Shown: positions 1 to 64,000 of the stretch, one piece after another | Layout: each line of letters begins with the position of its first letter | How positions within the stretch are numbered: position 1 is the first letter of the stretch | NCBI RefSeq assembly: GCF_001555965.1 | Contig: NZ_LSHX01000017.1 | Coordinates: forward strand, 1 to 64,000 | Source: Sphingomonas sp. CCH21-G11 | GTDB taxonomy: Bacteria > Pseudomonadota > Alphaproteobacteria > Sphingomonadales > Sphingomonadaceae | Length of the DNA: 64,000 nucleotides | Direction: 5' to 3' | Notes under the pieces: generated by a model | Told to the model about the DNA's origin: nothing | Databases searched by the model: none | The model's input: the letters and a program-made list of their open reading frames with translations, nothing else | Translations under genes and position numbers: made by a program

Positions 1-1174
1 CCGCCGCCAGCCCGCGTCGCATGCAGTCACGCGGATTGTCGCGCGGAAACTCGGCGCAGTTCCACAGGATACGCTGAAAGCCGCGTTTGCGGTCAAGCAG
101 ATAGCTGAACGACATCGTGGCGAGGAGCCTGGGCGACAGCACGCCATCCTTCGCGATCGCCTCGCGCGCCAGTGCCGCGTCGCGCCATCCCAGCAATTTG
201 CAGCTGTCGCGTGGGCCGCAGACGCGCCGCGCATAGTCCGGATATGCCGACGCACCGAGACGCGGATCCAGCGCGACCAGAAAGGTATCGAAGTCCGCAA
301 CCGGATCGGGTGCGGACGTAACCGCGCCGCCGGGTACCGCGTCGATCATGTTGGCGCCGGGATCCTCGGCCATCGTCGACTCCGCGCCCTCATGGCTTGC
401 CGAATAGGGGGCAAGCAGCGCGATACGCGGCTCGACACCGCTCGCATTGCCGCGGAACGCCGCAGGGGTGCCCCACCATCCCGTCCAGCGAAAGAACAGG
501 TGCGTGCCGACAGCGACGATCTTGTCCAGGCTCGCGCTCCAATAGGGCACGACCCAGTCGGTGTGGTAGTGCGTGGCATGCCCGACGCGGCGGTCGACCC
601 GACCGTCGATTGCGGCAGCCGCCAGATCGCGGGCACGACGCCATTGCGCCGGCGCATAGGCACGGGCGAGCGCGCCATCGCAGGTGAAGGTGAACTGGCA
701 CCCTGTCCGCCGGTCCGATCCCTGGAACACCACGCCGCAGATCGATTTGGGAAAGGCGGGGTGGCGCACCCGGTTGAGCACGACCTGCGCGACCGGACGC
801 TGGCCGTCGGGATCATCGCCGGCTTCGTACAGCATCGCCGCCGCCAGGCAGTCGATCGCGCGCGAACGGTCCTCCGGGGCACCGCGAAAACGGAACGGCC
901 GCGCGGCGGGGTTGGGTGCGTCAGAAAACGGAACCGACGCATTGAGCGCAACCGCGTCGCGCGGGGCTAGCTCGCGCAGCCGGATCGGCTCGACCGGCGG
1001 CACCACCACCTTGGGCATGACCCGGGCCTCGGCCGCGCGCGCAGCCTGCGATGGCGGCCGGGCGGGCGGCACTGCCGTGACGATGACCGCCGGCAGCACG
1101 ACCGCGATGCTGCCGACCAGTGCGATCGCGGCGCGCAGCGGCACGGACAGCCCCGCGCTGGGATCGGCACGCAT
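1..1174 (-). CDS. Cell wall hydrolase, SleB type (3' end cut by window edge)
   Basis: The gene reads from an ATG at 1174 leftward off the window, giving at least 391 residues with no stop. The first ~25 residues form a hydrophobic signal or anchor segment, followed by a Pro/Ala-rich linker. Residues of roughly 95-210 match the SleB/Hydrolase_2 fold: a Cys-Leu-Ala-Ala-Ala-Met-Leu-Tyr-Glu-Ala motif with the catalytic Glu, then LNRVRHP, then a GCQFTFTCDG segment and a THYHTDWV-like His/Tyr motif. This family cleaves peptidoglycan (a lytic transglycosylase-like action in spore formers). In proteobacteria it is an envelope autolysin of unclear role. The tail beyond residue ~290 contains several Cys and is not recognised. 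It does not overlap cysK, which lies 37 bp upstream on the same strand. Confidence 0.85.
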   Translation of the reverse strand, partial: MRADPSAGLSVPLRAAIALVGSIAVVLPAVIVTAVPPARPPSQAARAAEARVMPKVVVPPVEPIRLRELAPRDAVALNASVPFSDAPNPAARPFRFRGAPEDRSRAIDCLAAAMLYEAGDDPDGQRPVAQVVLNRVRHPAFPKSICGVVFQGSDRRTGCQFTFTCDGALARAYAPAQWRRARDLAAAAIDGRVDRRVGHATHYHTDWVVPYWSASLDKIVAVGTHLFFRWTGWWGTPAAFRGNASGVEPRIALLAPYSASHEGAESTMAEDPGANMIDAVPGGAVTSAPDPVADFDTFLVALDPRLGASAYPDYARRVCGPRDSCKLLGWRDAALAREAIAKDGVLSPRLLATMSFSYLLDRKRGFQRILWNCAEFPRDNPRDCMRRGLAA

Positions 1175-1211
1175 CACGCGATTTCGCCGTCGTCGGCGCG
1201 ATCGTTCCGGA

Positions 1212-2132
1212 TCAATGTTCGGGCAGGAAGTCGGGCACCGACAGATACCGCTCGCCCGTGTCGTAGTTGAACCCGAGCACGCGCGATCCCGCGGGCAGTT
1301 CGGGCAGCTTGCGCGCGATCGCCGCGAGCGTCGCGCCCGACGAGATGCCGACCAGCATCCCCTCCTCACGCGCGGCGCGGCGCGCCATTTCCTTGGCCTC
1401 GCCGGCATCGACCTGGATCACGCCGTCGATCGCGGGGGTGTGCAGATTGGCGGGGACGAAGCCGGCGCCGATCCCCTGGATGGGATGCGGCGCGGGCTGA
1501 CCGCCGGAAATGACGGGCGAGGCGGCGGGTTCGACCGCATAGACCTTGAGCGCCGGCCAATGCGGCTTCAGCGCCTCGGCCACGCCGGTGATATGCCCGC
1601 CTGTGCCGACCCCGGTGATGATCGCATCGATCGGCGACTCGGCGAAATCGGCCAGGATCTCATTGGCGGTGGTGCGCACATGCACCGCGATGTTGGCCGG
1701 GTTTTCGAACTGCTGGGGCATCCACGCGCCCGGCGTCGACTGAACGATCTCGGTTGCGCGCTCGATCGCGCCCTTCATCCCCTTTTCACGCGGAGTCAGG
1801 TCGAAGGTCGCGCCATAGGCGAGCATCAGGCGGCGACGCTCGATCGACATGCTCTCGGGCATTACCAGGATCAGGCGATAGCCCTTGACCGCCGCGACCA
1901 TGGCAAGCCCGACGCCCGTGTTGCCGCTGGTCGGCTCGACGATCGTACCGCCGGGCTTCAGCGCGCCGGCTTCCTCCGCCGCCTCGATCATGGCGAGCGC
2001 GATGCGGTCCTTGATCGAGCCGCCGGGGTTCGACCGCTCGGACTTGATCCACACTTCCGCGTCGGGAAACAGGCGGCTCGCCCGGATGTGCGGGGTGTTG
2101 CCGATCGTCGCCAGAATCGTGTTCGCCTTCAT
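1212..2132 (-). CDS. cysK: Cysteine synthase A (O-acetylserine sulfhydrylase)
   Basis: This PLP enzyme of 306 residues condenses O-acetylserine with sulfide to give cysteine in the cytoplasm. The PLP lysine is K41 in the motif [10 protein letters not shown]. The substrate loop PTSGNTG lies at about residues 67-73 and the phosphate loop GVGTGGH at about 175-181. The length is normal for CysK (about 310). Its start overlaps the last 4 bp of the upstream MFS gene (ATGA), so the two are probably co-transcribed. It is far from the sulfate-reduction operon at 23.8-28.2 kb, which makes the sulfide it would use. CysM or cystathionine beta-synthase relatives are possible, but the motifs fit CysK best. 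Confidence 0.93.
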
Positions 2133-3460
2133 GCCGGCTTCTCCTTTACGGGGACAAATTCAAATGTTTCGGGCGGATCGAAGGTCCGCGCGCGGCGCAG
2201 CTCTGGGAAAATCCGCGCCCAGGCGATCGTCACCAGGACCGCGCCGATCCCGCCGGCCACGACCGCGGCCACCGGTCCGATCAGACCGGCGAGGAAGCCA
2301 CTCTCCGCCTCGCCGAGCTCGTTCGATCCCGAAATGAACAGGGTGGACACCGCACCGACGCGCCCGCGCATCTCGTCGGGCGTGTGCAGCTGGATCAGCG
2401 ACTGGCGGATATAGACCGAAACCATATCGGCCGCGCCGAGCACAAACAGCGCCGCGAGCGACACCAGGACGGCGGGCGCGACGTCGCTGCCGACTGCGTC
2501 GGGTCCGAGCCAGCGTTGCAGCAAAGGACCGGCCGCCCCGAAAATCACCGTTGCAACGCCGAACCCGGCCACCGCCAGCAGCATCTTGCGCCCGACATCC
2601 CGACGCAGCGGCCGCCACGAAAAGACGAGCGCGATCGCGACTGCGCCCGCCGCCGGGGCGGCGCGCAAATGGCCCAGCCCATCGGCCCCGACCATCAGGA
2701 TGTCGCGGGCATAAACCGGGAGCATCGCGGTCGCGCCGCCCAGCAACACCGCGAACAGATCGAGCGAGATGGCACCGAAGACCAGCCGGTTGCGGCGCAC
2801 ATAGTGCAGCCCGTCGACCATCTGCGCCCACGGATTGGTCGTGCCCCGGATCGCCGCGCGCGGAACGGCGGAAATCAGCATCAGCATGACGAGGGCCAGC
2901 AGGAAAAGCCCGCCCGAAATTGCGTAAGGCAGCCAGGGCGCGGCGGCATAGAGATAGCCGCCCATCGCGGGACCGATCACCGAACCCGACTGCCACGCGA
3001 TCGAACTGAGCGCGATCGCGGTCGGCAGCACCGCCGGTGCGACCAGATTGGGCGACAGCGCCTGCAGCGCTGGCCCGGCAAAGGCACGCGCCACGCCCAG
3101 CAGGGCGGCGACGGCGAACAGCGCGCCGAGCGTGATCGTGCCCGACCAGGTCAGCCAGGCAAGGGTGAGCGCGCATCCGGCCTCCAGCGCCACCGCACCC
3201 CGCGCCACCCAGCGGCGATCGACCCGGTCGGCGACCCATCCGGCCCATAGCGACAGGACGAGCAGCGGCAGGAATTGAGCGACCCCGATCAGGCCTAGCT
3301 GAATCGCGGCATCGCGGATCCCCATGGTGCGGCGCGCGATATCGTAGACCTGCCATCCGATCACGACGACCATCGCGACCTGCGCCAGGGTCGTGGCCAG
3401 CCGCGCCACCCAGTAGGCGCGGAAGTTGTGGACGCGAAAGGGGTGGGCGACAGCAACCAT
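2129..3460 (-). CDS. MFS transporter, MFS_3/EntS-like exporter
   Basis: This is a 443-residue inner-membrane protein with about 12 hydrophobic segments. The typical MFS loop motif between helices 2 and 3 is present as [10 protein letters not shown] (about residues 73-82). A second copy is weakly visible near [10 protein letters not shown] in the second half. Proteins of this type (PF05977 group, related to enterobactin exporter EntS) export small molecules by proton antiport. The substrate cannot be inferred from sequence. It overlaps cysK by 4 bp, so it is probably the first gene of a two-gene unit. The start at 3460 gives the hydrophilic [17 protein letters not shown] lead before helix 1, which is usual for the family. 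Confidence 0.85.
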
Positions 3461-3595
3461 CTCGCCCGCGCTCTACCGGTATCGCGGGGGCGGCGGCAAC
3501 CACGCTTTGCTGGGGCCGCGAACAAGCGTGGCTTGTCCGTGCTGGCCCTTCATCCCCCGACCTGTCAGCATGTTGGCAACGAATCGGAGGATTGG

Positions 3596-5329
3596 ATGCG
3601 GAAATATCTGCGCGCAGCGGTGGTTTCGGCAGCGGCGCTGGCCCTGTTCGGCTGCTCGCCCGGCGGCGACGGCAATGACGGGCAGGCGACTGCGGTGATT
3701 GCACCTGGTTCGGCCGACTGGCAGGCGTTTGTCGACCGGACGATCGAGCGCTGGTTCACGCTTGACCCGGCGTTCGCGGTCTATCAGGGCCGCCACGATT
3801 TCGACGGCAAGCTGCCCGACTGGAGCGATGCCGGACTGAAGGCGCGCGCGGACTTCCTGAAGGTGACGATCCGCGAGGCCGGCCGGTTTCGCGATCTGAC
3901 CCCCCAGCAGCGTTTCGAGCGCGATTACCTGGCCAAGGTGGCGGAAGGCCAGCTGTTCTGGCTGGAGGATGCAGATCAGCCGCATCGCAACCCCGCCTTC
4001 TACATCGGCGGGCTCGATCCCAACGTCTATGTCGCGCGCAACTATGCCGATCCGGCGACGCGGCTGCAGGCGCTCACCCGTTTCCTCAAGGGCGTGCCCG
4101 GCGCGGTGGAGCAGATCAAGGCGAACCTGAAGCTTCCGTTGCCGGTCAGCTTTGTCGACTATGGGGTGGCCGGTTTCCGCGGTTTTGCCGATTATTATAC
4201 CGGCGATGCCAAGGCGGCCTTTGCCGAGGTCAAGGACCCGACGCTGCAGCGCGAGTTCGACGCCGCCGCCATGGCCGCGGCGAAGGCGACGCGCGGGCTG
4301 GGCGACTGGCTCGAGGCCAGCAAGGCCGACGCGACCACTGATTTCGCGCTCGGGCCCGAACGCTTCGCGCGCATGCTGAAGGCGACCGAAGCCGTCGACA
4401 TCTCGCTCGACGCGCTGGAACGCGTCGGTCGCGCCGACCTGGCCCGCAACCAGGCGATGCTGCGCGCCGAATGCGCCAAGCTCGCGCCGGGCAAATCGAT
4501 CGCGCAATGCATGGGCGAGATCAACGCGATCAAGCCCGAGGGCGGGCCGGTCGCCGCGGCCCGTCGCCAGATCCCCGAACTGCGCGCCTTCCTGATCGAA
4601 AAGGACCTGGTGACCATTCCCGGCACCGAGGAAGCGCTGGTCCGCGAAAGTCCGCCCTATAACCGGCAGAACTCGGCCTATATCGACCCGCCCGGACCCT
4701 TCGAGAAGAATATTCCGTCGATCTACTACATCTCGCCGCCCGATCCGTCTTGGTCGCCGGCGGTGCAGGCGGCCTATATTCCCGGCGAGCCCGACCTGCT
4801 GTTCACCACGGTGCACGAAGTGTTTCCCGGTCACTTCCTGCAATTCCTCCACGCCAACCGTTCGGAATCGCTCTTTGGCCGGCTGTTCGTCGGCTACGCC
4901 TTTGCCGAGGGCTGGGCGCATTATACCGAGGAGATGATGTGGGAGGCCGGGCTGCGCGGCACGCCCGAGACGCATATCGGCCAGCTGTCCAACGCGCTGC
5001 TGCGCAACTGCCGGTTCCTGTCCGCGATCGGGCTGCACGCGCGCGGCATGACGCAGGCGCAGTCGCAGGCGATGTTTCGCGACGAATGTTTCCAGGACGA
5101 AGGTAACGCGCGGCAACAGGCCGCGCGTGGTACCTATGATCCCGCCTATCTCAACTACACGCTCGGCAAGCTGATGATCCGCAAGCTGCGCGCCGACTGG
5201 ACCGCGAAGAATGGCGGGCGCGAGGCGTGGAAGGGCTTCCACGACCGCTTCCTCAGCTATGGCGGCCCGCCGATCCCGCTGGTCCGTCAGGCAATGATGA
5301 ACGAGGATACCCCGCGCGCCCTGTTCTGA
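3596..5329 (+). CDS. DUF885 family lipoprotein (putative metallopeptidase)
   Basis: The start at 3596 is set by the ribosome binding site GGAGG at 3586-3590. It yields a 577-residue protein with a lipoprotein signal whose lipobox is LFGC with C20. An in-frame upstream extension exists but lacks a signal. The DUF885 family carries a zinc-peptidase-like HExxPGH motif, seen here as HEVFPGH at residues 407-413. A further acidic helix (GWAHYTEEM) about 35 residues later probably supplies the third ligand. The protein is expected in the periplasm, anchored to a membrane. Substrate and physiological role are not known for the family. It is transcribed alone and is convergent with the next gene across a terminator. 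Confidence 0.88.
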   Translation: MRKYLRAAVVSAAALALFGCSPGGDGNDGQATAVIAPGSADWQAFVDRTIERWFTLDPAFAVYQGRHDFDGKLPDWSDAGLKARADFLKVTIREAGRFRDLTPQQRFERDYLAKVAEGQLFWLEDADQPHRNPAFYIGGLDPNVYVARNYADPATRLQALTRFLKGVPGAVEQIKANLKLPLPVSFVDYGVAGFRGFADYYTGDAKAAFAEVKDPTLQREFDAAAMAAAKATRGLGDWLEASKADATTDFALGPERFARMLKATEAVDISLDALERVGRADLARNQAMLRAECAKLAPGKSIAQCMGEINAIKPEGGPVAAARRQIPELRAFLIEKDLVTIPGTEEALVRESPPYNRQNSAYIDPPGPFEKNIPSIYYISPPDPSWSPAVQAAYIPGEPDLLFTTVHEVFPGHFLQFLHANRSESLFGRLFVGYAFAEGWAHYTEEMMWEAGLRGTPETHIGQLSNALLRNCRFLSAIGLHARGMTQAQSQAMFRDECFQDEGNARQQAARGTYDPAYLNYTLGKLMIRKLRADWTAKNGGREAWKGFHDRFLSYGGPPIPLVRQAMMNEDTPRALF

Positions 5330-5333
5330 AAAA

Positions 5334-5367
5334 GGGCGTCGCCCCGGCCTGCGCCAGGGCGACGCTT
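5334..5367 (-). terminator. Intrinsic terminator between convergent genes
   Basis: GCGTCGCCC (5336-5344) and GGGCGACGC (5357-5365) form a perfect 9-bp stem with a 12-nt loop. On the minus strand the stem is followed by CCTTTTTC, so it should terminate the alpha/beta hydrolase gene. A T pair after the stem on the plus strand gives only weak support for termination of the DUF885 gene. Confidence 0.7.
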
Positions 5368-5372
5368 CGTCC

Positions 5373-6194
5373 TCAGCCGTCGAGGAACTCGATCAGGTCC
5401 TCGGTCAGGCGGTCGGCATGCGTTGCCGCCAGCCCGTGCGGCGCGCCGTCATATTCGATCAGCGTCGCATCAGTGATCATCGTCGCGGCGACGCGCGCGG
5501 TGATGTCGATCGGCACGATGCTGTCGGCGGTACCATGAACGATCAGCGTCGGTACGGTGAACGCCGCCATGTCCGCGCGAAAGTCGGTGGTGCCGAACGC
5601 CGCGATGCATTGCAGCGTCGGGTGAAGGCCCGCCATCATCGCCATGTTCCAGTGATGATGCACCGCGCTGTCGCTCAACGCCTCAGGGTTGTTCTCCAGC
5701 CCGAAAAAGCCCTTCAGAAAACCCTGCATGAATTCGGCACGATCGGCGCGCACGCCCGCCATCATCCCGTCGAACACCGATTGCGGCGCACCGTTGGGAT
5801 GATCGTCGGTCTGAAGGAGGAAGGGGGTGACCGCGCCGATCAGTCCGGCCTTGACGACCCGCGCACCCTCATGCCGGCTCATGTAGCGCGCGATCTCGCC
5901 GCCCCCCATCGAAAAGCCGATGATCGCGGCATCCTCGACATCGACCGCGTCGAGTACGTCGGCCAGGTCGTCGGCGAAGGTGTCATAGTCATAGCCGTGC
6001 CACGGCTGTTCGGAGCGGCCGAACCCGCGCCGGTCATAGGCGATGACGGTGTAGCCCGCCTCCGCCAGGCCGAGCGCCTGCGCGTCCCAGCTGTCGGCAT
6101 TGAGCGGCCAGCCATGGACCAGCACGACGGGCGGGCCATCGCCCCACATCTTGACGTACAGCTCGGTCTCGTCGCGGGTTTCGATGAAGGGCAT
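5373..6194 (-). CDS. Alpha/beta hydrolase (non-heme chloroperoxidase/arylesterase-like)
   Basis: This 273-residue protein has the alpha/beta hydrolase order: oxyanion loop HGWP at 27-30, nucleophile elbow GFSMGG with S95, acid in HGTADSIVP near residue 222, and histidine in GAPHG near 251. The pattern and length fit cofactor-free chloroperoxidases and arylesterases. The natural substrate is probably an ester or lactone and cannot be named. No signal peptide is seen, so it is cytoplasmic. It is a single gene ending at a good terminator. Confidence 0.85.
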   Translation of the reverse strand: MPFIETRDETELYVKMWGDGPPVVLVHGWPLNADSWDAQALGLAEAGYTVIAYDRRGFGRSEQPWHGYDYDTFADDLADVLDAVDVEDAAIIGFSMGGGEIARYMSRHEGARVVKAGLIGAVTPFLLQTDDHPNGAPQSVFDGMMAGVRADRAEFMQGFLKGFFGLENNPEALSDSAVHHHWNMAMMAGLHPTLQCIAAFGTTDFRADMAAFTVPTLIVHGTADSIVPIDITARVAATMITDATLIEYDGAPHGLAATHADRLTEDLIEFLDG

Positions 6195-6339
6195 GGGGGT
6201 CTCCGGTGGCTAACGGCGCGACGCTAGCCCGACGTGGTGACAATATGGCGTCACCCGATCGCCCGGCGCGACAGTCTTTTCCCGCTCGCCGGATCGGCTA
6301 TCATCATCGGTACGAAACGACATTCCGGGGGGAATCGAC

Positions 6340-7338
6340 ATGGCGCGTGCACGCGGGGCGTATGCGGGACGGCGGGATCTGCGGCGGCGGCGCATGGTCG
6401 TGCTTGGCGGCGCCATCGCGGCGCTCGCCATGGCCCCCGGCGCGCAGGCGGAGACCGCCGACTTCCTCGCGCGCTATCCCGCGCCCAACCGCGACGCGAG
6501 TTTCCTCACCCGAATGGCGGTCGACCGGGTCGCGGGTGCGGACGGCGCGCAGCTCGCCTTTGCGATCGAGGAGGCACTGGACCGCGCCGATATCGACGGC
6601 ACCCGCTATTTCACCGTCATCTCGGGCGCGAGCAGGTATCGCGGCGGCGAGGCGCCCAGCGCGGATGGCGTGATCACCGGCACCGTCGCCACCGATGTCG
6701 AGGAGAACGAGGTCAAGCGCAAGGTGCGCAAGTGCGTCGAGCGCGAGGGCGGCACGCGGGAGGGCAAATGCCTGAAGGAGGCGGATGTCGACACGCTGTG
6801 CCGTCAGCGAATCGTCGCGGTCGACGTCACCCTGCGGTTGACGCGGGTGTCCGACGATGTCGTCGTCTACCGTACCGCACGTCCCGAGCGGGCCGAGCTG
6901 AGCTGGTGTCCGGGCGAACGACCCGAGCGGACGGTCGAGGACATGATCGGCGCGCAGATCGCCAGCCATGCCGCCGCTTTTCGCCGCGACATCGCGCCCT
7001 ATGCGGTGCGCGAAAGCATCCGGTATCGCGAAGGCCGGTCGAAGATGCCGAAAGAGATCGGCCAGCGTTTCCGGGCCGCGGTCCTCGTGTCCGAACGCGA
7101 CCCCGACGCTGCCTGTGCGGCATGGCGCGGCATCGATGCCGAGCTGCCAGGCCATCCGTCGATCGCGTTCAATCTTGCGCTCTGTGCCGAAGCGGCGGGG
7201 GCGCTGGATGATGCGCTGCGCGCGTATCAGCGCGCCGCCGACATCGATCCGCGCGCCGGCGACATCCGGGCGGGAATCGACCGCGTCACACGCCGCATTG
7301 CCTTCGAGGCCGACGCCGACCGCTATCCCGCGCGCTGA
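6340..7338 (+). CDS. Exported protein of unknown function with C-terminal TPR-like segment
   Basis: The protein has 332 residues. A GGGGGGAA ribosome binding site sits just upstream of the ATG. An arginine-rich start (RRDLRRRRMVV) leads into a hydrophobic stretch ending in APGAQA, which looks like a signal peptide and could be a Tat signal, although a clean RRxFL is not present. The middle contains five Cys (around KCVER, KCLKE, TLCRQ and SWCPG) that could form disulfides outside the cytoplasm. Residues ~255-310 are compatible with two tetratricopeptide-like helical hairpins. The middle part vaguely recalls lipoproteins that assemble envelope machines (LpoB/CsgG-like), but I cannot support that. 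No operon partner is visible. Confidence 0.7.
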   Translation: MARARGAYAGRRDLRRRRMVVLGGAIAALAMAPGAQAETADFLARYPAPNRDASFLTRMAVDRVAGADGAQLAFAIEEALDRADIDGTRYFTVISGASRYRGGEAPSADGVITGTVATDVEENEVKRKVRKCVEREGGTREGKCLKEADVDTLCRQRIVAVDVTLRLTRVSDDVVVYRTARPERAELSWCPGERPERTVEDMIGAQIASHAAAFRRDIAPYAVRESIRYREGRSKMPKEIGQRFRAAVLVSERDPDAACAAWRGIDAELPGHPSIAFNLALCAEAAGALDDALRAYQRAADIDPRAGDIRAGIDRVTRRIAFEADADRYPAR

Positions 7339-7524
7339 CGCTCGATAACGCAAGAAGGCGCGACTTCGTAGGGCAGGGCGTCTCGATCATCGTTCGTTTC
7401 GTCGTCCAGGCGTGGAGCCGCTGACCTGTCCGAGACGGCGGCACCATCCCAGTTCGACATTCCGGCACATTCAGGCAAGCATATCCTCGAAAGTTTGGGC
7501 AGCGGAGGATAGGGGAGCGAGGGC

Positions 7525-7941
7525 TCACGCCGCCGCGCAGTTTCGATTTGGCCGTTCACTCGCTGCGCTGTCGATACCGGCGATCAGCGCCTGCTGGTAA
7601 CTGAGCATCGCCGCGTGCTTGGGCAACCAGTGCACATTGCGATAAGCGATCGCCTGATCGTGAATCGCACGGTTCTGCTCGCTCGATATCATCAGAATTG
7701 GCATCCTGTCATGGCGTGAATTACCGCGCACCATCGCAACCAGTTCAAGGCCGTCCATGGTCGGCATGTTGTAATCGGTAGACATTATGTCGAATTCTTG
7801 AAGTTCGAGCCAAGCCAGCGCCTGTCGTCCGTTCTCCGCAAACCAGGGTCGAAATATCGGAGAGGGGAGAAGGCTCGCGAGAAGATTACGAACGATTTCG
7901 CAATCGTCCACAATCAGGACGTTCAACGGCTGCCCGGTCAT
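7525..7941 (-). CDS. Single-domain response regulator (CheY-like)
   Basis: This is a stand-alone receiver domain of 138 residues. It has the acidic pair D12-D13, phospho-acceptor D56 in STDYNMP, a conserved Ser in ISSEQ near 86, and K108. The start at 7941 overlaps the stop of the preceding small gene (ATGA). It is the last gene of the chemotaxis cluster, right after a CheB-like pseudoenzyme and a candidate CheZ/CheT-like protein, so it may be a phosphate sink or a second output regulator. The ~15 C-terminal residues after the fold are not conserved in CheY. Confidence 0.85.
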   Translation of the reverse strand: MTGQPLNVLIVDDCEIVRNLLASLLPSPIFRPWFAENGRQALAWLELQEFDIMSTDYNMPTMDGLELVAMVRGNSRHDRMPILMISSEQNRAIHDQAIAYRNVHWLPKHAAMLSYQQALIAGIDSAASERPNRNCAAA

Positions 7942-8261
7942 GGTCGAACCTCTTGTGCGGCGGGGACGGCGCAGCCGACATCGGACGCAACGGCGGCGCG
8001 GGCGAGGCGGGCCGCGAGATTGTCGAGGGTCAAGCCGCTGACGGCATGGTCGCGGCACGTCGCGTCGACGAGATCGGCCAGGCAGCGTTGTTCCTGGGCG
8101 ATGCGGTCGATCTGCTGCAGCGTGTTACCATGCGCCGAGACGACCGCTAAATCGTCGCACAGAATTGCGCCCAACGCATCGATCTGCGCACTCAGCGCAC
8201 GCAGTTCGGAAGCGATGAGGCGATCCCACTCGCGGCGCAGGCGGGAAAGGTCATGCTGCAT
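7938..8261 (-). CDS. Small helical chemotaxis-cluster protein, candidate CheT/CheZ-like phosphatase
   Basis: This 107-residue protein is predicted to be nearly all alpha-helix. It overlaps the upstream CheB-like gene by 11 bp and the downstream CheY-like gene by 4 bp, so it is translationally coupled to both. The segment LQQIDRIAQEQ contains D52-x3-Q56. The same DxxxQ spacing forms the catalytic pair of CheZ, and is described for the short CheT proteins of rhizobial che operons. Size and operon position also agree with CheT. The overall similarity is too low to be certain, and the function is inferred. No CheZ, CheC or CheX is otherwise visible in this cluster, leaving the phosphatase role open. 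Confidence 0.6.
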   Translation of the reverse strand: MQHDLSRLRREWDRLIASELRALSAQIDALGAILCDDLAVVSAHGNTLQQIDRIAQEQRCLADLVDATCRDHAVSGLTLDNLAARLARAAVASDVGCAVPAAQEVRP

Positions 8262-9294
8262 TTTGCACCACAGGCGCCTGGGTGATAGCGGCCGCCAGAT
8301 CGGCTGGTGCGACACTGACGAGGGGGCAGGCGCTGGACGCTGCGATGATGGCGTCGGCGACGAGCGCGGTTTCGACTGACTGACCGAAGCATCTCGCGCC
8401 CGATCCATGAACCGCGGCCATTCCGGCGCGACCATCACTGCCACCACCCGACAGGATCACGGCTTGGCATTTGCCTGCCGCGGTCTTTGCGATCGAACCT
8501 AGCAGCAGGTCTGCAGAGGGACGACAGCCATTTACCGGTTCGCGATCAACCAGGCGCATTGTGCCACCCGGCCAGCGATCGATCACAACATGCCGTGTGG
8601 GATCGACCGCGATATATACGGTGCCCTGTTCGAGCGGTTCGTGATCCGCCGCCAGCTTCACCTTTGGCGCGATCGATCTGGACAGCTTGGCAGCAAAGGG
8701 CACGCCGAAGCCTTCGTCGATCGCGAGCATGAGGATGGTCGGCGGGCAGTTCGCAGGGAAGCCGGCGAGCATTTCGGACGCAGCCTCGATGCCGCCCATG
8801 CCACCGACGATCGCGACGAGCGATCCGTCCCAGTGATATGTGCCCGGGCCGGCGGCAGGCCGGGCGGCTTTCTGCGCGCGGCGTGCAGCAAGATTTGTGC
8901 TGGCCGCGGTCAGCACGGTCTTGCACAGCTTGCCCACGATCTTTTCAAACTCGTCGGGCGTGGCGCGCGCCGGTTTGGGAAAGCAGTCGACCGCGCCGAG
9001 TTCGATCGCACGCAACGAAACGTCAGCGCCTTTTTGCGTAAGGGTGGAGAGCATCACGACCGGTACGGGCCGCGAGGTCATCAATTCTTCCAGAAACTCG
9101 ATGCCGGTCATGCCGGGCATTTCCACATCCAGGGTCAGCACGTCCGGGCGCAGTTCGGCAATCATATCTCGCGCTTCGTCGGCTCCGTTCGCTGCACCGA
9201 CCACCACCAGATCCTTGCTGCGCTCAAGCGCGTTCGTGAACAGCGCGCGCATGGTCATTGAATCGTCGACGATAAGTACTTTCTTGGCGGTCAT
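8251..9294 (-). CDS. CheB-like protein with degenerate methylesterase site
   Basis: The 347-residue protein has the full CheB architecture: receiver domain at 1-120 with D56 and K107 intact, a linker, and a methylesterase-like domain from about 158. The catalytic Ser of the GASTGG loop is Gly (IVGGMGG, G165), and the catalytic His of VVQH is Ala (A191). Only the Asp of the triad remains (SDG, D287). The second CheB of this cluster keeps all three residues. This protein is therefore unlikely to remove methyl or amide groups from receptors. It may be a phosphorylatable scaffold or competitor. It is coupled to the small DxxxQ protein and a CheY-like regulator downstream. Confidence 0.85.
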   Translation of the reverse strand: MTAKKVLIVDDSMTMRALFTNALERSKDLVVVGAANGADEARDMIAELRPDVLTLDVEMPGMTGIEFLEELMTSRPVPVVMLSTLTQKGADVSLRAIELGAVDCFPKPARATPDEFEKIVGKLCKTVLTAASTNLAARRAQKAARPAAGPGTYHWDGSLVAIVGGMGGIEAASEMLAGFPANCPPTILMLAIDEGFGVPFAAKLSRSIAPKVKLAADHEPLEQGTVYIAVDPTRHVVIDRWPGGTMRLVDREPVNGCRPSADLLLGSIAKTAAGKCQAVILSGGGSDGRAGMAAVHGSGARCFGQSVETALVADAIIAASSACPLVSVAPADLAAAITQAPVVQNAA

Positions 9295-9331
9295 GTGATG
9301 TATCCCGAATGGTGATCGTTACTGTTTCTGG

Positions 9332-9772
9332 CTACGCGGCCTCGGCGATGTCTTGACCCTGCGTGAGTTCGCGCAGGTCGAGCACCATCACCATGCGGTC
9401 GTCGATCGCGGCGAGGCCTTCGAGGAACGGCACGACGCTGTCGTTGGTGGTGGCAGGTGGCGGCTGCAGCGCGTCTGGGCCAATGGTGACGATGTCGCTG
9501 ACCGAGTCCACGATCAGTCCGCGAAACTGGCCCTCCACCTGGGTCACGATGATGACGTGCCGGCTGGTCGGTTCTGACGGATGCCAACCCAGCCGTGCCG
9601 CGAGGTCGAACACCGGCAACACCGTGCCGCGCAGATTGACGACGCCAACGACGAAATGCGGCACATGCGGCAGGCGCGTGGTCGGCGTCCATGCACGGAT
9701 TTCGCGGATGGCCATGATGTCGATGCCGAACACCTGTTGCTCGACTTCGAACGTGATGAGCTGACGAGTCAT
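9332..9772 (-). CDS. cheW: Chemotaxis coupling protein CheW
   Basis: CheW links receptors to the CheA kinase at the inner membrane. The 146 residues cover one CheW domain, with FGIDIMAIREI early, VVGVVNLRG at about 50-58 and LIVDSVSDI near 87-95. The start at 9772 is chosen over an ATG 18 bp upstream because AGAAGGAA lies directly before it. The gene sits 24 bp downstream of cheY in the same run. Confidence 0.92.
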   Translation of the reverse strand: MTRQLITFEVEQQVFGIDIMAIREIRAWTPTTRLPHVPHFVVGVVNLRGTVLPVFDLAARLGWHPSEPTSRHVIIVTQVEGQFRGLIVDSVSDIVTIGPDALQPPPATTNDSVVPFLEGLAAIDDRMVMVLDLRELTQGQDIAEAA

Positions 9773-9796
9773 TTCCTTCTCCCTGCGCAAAGGTGA

Positions 9797-10171
9797 TCAG
9801 TGGGCGACTCGGCGAACGGCGGTCGCCAGCTTGGCGGCATCGAAGGGTTTGACGATCCAGCCAGTCGCCCCGGCAGCACGCGCGCGCGCCTTCTTCTCGT
9901 CGGAGCTTTCAGTTGTGAGCACGAGGATCGGTCGGCCCTGATGCAGACCCTGGCCGCGCACCCGCTCGATCAGGCCGAATCCGTCGAGATTGGGCATGTT
10001 GATGTCGGTGATAACCACATCGTAATCAGCCACCGAAAGCCGGCTCAGCGCATCGATGCCGTCGACGGCCTGATCGACAACAAATCCCTCCGCCGTCAGC
10101 GCGTGTTTCAGCAGCGCGCGCATGCTGGCGCTGTCATCGACGGTAAGGATGCGGGTGCAGGTCATGGTCAT
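9797..10171 (-). CDS. cheY: Chemotaxis response regulator CheY
   Basis: This single receiver domain of 124 residues carries D12-D13, the phospho-acceptor D56 in VITDINMP, T86/T87 in VLTTE, and K108 in WIVKPF. It should be phosphorylated by the CheA of the same operon and act on the motility output. Two ATG codons 6 bp apart are possible starts. It lies 16 bp downstream of cheD and 24 bp upstream of cheW. Confidence 0.9.
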   Translation of the reverse strand: MTMTCTRILTVDDSASMRALLKHALTAEGFVVDQAVDGIDALSRLSVADYDVVITDINMPNLDGFGLIERVRGQGLHQGRPILVLTTESSDEKKARARAAGATGWIVKPFDAAKLATAVRRVAH

Positions 10172-10187
10172 GTCCGGTCTCGCTTGA

Positions 10188-10742
10188 TCAAAAGAGTTCG
10201 ACGTCGCCGCTCGATACGTCGTGGCGCGGCATGGGGAGGTGGGCGGGGGCAACGGCTTCGGCGACGACCCGGCAGCGGCTTTGGCCCGATGCAGGGCGAA
10301 AATCGACGCGGCGCGCACGCACTCCGCCAAGGTCGGCATGGACGAGCGCGATGCGTTCGCGTTCCAGAAACACTTTGGCGAACTGTGCATTCGCGGTGCC
10401 GATGCGCGCCATGCCGCTGTGCATGTTGGCGCCGCCATAAATCCGGGCGCGCAGTCCCGAACGTGTCGCACCATAGGCGAGCATTTCGTTGATCAGCACT
10501 TCCATCAGATAGACGCCGTAATGTTCGTCGACCGCCGCCGAAGCCTGCGAAGCCTTGGGCTCGCCAAGCAGGAAATGATTCATGCCGCCGACGCCCGCTT
10601 GGGCATCGAAAAGGCAGGTGGCGATGCAGCTGCCAAGCACAGTGGTGAGTTCGACGCGCGCGCTGTCGCTGACGCGTACCTGACCCTGCATGACGGTTAG
10701 GCGGGCCATTTTCGGGCAGGATTGGGTGGCGGTCATCAACAT
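10188..10742 (-). CDS. cheD: Chemoreceptor glutamine deamidase CheD
   Basis: CheD converts receptor glutamines to glutamates. The catalytic Cys is C39 in TTVLGSCIATCLFD and the catalytic His is H56 in GGMNHFLLG, as in characterised CheD proteins. The start is taken at 10742, with 10736 as an alternative. Length from there is 184 residues. The gene directly follows cheB with a 1-bp gap. Confidence 0.92.
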   Translation of the reverse strand: MLMTATQSCPKMARLTVMQGQVRVSDSARVELTTVLGSCIATCLFDAQAGVGGMNHFLLGEPKASQASAAVDEHYGVYLMEVLINEMLAYGATRSGLRARIYGGANMHSGMARIGTANAQFAKVFLERERIALVHADLGGVRARRVDFRPASGQSRCRVVAEAVAPAHLPMPRHDVSSGDVELF

Positions 10743-10743
10743 G

Positions 10744-11772
10744 TCAGGCTGCCCTTGCCAGTGCATAATCGGCGATCTGGTGAATCGGGGCGACGACACC
10801 CGCAGCACCCAGCGCGATTGCCGCCTTGGGCATGCCGAATACGGTGCAGGTCGCTTCGTCCTGAACGATGGTCTGCGCTCCTGCCCGGGCCATCGCCAGC
10901 AGACCCCGTGCCCCGTCGCTTCCCATGCCGGTCAGCAGGATGCCGACCGCATCGGCACCGAGCGTTTCGGCGACCGAGTGGAACAGGACATCGACACTTG
11001 GACGATGGCCGCCCACTTTTTCGCCGGGGCGGACACGGGTGTACAGCTGGCTTCCGCTGCGCACCTGAAGGTGGCGTTCATTGCCGCCGGCCAGATAGAT
11101 GTGTCCGCGCTGCATTGTTACATCGGGCTCCGCGATGACAACGCGGGCTGCGCATTGCGCATCAAGCCGCCGCGCGACCGCTTCGGCAAAATGACCGTTG
11201 ATGTGCTGGACCACCGCGACCGGCGGGCAGTCCGCGGGGAAGCGGGTAAGCAATTGCTGAAGCGCCTCTACCCCCCCGGTCGACGCACCGATCGCGATCA
11301 GTCGCGCGGCACCCCGCGCCGTGCCAAGCGACGGCATGACAGGCGCCGGGGCCTTGGCCTGCCGCGGTGCGTTGCGCACCATTGCGGCGGCACGGATCAG
11401 GTCGGCAAGCTTCCCCCCGTCGCTGGTCAACAATTCCCCGGCGCGGCCCTGCGGTTTGGCGTAGCAATCGACCGCCCCGATCGAGAGCGCGCGGGCGGTG
11501 GCATCGGCCCCGTCGCGGGTCAGCCCGGACACGATCACGACCGGCGTGGGGCGCAGGCGGATGATCTTTTCCAGGAAGTCGAGCCCGCCCATGCCCGGCA
11601 TTTCGATGTCGAGCGTCACCACGTCGGGATTCAGCGACCGCATCTGGGCGCGTGCATCGGCGGCATCCACTGCGGTGCCGACCACTTCAATGTCGCTTTC
11701 GCGGCGCAGCAACTCGCTCAGCAACGCGCGCATGGTCGGCGAATCATCGACGATCAAAACCCGGATGCTCAT
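10744..11772 (-). CDS. cheB: Protein-glutamate methylesterase CheB (active form)
   Basis: This 342-residue CheB removes methyl groups from receptor glutamates when phosphorylated. The receiver domain has D10, phospho-acceptor D55 and K107. The esterase domain has the complete triad, S164 in IGASTGG, H190 in VVQHINGH and D286 in TGMGSDG, which matches the classical enterobacterial numbering. The start overlaps the cheR stop by 4 bp. It is the catalytic counterpart of the degenerate paralogue at 8251-9294. Confidence 0.95.
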   Translation of the reverse strand: MSIRVLIVDDSPTMRALLSELLRRESDIEVVGTAVDAADARAQMRSLNPDVVTLDIEMPGMGGLDFLEKIIRLRPTPVVIVSGLTRDGADATARALSIGAVDCYAKPQGRAGELLTSDGGKLADLIRAAAMVRNAPRQAKAPAPVMPSLGTARGAARLIAIGASTGGVEALQQLLTRFPADCPPVAVVQHINGHFAEAVARRLDAQCAARVVIAEPDVTMQRGHIYLAGGNERHLQVRSGSQLYTRVRPGEKVGGHRPSVDVLFHSVAETLGADAVGILLTGMGSDGARGLLAMARAGAQTIVQDEATCTVFGMPKAAIALGAAGVVAPIHQIADYALARAA

Positions 11773-12635
11773 CGTGCGGACTTTCGATAGATGGTGGGTC
11801 CAATCGGGCTGAGCAGGGCGGCGGCGGGACCCGTCACGCGTTCGCTGTGTCCGATGTAGAGCGTGCCCCCGGGGAGCAGCTGTTCGGCGAAGCGGGCGAC
11901 GAGCCGTTCCTTGGTCGGTTGATCGAAATAGATCATCACGTTGCGGCAGAAGATGACGTCGAACTGGCGCGACATCGGCCAAGGACCGAGCAGGTTGAGC
12001 GTACGGAAGCGCACGACCGCGCGCGCGGCGGCCGATACCGTGGCAAGGCCGTCCCGTTCGTCGAACCACAGCTTGCGCAGGGGTGCGGGCACAGCTTCAA
12101 GCGATGCTGCGGAATAGGTCGCCTGACGCGCGCTGATGAGGGCGTGGTCGGCAATGTCGCTTGCCAGGACGATCAGGTCGCTTTCCGCCATGCGGCGTCC
12201 CACGCCGCGGTCCTCCCCCAGCATCGTCGTGACGAGCGACCAGGTTTCTTCACCACTCGAGCAGCCGGCGGACCAGATGCGCACGGGCTGCCCCGCCGAC
12301 AGCTTGCGCTGCAACGCGGGTCGGACATCGTCATGCAGGTGATCGAAATGATGGCCTTCGCGAAAGAAGAAGGTATGGTTGGTGGTAAGCGCGCAGATCG
12401 CCCGCTTGCGCTCGGTCTGGTCGCTTTCGATCCGCTTCACATAATTGGCAAAGGTGCCGCAGCCGGCGTTGCGGACGAGCGGCGCAAGGCGCGAATAGAC
12501 CAGCATCGCCTTGCCGTTTGGCAGGACGATGCCGACCTCGCCGTGCACGATGTCGCGCACAGCTTCGAAATCGGCGGTGCGATAGACGTCGGGACTGATT
12601 CCCGGCATCCGGTCGAGGGCGAGCGCGGCGTTCAT
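11769..12635 (-). CDS. cheR: Chemotaxis protein methyltransferase CheR
   Basis: CheR methylates receptor glutamates using S-adenosylmethionine. The 288-residue protein has the N-terminal helical domain, the SAM motif WSAGCSSGEETWSL at about 110-123 and RNVMIYFDQ at about 219-227. Both edges overlap neighbours by 4 bp (cheA before, cheB after). A CheR-tethering pentapeptide is visible at the C-terminus of the MCP in the same cluster, which suggests a matched pair. Confidence 0.94.
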   Translation of the reverse strand: MNAALALDRMPGISPDVYRTADFEAVRDIVHGEVGIVLPNGKAMLVYSRLAPLVRNAGCGTFANYVKRIESDQTERKRAICALTTNHTFFFREGHHFDHLHDDVRPALQRKLSAGQPVRIWSAGCSSGEETWSLVTTMLGEDRGVGRRMAESDLIVLASDIADHALISARQATYSAASLEAVPAPLRKLWFDERDGLATVSAAARAVVRFRTLNLLGPWPMSRQFDVIFCRNVMIYFDQPTKERLVARFAEQLLPGGTLYIGHSERVTGPAAALLSPIGPTIYRKSAR

Positions 12636-14770
12636 GCGGCGGCCCTGAGCGGGCTTGTGACCGCGTTCGACACGAGCGCGTCCACGTCCACGATGAGTGC
12701 AACGCGACCATCCCCCAATATGGTCGCGCCGGCCACCCCGTCGACCGGGCGGTAATGGGTGTCGAGGCTCTTGATCACAAACTGGCGCTGGTCGCAGATC
12801 GCATCGACCTGAAGCGCGGCCCTTCCGGCGATCTCGGTATCGACGACGATCAGCACCGACTGGCACGGATCGGCGACCGCGCCGTTCGCGTTTACCGCCC
12901 GGTCAAGCGGAAGGATCGGGATGAACTTACCGCGCACGTCGAGCATCGTGCGATCGGTCCCCAGCCGTTTTACGTCGCCCGGTTCAGGGCGCAGGCTCTC
13001 GACCACATGCGCAAGCGGCACGACCAGCGTCTGATCGCCGACCGTGACGATCATCCCGTCGGATATCGCCAGCGTGAGCGGCAAAGCGAGCGTGAAAACG
13101 CTGCCCGCGCCGGGAGTCGATTCGATGCTGATTCGACCGCCCAGATCCTTCACATTCTGGCGCACCACATCCATTCCGACGCCGCGGCCGGAGATGTTCG
13201 ATACGGTCTGCGCAGTGGAGAAGCCGGGCGCGAAGATAAGGTTGTCGATTTCTTCGCTCGACAGTGTGGCGTCCGCAGAAACCAGCCCGCGCTCGACCGC
13301 CTTTGCCAGCACGCGTTCGCGATCAATGCCTTTTCCGTCATCACTGACACGGATGACAATGCGACCGCTGCGATGTTCAGCGGACAGGCGCAGCGTCCCC
13401 TGGGGTGACTTGCCGGCGGCGACCCGATCCGCCGGGGGTTCGATACCGTGATCGACCGCGTTGCGGATGAGGTGGGTGAGCGGTTCACCGAGCCGTTCAA
13501 TGACGGTCTTGTCGAGCTCGGTCGCCTCTCCACTCACTTCGAGCGTCACGCGCTTGCCGGTCGTTCCCTCGAGTTCGCGCAGCATACGCGGCACGCGGCT
13601 GAATACCGATCCGATCGGCTGCGCGCGGATGCCCATTGCGCTTTCCTGGATGTCGCGGGTCAGCCCGTCCAGCATCGCCAGTTCCTCGATCCCGGCCAGT
13701 CCGTGACCGGAAAGCCGCTGGGCCATCATGGCCTGCGCGATCACCAGTTCGCCGACGGCATCGATCAGCCGGTCGAGCTTGATCAGGTCGATGCGGATCG
13801 ACTGGCCGCCTGCCGCCGGTGCCGCTGCGGCGGCCGCGGGGACCGGGGCGGACTTGGTTTCCGGAACGGACGGCGTCGTGGCGACCGCCGGGACTGCAAC
13901 TTCTGGTCCGGCGATGGCAGCGTCGATCGCGGCCAACGACGCCGCCATCGACACGGTCGATTCGGAGGATTGCTCCGCATGTTGCTGCGCTTCACCGCTA
14001 GCGATGGAGATGACGAAATCGTCGCCGAAAAAGTCGAATATCTCCATCACGGCATCGTCGGATACCGTGTCCGGCAGGCTGTATGTCCAGGCGAGGCAGG
14101 CAGCGGCACTGCGGTACTGTTCGAGCGCGGGTACGGCGGCGCAGTCTACCGCGGTACAGATCGCACCCAAGCGAACGAGCTCGCGCAGCAGCAGAACCGG
14201 CTCCCCGCCATTCTGCATTGCGGCGTCAAGTGGTCGGATATGTGCCGAACGGCCGCCGTGTTCCGGCGCAACTTCCGCAGCGATGTCGCCGAGCATGGCG
14301 TCAAGATCGAAGTCGAGATCGGCGACATCGCTCACGGCGGGAACGGGTGTCGAAGCGGCGTGCGTTACCCCTTCTGTGGGCTGTCCAGGAGCTGAACCGC
14401 TTTGGGCTGCAGCCAGTTGCTTCAGCAATGCTGCATCGTCGGGCGGTCCGTCATTGCCGCGTGCCGAAGCAACGTGATCGTTCAGCACGTCGAGCGCGCG
14501 CAGCATCAGGTCGACCAGTTCCGGTCCGAGGGTGACGGTTTCGTCGCGAACGTCCGAAAGCAGTGTCTCGAACCCGTGCGTATAGTGCTGAAGCGCCGTG
14601 AACCCGAATGCCCCCGCGCCCCCCTTGATCGAATGTACCGCTCGGAAAATCGCGTTGATCGTCTCGGCATCGTAGCTGCCGGCACGGCAGGCATCGAGCG
14701 CGGTTTCGGCAGCCGCCAGCGCTTCTTCGCATTCAAGGAAGAAGATTGCCTGGATTTCGTCGCTCGTCAT
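12632..14770 (-). CDS. cheA: Chemotaxis histidine kinase CheA
   Basis: CheA phosphorylates CheY and CheB in response to receptors. The 712 residues run in the usual order: HPt domain with phospho-His H46 in RAVHSIKGGAGAFG, a low-complexity Ala/Pro linker, a dimerisation helix pair near 300-360, the ATPase with N-box HLIRNAVDHGIEP and G-box DDGKGID, and a C-terminal CheW-like domain. A clear P2 domain is not evident in the linker. The start overlaps the STAS gene stop by 4 bp. Confidence 0.95.
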   Translation of the reverse strand: MTSDEIQAIFFLECEEALAAAETALDACRAGSYDAETINAIFRAVHSIKGGAGAFGFTALQHYTHGFETLLSDVRDETVTLGPELVDLMLRALDVLNDHVASARGNDGPPDDAALLKQLAAAQSGSAPGQPTEGVTHAASTPVPAVSDVADLDFDLDAMLGDIAAEVAPEHGGRSAHIRPLDAAMQNGGEPVLLLRELVRLGAICTAVDCAAVPALEQYRSAAACLAWTYSLPDTVSDDAVMEIFDFFGDDFVISIASGEAQQHAEQSSESTVSMAASLAAIDAAIAGPEVAVPAVATTPSVPETKSAPVPAAAAAAPAAGGQSIRIDLIKLDRLIDAVGELVIAQAMMAQRLSGHGLAGIEELAMLDGLTRDIQESAMGIRAQPIGSVFSRVPRMLRELEGTTGKRVTLEVSGEATELDKTVIERLGEPLTHLIRNAVDHGIEPPADRVAAGKSPQGTLRLSAEHRSGRIVIRVSDDGKGIDRERVLAKAVERGLVSADATLSSEEIDNLIFAPGFSTAQTVSNISGRGVGMDVVRQNVKDLGGRISIESTPGAGSVFTLALPLTLAISDGMIVTVGDQTLVVPLAHVVESLRPEPGDVKRLGTDRTMLDVRGKFIPILPLDRAVNANGAVADPCQSVLIVVDTEIAGRAALQVDAICDQRQFVIKSLDTHYRPVDGVAGATILGDGRVALIVDVDALVSNAVTSPLRAAA

Positions 14771-15036
14771 GCCGCCGCCCCGAAAAGAAGCGTGTCGAGG
14801 CCGGTAACGGACGCAATGTCCCGCAGCGGATCCGACGCGATGATCGACAAGGCCCGGTTGCCAGCATCCGCGCTTTTCCGCGCGCTGACGAGCAGCTGCA
14901 GGCCAGCCTGTCCGATCTGCACGACATGGCTGCCGTCGATCGTGGTCGGGCCGGATGCGAGTGCGGCGATCAGCTCGGGAAGAACTGCGTCGACCGCCGT
15001 CGCGTCGCACCGCGCGGGTAGCGCAATGATGTGCAT
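14767..15036 (-). CDS. STAS-domain protein of the chemotaxis operon
   Basis: This 89-residue protein fits a single STAS domain: a beta strand MHIIALPARC, a strand with TTIDGSHVVQIGQAGLQLL near 44-62 and a helix after it. AAGGAACAG precedes the start at 15036. Such genes sit upstream of cheA in many alphaproteobacterial che clusters, but their biochemical role is unclear. The overlap with cheA points to coupled translation. Confidence 0.75.
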   Translation of the reverse strand: MHIIALPARCDATAVDAVLPELIAALASGPTTIDGSHVVQIGQAGLQLLVSARKSADAGNRALSIIASDPLRDIASVTGLDTLLFGAAA

Positions 15037-15064
15037 GATCCTGTTCCTTGCCCCCGGCGACCGA

Positions 15065-16891
15065 TTAGAATTCCGACCAGTCCTCGTCATCCACGGGCTT
15101 CATCGCGAGGTTGCCCTGCACGACCGGCGCGCGGCGCGGCGTGCGGCTACGGCGGACCGGGGCCGGCATCGCTACCGGCATTTCCTCGACACTGCCCGTG
15201 CGAAAGCGGGCGACGAGGCTGGACAGTTCGTCGGCTTCCCCGGCCAGGCTGCGTGCGGCGGCGGTCGATTCTTCAACCATCGCGGCGTTCTGCTGTGTCA
15301 TCTTGTCCATCTCGCCCACTGCGCCATTTACCTGTTGCAGGTTGGCCGACTGGACTTCGGCGGATTCGGCGATCGCGGTGATCAGCGCACTGATCGCGCC
15401 GACGCGTTCGACGATGCGCTCGAGAAGCGAGCCGGTTTCGCCGACGAGCGTCACGCCGTCGCTGACCTGCTCGCTGCTGGTCATGATCAGGCCCTTGATG
15501 TCCTTGGCGGCGTCGGCGGAGCGCTGGGCAAGCGCGCGTACTTCGTTCGCGACCACCGCGAACCCCTTTCCGGCATCACCGGCGCGGGCGGCTTCCACCC
15601 CGGCATTGAGCGCGAGAAGGTTCGTCTGGAAGGCGATACCGTCGATCACGTTGATGATCTGGCTGATTTCCTGAGACGATTTCTCGATCGCGCCCATTGC
15701 GCTGACTGCGCGCCGCACAACCTGTCCGCCCTCGGTCGCTTCGCGGTGCGCCTGGGCAATCGAGCCGTTGACCTCCGCGGCACTGCGCGCGGTTTCCTGA
15801 ACCATGCGGGTAACCTGGTTCATGGCCGCCGCGGTTTCCTCAAGGCTTGCCGCCTGCTGTTCGGTCCTGAGCGCTAGATCATCGGACGCGGCGCGGATTT
15901 CGGAAGCGCCGGTGTGAACGCTGGATGCAGAGCCTGACACGCGCGCGAGAATGGTCGCAAGTCCTTCCACCGTCTCATTGAAGCTCGTGCGCAAGGTTTC
16001 ATATTCATTTGCAAATGGGTGATCGATGCGATGGGTCATGTTGCCATCGGCGACCTGGCGCAGACCGGCAGCGAGGTCTTCCACGACCTGACGCTGCTTG
16101 CTTTCGGCCTCGGCCTGCGCCTTCGACGCTGCCCGAAACACTTCGATAGCCTGGACCATGGTGCCGATTTCATCCTTGCGGCCGTTTCCTTCGACCGCGA
16201 CGTCGAAATCGCCCTCTGCCATCCGGCGCATGGCGTCGGCGGTTGCCGATAGCGGGTTCAGCGCATTGCGGATCAGATAAAAGATTCCACCGACCAGCAT
16301 GGCGACGATCAGGACGCCGAGCACGCTGAGCCACAGGATCGTCGACGCGAGAGTCGCGTGGCTATCCTCGCTCAGGCGAGTCTGGGCCTCGCCAGCCGCG
16401 ACCACCAGCTTGTCGATCTCTGCACGATGGCTGACATAGTCATCGGTGAGACGCGCATAGCTGGCCTGTGCTCGGTCCATATTGCCGCCGGCGACGGCGG
16501 GCAGAAGCCGCTGATTCAGTTCGGTCCAGAATTCTATTGCCTTCGCACCCGATCGATTCAGGATCTGCTCTTTCAGTGCAGGCGGGAGGTCCGATGATTT
16601 CCAGTACGCATAGCGATCATTGAATTGCTGCTCGAGCTCGGCAAGGCGCTTTTGTCGGTCGGGAAGCGTCGACGGGTTAGCGACCAGCAGCGTCGCCTCG
16701 AGATAGGGTTCGATCACATATTCGGGCGGCGGAAGAATATCCGCGGTCAGGTCACTGACCTGCTGGTTGCGCCGATCCATGTCGCCGCCGAAGCGGATCT
16801 TGTCGATCTGCACGCTGGTGAAAATAACGGACACGGCCATTGCGCCCAGTATGACGGCACCCCCGACCTGGCCCTTGCCCTTGATGCTCAT
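15065..16891 (-). CDS. Methyl-accepting chemotaxis protein
   Basis: The receptor has 608 residues. A first membrane helix lies at about 10-28, a helical periplasmic sensor follows, and the second membrane helix (ILWLSVLGVLIVAMLVGGIF) is near 180-205. HAMP and the coiled-coil signalling domain follow. The hairpin tip is intact (IINVIDGIAFQTNLLALNAGVEAARAG region). The protein ends in EDWSEF, matching the xWxxF pentapeptide that tethers CheR and CheB to receptors. The start at 16891 is the first that begins just before the first membrane helix. It is the only MCP in the cluster. The ligand is unknown. Confidence 0.93.
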   Translation of the reverse strand: MSIKGKGQVGGAVILGAMAVSVIFTSVQIDKIRFGGDMDRRNQQVSDLTADILPPPEYVIEPYLEATLLVANPSTLPDRQKRLAELEQQFNDRYAYWKSSDLPPALKEQILNRSGAKAIEFWTELNQRLLPAVAGGNMDRAQASYARLTDDYVSHRAEIDKLVVAAGEAQTRLSEDSHATLASTILWLSVLGVLIVAMLVGGIFYLIRNALNPLSATADAMRRMAEGDFDVAVEGNGRKDEIGTMVQAIEVFRAASKAQAEAESKQRQVVEDLAAGLRQVADGNMTHRIDHPFANEYETLRTSFNETVEGLATILARVSGSASSVHTGASEIRAASDDLALRTEQQAASLEETAAAMNQVTRMVQETARSAAEVNGSIAQAHREATEGGQVVRRAVSAMGAIEKSSQEISQIINVIDGIAFQTNLLALNAGVEAARAGDAGKGFAVVANEVRALAQRSADAAKDIKGLIMTSSEQVSDGVTLVGETGSLLERIVERVGAISALITAIAESAEVQSANLQQVNGAVGEMDKMTQQNAAMVEESTAAARSLAGEADELSSLVARFRTGSVEEMPVAMPAPVRRSRTPRRAPVVQGNLAMKPVDDEDWSEF

Positions 16892-16991
16892 ATCTGCCTC
16901 ATCCCTATCCCGGAAACTGTGTCGGGAAGCGTAGGGCGATGGCCGTAACCAGAGCGTTTTGGGGGGCGTACGTAGTTTCCGCAAACTGCGG

Positions 16992-17615
16992 TTAAGGCAA
17001 TTCCTGCAGAATATACGGGTTGGCAAGAACCGCCATGCGAACCGCGGCGGACAATGATTCCGCGCCGATTTTCGCCATCAGACTGGCGCGGTGAACCTCC
17101 ACGGTGCGCGTGCTGAGCGACAGGCGGTCGGCGATCACCTTGTTGGGCAACCCGTCAACCATAAGGTCGAGTATTCCCAGTTCGCGATCGGTCAGACGGT
17201 TGATGCGTTTCATTGCCTCCGCCCTGGCTGCGAGTTTCGCGCGCGTTTCCCAGAGCGACTCAAGTGCCGATTCAATGCAGTCGACCAGTGCGTCCGGATC
17301 GATCGGCTTTTCGAGAAAGTCGTAAGCGCCCATCTTGATGCACTTTACGACATCGGCGACAGCCGGCCGACTTGTCATCAGGATGGTGGTGAAACGACCT
17401 TCCTGACGGTGAATCGCCTCAAGGACATCAAGGCCGCTCATGCCGGGCATCTTCATGTCCAACATGAGCACGCCGCCTGCCAAATCGGGAAGGGCAGCGA
17501 TGAAATCATTCCCGGCGCGGAAGGGGAACAGCAGCAGGTCCGGAATGCCCGAAAGGACATCCCGCAGCAGATTCCGAATGATATCGTCGTCATCGACGAG
17601 GTAGACTGCCCGCAT
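16992..17615 (-). CDS. FixJ/NarL-type response regulator
   Basis: This 207-residue regulator has a receiver domain with phospho-acceptor D53 in MLDMKMPG and K103 in LEKP, then a LuxR-type helix-turn-helix with LTDRELGILDLM and STRTVEVHRASLMAKIG. It should bind DNA when phosphorylated. No partner histidine kinase is adjacent except CheA, so CheA or a distant kinase may drive it. It is 100 bp upstream of the MCP on the same strand and could start the che transcript. Confidence 0.9.
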   Translation of the reverse strand: MRAVYLVDDDDIIRNLLRDVLSGIPDLLLFPFRAGNDFIAALPDLAGGVLMLDMKMPGMSGLDVLEAIHRQEGRFTTILMTSRPAVADVVKCIKMGAYDFLEKPIDPDALVDCIESALESLWETRAKLAARAEAMKRINRLTDRELGILDLMVDGLPNKVIADRLSLSTRTVEVHRASLMAKIGAESLSAAVRMAVLANPYILQELP

Positions 17616-17938
17616 CTTATTCCTGGTTGCTCACGTCAACGCGATTTGCGCCGATCGAACGTGCTATGGCCGGGAGCAACGGGTCAAGCCAAACAAGCGG
17701 TCGACCCGCTCGTTGGGCTGGTCCGGCTGCAGATCGCCGGCGTCGTGTTTGAAGGCCGGCGGCAGCAGCCCGGCGGCGCTGGTCGCGCTGATCTGATCGA
17801 TCCGGCTGAACGCTCGCCCGGCGGCAACAAGCGGGGATTTGCTCGGGATGGGCGCCTATGGTCTGTGGGATAAATTTTGGAAGCCGTTTTCACCACATCA
17901 TGCGGAACGGCGCAGTTCCGATACTCTCAGCTTGACGA
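17616..17938. other. Intergenic region with a possible gene remnant
   Basis: No gene with a start codon is supported in these 323 bases. On the minus strand an open frame of 63 codons (17664-17855) has protein-like composition (for example FSRIDQISATSAAGLLPPAF) and ends in a stop, but has no ATG or GTG and begins right after a TAG. It may be a decayed gene end. No tRNA or hairpin terminator was seen. Confidence 0.3.
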
Positions 17939-18014
17939 TGGTGACCCCTACGGGACTCGAACCCGTGTTTTCGCCGTGAAAGGGCGACGTCCTAGACCGC
18001 TAGACGAAGGGGCC
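17939..18014 (-). tRNA. tRNA-Glu (anticodon TTC)
   Basis: On the minus strand the sequence folds as a tRNA. The acceptor arm is GGCCCCT paired with AGGGGTC, the anticodon loop is CTTTCAC with TTC, the T arm carries GGTTCGAGTCCC, and a CCA end is encoded (17939-17941). It stands alone between the che cluster and recJ. Confidence 0.95.
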
Positions 18015-18081
18015 ATGCCTTGGCTGGTCGGGCGCACCTATAAAAATGATCCGCGGCGGTCAAGCGATCCTTTTCGACCGC

Positions 18082-19845
18082 CTACTCCGCCCATGCCGCA
18101 TCGTCGAGATGCAGTTCGGCGGCCGGGCGCGCGCCCCAATCGTCGCGCCGCGCACGTCCCGCCACCCAAAGCCGGCGATGGGGCGGGGCGGCCAGCAGCG
18201 CCTGGCCGAGCAGCGTGTCGGCGCTGCGAAACGCCACCGCCTTGAGCGTCGCGCCGTCGTCGCCCGACAGGATGGCGCGGACATGGCCGGTGCCGACCAC
18301 ATCCGCCTTCACCACGCGCACCGGGCCCGCGGCGACGCGCGGTGCGGGCCAGCCCATGCCATAGGGCCCACCCTGTTCCAGCGCATCGACCAGCACCGGG
18401 TTGACCGCGCGCGGCGCAAGCACGGCGTCGACCAGCAGGGCGCGCCCGATCCCGGCACGCGCAACCGCTTCGCCCAGGCGCGTGTCGAGGAACGCGGTGA
18501 GCGCATCGACCTGGTCGGCGGCGATGGTCAGCCCGGCCGCCATCGCGTGGCCGCCGCCGGCGATCAGCAGACCGGCTTCCTTCGCCGCCAGAATCGCCGC
18601 ACCCAGGTCGACCCCCGCGACGGACCGTCCGGACCCCTTGCCGATGCCCTGTTCGTCGATCGCGATGACGATGGCCGGCCGACCCAGCTTTTCCTTCAGC
18701 CGCCCCGCGACGATGCCGATTACGCCGGCATGCCATCCCGGCGCCGCGACGACCGCGACCGCATGCGCCGTTCCGCCCGCCAGCGTCTCGGCGGTCGCCT
18801 GCACCTCGCCCTCGATCGTCCGGCGCTCCTGATTGAGCTGGTCGAGCTCGGCGGCGATTCGTCGTGCCTCGTCGGGATCGTCGGTGGTCAGCAAGCGTAC
18901 GCCCAGGTCGGCGCGGCCGACGCGCCCGCCGGCGTTGATCCGCGGGCCCAGCGCGAAGCCCAGGTCGCTGCAGCTCGGTGCGCGCGTCAGGCGGGAAGCT
19001 TCGATCAGCGCGTTCATCCCGATATTGCGCCGGGCGGCCATGACCTTCAGCCCCTGTGCGACAAAGGCGCGGTTGAGCCCGCGCAACGACGCGACGTCGG
19101 CGACCGTGCCGAGCGCCACCAGGTCGAGCAGGTCGAGCAGGCGGGGCTCGGCCCGGCCGCCAGCGAACCAGCCGCGCGCGCGCAGCACCCGCAGCAATGC
19201 CGCGCCGAGCAGAAACGCGACGCCGACCGCGGCGAGGTGGCCGTGTTCGGCGCCTTCCGCCTCATCCAGCCGGTTCGGGTTGACCACCGCATGCGCGACG
19301 GGCAGCGCGGCTGCGCATTTGTGATGATCGACGACGATCACGTCGACTCCGGCGTCGCGCGCCATCTCCAGCGCCTCGAACGCCTGTGCGCCGCAATCGA
19401 CCGTGACGATCAGGTCCGCGCCCTCGCGCTTCAACCGCACCAGCGCCTCGCCCGAGGGGCCATAGCCCTCCATCAGCCGGTCGGGGATATAGGCGCGCGC
19501 CGCCAGCCCCAGGTCGCGCAACAGGCGGATCAGCAGCGCCGCCGATGTCGCGCCGTCGACGTCGTAATCGCCAAAGATCACGACGTTTTCGTTCGCGGCG
19601 ACGGCGTCTGCGATCCGTTCGGCCGCGCGGTCCATGTCGCGGAAGATCGACGGGTCGGGCATGAATGCGCGAATGCTGGGCGCACGATGGCGATCGAGAT
19701 CCTCGCGCGCACAGCCACGCGCCAGCAACAGCTGGGTGACCAGATCGTCGGGCGTGTAATCCGCGCCGCCCGCGTCGTTCGCCAGGCCGCGCCACTGCCA
19801 GGGCTGGCCGAGGATCGATTGCCGGATGTTGAGGATCGCTGACAT
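18082..19845 (-). CDS. recJ: Single-stranded-DNA-specific exonuclease RecJ
   Basis: RecJ degrades single-stranded DNA 5' to 3' in recombination and repair. The 587 residues contain the DHH-family motifs FGDYDVDGATSAALL (about 91-105), VVDHHKC (about 168-174) and, in the DHHA1/OB part, GGHAMAAG. The motif GPRINAGGRVGRADLGVRLL is also typical. The start at 19845 gives the normal length. An in-frame extension further upstream is not coding in style. Confidence 0.95.
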   Translation of the reverse strand: MSAILNIRQSILGQPWQWRGLANDAGGADYTPDDLVTQLLLARGCAREDLDRHRAPSIRAFMPDPSIFRDMDRAAERIADAVAANENVVIFGDYDVDGATSAALLIRLLRDLGLAARAYIPDRLMEGYGPSGEALVRLKREGADLIVTVDCGAQAFEALEMARDAGVDVIVVDHHKCAAALPVAHAVVNPNRLDEAEGAEHGHLAAVGVAFLLGAALLRVLRARGWFAGGRAEPRLLDLLDLVALGTVADVASLRGLNRAFVAQGLKVMAARRNIGMNALIEASRLTRAPSCSDLGFALGPRINAGGRVGRADLGVRLLTTDDPDEARRIAAELDQLNQERRTIEGEVQATAETLAGGTAHAVAVVAAPGWHAGVIGIVAGRLKEKLGRPAIVIAIDEQGIGKGSGRSVAGVDLGAAILAAKEAGLLIAGGGHAMAAGLTIAADQVDALTAFLDTRLGEAVARAGIGRALLVDAVLAPRAVNPVLVDALEQGGPYGMGWPAPRVAAGPVRVVKADVVGTGHVRAILSGDDGATLKAVAFRSADTLLGQALLAAPPHRRLWVAGRARRDDWGARPAAELHLDDAAWAE

Positions 19846-19894
19846 GGCTGCCACCGGGGCTAGGCGATCGCGCGGGCGCGGTCCAGCACGGGGA

Positions 19895-20587
19895 TCATTT
19901 GATCCAGCTGCCCTCGCGAAACCATTTGGTGACGATGTATTTGACCCCGCGCGTGACCGCGACCCCTTCGTGGAGCGTCGCATCGTTGGGGCTGCCGTCT
20001 TCGCCCATGTTGTTCCAGGCGACGAGCAGGCCGCGTTCGGGCTTGAAACGCACGCCCAGCCTTGGAAACCAGGTCGATCCCCCATCCGATACGTCATTCA
20101 GATAGACCATCGCCGTCCAGGTGCGCTGGCCCCCGAACGGCCTCATCGTTTCCCAATAGGGCTCGTTTTCGTTGAAATAGTCGTGGTGGGCGCGGAACTG
20201 CTGGCCGGGCGCATATCGCTGGCCCTGGATCGTCTCGCCCTGCCGCGGTTCCATGCCGAGCAGGTCGGCGATCGCCTCGTCGATCGGCTGGACGTCGGGC
20301 GACCAGCGGTCGAGGTCGCAGCTGTCGCTCGTCCGGAAATAGGGGTCGTTGCTGGTCGACAACAGCGTCGACTTGCGGCGGCCCGCGTCGATCAGGTCGA
20401 TCAGCAGCCGGCATTGCGCCGGCGACAGATAGTCGGGGTGGGTGAACATCTGTGCGCCGTCGACAGGCACGCGGCGCATGCCCGGGGTCGCGGCCAGTCG
20501 CGCCGCAACCTGCACGCCGATGTCACGGCGCGCCGGCGACGGCGGGCCGGGACGGGCAGGGGCTTTGCGGCGGCGGGACCAGAACAT
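19895..20587 (-). CDS. 2-oxoglutarate/Fe(II)-dependent prolyl 4-hydroxylase-type oxygenase
   Basis: The 230-residue protein carries the iron facial triad H134-x-D136 (AHHDYF) and H206 (TLHEGVAV), followed by K216 ten residues later as the 2-oxoglutarate anchor (RGVKYIVTKWF). This is the P4Hc domain. Bacterial members hydroxylate proline or other residues of protein or peptide substrates. The substrate here is unknown. The basic N-terminus (SRRRKAPARPGPPSPARR) is not conserved in the family. It lies 49 bp upstream of recJ on the same strand. Confidence 0.88.
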   Translation of the reverse strand: MFWSRRRKAPARPGPPSPARRDIGVQVAARLAATPGMRRVPVDGAQMFTHPDYLSPAQCRLLIDLIDAGRRKSTLLSTSNDPYFRTSDSCDLDRWSPDVQPIDEAIADLLGMEPRQGETIQGQRYAPGQQFRAHHDYFNENEPYWETMRPFGGQRTWTAMVYLNDVSDGGSTWFPRLGVRFKPERGLLVAWNNMGEDGSPNDATLHEGVAVTRGVKYIVTKWFREGSWIK

Positions 20588-20674
20588 CGTCGCCGACCCT
20601 GCACAAAGCCGCCCCCGAAACGCAAGAGGCCCGACGTCGCCGCCGGGCCTCCGCGCTTCGCCATCCGGCGATCG

Positions 20675-21640
20675 TCACCAGAAGATATCGTACTCGACAT
20701 CGACGACGCGACCCGACCGGATGTCGATCAGCAACGCGTCATTGTAATAGCGCACCCAACGGTACGGACCAAAGGCCGGCGGCAGGCGATAGTAGAACGG
20801 ATCGTCGATCCAGTATTGCGGAGCGAACAGCAGCGAGCCGAGCGTCAGGCCGATGGAAAAGCGGCGATAGCCGTAATTCCAGCCGTTCGGCGCGTAATAG
20901 CGCGGCAGGCGATAGAGGTTCCGATTGCGGCCGCGCCAGTCGCGCCAGTTGTACCGATTGTCGCCGCGCCAGCCGCGATTCCAGTCGCGCCGGTCATCCC
21001 AACCGCGCCGATACCGCTGGTCGTCGCGCCAGTCGCCGAAGCGGCGGCCGTTCCAGTCGCGACGATCGTTACGGAAATCGCGTCGGTCATCCCGGAAATC
21101 GCGGCGGTTGTCGCGGAAGTCGCGACGATCATCGCGAACGTCGCGCCGGTCATTGCGGAAATCGCGGAATTCGCGACGGTCGTTGCGAAACTCGCGCCGC
21201 TCGCCGGCAAAGTCGCGGCGATCGTCGCGCCGCTCGTTACGGAAGTCGCGACGATCGTCCTGGCGATCCGCGCGGAACGCCTCGCGCGTCACCTCGCCAC
21301 GACGGAAATCGCGCCGGTCATCCTGACGTTCGCGGGCGAAGTCGCGGCGATCGTCGGCACGATCCTGACGAAAGGCGCGCCGATCCTCGCCGAATTCCCG
21401 GCGCTCCTGACGAAATTCGCGGCGCTCGGCTCTCGCTTCGTTTCGCTGCTGACTAAAGGCCGGACGTTCCTCGCCCGCTTCGCGGCGTTCGGCGGCGCGG
21501 GGCGCACCCCCGCGGTCGACGCGCTCGGCACGTTCGGGGCGACCGCCACGCCCGCCACGACCGTCACGATCCTGGGCAGTGGCAGCGATGGGGGTCAGCG
21601 CGGTGGCGCCGATCAACAGGCTCAAGAGGATATTTCGCAT
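20675..21640 (-). CDS. RcnB-like exported protein with Asp/Arg tandem repeats
   Basis: The start at 21640, preceded by GGAGACGTGACG, gives a 321-residue protein with a signal peptide (MRNILLSLLIGATALTPIAATA). From about residue 60 to 190 the chain is a highly charged repeat built on D-D/N-R-R-D-F-R heptads. The last ~80 residues (GWNYGYRRFSIGLTLG, then YRWVRYYNDALLIDIRSGRVVDV) match the C-terminal domain of RcnB/YohN family periplasmic proteins. RcnB of E. coli takes part in nickel and cobalt homeostasis, but many sphingomonad paralogues lack that link, so the role is open. The opposite strand carries a long Val/Ala/Pro-rich open frame that is a mirror of this repeat. Confidence 0.8.
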   Translation of the reverse strand: MRNILLSLLIGATALTPIAATAQDRDGRGGRGGRPERAERVDRGGAPRAAERREAGEERPAFSQQRNEARAERREFRQERREFGEDRRAFRQDRADDRRDFARERQDDRRDFRRGEVTREAFRADRQDDRRDFRNERRDDRRDFAGERREFRNDRREFRDFRNDRRDVRDDRRDFRDNRRDFRDDRRDFRNDRRDWNGRRFGDWRDDQRYRRGWDDRRDWNRGWRGDNRYNWRDWRGRNRNLYRLPRYYAPNGWNYGYRRFSIGLTLGSLLFAPQYWIDDPFYYRLPPAFGPYRWVRYYNDALLIDIRSGRVVDVEYDIFW

Positions 21641-21738
21641 CGTCACGTCTCCGTGGCACGATCGCCACATGCCTGTCGTCTACCCACGCTGCGATGACCC
21701 GTTTCTGAATTGCGTTGACAGCAATCAGAAAGGAAAGC

Positions 21739-22272
21739 TCAAGGCCGCAGGGCCGGTACGCTGCGCGCCGCGTCGCGCGGGTCGATGCCCGGCTGGGCCG
21801 GCACCGGGATAGTCTCGTCGCCCCGCGCGATCCGGGCCGCCATCTGGACCGCGTCGACCAGGCGTGGATAGATGCCGCACCGGCACAGGTTGCCGAGCGC
21901 GTCGACGATGTCGGCTTCGGACGGGTCGCGATTGCGCCTCAGCAGGACCGCCGCCGCCATGACGATGCCGGGCAGGCAATAGCCGCATTGCGACACGTTG
22001 GCCGCGATCATCGCCTGCTGGACCGGGTGGTCGCGTTCGCGCGACAGGCCCTCGATCGTGGTGACGAACGTCCCCTCGATCGCCGCGATCGTCACCTGGC
22101 ACGATCGCACCGCCTGGCCGTCGATATCCACGGTGCACGCCCCGCAATCGCCGGTGCCGCAGCCATATTTGGTTCCGGTCAGGTTGGACGCGTCGCGCAG
22201 TGCCCAAAGCAGCGGCGTCGCGGGATCGAGCCGGTATTCGACCGGCTGGTTGTTGACGGTGAAACGGGTCAT
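21739..22272 (-). CDS. (2Fe-2S)-binding subunit of a xanthine oxidase-family dehydrogenase (IorA-like)
   Basis: The 177-residue protein has both [2Fe-2S] clusters of the family: C38, C43, C46 and C58 in the ferredoxin-like half, then C96, C99, C130 and C132 in the helical half. This is the small electron-transfer subunit of enzymes such as isoquinoline 1-oxidoreductase or aldehyde dehydrogenases with a molybdopterin large subunit. No large subunit is adjacent on either side, which is unusual, so the partner must be encoded elsewhere or lost. It is 48 bp downstream of the class II aldolase gene. Confidence 0.88.
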   Translation of the reverse strand: MTRFTVNNQPVEYRLDPATPLLWALRDASNLTGTKYGCGTGDCGACTVDIDGQAVRSCQVTIAAIEGTFVTTIEGLSRERDHPVQQAMIAANVSQCGYCLPGIVMAAAVLLRRNRDPSEADIVDALGNLCRCGIYPRLVDAVQMAARIARGDETIPVPAQPGIDPRDAARSVPALRP

Positions 22273-22320
22273 CGCGGTTCCGGATAGCGCAGGATCGGAC
22301 GGCGAGAAACCCGCGCCCGA

Positions 22321-23082
22321 TCAGTCGCGCCAGCTGCGGTCGATGCGGTCGACCAATCGCACCATCGCGGCGAAATCCGCCGCGCCCGCGCCGCCGGGGA
22401 TCTGCACCTTGTGCAGGTCGCGCTGATGGATGGCCACGACGTCGGCGGGAACCTCGATCGGCGTGCCCATCGACGCGGTCGCGACCTGGATCTCGCACGC
22501 GCGCTGTAGCGACCAGTGCTTGATAAAGGCTTCGGGCAGTGTGCGCCCCATCACCAGAATGCCGTGGTTGCGCAGCAGCATCACGCGCTTGTCGCCCAGA
22601 TGTTCGATCAGCCTTTCGCCCTCCTCGGCGCGCACCGTCACCCCCTCGAAATCGTGGTATGCGATCTGGCCGACGAAGTTGCAGGCATAGAAGTTGGTCG
22701 GGCGCAGGCCGCCTTCGACCGCGCTCACCGCCATGCCGGCGGTGGTATGGGTGTGCATGATGCAATGCGCGTCGGGCAGGTGGCGGTGGAACAGCGCATG
22801 CTGGGTAAAGCCGGCGAGGTTGACCGGGTGCGGGTTCAGGTCGAGCTTGTTGCCGTCGATGTCGATCTTGACCAGGTTCGACGCCTTTACCTCGCTGAAG
22901 TGCAGGCCAAAGGGATTGATCAGGAACGCGCCGTCCTCGCCCGGCACCTTCAGCGTGATGTGGTTGTAGATCATCTCTGACCAGCCGAGCATGTCGAAAA
23001 TGCGGTAACAGGCCGCGAGCTGCTGGCGCGCATCGCGCTCCGCGTCGCTCATAGTCGCGGGCGACTTGATCGCGGTGGCCAT
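22321..23082 (-). CDS. Class II aldolase/adducin family protein
   Basis: The start at 23082 is preceded by GGAGAAG at good spacing and gives 253 residues. Zinc ligands typical of class II aldolases (fuculose-phosphate aldolase group) are H110 and H112 in IMHTHTTAG and H173 in LLRNHGILVMG. The family includes aldolases and decarboxylases acting on sugar or carboxylate substrates. This branch (long N-terminus, no kinase partner) is usually annotated only as class II aldolase/adducin. It is divergent from the crotonase gene with 77 bp between starts. Confidence 0.85.
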   Translation of the reverse strand: MATAIKSPATMSDAERDARQQLAACYRIFDMLGWSEMIYNHITLKVPGEDGAFLINPFGLHFSEVKASNLVKIDIDGNKLDLNPHPVNLAGFTQHALFHRHLPDAHCIMHTHTTAGMAVSAVEGGLRPTNFYACNFVGQIAYHDFEGVTVRAEEGERLIEHLGDKRVMLLRNHGILVMGRTLPEAFIKHWSLQRACEIQVATASMGTPIEVPADVVAIHQRDLHKVQIPGGAGAADFAAMVRLVDRIDRSWRD

Positions 23083-23159
23083 GATCTTCTCCATCCGACA
23101 TTGTTTCGAAGATGCAGTATGGCATAGGGGGCGGGGAACGATCAATTGGAGGCAGGGTG

Positions 23160-23792
23160 ATGAGCGAAGCGATGATCCGGGTCGAACGCGATGGCGATGT
23201 GCTGGTCATCGCGCTCAATCGCCCGGATCGCCTGAATGCCGCGCCGACGGCGATGTTCGACCAGATCCGCGATGCGCTCGCCGGGCTCGACGGAGCGCGC
23301 GCGGTGCTGATCCGGGGGGAGGGGCGGGCGTTCGCGGGCATCGGCAGCAGCCTCGCGCTTACCGCGGACTTCTGCATCGCCAGCCCGACCGCCTATTTCC
23401 TTCAGGCGTTCGTCAATATCGGGCTGGTGCCCGACGGCGGCGCGACGTGGCTGCTGCCGCGTATCGTCGGGCGCGCGCGCGCGATGGAAATGATGATGCT
23501 TGGCGAACGGGTGTCGGCCGAACGCGCGCTGGAATGGGGATTGATCCACCGGGTGGTCACCGACGAACGGCTGGATGAGGAGGCGCTGGCGCTGGCGCAG
23601 CGGCTTGCGCGCGGCCCGACGGTCGCGCTCGGCCTGATGCGCCGCGCGGTCTGGCGCGCGCTCGACACCGGCCATGCCGAAGCGATGCTGGCGGAGGCCG
23701 AGGCGCAGCGCAGGGCGCGGGGCAGCGCGGATTCGGTGGAGGGCGGCATGGCCTTCCTCCAGAAGCGACCGCCCGAATTCAAGGGCCGCTGA
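23160..23792 (+). CDS. Crotonase-fold protein lacking about 50 central residues (possible pseudogene)
   Basis: A GGAGGCAGGGTG ribosome binding site precedes the ATG at 23160. The 210-residue product aligns end to end with enoyl-CoA hydratases of the PaaG type (about 260). The start is ALNRPDRLNA and the later part is GLVPDGGATWLLPR, GERVSAERALEWGLI and the FLQKRPPEFKG end. Between RGEGRAF and AGIGSSLALTADFCIA the family normally has about 50 residues running from CAGxDL to NGVA. They are absent without a frameshift. The missing part includes one oxyanion-hole region, so catalysis is doubtful. It may be a deletion allele, an assembly collapse between short GCGGGC repeats, or a shortened non-catalytic protein. 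It is convergent with cysH. Confidence 0.8.
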   Translation: MSEAMIRVERDGDVLVIALNRPDRLNAAPTAMFDQIRDALAGLDGARAVLIRGEGRAFAGIGSSLALTADFCIASPTAYFLQAFVNIGLVPDGGATWLLPRIVGRARAMEMMMLGERVSAERALEWGLIHRVVTDERLDEEALALAQRLARGPTVALGLMRRAVWRALDTGHAEAMLAEAEAQRRARGSADSVEGGMAFLQKRPPEFKGR

Positions 23793-23800
23793 CGCCCGGC

Positions 23801-24574
23801 TTACGCCGCCGGCTTGGCGGCACCTGCGGGCAGGTGGATGCCGCACTCGGTCTTGGCAAAGCCGCGCCACCGTCCAGCGCGGACGTCATCCCCGTCGGTG
23901 GAGACCGGGCTGGTGCACGGTGCGCAGCCGATCGAGGGATAGCCCTGTGCCTCGAGCGGATGGCGCGGCAGGTCGTGCGCGACGAAATAGGCGTCGAGGT
24001 CCGCCCGATGCCACGTCGCCAGCGGATTGAGCTTCAACCGACCCTGCGCATCGGCGGCGTCGATCTCGAACCGTTCGAGCGCGGCGCGGGTATCCGCCTG
24101 AAACGCCTTGCGCCCCGTAATTGTCGCGTCGAAGCCGCCCAGTGCGCGGGTGAGCGGGTGGACCTTGCGCAGGTCGCAACAGCCGTCGGGATCGTAGGAC
24201 CAGCGTTCGTCGGCCGCGTCACGAGCAGCGAGCGCGGCGGGATCGGGGGTCAGATTGCGAAGGTCGCGCAGCCCAAGCCGGTCTGCGAGCAGATCCCGAT
24301 ACGCCAGCGTCTCCGGAAAATGTTTGCCGGTATCGAGAAACAGGACCGGGATCGCGGGATCGACCGTGGCGACCAGATGCAGCAGCACCGCGGATTCGGC
24401 GCCGAAGGATGAAAGCAGCGCGACGTCGCCGAGCATCCGGTTGCCCAGCACCGTCCGCAGCATCGTCGCGGCATCCTCCCCGCGAAACCGGTCGTTCAGG
24501 CGCAGCGCATCCGCCGGAATGAAGCGCGGCGCGACATCGATCCGGTCGACCGCTCGGATGTCGAGGTCAGCCAT
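23801..24574 (-). CDS. cysH: Adenylyl/phosphoadenylyl-sulfate reductase, 4Fe-4S type
   Basis: This 257-residue enzyme reduces activated sulfate to sulfite in cysteine synthesis. Cys pairs C132-C133 (DGCCDLRK) and C217/C220 (GCAPC) are the [4Fe-4S] ligands that mark APS-type reductases, and C244 in ECGIH is the nucleophile. The PP-loop motif is SSFGAESAVLLHL at about 55-67. The start at 24574 overlaps the DUF934 gene by 8 bp. It is the last gene of the sulfur operon. Confidence 0.93.
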   Translation of the reverse strand: MADLDIRAVDRIDVAPRFIPADALRLNDRFRGEDAATMLRTVLGNRMLGDVALLSSFGAESAVLLHLVATVDPAIPVLFLDTGKHFPETLAYRDLLADRLGLRDLRNLTPDPAALAARDAADERWSYDPDGCCDLRKVHPLTRALGGFDATITGRKAFQADTRAALERFEIDAADAQGRLKLNPLATWHRADLDAYFVAHDLPRHPLEAQGYPSIGCAPCTSPVSTDGDDVRAGRWRGFAKTECGIHLPAGAAKPAA

Positions 24575-24992
24575 GGCGCAGCTTCCACACCGGCACGCGT
24601 TCATCGGCCGCGGCCTGATAAACATGGTCATGCCGCGCAATCGCCGCGGCCAGCGTCGCCTGATCGACCGGAGAGGCCGGCGCGAAACTGTCGAAGCCGC
24701 ACCGCCGCATCAGCGGGATCTGGTCGACGAGCACGTCGCCCTCGGCGCGCAACTCGCCGCCATAGCCGGCCTCGCGCAGGATGCGTGCCGCCGAATAGCC
24801 CCGACCGTCGCGAAAGCTCGGAAAACTGATCTCGACCAACGCCAGCCGGTCGAGAAAGGGAAGGAGCGCGCGGACATCCTCGCCGGCCTCGACCCTGACC
24901 GCAGTCGCATTCGACTGACCCAGAAAGGCGTCGAGCGTGACCGCCGGCTCCTCGTGCGGCTCGTCGTCGCGCAGGCGCAACAACTTATCCAT
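24567..24992 (-). CDS. DUF934 protein of the sulfite reductase operon
   Basis: This 141-residue protein belongs to the DUF934 family, recognised by VEISFPSFRDGRGYSAARILREAGYGGELRA. The family nearly always lies between the sulfite reductase and cysH genes in proteobacteria. Its biochemical function is not established. It is sometimes described as an oxidoreductase-associated protein. It overlaps the reductase gene by 8 bp and cysH by 8 bp. Confidence 0.88.
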   Translation of the reverse strand: MDKLLRLRDDEPHEEPAVTLDAFLGQSNATAVRVEAGEDVRALLPFLDRLALVEISFPSFRDGRGYSAARILREAGYGGELRAEGDVLVDQIPLMRRCGFDSFAPASPVDQATLAAAIARHDHVYQAAADERVPVWKLRHG

Positions 24993-26616
24993 AGATTGCT
25001 TCCTTGAACGGCTCCATGCCAATCCGACGATAGGTGTCGACGAAACGCTCGCCCGCCTCGCGATGCGCGATGTAGACCTCGGTCGCCTTTTCGACCGCGT
25101 CGACGACGCCGTCCTCGGTAAATCCCGGTCCGGTGATGCGGGCGAGGCTGACGTCCTCCGCGCCCGATCCGCCGAACGACAGCTGGTAGTTTTCGACGCC
25201 TTTCCGGTCGACGCCCAGAATGCCGATATGGCCGGCATGGTGATGGCCGCACGCATTGATGCAGCCGGAGATTTTGAGCTTGAGCTCGCCCAGGTCGCGC
25301 TGCCGGTCGAGGTCGGCGAAACGCGTCGCGATCTTCTGCGCGACGGGGATCGAGCGTGCATTGGCGAGGCTGCAATAGTCGAGGCCCGGGCAGGCGATGA
25401 TGTCGCTGATCAGGTCCAGATTAGCCTCCGCCAGCCCGGCGGCCGCCAGCGCCTGCCAGATCGCGTGCAGGTCCGCCTTGCGCACATGTGGCAGCACGAT
25501 GTTCTGGGCGTGCGTGACGCGGAGCTCGTCATGGCTGTAGCGCGCGGCAAGGTCGGCCATCACGTCCATCTGGTCGGCACTCGCGTCGCCCGGAATGCCG
25601 CCCACCGGCTTGAGCGAGATGTTGACGATCGCATGGCCCGGCTGCTTGTGCGCCTTCACATTCTGGTCGATCCACACCGCAAAATCGGGATCGCTGCGGT
25701 CGACCGTGTCGTCGAGACCCTGTTCAAAGGGCGGCGGCGCGAAGAATGCCGCGATGCGATCGAACTCGGCGGCCGGCGGATCGATGCCCAGCGCCTTGAC
25801 CGCGACGAACTCGGCTTCGACCTGGCGGCGATATTCGTCCGCGCCGATCTCGTGCACCAGGATCTTGATCCGCGCCTTGTAGAGATTGTCGCGGCGCCCA
25901 TGGCGGTTGTAGACCCGCAGGCAGGCCTCCAGATAGCTCAGCAGGTCGCCGAGCGGCACGAAATCGCGGATTTCCGGCGCGATCATGGGTGTGCGACCCA
26001 TGCCTCCGCCGACGAAGATCCGCGCGCCCATTTCGCCGTCGCGCGCGACGATCTGAATGCCGATATCGTGCAGACGCATCGCCGCGCGATCCTCCGCCGC
26101 CGCGATCACCGCGATCTTGAACTTGCGCGGCAGGTAGGTGAACTCGGGGTGGAACGTGCTCCACTGCCGGATCAGCTCGGCCCATGGCCGCGGATCGGTC
26201 AGCTCGTCCGCGGCCGCACCGGCGAACTGGTCGGACGAGATGTTGCGGATGCAATTGCCGCTGGTCTGGATCGCATGCATCTCGACCGTCGCCAGATCGG
26301 CGAGGATGTCGGGCGCGTCGGCCAGCTTGATCCAGTTATACTGCAGGTTCTGGCGCGTGGTGAAATGGCCGTAGCCGCGATCATATTTGCGCGCGACGTG
26401 CGCCAGCATCCGCATCTGCCGGCTGTCGAGCGTGCCATAGGGGATGGCGACGCGAAGCATATAGGCGTGCAGCTGCAAATAGAGGCCGTTCATCAGCCGC
26501 AGCGGCTTGAACTGGTCCTCGGTCAGCTGCCCCGCGATGCGGCGTTCCACCTGATCGCGGAATTCGGCAACGCGGGCATCGACGATCGCCTGGTCATATT
26601 GGTCGTATCGGTACAT
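24985..26616 (-). CDS. cysI: Nitrite/sulfite reductase, siroheme and 4Fe-4S type
   Basis: The 543-residue protein carries two half repeats and the siroheme/[4Fe-4S] ligands ACPGLDYC and SGCINACGHH near residues 425-475. Context (uroporphyrinogen methyltransferase, DUF934, cysH) makes the six-electron reduction of sulfite to sulfide the likely reaction. The electron donor could be ferredoxin or a separate flavoprotein. No CysJ is present in the window. The symbol cysI is functional shorthand, since the sequence is equally close to NirA-type enzymes. Confidence 0.9.
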   Translation of the reverse strand: MYRYDQYDQAIVDARVAEFRDQVERRIAGQLTEDQFKPLRLMNGLYLQLHAYMLRVAIPYGTLDSRQMRMLAHVARKYDRGYGHFTTRQNLQYNWIKLADAPDILADLATVEMHAIQTSGNCIRNISSDQFAGAAADELTDPRPWAELIRQWSTFHPEFTYLPRKFKIAVIAAAEDRAAMRLHDIGIQIVARDGEMGARIFVGGGMGRTPMIAPEIRDFVPLGDLLSYLEACLRVYNRHGRRDNLYKARIKILVHEIGADEYRRQVEAEFVAVKALGIDPPAAEFDRIAAFFAPPPFEQGLDDTVDRSDPDFAVWIDQNVKAHKQPGHAIVNISLKPVGGIPGDASADQMDVMADLAARYSHDELRVTHAQNIVLPHVRKADLHAIWQALAAAGLAEANLDLISDIIACPGLDYCSLANARSIPVAQKIATRFADLDRQRDLGELKLKISGCINACGHHHAGHIGILGVDRKGVENYQLSFGGSGAEDVSLARITGPGFTEDGVVDAVEKATEVYIAHREAGERFVDTYRRIGMEPFKEAIYG

Positions 26617-26645
26617 CGGCTCGGGCCTCTATCTGCGTCGGCGGG

Positions 26646-27092
26646 TCACGGGTTGTGCGTGACCACGGCAAGCGGGTGGTGCTGGACGATTTCGCCCAGC
26701 TCGGCGAAACCGCGCCCGCCGATCTTCACTTCGCGGTGTGCCGCGCGGATGGCCTGAAAGGCCTCGGCGACACCCGGCGCGTCGTAGCCCGCTTCGGTCG
26801 GATAGCCGACAGTGACGATCACGTCCCACTCGGCCTGGCTTTCGTCGCCACGCTCCAGCAGCGCATAGCTGGTGAACAGGCCGCGTTCGACGCCGATCCG
26901 GTCCATCGCGAACCAGTTGGCCCGCAAATAGGCGATCAGATCGGCGCGCAGTCCGGGCTTCGCGCGCAGATAGGTCTGCGTGACATGTCGCGTTTCGCGC
27001 GCCTCGCCGGGCGCTCGCGCGAGGGCGGAGGCAGGTGCGAACGAGGGTGCCGCGCACGCGAGCGCCAGCACGGCCAGGTGCCCGGCGCGCAT
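26646..27092 (-). CDS. Small exported protein of unknown function inside the sulfur operon
   Basis: The 148-residue product begins with a signal peptide (MRAGHLAVLALACAAPSFAPASALA). The mature part has a ferredoxin-like alpha/beta pattern (TYLRAKPGLRADLIAYLRANWF, then WDVIVTVGYPTEAGY) that recalls dimeric alpha-beta barrel proteins. The gene begins one base from the DUF2849 stop (TGATG) and ends 29 bp before cysI, so it must share their transcript. Sulfate assimilation is cytoplasmic, so an exported member here is odd. No function can be assigned. Confidence 0.7.
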   Translation of the reverse strand: MRAGHLAVLALACAAPSFAPASALARAPGEARETRHVTQTYLRAKPGLRADLIAYLRANWFAMDRIGVERGLFTSYALLERGDESQAEWDVIVTVGYPTEAGYDAPGVAEAFQAIRAAHREVKIGGRGFAELGEIVQHHPLAVVTHNP

Positions 27093-27388
27093 CAGATCAC
27101 CCAGCTGCCGGCTTGCGGGTCGGCAGGCTTGAGCGACAGGTCGGCGCGCACCGTCGGCCCGAGCGCGCGGATCCGGTCCTTGATATGCTCGGGACGCGGG
27201 CCATCCCCAGCCAGCACGGCATCGATGACATAGGGCACGTTCACGCGCCGCGCGGCTTCCTCCTCGCGCGCGATCGCCTCGCCATGTTCGGCGACATCGA
27301 TCGCGTCGGCGACGTGGCGCGACCACCCGCTGCCGGTCCACCACACGACATCGCCGGTCTTCAGGTCATTGCCGGTCAGGATCTTCAC
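27092..27388 (-). CDS. DUF2849 protein (GTG start)
   Basis: This protein of 98 residues starts with GTG at 27388, which overlaps the stop of the upstream methyltransferase gene as GTGA. Recognisable features are LKTGDVVWWTGSGW at the N-terminus and VPYVIDAV in the middle, typical of the DUF2849 family. That family lies between cysG and the sulfite reductase gene in alphaproteobacteria. The role is unknown. It may assist siroheme or sulfite reductase maturation, by context only. Confidence 0.85.
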   Translation of the reverse strand: MKILTGNDLKTGDVVWWTGSGWSRHVADAIDVAEHGEAIAREEEAARRVNVPYVIDAVLAGDGPRPEHIKDRIRALGPTVRADLSLKPADPQAGSWVI

Positions 27389-28173
27389 GCCAGCGCCTCC
27401 GCCGCTTTTGCCCATTGCCCCAGCTGATCCTGCGCATCGGCCAGCCGCGCCACCTCGCCGACGACGATGACGGCCGGCGACGCGACGCGCTGGCGCGCGA
27501 CCATCGCGCCGAGATCGGCGAGCAGGGTGCGCAGCGCGCGGGCATCGGCATGGGTGCCGCGCTCCAGCACCGCGACGGGCATATCGGGGGCAACCCCGTC
27601 GGCCATCAGCTTCTCCGCGATCTGTGCAGCCGTGGCGACGCCCATGTAGATGACAAGCGTCCGGCCGTTGCCGGCCAGCCCAGACCAGTCCTGTTCCGAC
27701 AGCCCCTTGCACTGGCCGGCGACGAAGCTGACCGTGCTCGACCAGTCGCGGTGGGTGAGGGGGAGCATCGCCTGCGCCGCGCAGCCGAGCGCCGCCGATA
27801 CGCCCGGAATGACCTCGACCGGGATGCCCGCGTCGCGCAGCGCCTCGACCTCCTCGCCGCCGCGGCCGAACACGAACGGATCGCCGCCCTTCAGCCGGAC
27901 GACGGTCGCGCCGCGGCGGGCGTGCGCGACGAGCAGCGCGTTGATCGCTTCCTGCGGCAGGGTATGGCGCGCGCGCTGCTTGGCCACCGAAATCCGCGCC
28001 GCCGCCCGCGGTGCCAGGTCGAGCATGCGCGGGTCGATCAGGCCGTCATGGACGACGACGTCCGCGATGCGGAGAGCATCGGCGGCACGCAGCGTCAGCA
28101 GCCCCGGATCGCCGGGGCCGGCCCCGACCAGGATGACCCGGCCGTCGCGGGTAGCGGAGTGCGCCTCTGTCAT
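27385..28173 (-). CDS. cobA: Uroporphyrinogen-III C-methyltransferase (siroheme synthesis)
   Basis: This enzyme makes precorrin-2 from uroporphyrinogen III using two S-adenosylmethionine. It is the first step to the siroheme needed by the downstream reductase. The 262 residues carry the SUMT motifs VGAGPGDPGLLTLRA, VRLKGGDPFVFGRGGEE and the PGVSAALG loop. The start at 28173 is the ATG just before the first motif, and a longer in-frame start lies 57 bp upstream. The CysG N-terminal oxidase/chelatase domain is absent, so siroheme completion needs another protein. It is the first gene of the six-gene sulfur operon. Confidence 0.92.
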   Translation of the reverse strand: MTEAHSATRDGRVILVGAGPGDPGLLTLRAADALRIADVVVHDGLIDPRMLDLAPRAAARISVAKQRARHTLPQEAINALLVAHARRGATVVRLKGGDPFVFGRGGEEVEALRDAGIPVEVIPGVSAALGCAAQAMLPLTHRDWSSTVSFVAGQCKGLSEQDWSGLAGNGRTLVIYMGVATAAQIAEKLMADGVAPDMPVAVLERGTHADARALRTLLADLGAMVARQRVASPAVIVVGEVARLADAQDQLGQWAKAAEALA

Positions 28174-28289
28174 GCCGTTCGAGATGCGCCGCCGCCGCGC
28201 AAGTTGCAATCGATCGATGCTTGGTGTCACCGTAGCAGAACTTTTCCGCGCCCGACGCGGACCGGATCACGCCGGACTGGCGCTGGACG

Positions 28290-29702
28290 TCACCCGTCGC
28301 GCAGACCGATGCCGATCGACGCCCGGGCGAGCTCGGCTTCGGACGACACGACCGGATAGGCGCAGTAATCCGCCGCATAATAGGCGCTCGGCCGATGGTT
28401 GCCCGACCAGCCGACGCCGCCGAACGGCGCGGACGAGGATGCGCCGTTGGTGGGGCGGTTCCAGTTGACCACGCCGGCGCGGATGTTCGACCAGAATTGC
28501 TCGTACAGCGTCGGCTCCTGGCTGATCAGCGCGGCGGACAGCCCGTAGCGGGTGTTGTTGGCCTCGGCGATCGCCTCGTCGAAGGTCGCGGTGCGAAACA
28601 CCTGCAGCACCGGGCCGAACAGTTCGCCGTCGGGCCGATCGGTCGCATGGGTCATGTCGATGATGCCGGGCGACAGGAACGGCCGCCCCTCGATCAGGCG
28701 GTGGAGGTGGCGGATCGGCCGGCCGCCGCGCGTCAGCAGCCCGACAAACGCCTCGGTCAGCTGGTCGGCGGCGTCGTTGTCGATCACCGGACCCATGAAC
28801 GGGGCCGGGTCGGCATGGGGTTCGCCGATGATCATCCGCGCCACGAGCTTCTCGATCTCCGCGATCAGCGGATCGGCCAGCCGCTCGTCGACGATCAGCC
28901 GCCGGGCGTTGGCGCACCGCTGGCCCGCGGTGGTGAACGCCGACTGCACGACCAGCACGGCCGCGGTGTAGAGGTCCGGGGTGCTCCACACGACGATCGG
29001 GTTGTTGCCGCCCATTTCGAGTGCGAGGATCTTTTCGGGGTGCTCGGCGAACATCCGGTTGAGCGCGATGCCGGTGCGCGCCGATCCGGTGAACAGCAGC
29101 CCGTCGATGTCGGGATGGCCCGCCAGTGCCTTGCCCGCTTCCGGTCCGCCGATCAGCAGGCGGACGCAACCCTCCGGCACGCCCGCCGCGCGATAGCAAT
29201 CGACCAGCATCTCGCCGACCGCGGGGGTCTTTTCCGATGGCTTGAACACGACCGCATTGCCCGCGAGCAGCGCGGGCACGATGTGGCCGTTGGGCAGGTG
29301 CGCCGGGAAGTTGTAGGGCCCCAGCACCGCCAGCACGCCGTGCGGCTTGTGACGCAGCGCGACCCGGCCGTTCATCGGCGCTTCCATCCGCCGCTGGCCG
29401 GTCCGTTCCGAATGCGCGTTGACGGAGATGTCGACCTTGCCGATCACGGTTTCGACTTCGGTGCGCGATTCCCACAACGGCTTGCCGGTTTCGCGGGCGA
29501 TCAGGTCGGCCATCGCGTCGGCGCGGGCACGCACGACATTGGCAAAGCGGCGCATCGTCTCGACCCGCACCGTATAGGGGCGTGCGGCCCATTCCGCCCA
29601 CGCGGCGCGCGCGATCCCCACTTCTGTATCGGCATTTCCGTGGGGCTTGCGCCACAACACCGCGCCGGTGGCGGGCTCGGTCGAAATCAGTTCCTGCGGC
29701 AT
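28290..29702 (-). CDS. astD: N-succinylglutamate 5-semialdehyde dehydrogenase
   Basis: AstD carries out the fourth step of the arginine succinyltransferase pathway, oxidising succinylglutamate semialdehyde with NAD. The 470-residue aldehyde dehydrogenase has GPYNFPAHLPNGHIVPAL, catalytic Glu in LEMGGNNP (about 233) and catalytic Cys in TAGQRCANARR (about 267). The AstD-type ending FGGVGWSGNHRPSAYYAADYC is clear. Genes for AstA, AstB and AstE are not in the window. It stands alone upstream of the sulfur operon. Confidence 0.92.
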   Translation of the reverse strand: MPQELISTEPATGAVLWRKPHGNADTEVGIARAAWAEWAARPYTVRVETMRRFANVVRARADAMADLIARETGKPLWESRTEVETVIGKVDISVNAHSERTGQRRMEAPMNGRVALRHKPHGVLAVLGPYNFPAHLPNGHIVPALLAGNAVVFKPSEKTPAVGEMLVDCYRAAGVPEGCVRLLIGGPEAGKALAGHPDIDGLLFTGSARTGIALNRMFAEHPEKILALEMGGNNPIVVWSTPDLYTAAVLVVQSAFTTAGQRCANARRLIVDERLADPLIAEIEKLVARMIIGEPHADPAPFMGPVIDNDAADQLTEAFVGLLTRGGRPIRHLHRLIEGRPFLSPGIIDMTHATDRPDGELFGPVLQVFRTATFDEAIAEANNTRYGLSAALISQEPTLYEQFWSNIRAGVVNWNRPTNGASSSAPFGGVGWSGNHRPSAYYAADYCAYPVVSSEAELARASIGIGLRDG

Positions 29703-29779
29703 TCAGCATCCTGCGGCCAGTTGCCGGGCTCATGCACCAGATTTGCCGCCGATGCCAGTCACCTGGCGAACGCAGGCAC

Positions 29780-31168
29780 TTACCCGTCCGCCAGCGCCGC
29801 GCCCATCGCGCGGATCGCGTCGATCTTCGCGTGGAACGCCGACCAGTCATCGGCCTGATCGATGCGTGCCCAGATCGCCTCGACCTCCGCGATGTCGAGC
29901 GCGCACGGCGCATCGCCGTGCCAGTAGCGATCGTTGCGCGCGCTGCGCGGGGCGTGACGCGCCAACGGCGCACGCACGCCGTCGAATGCCGGGCCGTAGC
30001 TGTCGGGAATGTCGCGCGCGAAGCTGTCGAAGAAGAATCGGTCGATCGGCACCTGGCTTTGCGCCAATGCAGCGTCGAGCGCGCGGGCCAGCGCGTCCCC
30101 GTCGTCAGGTTCGCCGGGCGTGCGCCCCAGGCGCCAAAGCAGCGCGTCGCGCAACGCGGCCCGATATTCGGGCTCGAACACATCGAGCGCCGCGATCAAC
30201 GGCTCGGCCGCGCTGACGATGCGCAGGCTGACCGCGAGCTGCATCACATCCCAGTGGGTCGCCTCCGCCTGCCGGCCGAAGGCGTACAGGCCGCCATGGT
30301 CGAAATAGGCCGCGGTGAACGCCGCGTCCCAGGTCGGCGCGAACCGCCACGGGCCATAGTCGAAGCTTTCGCCGGTGACGTTGATATTGTCCGAATTGAG
30401 CACGCCGTGGACGAAGCCCGCCGCCATATACCCCGCCGCCAGCCGCGCGGTCGCGCCGACGACATGGCGGAGCAGGCGCGGGGCGGCATCCGACGGGTCT
30501 TCCGCTTCCTCGCCATAAAAGTGGCGCAGGACATAGGCGATCAGCCGCCGCATCGCTTCCTCGTCGCGCAACTGGGCGACACGCTGGAACGTCCCGATCC
30601 GGATATGGCCGTGGCTCAGCCTGACCAGCACGCTCGACCGGGTGGGGGAGGGCTCGTCGCCGCGATGCAGCGCCTCCCCGGTCTCGACGAGCGAAAAGCT
30701 TTTGGATGTGTCGACCCCCAGCGCCTCGAGCATCTCGGTCGCCAGCACCTCGCGCACGCCGCCCTTGAGCGTCAGCCGGCCGTCGCCGAAGCGGCTCCAG
30801 GGTGTCTGGCCCGAACCCTTGGTGCCCAGGTCGAGCAGACGGCCGGCACCGTCGCGGAGCTGGGCGAACAGGAAACCGCGCCCGTCGCCGATGTCGGGAT
30901 TGTACACGCGGAACTGGTGGCCGTGATATCGCAGCGCCAGCGGCGCCTCCAGGCTGCCCGGCAGTGGCGTGAACCGCGCGAAATGATCGATCCACGCGCG
31001 ATCGTCGAGCTGGTCGAGGCCGATCGCGGCGGCGTGGCGGTCGTTGCGGAAACGCAGGATCGCCGCGGGGAACGCCGCCGGTCGCACCGGGTCGTAGAAG
31101 CCGTCGCCGAGTTCGAGGATCGTGCGTTCGGGATGAAAGGACACGGGCGCTTGCGGGGGCTTGGACAT
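29780..31168 (-). CDS. selO: Protein adenylyltransferase SelO (YdiU)
   Basis: SelO is a pseudokinase-fold enzyme that transfers AMP from ATP to Ser, Thr or Tyr of proteins and is linked to redox stress. The 462 residues include the early GDGFYDPV stretch, RYHGHQFRVYNPDIGDGRGFLFAQ, the nucleotide segment GTKGSGQTPWSRFGDGRLTLKGG and the metal-binding HGVLNSDNINV with D260. The length is close to the family norm (about 480). It is divergent from the alpha/beta hydrolase, with only 18 bp between start codons, so their promoters must overlap the opposite coding regions. Confidence 0.92.
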   Translation of the reverse strand: MSKPPQAPVSFHPERTILELGDGFYDPVRPAAFPAAILRFRNDRHAAAIGLDQLDDRAWIDHFARFTPLPGSLEAPLALRYHGHQFRVYNPDIGDGRGFLFAQLRDGAGRLLDLGTKGSGQTPWSRFGDGRLTLKGGVREVLATEMLEALGVDTSKSFSLVETGEALHRGDEPSPTRSSVLVRLSHGHIRIGTFQRVAQLRDEEAMRRLIAYVLRHFYGEEAEDPSDAAPRLLRHVVGATARLAAGYMAAGFVHGVLNSDNINVTGESFDYGPWRFAPTWDAAFTAAYFDHGGLYAFGRQAEATHWDVMQLAVSLRIVSAAEPLIAALDVFEPEYRAALRDALLWRLGRTPGEPDDGDALARALDAALAQSQVPIDRFFFDSFARDIPDSYGPAFDGVRAPLARHAPRSARNDRYWHGDAPCALDIAEVEAIWARIDQADDWSAFHAKIDAIRAMGAALADG

Positions 31169-31186
31169 GCGGCGATATGGGGTGGC

Positions 31187-32110
31187 ATGGCGACGCAACG
31201 CAACCACGGTTCGCGACCGACCGACCCGGCCGGGCCCGCACCCGCCTGGCAGGACGGCTATTGGTGGTCGAACGACGGTCTGCGGCTGCATTATCGCGAC
31301 TATGCCGGGCCGGACGATCGCCCGGCGCTGCTGTGCATGCCGGGCCTGACGCGCAACGCCCGCGATTTCGACGGGCTGGCGGCGCGGCTGGCGGGTGACT
31401 GGCGGCTGATCGTCGTCGATCTGCGCGGGCGGGGCGAAAGCGCCTATGCGCGCGACCCGATGACCTATGTCCCGCTCACCTATCTGCAGGATCTGGAGGT
31501 GCTGCTACGCCAGCTCGACCTGCCGCGGATCGTGCTCGTCGGAACGTCGCTGGGCGGCATCCTGGCGATGCTGCTGGCGACGGCCGAACGGGGGCGGGTG
31601 GTCGGCGCCGTGCTCAACGATGTCGGGCCGGAGATCGACCCGGCGGGCCTCGCGCGCATCCGCGGCTATGTCGGTAAGGGCAGCTGGCACCCGACCTGGA
31701 TGCATGCCGCGCGCGCGGTGGCGGAGGCGAATGCCGACGCCTATCCCACCTATGAGATCCAGGACTGGCTGGGCATGGCCAAGCGGCTGTACCGGCTCAA
31801 TTCCAACGGGCGGATCGTGCTCGACTACGACATGCGCATCGCCGAACCGTTCCGGGTGCCGGGCAATGAGGCGGGGCTCAACATGTGGGGGGCGCTCGAT
31901 GCGCTGGCCGGTGTGCCCGTGCTCGTCCTGCGCGGAGCCTGCTCGGATATTCTCAGTGATGAGGTCGCGCGGCGGATGCGCGATCGACTGCCGCAGGGCG
32001 AACTCGTGACGGTTCCGAACACCGGCCATGCCCCGACGCTCGACGAGCCGGCGGCGGTCGCGGCGGTCGACGGGCTGCTCGCGCGGCTGGCCAGCGGCGC
32101 GCGTGCCTGA
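31187..32110 (+). CDS. Alpha/beta hydrolase
   Basis: This is a 307-residue soluble hydrolase with PGLTRNARDF near the oxyanion position, the nucleophile elbow GTSLGG (Ser about 121), an acidic residue in RGACSDIL and His in NTGHAP near the end. It resembles the 3-oxoadipate enol-lactonase/esterase group, but its substrate is not known. It is followed after 5 bp by a glycosyltransferase gene, which suggests co-transcription. Confidence 0.85.
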   Translation: MATQRNHGSRPTDPAGPAPAWQDGYWWSNDGLRLHYRDYAGPDDRPALLCMPGLTRNARDFDGLAARLAGDWRLIVVDLRGRGESAYARDPMTYVPLTYLQDLEVLLRQLDLPRIVLVGTSLGGILAMLLATAERGRVVGAVLNDVGPEIDPAGLARIRGYVGKGSWHPTWMHAARAVAEANADAYPTYEIQDWLGMAKRLYRLNSNGRIVLDYDMRIAEPFRVPGNEAGLNMWGALDALAGVPVLVLRGACSDILSDEVARRMRDRLPQGELVTVPNTGHAPTLDEPAAVAAVDGLLARLASGARA

Positions 32111-32115
32111 ACCCG

Positions 32116-33252
32116 ATGCCGGTCCGCATCCTGCATCTGCATTCGAGCTTCGATCTGGGCGGCAAGGAGGCGCGTGCCGTCCGGCTGATGAACGCCTTTG
32201 GCGACCGCGCACGCCACGTCATCGTCTCCGGCGTGCCGGGCGCTTTGGGCGCGCGCGATGCGATCGCGCCGGGCATCGCCTATGAAATCGCGCAGGACCC
32301 GCCGCCGCTGACCGGGCGTCCGTCGGTCGCGCGCTATGAGGCGATCGCGCGGTTCATGCGCCGTTTCGACCTGGTGCTGACGTATAACTGGGGCGCGATC
32401 GACGGGGTGATGGCGCGCCGGGTGTTCGGCAAGGGGATGCCGCCGGTCATCCATCACGAAGACGGCTTCAACGACGACGAGGCCAATGGCCTCAACCCAA
32501 TGCGCAACGCCTATCGCCGGCTGGCGCTGGCGGCGGCGCACCGGTTGGTCGTGCCATCGCATACGCTGGCGCGGATCGCGACGCGCGCGTGGAAGCAGCC
32601 CGCGTCGCGCGTCGCGCGGATCAGCAACGGCATCCCGGTCGACCGCTATGCCACCGCCCGGCCGCGCGCCAACGCCATTCCGGGGTTCAAACGACGGCCG
32701 GGAGAAGTCGTCATCGGCGCCATCGCCGGTCTGCGCCCGGTCAAGGACCTAGCGCTCCTCGTCCGCGCCACCGGTGGCGTGGTCGGTGCGCGTACCCGGC
32801 TGGTCATCGCGGGCGAGGGGCCCGAGCGCGCGGCGATCGTGCAGGCGGCCGAGCTGATGGGGATGGGGGACCAGGTCCACCTGCCCGGATTCCTGCCCGA
32901 ACCGCACCGCTATATCGGTCTCTTCGACATCTTCGCCCTGTCGTCGCGCAGCGAGCAGCAGCCGATTTCGGTGATGGAGGCGATGGCGAGCGGGTTGCCC
33001 GTCGTCGCGCCGCCGCTGGGCGACATCCCCGAAATGGTCGCGCCGGAGAACCTGCCCTATATGGGAATCGACCGCCACGAGGTGCATCTGCGCGACCGGC
33101 TCCAGGCACTGGCCAACGACGCGCCCGCCCGCGCGCGCATCGGCGCGGCGAACCTCGCACGGGCCCGCGCACTGTTCGACGAACAAGCGATGATCGCAGC
33201 CTATGGCAAGCTTTATGGCGGGGCGATCGGCGGAATCGACCTGTCGACATGA
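32116..33252 (+). CDS. Family 4-type glycosyltransferase (GT-B)
   Basis: The 378-residue protein has the GT-B two-domain pattern. The N-terminal domain starts MPVRILHLHSSFDLGGKE. The C-terminal nucleotide-sugar domain has GEGPERAAIVQAAELMG, VHLPGFLPEP and the EX7E motif SEQQPISVMEAMASGLPVV. It should transfer a sugar from a nucleotide donor onto a glycan or lipid of the envelope. Donor and acceptor are not predictable. It is coupled to the hydrolase 5 bp upstream. Confidence 0.88.
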   Translation: MPVRILHLHSSFDLGGKEARAVRLMNAFGDRARHVIVSGVPGALGARDAIAPGIAYEIAQDPPPLTGRPSVARYEAIARFMRRFDLVLTYNWGAIDGVMARRVFGKGMPPVIHHEDGFNDDEANGLNPMRNAYRRLALAAAHRLVVPSHTLARIATRAWKQPASRVARISNGIPVDRYATARPRANAIPGFKRRPGEVVIGAIAGLRPVKDLALLVRATGGVVGARTRLVIAGEGPERAAIVQAAELMGMGDQVHLPGFLPEPHRYIGLFDIFALSSRSEQQPISVMEAMASGLPVVAPPLGDIPEMVAPENLPYMGIDRHEVHLRDRLQALANDAPARARIGAANLARARALFDEQAMIAAYGKLYGGAIGGIDLST

Positions 33253-33336
33253 GTCGCCCGCGCCTGTCTTTGCAGGAATTGCTCGATTCGTTTTCGTGAT
33301 GCCGCTATCGTCGCGCCGGTTTTACAGGAGAAGTCG

Positions 33337-34740
33337 TTGTTCAAGGGCATCAAGCCGATCACCTATCATGGTCGGGAAGTGTGGCCGCTGATCGAGGGGG
33401 GCAAGGGGGTTGCCGCCACCAATCACGCGAGTGCGGGGGCATGGGCCGCGGCTGGCGGGATCGGGACTGTATCGGCGGTGAATGCCGACAGCTACGACGC
33501 CGACGGCAAGATCATTCCTCAGATATACCGCGCACTTACCCGCCGCGAACGGCATGAGGAGCTGATCGAATACGCCATCGAGGGCGCGGTCCAGCAGGTC
33601 CGGCGCGCGTTCGAGATCGCGGGCGGGCGCGGGGCGATCAACATCAACGTGCTGTGGGAAATGGGTGGCGCGCAGCGCGTGCTGCACGGCGTGCTCGAAC
33701 GCACGCGTGGCATGGTTGCGGGCGTCACCTGCGGCGCGGGGATGCCGTACAAATTGTCCGAAATTGCGGCGTCCTATGGCGTCAACTATCTGCCGATCGT
33801 CAGTTCCGGGCGCGCCTTCCGGGCGCTGTGGAAGCGCGCTTATTCAAAGGCGTCTGAATGGCTGGCGGCGGTGGTCTATGAGGATCCGTGGCTGGCCGGC
33901 GGGCATAACGGGCTGAGCAATGCCGAGGATCCCCGCGCGCCGCAGGATCCCTATCCGCGGGTCAAGGCGCTGCGCGAGACGATGCGCGAGGGCGGCATTT
34001 CCGACGATGTTCCGATCGTGATGGCCGGCGGCGTCTGGTATTTGCGCGACTGGTCGAACTGGATCGACAATCCCGAACTGGGCGCGATCGCCTTCCAGTT
34101 CGGGACCCGGCCGTTGCTGACGCAGGAAAGCCCGATCCCCGACGCCTGGAAAGCCCGGTTGATGACGATCGAGGAAGGCGACGTGCTCCTGCACAAATTC
34201 TCGCCCACCGGCTTCTATTCCTCTGCGGTGCGCAACCCGTTCCTGCGCAACCTGGAAGCGCGGTCGGAACGGCAGATCCCGTTTTCGACGCAGCAGGCCG
34301 GCGATCACACCTTCCAGCTCGACGTGGGCGTGCGCGGCAAGAATTTCTGGGTGACGCGCGGCGACCTGCTCCGCGCGCGCGAATGGTATGGGCTGGGCTT
34401 TACCGAAGCGTTGAAGACTCCCGACAATACGCTGGTGTTCGTCACGCCCGCCGAAAAGGCGGAAATTCGCAAGGACCAGGCGGACTGCATGGGCTGCCTC
34501 AGCCAGTGCGCCTTTTCGTCCTGGGCCGATACCGAAACCAATTCGACCGGCCGGCCGGTTGATCCGCGCAGCTTCTGTATCCAGAAGACGCTTCAGGACA
34601 TCGCGCATGGCGGCGACACCGAACAAAATCTGATGTTTGCCGGCCATGCCGCCTATCAGTTCAAGCGCGATCCCTTTTATTCCAACGGCTTCGTGCCGAC
34701 CGTCAAGCAGCTGGTCGATCGTATCCTGACGGGGGATTGA
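33337..34740 (+). CDS. Nitronate monooxygenase-like flavin oxidoreductase with C-terminal Cys cluster (TTG start)
   Basis: The gene starts with TTG at 33337, six bases after CAGGAG. No ATG matches the conserved N-terminus (FKGIKPITYHGREVWPLIEGG). The 467 residues carry the TIM-barrel FMN family pattern of 2-nitropropane dioxygenases (GVAATNHASAGAWAAAGGIGTVSA, then VMAGGVW and FGTRPLLT). Common members have about 330-360 residues. This one has an extra C-terminal part with C384, C387, C391 and C414 (DCMGCLSQC and SFC), which could bind a metal or Fe-S cluster. The substrate is unknown. It leads a pair with the SH3 protein gene, 4 bp apart. Confidence 0.83.
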   Translation: MFKGIKPITYHGREVWPLIEGGKGVAATNHASAGAWAAAGGIGTVSAVNADSYDADGKIIPQIYRALTRRERHEELIEYAIEGAVQQVRRAFEIAGGRGAININVLWEMGGAQRVLHGVLERTRGMVAGVTCGAGMPYKLSEIAASYGVNYLPIVSSGRAFRALWKRAYSKASEWLAAVVYEDPWLAGGHNGLSNAEDPRAPQDPYPRVKALRETMREGGISDDVPIVMAGGVWYLRDWSNWIDNPELGAIAFQFGTRPLLTQESPIPDAWKARLMTIEEGDVLLHKFSPTGFYSSAVRNPFLRNLEARSERQIPFSTQQAGDHTFQLDVGVRGKNFWVTRGDLLRAREWYGLGFTEALKTPDNTLVFVTPAEKAEIRKDQADCMGCLSQCAFSSWADTETNSTGRPVDPRSFCIQKTLQDIAHGGDTEQNLMFAGHAAYQFKRDPFYSNGFVPTVKQLVDRILTGD

Positions 34741-34744
34741 GCCG

Positions 34745-35230
34745 ATGGCGTGGCGGTTTCCCTGGCGCTTGCTGACCGTCCTGCTCGTGCTGCCCGGCAT
34801 CGGCGGGGCTGCGGACGCCCAGCGGCGCAAGACGCCCTATTTCGCGTCGATCGCCGCCGACCGGGCCATGATGCGTACCGGGCCGGGGCGCAACTATCCG
34901 GCGATATGGCTCTATCGGCGCGACAACCTGCCGATCCGCGTCGTCGACATCTACAAGGACTGGCGCAAGATCGAGGATCCGGACGGCACCCAGGGATGGA
35001 TGCTGGTCAATCTGTTGAGCAGCCAGCGCACCGGGGTCGTGATCGGCGGCGTGACGCCGATGCGGGCGACGCCCGGCCCCGGTGCAAAGATCAACTGGCG
35101 TGCCGCACCGGGCGTGGTCGGCAAGCTCGACGAATGCCGCGCGGGGTGGTGCCTGTTCGACGTGCGCGGCCGGACGGGCTATATCGAGCAGGCAAGCCTG
35201 TGGGGGGTCGACCCCGGCGAGGAATTCTGA
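34745..35230 (+). CDS. Exported SH3-domain protein
   Basis: This 161-residue protein has a signal peptide (hydrophobic LLTVLLVLPGIGGAADA) and two bacterial SH3 repeats. The first has RTGPGRNYPAIWLYRRDNLPIRVVD and the second has MRATPGPGAKINWRAAPGVVGKL. Such proteins act in the periplasm, usually on or near peptidoglycan. It follows the flavin oxidoreductase by 4 bp and is convergent with mazG, so the link with its operon partner is not obvious. Confidence 0.88.
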   Translation: MAWRFPWRLLTVLLVLPGIGGAADAQRRKTPYFASIAADRAMMRTGPGRNYPAIWLYRRDNLPIRVVDIYKDWRKIEDPDGTQGWMLVNLLSSQRTGVVIGGVTPMRATPGPGAKINWRAAPGVVGKLDECRAGWCLFDVRGRTGYIEQASLWGVDPGEEF

Positions 35231-35246
35231 CGCGCGGGACGGCGGA

Positions 35247-35975
35247 TCAGCCCTTGACCCGCTGCCACAACGCTTCCTGGGCATCGAGCCCGAGCGCAGC
35301 GAAATCGCCGTCCGCCAGGGCCTCCATTGCGCGGAACCGGTGTTCGAATTTCATGTTGGCCTGGCGCAATGCCGTCTCGGGATCGATCCCCAGATGGCGT
35401 CCCCAATTGACCAGCGCGAACATCAGGTCGCCAAACTCCTCGGCGCGCTGATCGTCGCACGTAGCTTCGTCTAGCTCGGCGATCTCCTCGACCACCTTGG
35501 CGCGCGGGCCCTGTGCGTCGGGCCAGTCGAAGCCGACGCGCGCGGCGCGCTTCTGAAGCTTTTCCGCGCGCAGCAGGGCGGGCAGGCCGGCGGCAACACC
35601 CGCCAGCGCACTCGGATCGTTCTTCTTTTGTTTACGTTCCTGTGCTTTGATCGTTTCCCAGCCCGGGTTGGTTCCGTCGCCGAAGATGTGCGGGTGGCGC
35701 CGTTCCATCTTGTCGCTGATCGCGGCGACCACGTCGGCAAGGTCGAACGCGCCGGCTTCCTCGGCGATGCGGCTGTGAAAGACGACCTGCAGCAACAGGT
35801 CGCCCAGTTCGTCCTGGAGGTCCGCCATGTCGTTGCGCTCGATGGCGTCCGCAACTTCATAGGCTTCCTCGATCGTGTAGGGCGCGATCGTCGCGAAAGT
35901 CTGCGCGAGGTCCCATTCGCAGCCATGCTCGGGATCGCGCAGTCGCGCCATGATGGCGACAAGGCGTTCGATCAT
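35247..35975 (-). CDS. mazG: Nucleoside triphosphate pyrophosphohydrolase MazG
   Basis: MazG hydrolyses NTPs to NMP and pyrophosphate and limits aberrant nucleotides. The 242-residue protein has two MazG repeats. The first has GCEWDLAQTFATIAPYTIEEAYE, then the metal motif ELGDLLLQVVFH. The second has KVVEEIAELDEA and EEFGDLMFALVNWGR. The start at 35975 (MIERLVAIMARLRD) matches the family. A TTG 27 bp upstream is unlikely. It stands alone. Confidence 0.93.
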   Translation of the reverse strand: MIERLVAIMARLRDPEHGCEWDLAQTFATIAPYTIEEAYEVADAIERNDMADLQDELGDLLLQVVFHSRIAEEAGAFDLADVVAAISDKMERRHPHIFGDGTNPGWETIKAQERKQKKNDPSALAGVAAGLPALLRAEKLQKRAARVGFDWPDAQGPRAKVVEEIAELDEATCDDQRAEEFGDLMFALVNWGRHLGIDPETALRQANMKFEHRFRAMEALADGDFAALGLDAQEALWQRVKG

Positions 35976-36118
35976 GCGCCGACGCTCGCATTGGCGGGGC
36001 AAGTTACCCGTGCGACACGAGAGAGGGGCTTGACGGGGCGCGGTGACGATCCCGGGCCTGCCTCAGCGCCATATCGCAAAGTCCGATAATATACATTATG
36101 TAAAATGGCGAAGCGCAT

Positions 36119-36748
36119 TCAGTTCGACCCCTCCGCTGACGCCGCGGTGCCGGCGGGTTCGAGGACGAGCACCCCCTGCTCGGTGCGAAAGCTGCCAAGG
36201 CGCGACAGGAAGTTCATGCCCAGCAGATCGACGTCGCCGAAATTGGGCGCGACCAGCACGCCAAGGTCCTCGGTCTGGATGGGCCCGACCTCCAGTCGGT
36301 CGATCCGCGCGCGCCGTGCCTCCACCGGACCGTTGGCGGTGTCGACGACCGCGACCAGTCCGCTATCATCGATCGCGACTCCCGCGGCCTGCGCGGTTGC
36401 CACCGACAAGGACGTGGTCGTCGCGCCGCTGTCGATCAGCATCCGGCGCGCCACGCCGTTGATTCGCACATTGGCCCAGTAATGGCCGTCATCGGATGCC
36501 GGAATGCGCAACGCGCCGCCCCGCGTGCGCTGATCGGCAAAGCCAAGCCGCGCCCCGACATCGTTGACGAAGCCGCCAATCTCGCCACGAAACGCGACGA
36601 GGATCGCAACCACCGCCGCGATCGCAATCCAGCCCAGCGCCGAACGGAGGACAAGCGACATATTGGGACGGCGTGCCGCCAGCGACGCGAGAACCAGCAC
36701 CAGGAACCCGACGCTGCCGATCAGCCCGATGGCCTGTTGTTCATTCAC
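36119..36748 (-). CDS. Membrane-anchored retropepsin-like aspartic protease (TIGR02281 type)
   Basis: The 209 residues contain two N-terminal membrane helices (about 7-24 and 34-53) and a periplasmic aspartyl protease half-domain. The catalytic D106 is in LIDSGATTTSLS, and the flap and fold elements DLLGMNFLSRLG are near the end. This is the clan AA single-domain type, active as a dimer. The substrate is unknown. The start overlaps the upstream MBL gene stop by 4 bp. Confidence 0.88.
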   Translation of the reverse strand: MNEQQAIGLIGSVGFLVLVLASLAARRPNMSLVLRSALGWIAIAAVVAILVAFRGEIGGFVNDVGARLGFADQRTRGGALRIPASDDGHYWANVRINGVARRMLIDSGATTTSLSVATAQAAGVAIDDSGLVAVVDTANGPVEARRARIDRLEVGPIQTEDLGVLVAPNFGDVDLLGMNFLSRLGSFRTEQGVLVLEPAGTAASAEGSN

Positions 36749-37509
36749 GGTATCAACTCCATCCCGTCATGGCCGGGCCGGATATGTTCGGGCAGTTCGG
36801 CGCAGAGCGTTCGGTAATCCATGCTGTTGTCCATATGGATCAACGCCGCGTGCCGCACGCCAAGCTCGCTTACCCACGCCACGACCTGATCGAGCGTCGG
36901 ATGCGTCGGGTGCGGTTCGCGACGCAGCGCATCGACGGCCCAGACGTCGATACTGTCGAACACGCGCCGCATGTCGTCGGTCATTCCGCTGAAATCGGTC
37001 GAATATCCGATGCGCTTGCCTTCATGGGCAAAGCACAGCCCGGCACTGGTGATCGCGCCGTGCGGCTGATCGACCGTGGTGACGACCAGGTCGCCGATCT
37101 CCATCCGGTCGGGCAGCGGATCGAGCGTCGCGACAGGTGGATAGCCGGCGCGGCCGTGAAAGACATAGGCAAAGCGGGCGCGCAGATCCTCGATCGTCGC
37201 CGCACGCGCAAAGCAGCGGACGGGCGCGCCCGAGTTGTGGAACAGCTGGCGCAGATCGTCGATGCCGTGGACATGATCGGCGTGCGCGTGGGTCCAGATT
37301 ACCGCGTCGACGCTGGCCACGCGTGCGTCGATCAGCTGCCGGCGCATGTCGGGCCCGGTATCGACGAGCACGCGGGTGCGCTCGGTCGACACGAGGCCAG
37401 CGGTGCGCGTCCGCCAGTTGCGCGGCTCGTCGGGATCGCACCGTCCCCAGTCGGCGCCGATGCGCGGCACCCCCGACGATGTCCCGCAGCCGAGCAGCCG
37501 CAGCTTCAC
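36745..37509 (-). CDS. MBL-fold metal-dependent phosphodiesterase (PhnP-like)
   Basis: The 254-residue protein has the metallo-beta-lactamase signature H74-x-H76-x-D78-H79 in THAHADH and the N-terminus MKLRLLGCGTSSGVPRIG, which is typical of PhnP/YcbX-like cyclic phosphodiesterases. Later ligands are in LIHMDNSMDY. No phn genes are present, so the substrate is open. It lies between tatD and the aspartic protease with 4-bp overlaps on both sides. Confidence 0.88.
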   Translation of the reverse strand: MKLRLLGCGTSSGVPRIGADWGRCDPDEPRNWRTRTAGLVSTERTRVLVDTGPDMRRQLIDARVASVDAVIWTHAHADHVHGIDDLRQLFHNSGAPVRCFARAATIEDLRARFAYVFHGRAGYPPVATLDPLPDRMEIGDLVVTTVDQPHGAITSAGLCFAHEGKRIGYSTDFSGMTDDMRRVFDSIDVWAVDALRREPHPTHPTLDQVVAWVSELGVRHAALIHMDNSMDYRTLCAELPEHIRPGHDGMELIP

Positions 37510-38312
37510 GCCGTGCCGCTTCCGTCGGGCGCCCCTGCCAGCGTCTTGGCGAACAGGCGGTGGAAATTCGCGCGCGTCGCGTCCGCCAGCTGCTCGGCAT
37601 CTTCGCCGCGCAGCTCGGCCAGAAAGCGGCAGGTGTCGGCCACGAACGCCGGCTCGCCCGGCTTGCCGCGATGGGGCACCGGGGCGAGGAACGGTGCGTC
37701 GGTTTCAATCAGCAGCCGGTCGCGCGGCAGCCATTTCGCCGTGTCCTGAAGCGCGCGCGCATTCTTGAACGTCACGATCCCCGAGATCGAGATGTAGAAG
37801 CCGAGGTCGAGCGCGATCCGCGCGAACGCGGCGCTGGCGGTGAAGCAGTGGATAACGCCGGGAAAGCCCCCCTTCCCCAGCTCGTCGGTCAGGATTTCGG
37901 CGGTGTCGTCCTCCGCATCGCGGGTGTGCACCACGATCGGCAAACCGGTGTGACGGCATGCCGCCAGATGCGCACGGAATGCCGATTTCTGCCGATCGCG
38001 GTCGCTATGCTCGTAATAATAATCAAGTCCGCTCTCGCCGATCCCGACCACCCGGGGATGCGCTGCGCGTGCGACCAGCTTCTCGGTGTCGACATGCGGA
38101 TGCGCGTCGGCTTCATGCGGATGAATGCCGATCGTCGCCCAGACATCGGGCTCGCGCTCGGCGACGCCCAGTACGTCGTCCCACTCATATTCGCGTGTCG
38201 AGATGTTGAGCATCGCAACGACCCCTCGATCGCGCGCGCGGGCCAGCACCCCGCCCTGCTGCTCGACGAGCCCCTTGTAATTGAGGTGGCAATGGCTGTC
38301 GGCGAGCTTCAC
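37506..38312 (-). CDS. tatD: TatD-family metal-dependent deoxyribonuclease (GTG start)
   Basis: The 268-residue protein starts with GTG at 38312 overlapping the metG stop (GTGA). Metal ligands are in DSHCHLNY at residues 5-12, E92 region GESGLDYYY, HTRDAEDD and the later IETDAPFL. Family members are 3'-5' exonucleases or DNases with roles in DNA repair or turnover. The metG-tatD pairing is common in alphaproteobacteria. Confidence 0.92.
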   Translation of the reverse strand: MKLADSHCHLNYKGLVEQQGGVLARARDRGVVAMLNISTREYEWDDVLGVAEREPDVWATIGIHPHEADAHPHVDTEKLVARAAHPRVVGIGESGLDYYYEHSDRDRQKSAFRAHLAACRHTGLPIVVHTRDAEDDTAEILTDELGKGGFPGVIHCFTASAAFARIALDLGFYISISGIVTFKNARALQDTAKWLPRDRLLIETDAPFLAPVPHRGKPGEPAFVADTCRFLAELRGEDAEQLADATRANFHRLFAKTLAGAPDGSGTA

Positions 38313-39862
38313 ACCGCCTCCGGTTCGGGCAGGACGATGCGCGGGAAAATGGGGGTCGGCGGCGAAAGACGGAAGCCTGCCGCCTGCTGGCGCACGTACC
38401 AGTCGCGATCCTCGAGCGCGGCGTGATCGCGCGCCGCCGCACCCAGCTGGTCGAGCAGCCGGCCCGCCGACCCCGGAATGACCGGCAGGATCGCGATGGC
38501 AAGCTGGCGGATCGCGCGGACGAGCGTGCCGAGCACCGCGTGCATACGCTCGGGATCGGTCTTGCGCAGCGCCCAGGGTGCCTGCGCATCGATATACTGG
38601 TTGCACGCGAATACCGCACGCATCCACGCCTCGATCGCCTGCGACAGTGCCAGATCGGCGAACTGCACCGCAAAGTCGGCGATCGCATCGTTGACCTGGG
38701 TCAGCAGTGCGCTGTCGGCCGGGTCGCCCCGCCCCGCGTCGGGCAATGCGCCATCCAGATTCTTGGCGATGAAGCTGAGCGTGCGCTGGGCAAGGTTGCC
38801 GAAGCTGTTGGCGAGGTCGGCATTGGCGCGGGTCGCGATCGCCTCGTCGCTGAACGTGCCGTCCTGGCCGAAGCTGATGTCGCGGAGCAGGAAATAGCGC
38901 AGCGCATCGACGCCCACCAATTCGGCGAGTGCGATCGGATCGACCACGTTGCCGGTCGATTTGGACATCTTCTCGCCGCGGTTGAGCAGAAAGCCGTGGC
39001 CATACACCTGGCGCGGCAGCGGCAGCCCTGCCGACATCAGGAACGCCGGCCAGTAAACCGTGTGGAAGCGCACGATATCCTTGCCGATCAGGTGCAGGTC
39101 GGCGGGCCAGTAGCGGTCACCCTGTGGCGCGTCCGGATAACCCGCTCCGGTCAGATAGTTGGTCAGCGCGTCGACCCAGACATACATGACATGCCCCGGA
39201 CTGCCGGGCACGGGGACGCCCCAGTCAAAACTGGTGCGGCTGACCGACAGGTCGACCAGCCCGCCCTCGACGAAGCGCAGGATCTCGTTGCGGCGGCTGT
39301 CCGGACGAATGAAATCCGGGTTGGCGGCGTAGAAGTCGAGCAGCGGCTGCTGATATTTCGACAGGCGGAAAAACCACGTCTCCTCGGTCGTCCATTCGAC
39401 CGGCGTGCCCTGGGGCGACAGCTTGACGCCCCCTTCCCCTTCGACGAGTTCCTTTTCCTCGTAAAAGGCTTCGTCGCGGACCGAATACCAGCCTTCATAG
39501 CGGTCGAGATACAGGTCGCCGGCGTCCGCCATCGCCTGCCAGATCGCCTGGCTCGCGCGGTGATGATCGGGTTCGACGGTGCGGATGAAGCGATCGCACG
39601 AAATATCAAGACTGTCGGCCATTTCAATGAAATGGTTAGACATTTCATCGGCAAGCGCACGAACCTCCTTGCCCTGGGCGCGCGCGGTCTGGACCATTTT
39701 CAGGCCATGTTCGTCGGTCCCGGTCTGAAACCGCACGTCGCGCCCCGCCTGACGCTGAAAACGCGCGATCGCATCGGCCGCGATCATCTCATAGGCGTGG
39801 CCGATATGCGGGCGGCCATTGGGATAGTGGATCGCGGTGGTGATGTAATAGGGGTCGGCCAT
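38309..39862 (-). CDS. metG: Methionine-tRNA ligase
   Basis: MetG charges tRNA-Met. The 517 residues have HIGH at 19-22 and KMSKS near 298-302, plus the class I catalytic core. The zinc-knuckle Cys pairs of the E. coli type are absent in the connective peptide, and there is no C-terminal dimerisation domain. Both traits match the short MetG form of many alphaproteobacteria. It is downstream of holB with a 9-bp gap. Confidence 0.96.
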   Translation of the reverse strand: MADPYYITTAIHYPNGRPHIGHAYEMIAADAIARFQRQAGRDVRFQTGTDEHGLKMVQTARAQGKEVRALADEMSNHFIEMADSLDISCDRFIRTVEPDHHRASQAIWQAMADAGDLYLDRYEGWYSVRDEAFYEEKELVEGEGGVKLSPQGTPVEWTTEETWFFRLSKYQQPLLDFYAANPDFIRPDSRRNEILRFVEGGLVDLSVSRTSFDWGVPVPGSPGHVMYVWVDALTNYLTGAGYPDAPQGDRYWPADLHLIGKDIVRFHTVYWPAFLMSAGLPLPRQVYGHGFLLNRGEKMSKSTGNVVDPIALAELVGVDALRYFLLRDISFGQDGTFSDEAIATRANADLANSFGNLAQRTLSFIAKNLDGALPDAGRGDPADSALLTQVNDAIADFAVQFADLALSQAIEAWMRAVFACNQYIDAQAPWALRKTDPERMHAVLGTLVRAIRQLAIAILPVIPGSAGRLLDQLGAAARDHAALEDRDWYVRQQAAGFRLSPPTPIFPRIVLPEPEAV

Positions 39863-39871
39863 CGCCTTGCC

Positions 39872-40843
39872 CTAGTGCATCGTCTCGCCGGGTTGAAGCC
39901 CCGTCGGCGCCAGCGTCGCGACTTCGGCGGCCAGCTCGAACACGGTCGTCACCACGTCCTGCGACAGGCCGATCGCGGCGGCTGCGATCGACCGCGTTCG
40001 GGCATAGGCGTCGAGCGCGGTCTTGAGCGCCCCTCCGGATCGGCCGCGCGCCTGCTCCGCGATGAAGCTCGGCGTCCGCGTCAGAAAGGCTTCATAGCGC
40101 GCCTGCGCCGCCTTGCCCGACAGCGCCCCGGCCAGCCGCACCCGGATCACGCTGTCCGGGTCCCCGGTCCGCGCGATCTCGGCCAGGTCGCGCTCGATTG
40201 CCGCCATGTCGAGCCCGGCAAAGGTGAGCGCGCGGCCCGGGGATCCCGCGCCGGCGCGCACCAGCGCGGCGATCTCGGCCTCGCTCGCCTCCGGCACCGC
40301 TTCGCGCAGCACCGCCGCCATGTCGTCGTCGCCCAGCGCCGCGAAGCGCAGCAGCCGGCATCGCGACCGGATCGTCGGCAGCAGCCGGCCCGGCGCATGG
40401 CTGACCAGGAGGAAAATCGTCCCCGTCGGCGGCTCCTCCAGATTCTTGAGCAGTGCATTGGCGGCGGGGCGTTCCAGGTCGTCGATCGCGTCGATGACGA
40501 TCACGCGCACGGGCGACAAGGCCGGCTTGGTCGCCAGAACCGGCTGCAGCGCGCGGACCTGATCGATCCGGATGCTGCGGGCGATGTCCTGTTCGGGCTT
40601 CTCCGGATCCTTGGGGAGGCGCACCAGCTCGCGATAATCGGGGTGCGACCCCGCCGCGATCAGATCGTCGATATTGGGCAGCGGCGCCGCGCGGGTCAGG
40701 ATGCGCCGCGCCGCCTCGCGCGCGAAGGCACCCTTCCCCACGCCCTGCGGCCCGGCGATCAGCCATGCGTGATGCGGCTTGCCCCCGGTCATCGCTGCGT
40801 CGAACGCCGCGATCGCGGCCGCATTGCCGCGCAGTAACGTCAT
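39872..40843 (-). CDS. holB: DNA polymerase III subunit delta'
   Basis: The 323-residue clamp-loader subunit has a P-loop GPQGVGKGAFA near 32-42, the sensor/arginine-finger segment SRCRLLRF and the VRVIVIDAIDDLERPAANALLKNLEEPP stretch in the walker B/finger region. The start overlaps tmk by 4 bp, a common tmk-holB-metG arrangement. Confidence 0.93.
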   Translation of the reverse strand: MTLLRGNAAAIAAFDAAMTGGKPHHAWLIAGPQGVGKGAFAREAARRILTRAAPLPNIDDLIAAGSHPDYRELVRLPKDPEKPEQDIARSIRIDQVRALQPVLATKPALSPVRVIVIDAIDDLERPAANALLKNLEEPPTGTIFLLVSHAPGRLLPTIRSRCRLLRFAALGDDDMAAVLREAVPEASEAEIAALVRAGAGSPGRALTFAGLDMAAIERDLAEIARTGDPDSVIRVRLAGALSGKAAQARYEAFLTRTPSFIAEQARGRSGGALKTALDAYARTRSIAAAAIGLSQDVVTTVFELAAEVATLAPTGLQPGETMH

Positions 40844-41463
40844 GGCAGCAGGTCGGCGATCATGTCGATGATCGCGGCATGGACGATGTCGGGAGCATCG
40901 CCGGCGTCGATCCGGCGCACACGCGCAGGCTCCGCCGCGGCGATCCGGTCGAACCCGGCGGCGACCGCCCGATGAAACCCCGCGTCGCGCTCGGCAAAGC
41001 GGTCGATCGCCCCGCCGTCGCGCGCGCGCATCCGCGCCGTGCCGGTCGCCTGATCGACGTGGAGCAGCAGCGTGCGATCGGGCATCAAACCTCCCGACCC
41101 AAAGGCATGGAGCGCGAGGATATCGGCGTCGGCAATGCCCTGCGCACCCTGATAGGCGCGCGTGCTGTCGATGTACCGGTCACAGACCACCCAGCGTCCG
41201 GCCGCCAGCGCCGGTTGGATCAGCCGTTCCACATGGTCGGCGCGCGCGGCGGCGAACAACAGCGCCTCGCTGCGCCCGCTCCATCGCCCGACATCGCCCT
41301 GCATCAACAGCGCGCGGACCGCCTCCGCGCCCGCGCTGCCGCCCGGCTCGCGGGTCAGCACCGCGTCGATGCCGCGCGCGGCGAGCGCGTCGACCAGTAA
41401 CCGGGCCTGGGTCGACTTGCCCGCCCCCTCCCCGCCTTCCAGCGTGATGAAGCGGCCGTTCAA
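40840..41463 (-). CDS. tmk: Thymidylate kinase
   Basis: Tmk phosphorylates dTMP to dTDP. The 207-residue protein has the P-loop LEGGEGAGKSTQ at 8-19, the DR motif VCDRYIDSTRAYQG and a lid region with arginines (ARMRARDGG). The start overlaps the stop of the carboxypeptidase gene by 4 bp. Confidence 0.95.
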   Translation of the reverse strand: MNGRFITLEGGEGAGKSTQARLLVDALAARGIDAVLTREPGGSAGAEAVRALLMQGDVGRWSGRSEALLFAAARADHVERLIQPALAAGRWVVCDRYIDSTRAYQGAQGIADADILALHAFGSGGLMPDRTLLLHVDQATGTARMRARDGGAIDRFAERDAGFHRAVAAGFDRIAAAEPARVRRIDAGDAPDIVHAAIIDMIADLLP

Positions 41464-42629
41464 GCGCCGAACAGCGACTTCAGCCCGGCCCAGGCGCGCC
41501 CGAAAAAGCCCGCCTCGCCCACATCGGCTTCGGCCACCAGCGGCAACGACTGCGGCGCCATGCCCGGCGCCTGCACGACCAGCTGCGCGATCTGCTGGCC
41601 CTTGCGGATCGGCGCCTTGATCGGGCCGTCATAGACCACCTTGGCGCTCAACTGCGGCGACAGGCCCGCCGGCAGCGTGACCGCCAGGTCGCGCGGCGCG
41701 ACCAGCCCCACGGTCGACTCCGCGCCCAGCTGGACATCGGCGCTTTCCACCCGCCGCCCGGCCTTCACGATCGGGCGCGATTTCCACGCACCGAAACCCC
41801 ATTCCATGAAGCGCACCGATTCCTCGATCCGCTGGTTGAAGCTGTTCAGCCCGGCGAGCACCATCACCAGCCGCCGGCCTTCCTGTTCGGCCGACCCGGT
41901 AAAGCCGTATCCGGCCTCTTCGGTATGTCCGGTCTTCAGCCCGTCGGCACCGCGCACGCGGCCCAGCAGGGGATCGCGATTGGCCTGCGTGATCGCATCG
42001 CCCTTCCCCAGCGTCTTGCCCCAGGTGAAGCTGTCCTTGCTGTAGAACTGCTTGTAGAGGCCCGGAAAATCCTGGATCGTCCGCGTGGCAAGCCGGGCGA
42101 GGTCGCGCGCGGTCACGAACGTCCTGCCCTCGTCGGGCCATCCGTTGGAATTGCCGAACTGGCTGTTGGCCAGGCCCAGTTCCTTCGCGCGCTGATTCAT
42201 CAGGTTGACGAACGCTTCCTCGGTTCCGGCAATGCCCTCCGCCAGCACGACGCAGGCGTCGTTGCCCGACAGGACGACGATGCCATAGAGCAGGTTCTCG
42301 ACGCTCACCCGCTCGCCGGGCGACAGGAACATCGTCGATCCCGCTTCCGGCCCATGCCATTTGCGCCAGGTTTCCGGCCGCACCTCGATCATCTGGTCGA
42401 GCTTGATCTCGCCCTTCCTGATCAGGTCGAACGCGACATAGGCGGTCATCATCTTGGCCATCGACGCGGGCGGCATCCGCCGGTCGGCGTCCTTGGCATA
42501 CAGCACCGCACCCGAGGACAGGTCCTCCAGATACGCGACCGGGGCCGGGGTCTGGAAGGGCGGCGTCTGCGCGGTGGCAGGCGCCAGGGTAGCGAGCAGC
42601 GCGAGCGTGGCGAGCGACAATTTCTTCAT
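41460..42629 (-). CDS. dacA: D-alanyl-D-alanine carboxypeptidase (PBP5/6 type)
   Basis: This exported enzyme trims the terminal D-Ala of peptidoglycan stem peptides. The 389 residues start with a signal peptide ending ATAQ. Active-site motifs are S56-M-A-K59, S121-G-N123 and K232-T-G234. The C-terminal beta domain and a final amphipathic helix (FGRAWAGLKSLFGA) that would attach to the membrane are present. It heads the tmk-holB-metG run and follows the RlpA-like gene by 30 bp. Confidence 0.94.
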   Translation of the reverse strand: MKKLSLATLALLATLAPATAQTPPFQTPAPVAYLEDLSSGAVLYAKDADRRMPPASMAKMMTAYVAFDLIRKGEIKLDQMIEVRPETWRKWHGPEAGSTMFLSPGERVSVENLLYGIVVLSGNDACVVLAEGIAGTEEAFVNLMNQRAKELGLANSQFGNSNGWPDEGRTFVTARDLARLATRTIQDFPGLYKQFYSKDSFTWGKTLGKGDAITQANRDPLLGRVRGADGLKTGHTEEAGYGFTGSAEQEGRRLVMVLAGLNSFNQRIEESVRFMEWGFGAWKSRPIVKAGRRVESADVQLGAESTVGLVAPRDLAVTLPAGLSPQLSAKVVYDGPIKAPIRKGQQIAQLVVQAPGMAPQSLPLVAEADVGEAGFFGRAWAGLKSLFGA

Positions 42630-42659
42630 GGCAATCGGGAACTCGAATGAAAGTGGACG

Positions 42660-43472
42660 TCAGGGCGCAGCGACGATCAGCGCGTCCTTGAACCCGCGCG
42701 CGACCGCCCGTTCGCGAGCTTTCGCAGCCGCCGCGCGATCAGGCAAGGGCCCGATTCGAACGAGATGAAGCTTGCCCGCCGCGACCACCTCACCGTCCAG
42801 CTCGCGCGCCACGCTGTCGGCCCTTTCGCGGATGGACAGCACGGCAACGCGCACGAAATAGCCGGTTCCCGCGGGAACCGCGACACGCGTCGGTTTCGCC
42901 ACCGACCGTACGGGCGGGGTCGCCCGCCTGCGGGTCGGCGCGGTGACCGAAGGCGTCGGTGCCGATGCGGCCGGCTGGGCGCGCGCGGCCAGCGTCGCGC
43001 GCAGTCCGGCGAGCAAGGCGGGCGGTGAGTCGAGCCGCGCCGCTGCCTTGCCACCCGCCCGCAACGCCGCGCGATCGGCCGCCGAGGCCACCACCTTGCG
43101 CAGCCGCACCGCATCGCCCGCCGCGATGCCGAGCGCGTCGGCCAGCGCGGGGGAAATCGACGCGATCCGCCCGCGGTCCGCCGCGCCGGCCTGGACGATC
43201 GCCAGCACGTTGTGGCCGTTGCCAAGCGCCGTCACCTCGACCACGTCGCCTGCGGCGAGTGCGGGATGGACGACCCGCATCCCGGCCAGGTCGGACTGCA
43301 CGCCGACCGGCCCGACCTCGTCATGGCGCGCGGCAGCACCTTCGCCCGAACTGCCGCGCGGTTTGTCCGCCGCGTCTGCGGGATAAAGCGTGGCGGGCGT
43401 GTCCTGTGCTGCCGCAGTGGCCGCGCCCAGCGACAGCAGCGCCGCCAATGTCAGGTCAACGCGCGACTTCAT
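42660..43472 (-). CDS. RlpA-like/SPOR-domain exported protein
   Basis: The start at 43472 gives a 270-residue protein with a signal peptide (VDLTLAALLSLGAATAAAQ). Residues ~55-120 resemble the double-psi beta barrel of septal RlpA (VVHPALAAGDVVEVTALGNGHN, ISPALADALGI), though the catalytic Asp/His set is not clearly complete. After an Ala/Thr/Pro linker the last ~75 residues form a SPOR domain (YFVRVAVLSIRERADSVARELDG, LHLVRIGPLPDRAAA) that binds denuded septal glycan. It overlaps the lytic transglycosylase gene by 17 bp, and the two likely act together in cell division. Confidence 0.8.
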   Translation of the reverse strand: MKSRVDLTLAALLSLGAATAAAQDTPATLYPADAADKPRGSSGEGAAARHDEVGPVGVQSDLAGMRVVHPALAAGDVVEVTALGNGHNVLAIVQAGAADRGRIASISPALADALGIAAGDAVRLRKVVASAADRAALRAGGKAAARLDSPPALLAGLRATLAARAQPAASAPTPSVTAPTRRRATPPVRSVAKPTRVAVPAGTGYFVRVAVLSIRERADSVARELDGEVVAAGKLHLVRIGPLPDRAAAAKARERAVARGFKDALIVAAP

Positions 43473-44502
43473 CGGCCAGCAATCCCACCGAAAGCGCATA
43501 GAAATTGGAGCAGTTATAATCGAGGATGACCCGGTAGTTGCCGGTCAGCAGATACGCGGTCTGCCCCGGCCCGTCGGGCTCCAGCAGGGTCGCCAGCACG
43601 TCGTCGGCGGGCCATGCGCCATTTTGCGGTACGATTCCCAGCGCCCGCCATTCCGCCATCGTCCGCCACCGGCTGTGCCGCTCATGCACGCGCGGGCAGC
43701 GCGGCGAGACGGTCGCGTTGCCCAGCGCGCCGCGGTCCAGCGTCGCCGGCACGTTCACCGCGACGCCCCAGGGCTGGCCCTTCCGCCAGCCCGCGTCGAC
43801 GAGGTAATTGCCGATCGACGCGAGCGCGTCGGCTTCGCTGCGCCAGATATCGGCCGTGCCGTCGCCGTCGCCGTCGCGCGCCACGCGCAGGTAGATGGAA
43901 GGCAGGAACTGGGGATAGCCGGTCGCCCCGGCCCAGCTGCCCTTCAGCCGTTCGCGCGGGATGCCACGATCGATCAGCTTGAGCGTCGCGATGAATTCGC
44001 CCGCGAACAGCTCGCGCCGCCGCCCCTCATAGGCCAGCGTCGCCAGCGCGCGCGGCAGGTCGAAATCGCCGGTATAGCCGCCATAATTGGTCTCATGCCC
44101 CCAGATCGCGACCATGATCGATTCGGGCACGCCAGTGTCGCGCTCGATCCCGGCAAGGCGCGCGCGATTGGCCTGATAGGCGACCCGCCCGCGGCTGATC
44201 CGCGCCGCATCGACATGCCGCGCGCGATAGGGCGCAAATGCGGGGATCGCCGCGGTCGACCCGCCGCCGGGCTGCGCGCGGTCGAGCTCGATCACGCGCG
44301 GGTTGAGCGTCAGCGTGGGGAAGACCGCGTCGGCGGTTGCGCGCGACACCCCGGCGGCGGTCGCCTGCCCGCGCAGTTCCTCCAGGTAGCGCGCGAAGCC
44401 CGCATCGTCCTGCGCGGGCGCGGCCGGGCCCAGAACGAGCGTCGCCGCACCGACCGCGGCAAGCGTGAACGGGCGAAATGATGAACGCAGCTTTCTTAAC
44501 AT
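43456..44502 (-). CDS. Lytic murein transglycosylase, MltB family
   Basis: The exported 348-residue enzyme cleaves the MurNAc-GlcNAc bond of peptidoglycan. The signal peptide ends at APAQ. The catalytic Glu is in IWGHETNYGGYTGDF (about 138), followed by family motifs GSWAGATGYPQFLPSIYL and the substrate-binding GNYRVILDYNCSNFYALSVG close to the end. The absence of a PG-binding domain distinguishes it from longer paralogues. It is the first gene of the cell-wall run that continues to metG. Confidence 0.92.
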   Translation of the reverse strand: MLRKLRSSFRPFTLAAVGAATLVLGPAAPAQDDAGFARYLEELRGQATAAGVSRATADAVFPTLTLNPRVIELDRAQPGGGSTAAIPAFAPYRARHVDAARISRGRVAYQANRARLAGIERDTGVPESIMVAIWGHETNYGGYTGDFDLPRALATLAYEGRRRELFAGEFIATLKLIDRGIPRERLKGSWAGATGYPQFLPSIYLRVARDGDGDGTADIWRSEADALASIGNYLVDAGWRKGQPWGVAVNVPATLDRGALGNATVSPRCPRVHERHSRWRTMAEWRALGIVPQNGAWPADDVLATLLEPDGPGQTAYLLTGNYRVILDYNCSNFYALSVGLLADEVAR

Positions 44503-44610
44503 CCCAGTACCCTGCCACAGCCCGCGCGCGCGATGAACCCCCGTTTGGCTCAGGGCGCGACATGCGGCTTGCGCGCGATCCGAAAGCCGATCAAATGGCC
44601 ACGCCGGGAC

Positions 44611-44700
44611 GGATGGGTGGCCGAGTGGTTTAAGGCAGCGGTCTTGAAAACCGCCGTGGGTGCAAGCTCACCGTGGGTTCGAATCCCACCCCATCCGCCA
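44611..44700 (+). tRNA. tRNA-Ser (anticodon TGA)
   Basis: The 90-nt sequence begins GGATGGG and closes with CCCATCC, G and an encoded CCA. The anticodon loop CTTGAAA holds TGA. A long variable arm (CGTGGGTGCAAGCTCACCG) is typical of tRNA-Ser. The T arm is GGTTCGAATCCC. Confidence 0.96.
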
Positions 44701-45004
44701 CATTTTGAATCGGGCCGGTTCGCAAAGGACAGTTACGCGGAATTACCCCCAGACGTCCTGCTCAAACCTCGCACTCGATGTCAATAAAAGCATCCAACTA
44801 TCTATAACAAAAAACGAATTTCCCTCTCAGTAAACCTTTCAGGCCGGTCGCCTTTTGGTCGAGGCGGCGAAGTTCGGCATTGGACAGGTTTCCGGGCATT
44901 TCGTAGACGCGATTTGCCGATGGGATTGAACCGATAACCGGTTCGTTCAAATGTCAAATGGTGTGGGTGTGTGCGAACACGCCTGAAAAGGGGGGAAAGC
45001 CTGC
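44701..45004. other. AT-richer spacer after tRNA-Ser with a possible small ORF remnant
   Basis: The first ~130 bases are clearly richer in A+T than the rest of the window. On the minus strand 44798-44950 is an open frame of 50 codons from a TTG (with residues such as YEMPGNLSNAELRRLDQKAT) that looks protein-like but has no neighbours of known function. No integrase and no second copy of the tRNA 3' end were seen, so an island boundary is only possible. Confidence 0.3.
44931..44948. promoter_or_regulatory. Possible LacI-family operator upstream of the sugar kinase
   Basis: AACCGGTT (44936-44943) is a perfect 8-bp palindrome with a central CG inside CCGATAACCGGTTCGTTC. LacI-family operators in proteobacteria commonly show this A-rich/CG/T-rich pattern. 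It lies 62 bp before the kinase start, a place suited to repression by a sugar-responsive regulator. No LacI gene is in the window. Confidence 0.35.
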
Positions 45005-46018
45005 ATGAGCGCCGGTCAGATCATTTGCTTCGGCGAGCTCCTGCTGCGGCTGGCTGCGCCGGGGCGGGAGCTGCTGATGCAGAGCGGCCGTTTCGATGTC
45101 GAGGTCGGCGGCGCGGAGGCAAATGTCGCGGTTGCGCTTGCCTGCCTGGGTCATGCCAGTGCGCTGATCAGCATCGTCCCCGACAATGCGCTGGGGCGCG
45201 GGGCCGTCTCCGCGGTGCGGGCCCGTGGCGTCGATTGCAGCCGGGTGTCCTGCGGGGACGGACGCATGGGTCTGTATTTCCTGTCGCCGGGCAGTGGCAT
45301 GCGCCCGGCCGAGGTGATTTACGATCGCACCGCCTCGGCCTTTGCCGATGCGCCCGCCGATGCGTTCGACTGGCCCAGCCTGCTGACCGGCGCCGCGCGG
45401 CTGCACGTCTCCGGAATCACTGCGGCGCTTGGGCCGAACGCCGCGCAGGCCGCGATCGACGCTGTGACGTTCGCGCGATCGGCGGGAATCCCGGTATCGT
45501 TCGACTGCAACTATCGGTCAAAGCTTTGGGAACGCTGGACCAGCGATCCGCGCGCGACGCTGTCGACGCTCATTGCCGCGGCCGACATGCTGTTCGGAAA
45601 TCACCGCGATGTCAGCCTGCTGCTCGACAAGCCATTCGACGGGAATGATCCCGACGGCCGCCGCCGTGCGGCGGAAGCGGCATTCGGCACGTTTCCCGGT
45701 CTCAGATACATCGCGTCGACCGCGCGCGAGGTCCAGACCAGCGACCGCCACGCCCTGTCCGCACGGATCGACACGCCCGCGCAAGGCCACGAGACCGACG
45801 CGGTCGTGGTCGACGGCATCGTCGACCGGATCGGCGCGGGGGATGCGTTTGCGGCCGGCATCCTGCACGGCCTGCATTGCGGCCAGGACTTGCAGGGCAT
45901 TGCCGCGTCGGGACTGGCGCTGGCCTGCCTGAAACACACCCTGCCCGGCGATGCGAGCCTGTTCGGGCGCGCCGATATCGCGCTGTTCCATTCGGGCGCG
46001 CGGGACGTCCGGCGCTAG
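45005..46018 (+). CDS. kdgK: PfkB-family sugar kinase, probable 2-dehydro-3-deoxygluconokinase
   Basis: The 337-residue protein starts IICFGELLLRLAAPG, typical of KDG kinases, and has GGAEANVAVALACLG near 36-50 and the PfkB signature DRIGAGDAFAAG near 276-287 with the catalytic Asp. It should phosphorylate 2-keto-3-deoxygluconate for the Entner-Doudoroff route. No KDPG aldolase gene lies beside it, so the exact sugar is not proved. GGGGAAAG precedes the start. Confidence 0.82.
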   Translation: MSAGQIICFGELLLRLAAPGRELLMQSGRFDVEVGGAEANVAVALACLGHASALISIVPDNALGRGAVSAVRARGVDCSRVSCGDGRMGLYFLSPGSGMRPAEVIYDRTASAFADAPADAFDWPSLLTGAARLHVSGITAALGPNAAQAAIDAVTFARSAGIPVSFDCNYRSKLWERWTSDPRATLSTLIAAADMLFGNHRDVSLLLDKPFDGNDPDGRRRAAEAAFGTFPGLRYIASTAREVQTSDRHALSARIDTPAQGHETDAVVVDGIVDRIGAGDAFAAGILHGLHCGQDLQGIAASGLALACLKHTLPGDASLFGRADIALFHSGARDVRR

Positions 46019-46075
46019 GCGCGCGGTCGGGATGCGCGGCGGCCTCGCCCGGATGACGTCATCGCCCGGAAACGC

Positions 46076-47734
46076 TCAGAAGGACCGCACAAGCCTGAAA
46101 TTGATCTTCGGCGTGCGATCGCCGGTGTCGTAGCGTCGTCCGGTCAGCGGGGCGGCAACTTCAAGGCTTGCCCCGAATTTCGGGGTGATATCCGCCCTGA
46201 TCCCGCCGCCGGCCGAGGCGAGCGAACCGCTGCCGAAGCCGCTGCGCAGGTTCGTCACCCTGCCGCCGTCGACAAAGGCGTAAAGCTGGGCCCGTCGTGC
46301 GATGCCGAATGGGCGGTCGATCGCGTAGCGCAATTCGGCCAGGCCCATCGCGCCCTGATCGCCGCTGCGTTCCGACCAGTCATATCCGCGCAGGAAACCG
46401 GTGCCGCCCAGCCCGATTTCGGCTGCGATGAGCAGGGGTTGCGACGAAAGCTGGGTCAGCGCCGCCAGCCTCACGCTCGCATTGCCGCCAAGGTCGCGCG
46501 ACCAGTCGGTCCACAGGCTGACCGTGGTGTAGGTCGCATCCGCATCGCGCCGCGACGCCATCGGATCGCCGGCATCGGTCGCGCCGAAAAGGTCGAGGCC
46601 CTGCAACACGCTCGCGCTGATACGCAACCGGCCGCCGGCGATGTCGCGATGGCCATAGATCGTGCCGCGCGCGGTGGCCATGCGATCGTCGCGAACCAGC
46701 TGGCCGGCGCGTGACTGCATCAGGTTACGGACGCCGAATTCGCCTTCGAACCAAAGGCTTGTCGAGCGACGCCGCCACAGTGGATGAAGAACCGCACCGC
46801 CGACATACCAGCTATGGCTGCGGATCCGGAACGGCTCGAGGTAGGCACCGGGGCGCGCGCCCGATCCTGTCGCCGTCACCGACACTTCGGTCCCGCTGCG
46901 GTTGATGCGCTTTTCATAGCGGATCCGGCCGAACTGCAGCTCGTTCGGCTCGATCGCGGTTCCCGACCAGGTCAGCGTCAGCGAATCGTCGGTGGCCAGC
47001 AGCGCATTGAAATCGACGTCGAGCGTCAGCTGTTCGGGGCCGATCGGCCGGGTCCCTTCGTTTGCGAACGTAAGCCGCCCGGCGATCCGGTCACGGACGA
47101 CGCGCACGACCAGTATCCCTCGCCCGCCCTCACGCACGAACCGGCTGCTGCGAATCTGCACGCCGTCGATATCGCCGGCGATCAGCAACCGCCGTTCAAG
47201 CGCGCCGACATGCACCGGCGCGTCGCTGATCAGCGGGCTCAGCGCCGCGCGCACCGCCCGGTCCTCGGCACCGTCGAAGCGGATCTCCTCGATCCGGCCC
47301 TCGTCGACCTCGATGGTCAGCACGCCATTCTCGATCTGCTGGACGCCGATCCAGGCGGACGCGAACACCAGTCCCCGCGCACGGGCGCGTTCCGCGATGT
47401 CGGAAGCCAGCCGGGCAAGCGCGTCGGGGGTCAGCGTGCGCCCCACCCGCGTGGCGAGCAGGTCGGCGAAATCGGCCGGGGCCAGGCTGCGCAGCCCTTT
47501 TAGGGCGATCGCGCCCACCATCACCGCGCGACTTGACGGGGACGCCGCCGTTGCCGGCTGGTCGACATCGACCTGAACGGGTTCGCTTTCGGTGCGGGTG
47601 TCGGCCGGCGCGCGCTCCTCGCGCGTGGCGGGCGGCTGCACGCGGTCGAGCGCATTTTGTCCGAAAGCAGGGGCTCCGAACGGAAGCGCAACGAAAAGGG
47701 CGAGCGCGCAGAGGGTGTTGCGGATCGTGGACAT
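46076..47734 (-). CDS. ShlB/FhaC-type two-partner secretion outer-membrane protein
   Basis: The 552-residue protein has a signal peptide (LCALALFVALPFGAPAFG). Residues ~75-220 contain POTRA-type domains (RSLAPADFADLLATRVGRTLTPDALARLA). The remaining ~330 form a beta barrel rich in alternating strands, with the FhaC-like RGYDWSERSGDQGAMGLAELRYAID and the terminal strand PKINFRLVRSF ending in Phe. It should export a partner protein across the outer membrane. No classical TpsA with a TPS domain is adjacent. The divergent FecR-domain repeat protein, 133 bp away, is the plausible client by position. The start at 47734 is chosen before the signal peptide. Confidence 0.88.
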   Translation of the reverse strand: MSTIRNTLCALALFVALPFGAPAFGQNALDRVQPPATREERAPADTRTESEPVQVDVDQPATAASPSSRAVMVGAIALKGLRSLAPADFADLLATRVGRTLTPDALARLASDIAERARARGLVFASAWIGVQQIENGVLTIEVDEGRIEEIRFDGAEDRAVRAALSPLISDAPVHVGALERRLLIAGDIDGVQIRSSRFVREGGRGILVVRVVRDRIAGRLTFANEGTRPIGPEQLTLDVDFNALLATDDSLTLTWSGTAIEPNELQFGRIRYEKRINRSGTEVSVTATGSGARPGAYLEPFRIRSHSWYVGGAVLHPLWRRRSTSLWFEGEFGVRNLMQSRAGQLVRDDRMATARGTIYGHRDIAGGRLRISASVLQGLDLFGATDAGDPMASRRDADATYTTVSLWTDWSRDLGGNASVRLAALTQLSSQPLLIAAEIGLGGTGFLRGYDWSERSGDQGAMGLAELRYAIDRPFGIARRAQLYAFVDGGRVTNLRSGFGSGSLASAGGGIRADITPKFGASLEVAAPLTGRRYDTGDRTPKINFRLVRSF

Positions 47735-47867
47735 GGTCAACCTTCGCCGCCGCAATAGCGTGCCAAGCGTTACAACTTCCTCAAGAGATCAGTGCGTTAA
47801 CCAGGCATGAAAACATCCGCGAAAGCCTCGCCCGATAAATGGCAAACTCCATACAAAGGTTTTGACC

Positions 47868-49544
47868 ATGAATCGGTTCGCTCAGATCGCCGCAATTGCA
47901 TTCCTGATGTCCGCCAGCCCGGCGGCATTGGCCCAGGGCAACGGCTGGACCGTCAGCGAAGCATCCGGGCCGGTGACGATCCAGGACGCGGCCGGCAAGC
48001 ACGCGGCGAAACGCGGCACGCCGGTCGCCGAAGGTGCCACCGTCGCGACTGGTGCGGGCGGACGCGTCGTGGTGGTGCGCGGCAAGGATTTCATGACCGT
48101 CAACGCCAACAGCCGCGTGCGCATCCCGCAAGCGACGGCGGAGCGCGGCGTCGTCGACGTGCTGCAGGACTGGGGCAACGCGATCTTCCAGATCGAGAAG
48201 AAGCCCAATCCGCATTTCGGCGTGCGCACCCCCTATCTGGCCGCGGTGGTGAAGGGCACGACCTTCTCCATCACCGTCACCGACCAGGGATCGTCGCTTC
48301 AGGTCGTCGAAGGAGCCGTGGAAACCGCGACGAGCGACGGCGGCGCGCGCGAACTGATTCGTCCGGGTGTGGTGGCGATCGTGTCTGCCGCGGACCGGTA
48401 TCGACTGACCGTGCAGGGCCAGGATACGCGGACGATCGATTCGCCCCAGCGCAGTGCGCCGGGCGGGGCTGCGCCCACCCCGGCCGAGGCCGATGACGCC
48501 GCACAGATCGATTCCAACACCGACGGCCAGGTCGCTGTCACGACGCCCGCAAGCGTGGATAGCGCGGTCGAGATCGAGCAGGTTCAGATGATCACCAGCC
48601 CGATCACGGCCACCGCAGCGGATCTCGGGAAGGTGACCAATGGCCTGGTCGGCGGTTCGACCGCGATGCAGATCGCCAGTATCGAGGCAGCGACGATCCG
48701 CGCGGTGATTGCCGATGTGCGCGCCCCAACGATTGATGACGGTGTGGCCAACAGCCTGGACGGCAACGCCAGCGGCAATAACGGCGGCAACGGCGACGGA
48801 AGCGCTGCCGGCAATGACAACGGCAATGCCGGTGGCAATGACAACGGCAATGCCGGCGGGAACGGCAACGGCAACGCCGGCGGGAACGACAACGGCAACG
48901 CTGGCGGCAACGGCAACGGCAATGCCGGCGGGAACGACAACGGCAATGCTGGTGGCAACGACAACGGCAATGCTGGTGGCAACGGCAATGGCAATGCCGG
49001 CGGCAACGGCAACGGGAACGCCGGTGGGAACGACAATGGCAATGCCGGTGGCAACGGCAATGGCAATGCTGGTGGCAACGACAACGGCAATGCTGGCGGC
49101 AACGGCAATGACAATGCCGGTGGGAACGGCAATGGCAATGCCAGCGGGAACGGCAACGGCAATGCCGGCGGGAACGGCAACGGCAATGCCGGTGGCAACG
49201 ACAATGGCAACGCTGGCGGGAACGGCAATGGCAACGCCGGTGGGAACGGCAACGGCAATGGCAACGCCGGTGGGAACGACAACGGCAATGCTGGCGGAAA
49301 CGGCAATAGCAACGCCGGTGGCAACGGCAATGCCGGTGGGAACGGCAACGGCAATGCTGGCGGGAACGGCAACGGCAATGCTGGTGGCAATGACAACGGC
49401 AATGCCGGTGGGAACGGCAATGGCAACGCCGGTGGGAACGGCAACGGTAACGCCGGTGGCAACGACAACGGCGGCGCCGGCGAGAACGACAACGGTAACG
49501 CGGGCGGCAATGGCAACGGCGGCGGCAAGGGCAAGGACCGGTAA
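47868..49544 (+). CDS. Secreted FecR-domain protein with Gly/Asn octapeptide repeats
   Basis: The start at 47868 gives 558 residues. A signal peptide (MNRFAQIAAIAFLMSASPAALAQ) is followed by a FecR-type beta domain at about 25-150 (VRTPYLAAVVKGTTFSITV, LQVVEGAVET). A variable linker runs to about residue 300. The last 245 residues are an almost pure Gly/Asn/Ala/Asp repeat of unit G-G-N-D/G-N-G-N-A, about 29 copies. There is no anti-sigma membrane helix, so it is not a FecR signalling protein. It could be a surface or extracellular protein exported by the divergent ShlB-like pore, by position only. The repeat may fold as a glycine-rich solenoid or stay disordered. Confidence 0.85.
   Translation: MNRFAQIAAIAFLMSASPAALAQGNGWTVSEASGPVTIQDAAGKHAAKRGTPVAEGATVATGAGGRVVVVRGKDFMTVNANSRVRIPQATAERGVVDVLQDWGNAIFQIEKKPNPHFGVRTPYLAAVVKGTTFSITVTDQGSSLQVVEGAVETATSDGGARELIRPGVVAIVSAADRYRLTVQGQDTRTIDSPQRSAPGGAAPTPAEADDAAQIDSNTDGQVAVTTPASVDSAVEIEQVQMITSPITATAADLGKVTNGLVGGSTAMQIASIEAATIRAVIADVRAPTIDDGVANSLDGNASGNNGGNGDGSAAGNDNGNAGGNDNGNAGGNGNGNAGGNDNGNAGGNGNGNAGGNDNGNAGGNDNGNAGGNGNGNAGGNGNGNAGGNDNGNAGGNGNGNAGGNDNGNAGGNGNDNAGGNGNGNASGNGNGNAGGNGNGNAGGNDNGNAGGNGNGNAGGNGNGNGNAGGNDNGNAGGNGNSNAGGNGNAGGNGNGNAGGNGNGNAGGNDNGNAGGNGNGNAGGNGNGNAGGNDNGGAGENDNGNAGGNGNGGGKGKDR
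48807..49530 (+). repeat. 24-bp tandem repeat array coding Gly/Asn octapeptides
   Basis: About 29 copies of a 24-bp unit near GGCGGGAACGACAACGGCAATGCC (written here in shortened form) run head to tail. Copies differ mostly at third bases and in the Asp/Gly codon at position four. A few units are 6 or 10 codons long, which suggests slipped-strand changes that keep frame. The region is prone to copy-number change and to assembly error. Confidence 0.93.
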
Positions 49545-49584
49545 CCTCACACCGTCGCCCTGTTGACGCGCCGTTAGCACCCGG

Positions 49585-51969
49585 GTGCTACGATGCGCGC
49601 CGAAGGTTGGCACGCACTTGCACGAGAGATTGAACCATCACTGGCGGCTGGCCGCGGCGGCGTTGAGCTGTGCGCTCGCCCTCGCGACCGGCATTCTCGG
49701 GTGGGGGGTCGGCGTTGACCGGGTGATCCGGCAACTCAGCTGGCAGCTTCGCGCCCATCCCGCATCGGGCGAACTTCACATTGTCGAGATTGATGCACGC
49801 AGCATCGGGGCGATCGATCGCTGGCCCTGGCCGCGCGGCCAATATGCGCGCGCGGTCGATCGTCTTCACGCGGCTGGCGTAACCAACATAACGTTCGACG
49901 TCGATGTCTCCTCGGCCTCTGTACCGGCCGAAGATGCAGCCTTCGCCGCATCGATCGCCCGCGCCGACGGAAAGGTCGTCCTGCCGACCTTCAGCCAGCG
50001 GACCGGCAGCAATGCGGACAGCTGGACCGATTCGCTCCCGATCCCCGCCTTTCGGGCGCATGCCGCGCTTGCGGCAGTCACCGTCCAGCCGGACGCAGAC
50101 GGGCTGGTGCGCCGGATGTTGCTCGGCACGGTGACGGACGGCACGCCGCGCCCTTCCCTTTCCGCCATGATCGCGGGGGTCAACGGGTCGGCCGATACCG
50201 ATTTTCCGATCGACTTCGCGATCGAGCCGGGATCGATCCCCAGGCATAGTTTCATCGACATCCGTGACGGCCGCTTCGACCCCGCCACCCTTCGCGGCAA
50301 AAGTGTCGTCATCGGCGCGACCGCGGTCGAGCTGGGCGATCGTTACGCGGTGCCCAGGCATGGCGTCATCCCCGGCGTGGTGATCCAGGCGCTGGCGGCG
50401 GAAACGCTTCGCAACGGGCGCCCGCGCGAGGGCGGCTGGCCGCTTCCGCTGCTGGTCGGGCTGGGTTTGGGGGTCGCGATCCTCAATGCGCGTTCGCGTC
50501 GCACCCTGGCCGTGACAATTGTCGGCGGCCCGACCGTGCTGGTCGGCGCGGCCTTGCTCGTCGACGCGCGCCTCGACTGGATTTTCCCGCTTGCCCCCGC
50601 ACTGGTCGCAATCGCCTGTGCCGGGATTGCCACGCTTTGCATGCGCGCCGCCGCCGCTGCGCGCCGTCGCAGGCTGCACGATCCCGAAACAGGGCTGCCC
50701 AATCGTCATGCGCTGATCGACGCGCTCAAGACCTATCGGGGCGAAGGCGTGCTCACCGCCTATGTCGGCGATTTCGAAAAGATCGCGGCGGGCCTGGGCG
50801 GTGCGGCGACGGCAGAGCTGGTCCGGCGCGTTCGTGACCGGGTCGCGCTCGTGTCCCAGGGGGCGACCGTCTATCGTATCGAGGATCGGGTGCTCGCCTG
50901 GCGTTGTTACGACCGGACCGACATCGAACAGCGCGTGGCGACGCTGCGCACCACGATGCTCAGCCCGATCGATGTCGCCGGGCGCCGCGTCGACGTCACC
51001 CTCGCCATCGGTTTTGCCGAGGACGCGGGGGTGGCGCATGTCGATCGCACCGTTGCCCAGGCCGGCCTCGCCGCGGCACAGGCCTTTGCGCTTGGGACCG
51101 GGTGGTACGTCCACCAGTCCCAGGACGACGAGGCGATCGACCGCGAGCTGTCGCTGCTGAGCGAGCTGGACGAGGCGATCGAACGCGGCGAGATCCAGGT
51201 CGCCTATCAGCCGAAGCTTGACCTGCGCGAGGGCAGGATCGCGAGTGTCGAGGCGCTGGTGCGCTGGCAGCACCCGGTCCGCGGCTTCCTTCGCCCCGAC
51301 CTGTTCATCCCGCTCGCCGAGCAGAATGATCGCATCGCGAAGCTGACCCTGCACGTGCTTGCCCAGACGATCGACGACCTGCGCGCCTGGCGCGTTAAGG
51401 GCCATGCGATCAACGGTGCGGTCAACATCTCCGCCAAGCTGCTGAGTTCGGAAGAGTTCATCACCGCGTTGCGGGGGCTGATCGAACGCAGCGGAGTTGC
51501 GCCCGCCTCGCTCATTTTCGAAGTGACCGAATCGGCGACGATGAACGATCCCGATCGCGCGGTCGCCGCGCTGCAGTCGTTCCGCGCCATGGGCATTGCG
51601 ATCTCGATGGACGATTACGGCACCGGCCAGTCGACGCTGACCTATCTCAAGCAGCTGCCGCTCAATGAATTGAAGATCGATCGCAGCTTCATTCAGTTCG
51701 CCCACCAGAATCGCAGCGACGGGGTGCTCGTCCGCTCGACGATCAACCTCGCGCACGAACTGGGGCTCAAGGTCGTGGCCGAAGGCGTCGAGGACAGCGC
51801 GTGCCTCGACTTCCTGAAGTCGATCGGCTGCGACATGGCGCAGGGCTATTTCATCGGCCGGCCGATGCCCGCCGGCGACCTGCTTCAGCGCCTGGCAAGT
51901 GACGCAGCCGGAGTGCCCGTCGAACCGGCGGCGGCTGCTGCCCCGCTGGCCCTGAAACGCGCGGGATAA
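49585..51969 (+). CDS. CHASE2-degenerate GGDEF-EAL membrane protein (c-di-GMP phosphodiesterase candidate)
   Basis: About 794 residues if started at GTG 49585. TTG at 49618 (GAAGG 11 bases before it) or 49630 are also possible, and there is no ATG near the N-terminus. One membrane helix at the N-terminus, a CHASE2 sensor (IVEIDARSIGAIDRWPWPRGQYA, GKSVVIGATAVELGDRYAVP) and three C-proximal membrane helices precede the cytosolic part. The GGDEF domain has lost its motif (YRIEDRVLAW at that place). The EAL domain looks active: EALVRW, VNISAKLL, FEVTESATM, DDYGTGQSTL, LKIDRSF and EGVED. It should hydrolyse c-di-GMP in response to an outside signal. It is 40 bp downstream of the FecR repeat gene. 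Confidence 0.88.
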   Translation: MLRCAPKVGTHLHERLNHHWRLAAAALSCALALATGILGWGVGVDRVIRQLSWQLRAHPASGELHIVEIDARSIGAIDRWPWPRGQYARAVDRLHAAGVTNITFDVDVSSASVPAEDAAFAASIARADGKVVLPTFSQRTGSNADSWTDSLPIPAFRAHAALAAVTVQPDADGLVRRMLLGTVTDGTPRPSLSAMIAGVNGSADTDFPIDFAIEPGSIPRHSFIDIRDGRFDPATLRGKSVVIGATAVELGDRYAVPRHGVIPGVVIQALAAETLRNGRPREGGWPLPLLVGLGLGVAILNARSRRTLAVTIVGGPTVLVGAALLVDARLDWIFPLAPALVAIACAGIATLCMRAAAAARRRRLHDPETGLPNRHALIDALKTYRGEGVLTAYVGDFEKIAAGLGGAATAELVRRVRDRVALVSQGATVYRIEDRVLAWRCYDRTDIEQRVATLRTTMLSPIDVAGRRVDVTLAIGFAEDAGVAHVDRTVAQAGLAAAQAFALGTGWYVHQSQDDEAIDRELSLLSELDEAIERGEIQVAYQPKLDLREGRIASVEALVRWQHPVRGFLRPDLFIPLAEQNDRIAKLTLHVLAQTIDDLRAWRVKGHAINGAVNISAKLLSSEEFITALRGLIERSGVAPASLIFEVTESATMNDPDRAVAALQSFRAMGIAISMDDYGTGQSTLTYLKQLPLNELKIDRSFIQFAHQNRSDGVLVRSTINLAHELGLKVVAEGVEDSACLDFLKSIGCDMAQGYFIGRPMPAGDLLQRLASDAAGVPVEPAAAAAPLALKRAG

Positions 51970-52021
51970 CCGTTCCCCGCTCGCGGTCGGCCAGCACGAC
52001 GACCGAAAAAATCCTCCAGGC

Positions 52022-52035
52022 GTGATCTTGGTCAC
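52022..52035. promoter_or_regulatory. Crp/Fnr-type palindrome upstream of the precursor gene
   Basis: GTGATCTTGGTCAC has perfect half-sites GTGA and TCAC with a 6-bp spacer, the form bound by Crp/Fnr regulators. It lies about 128 bp before the precursor ATG. A near-identical site occurs at 60872-60885 by the Crp/Fnr gene. Confidence 0.6.
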
Positions 52036-52162
52036 ATTCGTCCCCGCCGCAACCGTGCAGTTACGGTGTCGGAGCGAACGAGACGACCGGTCTCCATCGA
52101 AACCGGATCGCCTCCCTCCTGAATGTCGGGTCGCAGACGCACATTCAGAGGAAGGACACATC

Positions 52163-52579
52163 ATGCAAGGCAAGAACATCGAGGGAATGGCCAACCTGAT
52201 CCGGCAGGCCAAGGAAGACCCCAAATTCTTCCACAATCTCGTCTGGAAGACCGAAGAGACGCTCGGATCGGTCGGCTTCCTCTCGCGTGAGGAAAAGGCC
52301 GCGATCCTGCGCATCAACCCCGAGGACCTGGTCGTCGGCCTGGCGACCGGGCGCTTCTCGCCCGGCAGCCTGGCGGAGAATTGCGGCGCCAGCTGCGGCG
52401 GCAGCTGCGGGGGAAGCTGCGGCGTGAGCTGCGGTGGCAGCTGCGGCGTGAGCTGCGGTGTGAGCTGCGCGACGAGCAGCCTGCGCACCGATCCCGGCAG
52501 CCTGGTGATCAACCCGGCCGAAATCGGCGAGCGGGTCCAGGCGGAGATCAACCAGCGGTTCGCCAGCTTCATGCGCTGA
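52163..52579 (+). CDS. Cysteine-repeat peptide, putative RiPP (lanthipeptide-like) precursor
   Basis: The start at 52163 follows GAGGAAGG and gives 138 residues. The first ~73 residues look like a helical RiPP leader with an acidic LIRQAKEDPKFFHNLV stretch and FLSREEKAAILRI, similar in pattern to NHLP/Franean1_4349-type leaders (my recollection, not a search). Then come eight Cys spaced exactly four apart, with unit C-G-x-S, at about 74-102. A 36-residue tail follows (DPGSLVINPAEIGERVQAEINQRF). The synthetase gene starts 57 bp downstream. Ser residues just before the Cys could be dehydrated and joined to Cys as lanthionines. A metal-binding Cys array without modification is the main alternative. 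Confidence 0.75.
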   Translation: MQGKNIEGMANLIRQAKEDPKFFHNLVWKTEETLGSVGFLSREEKAAILRINPEDLVVGLATGRFSPGSLAENCGASCGGSCGGSCGVSCGGSCGVSCGVSCATSSLRTDPGSLVINPAEIGERVQAEINQRFASFMR

Positions 52580-52636
52580 CCGCCGGCATCCGGGTGTCCG
52601 GCGGGCACCCGGATGTCATGACGAGGGACTGAAAAG

Positions 52637-55327
52637 ATGCAGCCGACCGACTATCTGGCAGAATTGACGTCAAGGGGCCTTGAGGTCCGCGACACCGGCG
52701 TCTGGGCGGCGGTGGGCAGGCCCGACCGCGATTTCGGCTGGAAGCTGCACATCTCGTCGATCCAGGTGGAGGCACCGACGGTGATCGCGCGCATCCTGCC
52801 GGTGCTGCGCGCGCACGACACGCCGTTCAAGATCGCCCGCGATGCACGCATCCTCGGCGAGCTGAACGAGGGGACGTTCGGCGCGACCCAGATCGGAAAG
52901 TTCGCGACGATCTATCCCGCGTCCGACACGCTGGCGCTGACGCTGGCCCGGGCGCTCCTGCCCCTGCTTTCCGGCCTGTCGGGGCCCCGGATCGTCACTG
53001 ACCTGCCGCTCGGCGAAACGCTGTATGCGCGTTTCGGGCAGTTCGACCCGGCATTCACGCGCGACCGGCTCGGCAATCTGGCCGCCGGGTCGGCGCCTGC
53101 GGGGGCCGAATATCGCGTCCCTTTCGTCGCGCCCGATGGCATTGCCAATCCGTTCGCGGCCTGGCCCGCCGCCGGGGGATCGACCTCCGCGCGCTCATTG
53201 GCACCCGCCGCGACAACCGACGCGTCGCTCGCCTCGCGCCTCATCGGTCCCGGCTTCCTCCTGCTCGATTCGCTGAGCGCGCACTCCAAGGGATCGGTGT
53301 TCCTCGCCGCGGACATGCGGTCCGCCGAGCAATGCGGCCTGATCGTGCTGAAGGAAGGCCGACGCCATTGCATGTCGGACCCCAAGGGACGCGACATGTG
53401 GGACCGCCTGACGCATCAGCATGCGCTCGCCGCGTGGCTCAGCGACGATGTCGCCATTCCGCGGCACCATATGGTGTTCGATCGCGACGACAGCCTGTTC
53501 CTCGCAATCGATCATGTCGAGGGTCGCGACTTTTCCGATCGACCCGCCCGCCGCTATGATCGCGCCGATATCGCGCATCGCGAACAGCTGATCGGCGACC
53601 TGATCGGGCTCGCCGCGACGCTCGGCGACCTGCATCGCCGCGGGGTCGTCCACCGCGACCTGTCGCCCCGCAACGTCCGCGTCGGTGCGGATGGCCGGAC
53701 CTGGCTCCTCGACCTCGAAATGGCGGCTCCCGTCGGCGAGCGCGACGCGCTGTTCATGCAGGGGACGATGGGCTTCATCTCGCCCGAGCAACAGGCCGGC
53801 GGCGCGGCCGCGTTTGCCGACGATCTGTACGCGGTCGGCGCGCTGATCGCCAATGCGATCACCGGGTTCGATCCCAGGCGCATGTCGCTGGCGGCGGATG
53901 CGGATCTTGCCGGTCGCCTTGCGATGCTGAGCGGTGCGCCGTCGGCGCTGGTCGCGCTGGCGGTCGATCTGCTCGCCGCCGATCCGGCCGACCGCCCGGC
54001 GATTGCCGAGGTCGAGGCCCGCCTGCGCCGGATCGATGCGCGAACGGTCGCGATCAGCTCGCTCGCCGACCGCGCGGACGACGCCCTGCTCGACGGTGCG
54101 TTGAGCTGGCTGGTCGCGGGCGGTCTGCGCGACGATCGCACGGGATTGCCGCTCTCCCCCGAACTCCAGGCACTGGGCCATGACGCCAGCCTGTCGGTGC
54201 CGCAGGCTTATCGGCTGTTCCGCAGCGCGAACCGCGGCGTCGCGGGCGTGCTCTATGGCGCGGCGCGGCTGGTGCGGCTGGGCGCGCGCGCCGCGCAGGT
54301 CGGCGATTTCGCCGAACGCGCGGTGGACTGGCTGCTCGCGCATGCGGCGACGCCCGACGATCAGATGCCCGGCCTGCATTTTGGCGAGGCGGGGGTCGCG
54401 CTCGCCTTTGTCGAGGCGGTCGACGCCGGCCTCATCGATCGCGGCCGCTGGTTCGAGGCCTATCTGGACCAGGTGTTTTCCGGCCCGCTCGACTGGCCCG
54501 ATCTGACGCATGGCGCAGCCGGCCAGGGATTGGCGGCGCTCCAGGCCGCGTATGGCGCACGCCTGCCGGGGCTGGCGCGCTATGCCGACCAGTGCGCGCG
54601 CTATCTGATCGATCGTCAGCGCGCCGACGGCAGCTGGGCATGGCCCGACGGGGTCAGCGGGATGGAGGGCACCGTCTATACCGGGTTCGCACATGGCGTC
54701 GCCGGAATCGTCCACTTCCTGGCGGTGCACGCCCGCGCCCGGGGGGACCGCGACGCCATGGCGGCGGCACGGGCCGGTGGGGAATGGCTGGTTCGACAGG
54801 CGCGACGTAACGGAGCGCACAGCTGGTGGCCGCGTGCGCAGGACCCCGACGATGCGTGGCACTGGTGGTGCCATGGCGGGCCGGGGATCGCGTTGGCGCT
54901 GCTTGCGCTCTACGCGCTCGATCGCGACGCGCGCTGGGCAGACCTTGCCCGCGATGCGCTGGGTGCGCACGCGCTCAGCCCCTGTCATCCCAATCTCAGC
55001 CAGTGCCACGGCCTTGCCGGCCTGGGCGAGATTTACCTGGAGGCCGCGCGGGTCCTCGACGACCCGCAGTGGCTCGCACGCGCGCGGCGCATTTCCGCAA
55101 CGCTGATCGGCCTGCAGCGCCGCGACGCGCACGGGATCTCCTGGATGGTCGAGAACCCGCACATCCCCACCGCCGACCTGATGATCGGCAGCGCCGGCGT
55201 CGCGCATTTCCTGGCGCGGCTGGCGCGTGCGGACGTCCTTGCCGTCGGCATGCCGCTGGGCGTCGACCTGACGGCGGACCTGAACCTCAAGCCCCAAGCG
55301 ATGAAGGGAGCGTTGGCATGCAACTGA
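52637..55327 (+). CDS. Class III/IV lanthipeptide synthetase (LanKC/LanL-like)
   Basis: The 896-residue protein has the three domains of LanKC/LanL enzymes. Residues 1-170 match the N-terminal lyase-like region (FGWKLHISSI, PFKIARD, GKFATIYPA, LPLGETLYARFGQF). Residues ~215-470 are a Ser/Thr kinase with K239, H339-R340-D341 to N346 (HRDLSPRN) and D359 (DLE in place of DFG). Residues ~530-870 are a LanC-type cyclase with likely zinc ligands C745 (WWCHGG), C790-H791 (QCHGLAG) and a conserved H686 (FAHG). Such enzymes phosphorylate and eliminate Ser/Thr, then add Cys thiols to make thioether rings. The adjacent Cys-repeat peptide is the obvious substrate. The intact zinc set fits class IV better than class III. 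Confidence 0.88.
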   Translation: MQPTDYLAELTSRGLEVRDTGVWAAVGRPDRDFGWKLHISSIQVEAPTVIARILPVLRAHDTPFKIARDARILGELNEGTFGATQIGKFATIYPASDTLALTLARALLPLLSGLSGPRIVTDLPLGETLYARFGQFDPAFTRDRLGNLAAGSAPAGAEYRVPFVAPDGIANPFAAWPAAGGSTSARSLAPAATTDASLASRLIGPGFLLLDSLSAHSKGSVFLAADMRSAEQCGLIVLKEGRRHCMSDPKGRDMWDRLTHQHALAAWLSDDVAIPRHHMVFDRDDSLFLAIDHVEGRDFSDRPARRYDRADIAHREQLIGDLIGLAATLGDLHRRGVVHRDLSPRNVRVGADGRTWLLDLEMAAPVGERDALFMQGTMGFISPEQQAGGAAAFADDLYAVGALIANAITGFDPRRMSLAADADLAGRLAMLSGAPSALVALAVDLLAADPADRPAIAEVEARLRRIDARTVAISSLADRADDALLDGALSWLVAGGLRDDRTGLPLSPELQALGHDASLSVPQAYRLFRSANRGVAGVLYGAARLVRLGARAAQVGDFAERAVDWLLAHAATPDDQMPGLHFGEAGVALAFVEAVDAGLIDRGRWFEAYLDQVFSGPLDWPDLTHGAAGQGLAALQAAYGARLPGLARYADQCARYLIDRQRADGSWAWPDGVSGMEGTVYTGFAHGVAGIVHFLAVHARARGDRDAMAAARAGGEWLVRQARRNGAHSWWPRAQDPDDAWHWWCHGGPGIALALLALYALDRDARWADLARDALGAHALSPCHPNLSQCHGLAGLGEIYLEAARVLDDPQWLARARRISATLIGLQRRDAHGISWMVENPHIPTADLMIGSAGVAHFLARLARADVLAVGMPLGVDLTADLNLKPQAMKGALACN

Positions 55328-56253
55328 TGACGACCATGGCCCACCCGCGCGGTCTTGCGCCGCGTCCCCCTGCGGATCGCCGGCTGGCCGACGCCCGGCG
55401 TGCGTTTCTCAAGCACGATGTCACGACCGCACCGGTCGATGCAGCCCGCGATTTCAGCAGCACTTACCTGATGAAACTCGCCACGTCGCTGCCACTGGCC
55501 GATGTCACCGCGATCATCGCCGCGGAGGAGGTTCGCGAAAGCGGCCTGGTGGCTGTCCGCAAGGGGCTGATGGTGGAGGCCGGCGACCTCTTTGCGCGCG
55601 CGGAGGCGATCGCGTCCGCGCCGGAGGTGTCGATACATGCCCAGATCGCGTCCGCCTCGTTCCAGCTGCCGGCGGAGGCGTATCTTGCCTACCGCACCGG
55701 CGATCTTCAGGGCGCGATCAACCGCCTGCTCGCCGCCATCCGCCTGTGCTGCCGTCTCGAGCGCGAATTCGGTCACGACATGGGGTTTCGTTGCCTGCAT
55801 CTCGTGCGCAACGTCATCCGCACCTACAGCTATTCCGTTCCGGCCCAGGTGACGCTGGATCAGGTGCTGACGCTGCTGCGCGCGGCCGCCGACCCGTGCG
55901 CGGAATGGACGCTCGCCATCCCCGTCACGTGGCGGACCCCGGTCGCCCTGACCGATGCCCAGCGCACCGCGCTGATGGACGAGGCGCTGATGAACCTTGC
56001 GATCCCCGAGGTTGATCTGCGCGCGTGCGAAGGGCCTTCGATCGGCCCGGCGGATACCCATCCCGATTTGGTCGCCGGGCTGCACTGGATCCGCGCGTTG
56101 ATCGCCCTGCGGCGCGGCAACGACGCCGACTTTTCGCGTCACGCCGCGCGCTTCCTGGAAATGGACCGGCCGAGGCTGGCGCACGCCGCCAGGCTGTTGC
56201 TCGGCGCGGTCGACGATCAACTCGGCTCGCGATCGGCGCGCGCGGATGCGTGA
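55318..56253 (+). CDS. Helical protein of unknown function in the lanthipeptide-like operon
   Basis: The gene overlaps the synthetase by 10 bp and is preceded by AAGGGAG, so it is translationally coupled. The 311-residue product is predicted mainly helical, with segments such as LFARAEAIASA, EAYLAYRTGDLQGAINRLLAAIRLC and AGLHWIRALIALRRGNDADFSRHAARFLEMD that recall tetratricopeptide pairs. No catalytic motif, signal or membrane helix is seen. It may bind the precursor or the synthetase, but no family was recognised. Confidence 0.65.
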   Translation: MQLMTTMAHPRGLAPRPPADRRLADARRAFLKHDVTTAPVDAARDFSSTYLMKLATSLPLADVTAIIAAEEVRESGLVAVRKGLMVEAGDLFARAEAIASAPEVSIHAQIASASFQLPAEAYLAYRTGDLQGAINRLLAAIRLCCRLEREFGHDMGFRCLHLVRNVIRTYSYSVPAQVTLDQVLTLLRAAADPCAEWTLAIPVTWRTPVALTDAQRTALMDEALMNLAIPEVDLRACEGPSIGPADTHPDLVAGLHWIRALIALRRGNDADFSRHAARFLEMDRPRLAHAARLLLGAVDDQLGSRSARADA

Positions 56254-56449
56254 CGGCCGTGCCGCACGCCGACGGCATGTCTCCGGCGGAAATCGTCCGG
56301 GACCGGGGCGCCGGGGCCGGCTGCCCCCGCAATTTGCGGTTGTTCGGGGTTTGCACTTGCCTTCACCGGCCGCGTTACCGCAGGGTTGCGCGGGGGCGGA
56401 GCAGCGTGCCTTGTTCCAAGGCCGGGAGTCCGTGCCGCGTGAGGGCGAT

Positions 56450-58066
56450 ATGGGCACCAGCGCGCCAGGCGAGACACCACCGGCGGAGCCCGAGGTCGCC
56501 GTTGAGCCGGAATATCGCGCATTCTTGAGCTACAGCCACAGCGACGCGCCGATCGCGCGCGCGATCCATCGCTGGCTGGAAGGGTATCGCGTGCCCCGGC
56601 ATCTGGTCGGCCGTTCGACCGCGCGTGGAGTCGCGCCGCGCCGCCTGACGCCGATCTTCATGGATCGCAGCGAGCTCGCCGCGTCCGCCAGCCTGAGCGG
56701 TGCGGTGGACGAGGCGCTGGCGGCGTCCGCCTGCCTGATCGTGCTCTGCTCGCCGGCCGCGCGCGAATCTGCCTGGGTGGACCTGGAGATCCGGCGATTC
56801 CGCCAGCTGCATCCCGATCGCCCCGTCCTCGCCGCGTTGGTCAGGGGAACGCCGCAAACCGCCTTTCCGCCGGGCATCTGCCAGCCGCGGTCGTTTGGCG
56901 CCGTCGATGAACCCGCGGCGGCCGACTTCACGCGCCATGGCGACGGCCGTCTCCTCGCCTATCTGAAGCTGGTCGCCGGGGTCATCGGCGTGCCGCTCGA
57001 CCTGCTGGTCCAGCGGCACGTCCAGCGGCGGCTCCGCCGCGTGGCGATCGCCACGGCGCTGGCCACGCTGTCGGTGCTGGTTCTGGCGGTGGCGCTGATC
57101 ATGGCCATCCGCGCCCAGCGCGAGGCGGAGCAGCAGCGCGAACAGGCGGAACAGCTGATCGAATTCATGCTGACGGACCTTCGCGGCCGATTGCGCGGCG
57201 TGGGCCGCCTCGACGTGCTCGACGTCGTCAATCGCCGCGCCATGGCCTATTATGCGGCGCAGGGCGACCTGGCCGCACTCCCGACCGGCTCGCTCGAGCG
57301 CCGCGCGCGCGTGCTGCACGCGATGGGCGAGGACGAGCAGCGATCGGGCGCGTTCGCCACCGCTGCCGCCAAGTTCGCCGAAGCGCATCAGGCGACCGCC
57401 GCGCTGCTCGCCGCCGCGCCCGACGATCCCGAGCGCCTCTATGCGCATGCCCAAAGCGAGTTCTGGCTCGGCTATGTCGCCTTCATGCGCAAGGCGCGCC
57501 CGGCGGCGTCGGCGCATTTCGCACGATACAAGACGCTGGCGTTGCGGCTGGTGGCGGCCGATCGCAACAACCCTGCCTATCGGCGCGAACTTGCCTATGC
57601 GCACGGCAATCTCTGTTCGGTGGAGGTCGAGGATCAACGCACCCTCCCCGCCGCCCTGCAAAGCTGCGCCAGTGCGCTGGCGACGATGGCCCGCCTTTCC
57701 GCGGCTGCGCCTCACGATACCGCGCTGCGGCTCGATCTCGCCAACCGGCACGCCTGGATGGCGCAGGCGCTGGAGGCGAACGGCCAGATCACGTCGGCGC
57801 TGGCGCAGCGCCACCGCCAGATCGCGATCCTCGACCGGCTGGTTGCGGGCGATCCGCGCAACGCCCGCATCCGCCAGGACGCGGCGCTCGCGCGTTTCTC
57901 GCTGGCCCAGATCCTGCGCAAGTCCGGCGCGGAAGCGCGCGCGGTCGAAATGGCGGGCACCGCGCATGCGGCAATGGCGGCGCTCCAGCGCTCCGATCCC
58001 GCCAATCGCGACTGGAAGACCTGGAACGCCAGAATCGAGCAGCAATTTCCCTCAAATGAAAGGTGA
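56450..58066 (+). CDS. TIR-domain membrane protein with C-terminal helical repeats
   Basis: The start at 56450 follows GAGGG and gives 538 residues. A longer in-frame start at 56246 is less likely. Residues ~22-145 form a TIR domain (YRAFLSYSHSDAPIARAIHRWLE, PIFMDRSELAAS, LIVLCSPAARESAWVDLEI). E113 in the WVxxE position corresponds to the catalytic Glu of NAD-cleaving TIR proteins such as SARM1. A single membrane helix lies at 198-220, then a coiled coil (QREAEQQREQAEQ) and ~280 residues of TPR-like helices. It may hydrolyse NAD+ or act as an adapter. The family with this layout is common in proteobacteria and functionally unknown. Confidence 0.8.
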   Translation: MGTSAPGETPPAEPEVAVEPEYRAFLSYSHSDAPIARAIHRWLEGYRVPRHLVGRSTARGVAPRRLTPIFMDRSELAASASLSGAVDEALAASACLIVLCSPAARESAWVDLEIRRFRQLHPDRPVLAALVRGTPQTAFPPGICQPRSFGAVDEPAAADFTRHGDGRLLAYLKLVAGVIGVPLDLLVQRHVQRRLRRVAIATALATLSVLVLAVALIMAIRAQREAEQQREQAEQLIEFMLTDLRGRLRGVGRLDVLDVVNRRAMAYYAAQGDLAALPTGSLERRARVLHAMGEDEQRSGAFATAAAKFAEAHQATAALLAAAPDDPERLYAHAQSEFWLGYVAFMRKARPAASAHFARYKTLALRLVAADRNNPAYRRELAYAHGNLCSVEVEDQRTLPAALQSCASALATMARLSAAAPHDTALRLDLANRHAWMAQALEANGQITSALAQRHRQIAILDRLVAGDPRNARIRQDAALARFSLAQILRKSGAEARAVEMAGTAHAAMAALQRSDPANRDWKTWNARIEQQFPSNER

Positions 58067-58068
58067 CG

Positions 58069-58563
58069 ATGATGTGCACGACCATTCCCACGCACGTTCC
58101 GCTCAACACGCGGGCCACGGTGTCCGACGAGGTGAAGGACGTGATCGTCTTCACCGTCGGCCTTGCGGCGGACAATGGCGAGGTGCTGCTGACGCTTCAG
58201 CAACAGGATCTGAAGGTGCCCGACATCATCGCCATCGAACGCGATTCGATCGTCGAGGTTCGGCTCGAGGGCCGGCAGATCTTCTTTTCGAAGCAGTTCG
58301 ACGCCGTTACCTTCAAGTCGGACCAGCGTTCGCTTTACGGCGGCATCGAATATCTCGATTATGACGAGAAGCTCGATCGCTATCGGCGCGCGCGCTTCAC
58401 GGCTCGGTTCAACCGTGGCGGCAAGTTCGATACGCGTCACGGCTTCAACATCAATCTCGACCTCCTGCAGCGGGGGAAGGATCGCAAGAATGTGCGTTTC
58501 GTGCCCCTGACGGTCGATCCCGACATCACCAATCCGCCGCCGCGCATGCACAATTTCCGCTGA
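58069..58563 (+). CDS. Small protein of unknown function between TIR and TRAF-type genes
   Basis: The ATG at 58069 (or 58072) is preceded by AAAGG and starts 2 bp after the TIR gene stop. The 164 residues are predicted rich in beta strands (DVIVFTVGLAADNGEVLLTLQQ, DSIVEVRLEGRQIFF, RYRRARFTARFNRGGKFDTRHGFNINL). No signal peptide, Cys or membrane helix is evident. It was not recognised. Co-transcription with the TIR gene suggests a shared function. Confidence 0.65.
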   Translation: MMCTTIPTHVPLNTRATVSDEVKDVIVFTVGLAADNGEVLLTLQQQDLKVPDIIAIERDSIVEVRLEGRQIFFSKQFDAVTFKSDQRSLYGGIEYLDYDEKLDRYRRARFTARFNRGGKFDTRHGFNINLDLLQRGKDRKNVRFVPLTVDPDITNPPPRMHNFR

Positions 58564-58616
58564 TGGTCAGTCTCATGCGCCTTTCGCTCGCACCATCCTG
58601 CCCGGGTCGGCTCTAG

Positions 58617-60101
58617 ATGGATCGGCTCGACCTGCGCCGGATCGTCCGGGTCGCGCGGTCCGGCGATACGCTGCGTGCCTGGCGCATGTTCGAGCAGGCG
58701 GCGGGCAGCCATGCCGAAGACGATTACGACCTGCTGAACCTCCGGGGGCGACTGCTGAAGGACCGGGCGGTCGCCGCCCAGGGCGATGATCGTTCGCGCC
58801 TGCTGGCGGAATCGCGCGACGCCTACCTTTCCGCTGCCCGGCGTCGTCGCGCGACCTATCCGCTGATCAATGCGGCCGCGATCGAGCGGCTCGCCGGCAA
58901 TTTCGCGCGTGCGCGCGAGTTCGCCGCCGCCACGATCGCGTTGCTCGACCAGGGCGATCACGAGCCGGACACCGCTTATTGGCTGGCCGCCACCCGGGCG
59001 GAGGCCGCGCTGCACACCGGACCGGTCGAGACGGCCGCCGACCTGCTGCGCGACGCGATCGCGCTCGCGCCCGACGCGTGGGAGGATCACGCCTCCACGC
59101 TGCGCCAGTTCAGGCTGCTGCTCGGCTGCGTCGGTGCGGACGACCGCTGGCTGGAACAGCTGGCTCCACCCGCCGCGCTTCATTTCAGCGGGTTGATCCA
59201 CTTTGACCCCACGATCGGCGGATCCGGCCGCGACCTTGCCGATCGGCTCGACCGGCTGCGCTGCGGCTTTGCCTATGGCGCGCTCGCGGCGGGCGCCGAC
59301 ATCGTCATCGCCGAGCTGCTGGTGGATCGCGGTGCCGAACTGCATCTGGTCCTGCCGGCGCGTCCCGACATTTTCCGGCGTCAATCGGTGATGCCGTTCG
59401 GCGATCATTGGGGCGAGCGGTATGACCGCCTGCTCGCGCGGAGTGCCTCGGTGGAGGTGGTTGCACAGGGGCAGGACGTGTCGCTCGCGGCCGTCGAGTT
59501 CGCGGCACAGGTCGCGATGGGCTCGGCGATCTGTCAGGCACGCGCGCTCGAAGCGCAGGCGGTCGCGCTTCGGTTGGTCGATCAGGCTGCGGGCGACGCC
59601 CAGTCATCGGCGGCGAGCGACCAGGCGTGGGAACGGCTGGGATTGCCGCTCATCCGCGTTGCCGCACCCCGATCGAGCGCGCCGGTCGCGACGATTCCGC
59701 ACGCCGAAATCACGGCAATCGTTGCCGCCCCGCCCGCCCGTGGCACAACCGGAGCTGCCCCCGACATTTTCAGCCGCATCGCCCCCGAAGGCCATCATCG
59801 TGCCGCCGATCCTGCCGCCGCCGCCAGGGTCGCGCTCGACGCGCTGGCAAGCGCGCCCGCGCTTCGCCTGGGCCTGACCGCGGGTCCGGTGATCGGCAGC
59901 GACGACACCGCCCGGCTGGTCGAGCTGGCGGGGCTGATCGCGTCGGCGGCCGCGCCGGGCCAGCTGCTTGCCTCGCGCGCGGTCGGGCTGGCGCTGCTGC
60001 TGCTCGCGCCCGAGCTGCGCTGCGAATCCGACCAGGAACTGTCGACCGCCTATGGCGAAATGCCTGTCTGGACGGTAGCCGACGTGGGGCGCGACGCGTA
60101 G
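58617..60101 (+). CDS. TRAFs-binding/TPR protein with SLOG-like and cyclase-like parts
   Basis: The 494-residue protein begins with helical repeats that match the TRAFs-binding (DUF4071-type) pattern, for example ARRRRATYPLINAAAIERLAG near residues 75-95. The middle (LHFSGLIHFDP, then GFAYGALAAGADIVIAELLVDRG and LPARPDIFRRQSV) resembles SLOG-type nucleotide-binding segments of bacterial signalling proteins. The last ~90 residues (LGLTAGPVIGSDDTARLVELAGLIASAA) recall a degenerate class III nucleotidyl cyclase. All three are inferences from pattern. In other bacteria such proteins occur with TIR and other effector domains. It is on the same strand as the TIR gene and convergent with the Crp/Fnr gene. 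Confidence 0.65.
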   Translation: MDRLDLRRIVRVARSGDTLRAWRMFEQAAGSHAEDDYDLLNLRGRLLKDRAVAAQGDDRSRLLAESRDAYLSAARRRRATYPLINAAAIERLAGNFARAREFAAATIALLDQGDHEPDTAYWLAATRAEAALHTGPVETAADLLRDAIALAPDAWEDHASTLRQFRLLLGCVGADDRWLEQLAPPAALHFSGLIHFDPTIGGSGRDLADRLDRLRCGFAYGALAAGADIVIAELLVDRGAELHLVLPARPDIFRRQSVMPFGDHWGERYDRLLARSASVEVVAQGQDVSLAAVEFAAQVAMGSAICQARALEAQAVALRLVDQAAGDAQSSAASDQAWERLGLPLIRVAAPRSSAPVATIPHAEITAIVAAPPARGTTGAAPDIFSRIAPEGHHRAADPAAAARVALDALASAPALRLGLTAGPVIGSDDTARLVELAGLIASAAAPGQLLASRAVGLALLLLAPELRCESDQELSTAYGEMPVWTVADVGRDA

Positions 60102-60110
60102 CGACGCCGA

Positions 60111-60764
60111 TCAGGCAATCAGTTCGGCGAGCAACCGAGGCGAAACGATGGTCAGCGCACCGCCGGCCCGCTCGACGATGCCGCGACGCTCGAGAACCGC
60201 GATGGCGCGCGACGCCGTCTCGCGGGTCGTGTTCGCCGCGACGGCAAGCGAGGTGACCTTCGGCAGGGGCTGGATCCGGCGGGTCTCGCCCGCAAGCCGA
60301 AGGATTTCCGCATAGACGCGTCCGACCGCGCTCAACGTCGATCGCGCGGTCATGCGATCGAGCGCGAAGTCGAGCTGGCGCGCGAAGAGCCGTGCAAGCC
60401 CGGCGCCGATCTGCTGATGCTCGGTCGCCAGCCGGTCGAGCGAGCGCGACGCGATGGTCAGCGCCTCCACATCGCGCTGGACGATCAGGTCGGCGCGATG
60501 CGTCGTCGCGGCGGGATAGGCGCCCATGACCTCGCCCGGACCGTGAAAGGTCAGTTGCGAGCGCTGGCCGTCCGACCCGATGAACTCGACATTGACCAGC
60601 CCGTCGATGATCAGCCAGCACCGGTCGGCGGCGTCGCCCTGGTGCGCGATCACGTCGGACCGGGCATAGGCGACGCGGCTCATCTGGGCCTCGAGCACGG
60701 TTGCCAGGTGGGTTTCGCATCCCAGGAACGCCGAAACGGCTGCGATCCGATCAACTCTCGGCAC
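60111..60764 (-). CDS. Crp/Fnr family transcriptional regulator
   Basis: The 217-residue protein has a cyclic-nucleotide-binding-like domain (VIAHQGDAADRCWLIIDGLVNV, FHGPGEVMGAYPA) and a C-terminal helix-turn-helix with recognition helix TTRETASRAI (R181, E182, S185, R186). The R-E-x3-R pattern is the one CRP uses to read GTGA half-sites. The N-terminal Cys pattern of oxygen-sensing FNR is absent (one Cys, C16). Palindromes GTGA-N6-TCAC occur 108 bp upstream of its start and upstream of the precursor gene, so it is likely the regulator of this locus. It is convergent with the last gene of the cluster. Confidence 0.88.
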   Translation of the reverse strand: MPRVDRIAAVSAFLGCETHLATVLEAQMSRVAYARSDVIAHQGDAADRCWLIIDGLVNVEFIGSDGQRSQLTFHGPGEVMGAYPAATTHRADLIVQRDVEALTIASRSLDRLATEHQQIGAGLARLFARQLDFALDRMTARSTLSAVGRVYAEILRLAGETRRIQPLPKVTSLAVAANTTRETASRAIAVLERRGIVERAGGALTIVSPRLLAELIA

Positions 60765-60871
60765 CTCGCTTCCCCCCGGAACTAACCCGCGACGGGCACC
60801 CGCCGCCGTCGACCGTGCGCACCCCTATACCATCGCTTTGAACGACACGCGCAACTTTGGATCGACCGGGC

Positions 60872-60885
60872 GTGACCTTCATCAC
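60872..60885. promoter_or_regulatory. Crp/Fnr-type palindrome upstream of the Crp/Fnr gene
   Basis: GTGACCTTCATCAC has the same half-sites and spacing as the site at 52022-52035. With flanks the two share CGTGAyCTTsrTCACA. It lies 108 bp before the regulator's ATG, so autoregulation is likely. Confidence 0.6.
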
Positions 60886-60958
60886 AGCGCGGCCTGCCCG
60901 ACGCGCCTATGACGATATTGCGACCCGACGGAACCGTCGTCAGGCGGGACCGCACCTT

Positions 60959-60989
60959 GGCCCGGCCGCTCGCGGCCGGGCCGCCTTTT
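60959..60989 (+). terminator. Terminator-like hairpin in a divergent intergenic region
   Basis: GGCCCGGCCG (60959-60968) and CGGCCGGGCC (60973-60982) form a perfect 10-bp stem with a CTCG loop, followed by GCCTTTT on the plus strand. No plus-strand protein gene precedes it, so it may end a small RNA or act in the leader of the MucR mRNA. Confidence 0.5.
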
Positions 60990-61003
60990 CGCGGGCGAAA
61001 AGG
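60984..61003. repeat. Second adjacent inverted repeat
   Basis: CCTTTTCGC (60984-60992) and GCGAAAAGG (60995-61003) are perfect inverted copies with a 2-nt loop, starting inside the T-run of the first hairpin. The two hairpins cannot both form fully with the T-run free. Confidence 0.6.
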
Positions 61004-61218
61004 TCGACTCGCGCACGGTCGTGGATTGGTGACGACGGATTGCCGGGACCTGACGGGCCGGTCGCGCCCGGACCAGTCCCGAAATCGAACGCCAATCGAT
61101 TGCGCGCGTGAATGAACTTGCCCCCGGGAAGAGGTTTCACCTTGCGTCAAATTAAAATAGCGCCGAAATGGATTAATCGCGCGCGATTATCCGCGGCATG
61201 AAGCAAGAAAGAGAAACC

Positions 61219-61716
61219 ATGACAGACGAAACCGCGCTTAACCCAGTCGAGCTCGCGACCGAATTGACGATCGCCTGGCTCGGCAATCAGAACAACCGGA
61301 TTGCGGCGGAAGAGGTCCCCGCTTTTCTTCGGACCATGCATACGACGCTGACCGGTCTTGCCGGCGCCGCTGATGCCGGTGGCGAGAGCGAAGACTCGGC
61401 GGGCTCGATGGAGCACAAGCCTGCGGTGTCGGTCCGCAAGTCTTTGGCATCGCGCGACGCGATCATTTCGATGATCGACGGCAAGCCTTACAAGACGCTG
61501 CGCCGTCATCTCTCGACTCACGGCCTGACGCCGGAGGAATACCGTCAGCGGTACAATCTGCGCCCGGATTATCCGATGGTCGCCGAAAGCTATTCGGAAC
61601 AGCGGCGCGCCATGGCCAAAAAGATCGGGCTCGGATCGCGGGGCCGTCGCCCCAAGGCCGCTGAAACCGACGCGCCGGCGGCACCGACGCGGCGCCGCGC
61701 GACCAAGCAGGGTTGA
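61219..61716 (+). CDS. mucR: MucR/Ros family transcriptional regulator
   Basis: This 165-residue regulator (start 61219, with an alternative ATG 21 bp upstream) has the Ros/MucR core VSVRKSLASRDAIISMIDGK, LRRHLSTHGLTPEEYRQRYNL and the ending YPMVAESYSEQRRAMAKKIGLG. The Cys pair that binds zinc in Ros is missing (Ser and Met at that place), while the His residues remain. Zinc-free members are known among MucR/Ros homologues. MucR proteins silence genes and bind AT-rich DNA, with effects on exopolysaccharide and cell cycle. It stands alone. Confidence 0.9.
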   Translation: MTDETALNPVELATELTIAWLGNQNNRIAAEEVPAFLRTMHTTLTGLAGAADAGGESEDSAGSMEHKPAVSVRKSLASRDAIISMIDGKPYKTLRRHLSTHGLTPEEYRQRYNLRPDYPMVAESYSEQRRAMAKKIGLGSRGRRPKAAETDAPAAPTRRRATKQG

Positions 61717-61721
61717 CCGGC

Positions 61722-61752
61722 CGCGCAGCGGGTGCAGGTCGCCCGCTGCGCG
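61722..61752. terminator. Hairpin between convergent mucR and LLM genes
   Basis: CGCGCAGCGGG (61722-61732) and CCCGCTGCGCG (61742-61752) form an 11-bp stem with a 9-nt loop just after the mucR stop. There is no T-run on either side, so it may act as a weak or Rho-assisted terminator. Confidence 0.5.
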
Positions 61753-61783
61753 CGAAATCGCGCGCTTGCCGCTGACGTCTGGC

Positions 61784-62875
61784 TCAGCCGAGCGGCGCGT
61801 GCGCGATGCGCGGCAATACGTGACGTGCGAACAGGTCGGCTTCGGCGGCGTGTGGATAGCCGGACAGGATGAAGGCATCGATGCCTTCCGCGCGATAGGC
61901 GTTCAGCTTGGCGAGAACCTGATCCGGATCGCCGACGATCGCCGCACCGCAGCCTGAACGCGCCCGGCCGATGCCGGTCCACAGATTGTCCTCGACATAA
62001 CCGTCGCTGGCGCTGGCGGCTTCGCGGAGCTCCGCCTGGCGCGCGACGCCCGCAGACTGGCTGTCGAGCGAGCGTGCACGGATCGCGGCCCCGGTTTCGG
62101 CATCGAGTCGCGACAGCAGCCGGTCGGCCGCGGCGCGCGCCTCGGCCTCGGACTCCCGCACCACGACATGGACGCGATAGCCGAACTTGAGCGTGCGGCC
62201 GTGGCGCGCGGCCCGCTCGCGCAGATCGGCGATGATCGCGCGGACGCCGGCCATCGAATCCGGCCACATCAGATAGACGTCGCACCCCTGCGCGGCGGCT
62301 TCGCGCGCGGCGGGTGACAGGCCCCCGAAATAGAGCGGCGGGCATTTCCCGGTCAGCGTGGTGACCCCCGGTGGCGCCAGATCGAGCTTCCAGAAATCGC
62401 CGTCGAACTTCAAATGCTCGCCGTTGAGCAATGTGCGCAGGATGTGCATCGCCTCGACCGTGCGCTGGTAGCGCGGCGCGCTGTCCAGCGTCTCGCCCGG
62501 GAGGTCGCTGGAGATGATGTTGACGGTCAGCCGCGGCAGCCCGCCGCCGGTCAGCCCGAGCATCCGGTCGAGCGTCGCGATCTGGCGGGCCAGCTGCGGC
62601 GGCCAGCTCTCGCCGATCCGGACCGCCATCAGCAAACGGATGCGCCGGGTCAGCGCGGCGATGCCCGCGGCGAATGCGGTGGTGTCGATGCCGAGCGCAT
62701 AGCCCGACGGCAGCAGGATATTGTCGAAGCCGCCGCTTTCGGCCTGCAGCACGATGTCGCGGCAATGTTCCCAGCTCGACTTCAGCCGGGGATCGGGCAC
62801 GCCCAGAAATTCATAATCGTCGTCGCACAGCGCCGAGAACCAGCTGATCTCACACGGCTGTTCGGTTCCGTTCAT
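61784..62875 (-). CDS. LLM-class flavin-dependent monooxygenase (SsuD-like)
   Basis: The 363-residue TIM-barrel protein belongs to the bacterial luciferase-like family. The N-terminus EISWFSALC, LLPSGYALGIDT and LTVNIISSDLPGE match alkanesulfonate monooxygenase SsuD and related sulfone or sulfonate enzymes, which release sulfite using reduced FMN. The substrate is not certain. No ssuABC transporter genes are in view. The start overlaps the aldo/keto reductase stop by 4 bp, so they form one operon. Confidence 0.85.
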   Translation of the reverse strand: MNGTEQPCEISWFSALCDDDYEFLGVPDPRLKSSWEHCRDIVLQAESGGFDNILLPSGYALGIDTTAFAAGIAALTRRIRLLMAVRIGESWPPQLARQIATLDRMLGLTGGGLPRLTVNIISSDLPGETLDSAPRYQRTVEAMHILRTLLNGEHLKFDGDFWKLDLAPPGVTTLTGKCPPLYFGGLSPAAREAAAQGCDVYLMWPDSMAGVRAIIADLRERAARHGRTLKFGYRVHVVVRESEAEARAAADRLLSRLDAETGAAIRARSLDSQSAGVARQAELREAASASDGYVEDNLWTGIGRARSGCGAAIVGDPDQVLAKLNAYRAEGIDAFILSGYPHAAEADLFARHVLPRIAHAPLG

Positions 62876-63768
62876 GGCAGGCGCTCCCCTGTCCCGGCCT
62901 GCATCACCGCATACCATTGGTCGCGGGTCCATTCGACCTTGTAGGCGTCGGCCGATGCGCGGATGCGGTCGGGTTGCTGCGATCCGACGATCGGGATGAT
63001 CCGCGCTGGATGCGCCATCACCCAGGCAAGCGCCGCCGCCGTCACGTCGACGCCATGGGCCGCACCCTGTTCGGCCAGCAGCCCATGCGCGGGATGATCG
63101 GGGTCGAGCAGCCGACCGCCGGCGAGCGGCGACCACGCGAGCACCGCCATGTCGCGTGCCATCGCCTGGTCGAGCGTGCCGTCATAGAGCGGCGCGACAC
63201 GCAGCGGCGAGAATTCGGGCTGGGTCGTGACGATTGGCAGGTCGAGGAACGCCTGCAGCGCGTCGACCTCCGCGGGGCTGTAATTGGACACGCCGATCGC
63301 GCGGACCTTGCCGGCGGCGACCATCGCGGCGAGCGCGCGGGCCACCTCCTGCGGGTGGGTCATGAAATCGCGGCGGTGGATCTGGTAGAGGTCGATCACG
63401 TCGATCCCCAGCCGCGCCAGCGAGGCGTCGACGGCTGCCGCCAGATAGGCCGCGCTCGAATCATAGGGGCGCGGCGGGGTGATGCCGCCCTTGGTCGCGA
63501 TGACCATGCGGTCGCGCAGCGCCGGTGCGTCGGCCAGCACCCGGCCGAACAGCGCCTCCGACGAGCCGAAGCCCTCCGGCGTGCCATAGCCGTAAATGTC
63601 GGCGGTATCGAACAGCGTGATGCCCGCGTCCAGCGCGGCATCGACACGCGCGCGCGCCGCCGCCACGTCGGTGCCGGTGAAGCGCCACATCCCCCACGCG
63701 ATCGGGGATACGGTCAGTTCGCTCTTGCCCAGCGGGTGCGGATCGGGAGAAAGGCGGAGGCTCGTCAT
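62872..63768 (-). CDS. Aldo/keto reductase (YdhF-like)
   Basis: The NADPH-dependent enzyme has 298 residues from ATG 63768. A GTG 18 bp upstream is possible. Catalytic residues of the family are visible: Asp in LFDTADIYGYG (tyrosine near 66), Lys in VIATKGGI and His in IDLYQIHRRD. The C-terminal IIPIVGSQQPDRIRAS is the cofactor clamp. Its substrate is unknown. It lies 31 bp from the divergent oxidoreductase gene. Confidence 0.88.
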   Translation of the reverse strand: MTSLRLSPDPHPLGKSELTVSPIAWGMWRFTGTDVAAARARVDAALDAGITLFDTADIYGYGTPEGFGSSEALFGRVLADAPALRDRMVIATKGGITPPRPYDSSAAYLAAAVDASLARLGIDVIDLYQIHRRDFMTHPQEVARALAAMVAAGKVRAIGVSNYSPAEVDALQAFLDLPIVTTQPEFSPLRVAPLYDGTLDQAMARDMAVLAWSPLAGGRLLDPDHPAHGLLAEQGAAHGVDVTAAALAWVMAHPARIIPIVGSQQPDRIRASADAYKVEWTRDQWYAVMQAGTGERLP

Positions 63769-63799
63769 GGCGACGATCTTTGGCACAGGGATTTGACGG

Positions 63800-64000
63800 A
63801 TGGTAGCTGCGATCCGCTACGGCGTTGTCGGCACGGGCATGATGGGGGTCGAACATCTGCGCAACCTGATGATCCTGCCCGGTGCCGAAATCGTCGCGAT
63901 CGCGGATCCGGTCGCCGCCTCGCTCGATTGGGCACGCGCCGCATTGGGGGACCGGGCCGCGGGCGTGCGCGCGTTCGACGACGTGGCGTCGTTCGCCGCC
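63800..64000 (+). CDS. Gfo/Idh/MocA family oxidoreductase (3' end cut by window edge)
   Basis: Only 67 residues are present. They form the start of a Rossmann fold with VVGTGMMGVEH (GxGxxG), IVAIADP and a following helix, typical of glucose-fructose oxidoreductase/inositol dehydrogenase proteins. The substrate-binding domain lies beyond the window. Confidence 0.8.
   Translation, partial: MVAAIRYGVVGTGMMGVEHLRNLMILPGAEIVAIADPVAASLDWARAALGDRAAGVRAFDDVASFAA

Follow-up and report, generated by a model that had tools for sequence, protein, structure and literature searches.

A candidate lanthipeptide family with a (Cys-x-x-Ser/Thr)n core and its own clade of lanthionine synthetases

What would be made from a small protein of Sphingomonas sp. 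CCH21-G11 in which cysteine recurs at every fourth residue and whose gene is followed by one for a lanthionine synthetase, and in which direction would its rings close? The stretch of DNA analysed here, referred to as the window, comprises 64,000 nucleotides (positions 1 to 64,000 of contig NZ_LSHX01000017.1). The precursor peptide gene (52163..52579, + strand) encodes a 138 aa product consisting of three parts on the same strand, namely an Os1348/NHLP-like leader (residues 1-73, 52163..52381) with five predicted helices within residues 4-62, a core of eight consecutive Cys-x-x-Ser units (residues 74-105, 52382..52477), delimited by sequence and register counts, and a C-terminal follower (residues 106-138 plus stop codon, 52478..52579), delimited by alignment. 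The cysteines occupy positions 74, 78, 82, 86, 90, 94, 98 and 102; seven of the eight are directly preceded by Ser, and 36 residues follow the last. The first-pass annotation of this DNA had described a 138-residue product with eight Cys at exact four-residue spacing, seven of them after Ser, and a 36-residue tail, all of which is borne out by the translated reading frame; its unit Cys-Gly-x-Ser is likewise correct. In 200,000 shuffles of the 34-residue core eight cysteines never fell in step, the best value of seven being reached six times, and the spacing of the window core is thus beyond composition. At the DNA level the core is a 12-nt tandem repeat (52382-52469), and the array has therefore probably grown by unit duplication; since the ladder is conserved in relatives, we argue that it has also been kept.

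The gene downstream (52637..55327, + strand) encodes an 896 aa LanL-like lanthionine synthetase, so the complete enzyme that the first-pass annotation had placed next to the precursor is present. It comprises, all on the + strand, a phospho-Ser/Thr lyase domain of the RamC_N type (52664..53164; PF25816, E 1.6e-28; motifs GWKLH, FKIARD and GKFATIY), a kinase domain (53459..54013; PF00069, E 3.1e-10; VLKEGR, HRDLSPRN and DLE) and a LanC cyclase domain (54233..55234; PF05147, E 7.5e-28) with the complete zinc ligands in WWCHG and CHG. The union of lyase, kinase and LanC in one protein, the criterion for LanL, is found in the window enzyme and is split in one of its relatives (L001). Against the LanL model NF038150 the window synthetase scores 473 bits and that of L003 551 bits, both below the curated cut-off of 650; against the LanKC model NF038151 the window enzyme reaches 275.8 bits, below the cut-off of 575. 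Judged by these model scores and the intact zinc ligands, the window synthetase is class IV-like and not LanKC, the type of gene named in the first-pass annotation. Its best PDB match is 8car (E 1.3e-48), listed as a Ser/Thr protein kinase, which we take to be SgbL. In a tree of 15 synthetases, the comparators being a choice from the matches of one plasmid search and not a survey, the four ladder synthetases form one branch (100/99) apart from the sampled LanL and LanKC enzymes, while the forks joining this branch to LanL are not resolved with these 15 rows. The cyclase zinc ligands Cys, Cys and His, in WWCHG and CHG, as well as the lyase motifs and the HRD loop are present in all four ladder synthetases when the two genes of L001 are joined.

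Loci of relatives were sought with the peptide, not the enzyme, as query. In each of the four fetched true-relative loci (L001, L003, L020 and L023) a LanL-like synthetase lies directly downstream of the precursor, as the first-pass annotation had expected of homologues; the four represent three independent cases, as L020 and L023 are near-identical. In L001, from a Microbacteriaceae MAG, a 15-unit precursor is followed by a two-gene synthetase and then by a homologue of the third gene of the window. The lyase-kinase and LanC halves are encoded by genes overlapping at GTGA (10525-13196), apparently a natural split, although a sequencing frameshift would also produce it. On a Haematobacter massiliensis plasmid (L003) a precursor with two five-unit ladders precedes a 912-aa synthetase. 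L020, which stems from the same order sample as L001, and L023 carry two tandem precursors followed by the synthetase, which is complete in L023, whereas in L020 the contig stops within it. A five-unit block of the first L020 precursor recurs in nearly the same form in that of L003, with TTNLTD after it in both cases, across two phyla. Precursor and synthetase are very probably substrate and enzyme.

Searched against 5.8 billion proteins, the precursor retrieved 69 at E<=0.01, itself included; a profile search listed 81 at E<=0.001, three of which (P0078-P0080) are proteins of another kind. Leader and follower are conserved in the alignments (40 and 74 sequences), with FFHxLVW and PEDLVVGLA as leader motifs, whereas the length of the ladder varies. 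In the consensus the follower ends in FSRFxR. An end motif occurs in 67 of 75 members, and of the eight without it five have a near variant; the internal core with a conserved follower noted at first pass is supported. P0061 and P0064 have a different tail, and P0077 ends soon after the ladder. The longest unbroken ladder ranges from 5 to 15 Cys in 77 proteins, lengths of 15 (34 proteins) and 8 (20 proteins) being the commonest. PF27846 is precomputed for most relatives, and the peptide family may already have this Pfam entry.

Among sampled genomes the precursor is shown to be rare: besides G001, one of 396 genomes of the order sample and none of 396 of the phylum sample have a match at E<=1e-8. 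Viral contigs yielded no relatives. Plasmid searches with P0001, P0044, the L003 precursor and the window synthetase each led to the Haematobacter plasmid only, and P0062 gave no match. Of two loci from a scan of genome contigs one, L002, was rejected as a false match, an open reading frame without a ladder. Likewise rejected were four weak-match genomes in the family sample of G001 (L005-L008), in which three Cys-repetitive frames without a leader were seen and, in L007, no Cys-repetitive open frame. In P0081 (122 aa) a Cys-x-x-Ser/Thr ladder follows a leader of the double-glycine type that weakly matches a class I lanthipeptide leader (E 0.014), and the ladder may have arisen here independently. 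On a Salipiger plasmid (L013:3388-5548) a 523-aa lyase-kinase protein, too short for LanC and without the zinc motif, is preceded by a Thr-rich small protein with a weakly Os1348-like leader (E 0.025), which may be a peptide that undergoes dehydration without subsequent cyclisation.

The register of the ladder was counted in 77 proteins; 78 of the 81 were examined after removal of P0078-P0080, and P0040 was left uncounted as its ladder is too short. Ser or Thr stands at +3 of 906 of 909 ladder Cys and at -1 of 841, and in 75 of the 77 peptides every ladder Cys has Ser/Thr at +3. The emphasis of the first-pass annotation on Ser before Cys is hence only partly upheld: the junction is real but the weaker of the two regularities. 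In P0040, whose ladder is broken by an insertion, +3 is occupied at four of four Cys and -1 at two. At the ladder ends, counted in 75 proteins without P0040, P0066 (apparently the end of a broken ladder) and P0081 (whose leader differs), the last Cys is followed by Ser/Thr at +3 in 75/75; dropping P0066 and P0081 favours this count, which is 75/77 with both retained. After thinning to <60% flank identity the value is 37/37. Over the eight positions before the first Cys, however, Ser/Thr reaches at most 14/75, or 9/37 after thinning, in both cases at -5, and position -1 is Ser/Thr in 9/75. As +3 is kept at the last Cys and no conserved Ser/Thr precedes the first, the unit begins with Cys and ends with Ser/Thr, and these counts make (Cys-x-x-Ser/Thr)n a better description of the ladder than Ser-Cys pairs. 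This closed register also holds in divergent twin-ladder precursors; in those of L003 and the first of L020, with ten Cys each, +3 is occupied at ten and -1 at eight. Since the array looks grown by 12-nt duplication, the register could in part reflect a founder effect.

The closed register speaks for ring closure within the individual unit, the Cys preceding the residue that is dehydrated. Within-unit closure would also be the most economical, because with closed ends it uses every Cys and every unit Ser. In the proposed pathway the helical leader would bring the precursor to the adjacent synthetase, the kinase would phosphorylate the Ser of each Cys-x-x-Ser unit, the lyase would remove the phosphate to leave dehydroalanine, and the zinc cyclase would add the Cys thiol to it, each Cys closing onto the dehydroalanine three residues later within its own unit. 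The result would be a tandem series of eight small lanthionine rings, or of fifteen in many relatives, with Cys always the N-terminal partner, and the product a stiff rod between leader and follower. As no protease or exporter was recognised beside the pair, the rod may remain fused to its flanks or be released by general proteases. The sequence, the register, its conservation, the gene pairing and the intact motifs are observed; dehydration and ring formation, like the direction of the rings and the shape and fate of the product, are proposed here from them. The best reading is a new family of lanthipeptides whose core is (Cys-x-x-Ser/Thr)n and whose synthetases form a clade of their own. Taken as a whole, including the ring direction, a lanthipeptide pathway of a new family with Cys-N-terminal rings within each unit seems to us somewhat probable.

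The strongest competitor, unlikely but to be taken seriously, is closure in the canonical direction, from each Ser to the next-but-one Cys (+5). This would give about six interlocked rings, an unpaired first Cys or two and a last Ser that is dehydrated or intact. In LanC cyclisation the acceptor residue usually lies on the N-terminal side of the Cys (PMC13060382), and Ser/Thr directly before Cys is common in the family, as counted above. In the window precursor Ser69 lies five residues before Cys74, the first Cys, so a canonical +5 ring is possible there as well. For the family, however, the ladder ends speak otherwise, as a Ser/Thr at +3 is available to the last Cys in 75/75 and the first lacks a conserved upstream partner. 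One paralogue counts against a firm choice of ring direction: the second L020 precursor mixes +3 and +4 spacing, with Ser/Thr at +3 of 6 of its 11 Cys, at +3 or +4 of 10 and at -1 of 9. Together with P0076, which has Ser at +4 in one unit, it fits a conserved Ser/Thr-Cys junction as well or better. This second tandem precursor (6508-6939) is at the same time a natural test of ring-size tolerance.

Far less probable than canonical closure is a metallothionein-like or redox scaffold, whose Cys would be free, metal-bound or joined in disulfides while the synthetase acts on little of the ladder. Regular Cys spacing taken alone would suit metal clusters or disulfides; such a scaffold needs only Cys, though, and not the Ser/Thr found at +3 almost without exception, and in all four further true-relative loci a lanthionine synthetase comes next. 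A similarly small chance is given to other chemistry on the ladder, either by a radical SAM enzyme (TIGR04117) or of the heterocycloanthracin type. The TIGR04117 model matches the window precursor with E 1e-6 and 22 of 40 members at E<=0.1, and the heterocycloanthracin model matches 3 of 40, but the window score of 28.7 bits lies below the cut-off of 50 and the leader alone is unmatched. Moreover, a Pfam scan of 30 window proteins revealed no radical SAM, YcaO or ABC-transporter domain. These 30 proteins are 28 of the 46 picked open reading frames plus two others, the 18 unscanned frames lying below 36.1 kb or at 62872-63786; ordinary peptidases occur among the scanned proteins, none of them beside the precursor-synthetase pair. 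That the ladder is an unmodified repeat protein born of slippage in GC-rich DNA, as its 12-nt repeat might suggest, with the synthetase a chance neighbour, is hardly credible in the face of a leader and follower conserved in both alignments, a recurring synthetase neighbour and a hairpin or inverted repeat in the precursor-synthetase gap of both the window and L003.

The helical, leader-like part recognised at first pass is also predicted to be helical by AlphaFold2, with block-mean pLDDT values of 91-94 for residues 11-50 and 82 for residues 51-60. In the ladder and its edges (residues 67-115) pLDDT is below 50, and helices modelled there therefore mean little. With NF038399, the Os1348 model of the NHLP clan, 19 of 40 members give a match at E<=0.1 (the strongest at 2.6e-5), below cut-off wherever bit scores are known; the window leader itself scores 12.9 bits against a cut-off of 40. 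The leader-model searches proposed in the first-pass annotation thus found the clan, albeit weakly. Foldseek places the Os1348 structure 6lk7 at rank 1 for the leader model with a non-significant E of 2.5, and VIA ranks borosin methyltransferases above it. A link to the Os1348/NHLP-clan leaders is likely, not proven.

Two putative RNA elements flank the precursor on the + strand. In the 5' untranslated region, just before the precursor ribosome-binding site, an inverted repeat with 8-bp perfect arms is located (52119..52148), and the segment 52110-52165 folds at -22.1 kcal/mol (z -3.91), a value equalled by none of 200 shuffles. Between precursor and synthetase lies a hairpin with a 15-bp stem (52585..52617; -29.6 kcal/mol, z -2.71), which 2 of 200 shuffles equal. 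The corresponding gap of L003 contains an 11-bp inverted repeat (8442-8471), while in L001 the hairpin is absent and the genes overlap. The hairpin perhaps sets the ratio of precursor to synthetase in favour of the precursor.

A third gene (55318..56253, + strand), whose start overlaps the synthetase stop, encodes a TPR-like helical protein with 98% identity to one from Sphingomonas sp. CCH18-H6. Its structural model, calculated from five sequences, is helical with a mean pLDDT of 76, and TPR matches have non-significant E values. The homologue in L001, directly after the synthetase, is 27% identical; after the L003 synthetase no third gene was seen, the next annotated gene encoding an aminotransferase. 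Among 396 genomes the gene was found in G001 only. The precursor homologue P0002 and the third-gene homologue P0083 are each assigned to a contig of 32,677 bases, probably the same one. The TPR-like model suggests a possible binding partner for the product.

Further downstream on the same strand (56246-60101) genes for a TIR-domain protein, a predicted nucleotide synthetase (PF20301 pNTSase1) and a TPR-S protein resemble a conflict-system cassette, and PADLOC gives a weak SAVED-TIR match for the TIR protein (E 1.3e-6). They were rejected as part of the system, none being seen among the open reading frames of the L001 stretch, whose contig stops some 1.2 kb beyond the third gene, or in the annotation of the L003 stretch; searches on the TIR, pNTSase1 and TPR-S domains gave nothing usable. 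Upstream (46076-51969) an ShlB-type secretion protein (- strand), a FecR protein with a long Asn-Gly-rich repeat tail and a CHASE2-EAL protein are encoded, and a tRNA-Ser gene (44611-44700) lies about 7.5 kb before the precursor. The region from this tRNA gene to about 60.8 kb could be a genomic island.

We tentatively propose, at slightly less than even chances, that a separate kinase-lyase-cyclase clade makes thioether rods of up to fifteen near-identical four-residue rings, Cys N-terminal in each, between leader and follower. If this is true, the number of bridges would exceed the seven given for known lanthipeptides in PMC11251773, where eight are predicted in one case, and a whole family would be built on the less usual ring direction. 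A cyclase able to build the same ring as many as fifteen times over would provide stapled rods that are genetically encoded and of natural origin, and would allow a clear study of what determines ring direction and processivity in LanC enzymes. Such a family is easy to miss, because a large 2020 lanthipeptide survey discarded candidate precursors of >120 residues (PMC7268733), a length that 76 of the 77 counted proteins exceed. A tandem Cys-x-x-Ser ring-ladder pattern was not found in the open-access literature searched, outside which most subscription papers lie.

Among known systems, rings with Cys N-terminal to the dehydro residue are described for ProcM-clade enzymes (PMC13060382) and for SyncM (PMC9872173), and thus occur in the class II prochlorosins, synechococsins and nostolysamides. 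Prochlorosin leaders belong to the Nif11 family, which is related to the Os1348/NHLP-type leader (PMC7268733). The enzymes of that clade are LanM proteins, unlike the window synthetase, the prochlorosin-like group has 2-3 Cys (PMC11251773), and the descriptions compared contain no long tandem unit. Os1348 itself measures 85 aa, and the word lanthi- is absent from the text of its paper (PMC7726476). With the Cys-x-x-x radical SAM targets of TIGR04117 the window precursor shares, as judged by family name and match, a four-residue Cys ladder, though with the sub-threshold score and scanned surroundings described above. Class III LanKC enzymes (SapB and labionin types) have the lyase-kinase-cyclase architecture in common with the ladder synthetases, but none of four annotated rows matched the zinc motif scan and their usual substrate motif is SxxSx(2-5)C (PMC11251773). 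In the motif scan an HRD-type loop appeared in all four ladder synthetases but not in the annotated comparators, two rows of LanL and four of LanKC; the cyclase-less Salipiger row has WRD. Class IV LanL (8car), like the window synthetase, combines RamC_N lyase, kinase and LanC in a single chain and carries the zinc ligands; the ALQxL-type precursors, however, have 39 aa and two Cys, whereas the window precursor has 138 aa and an internal core of eight units.
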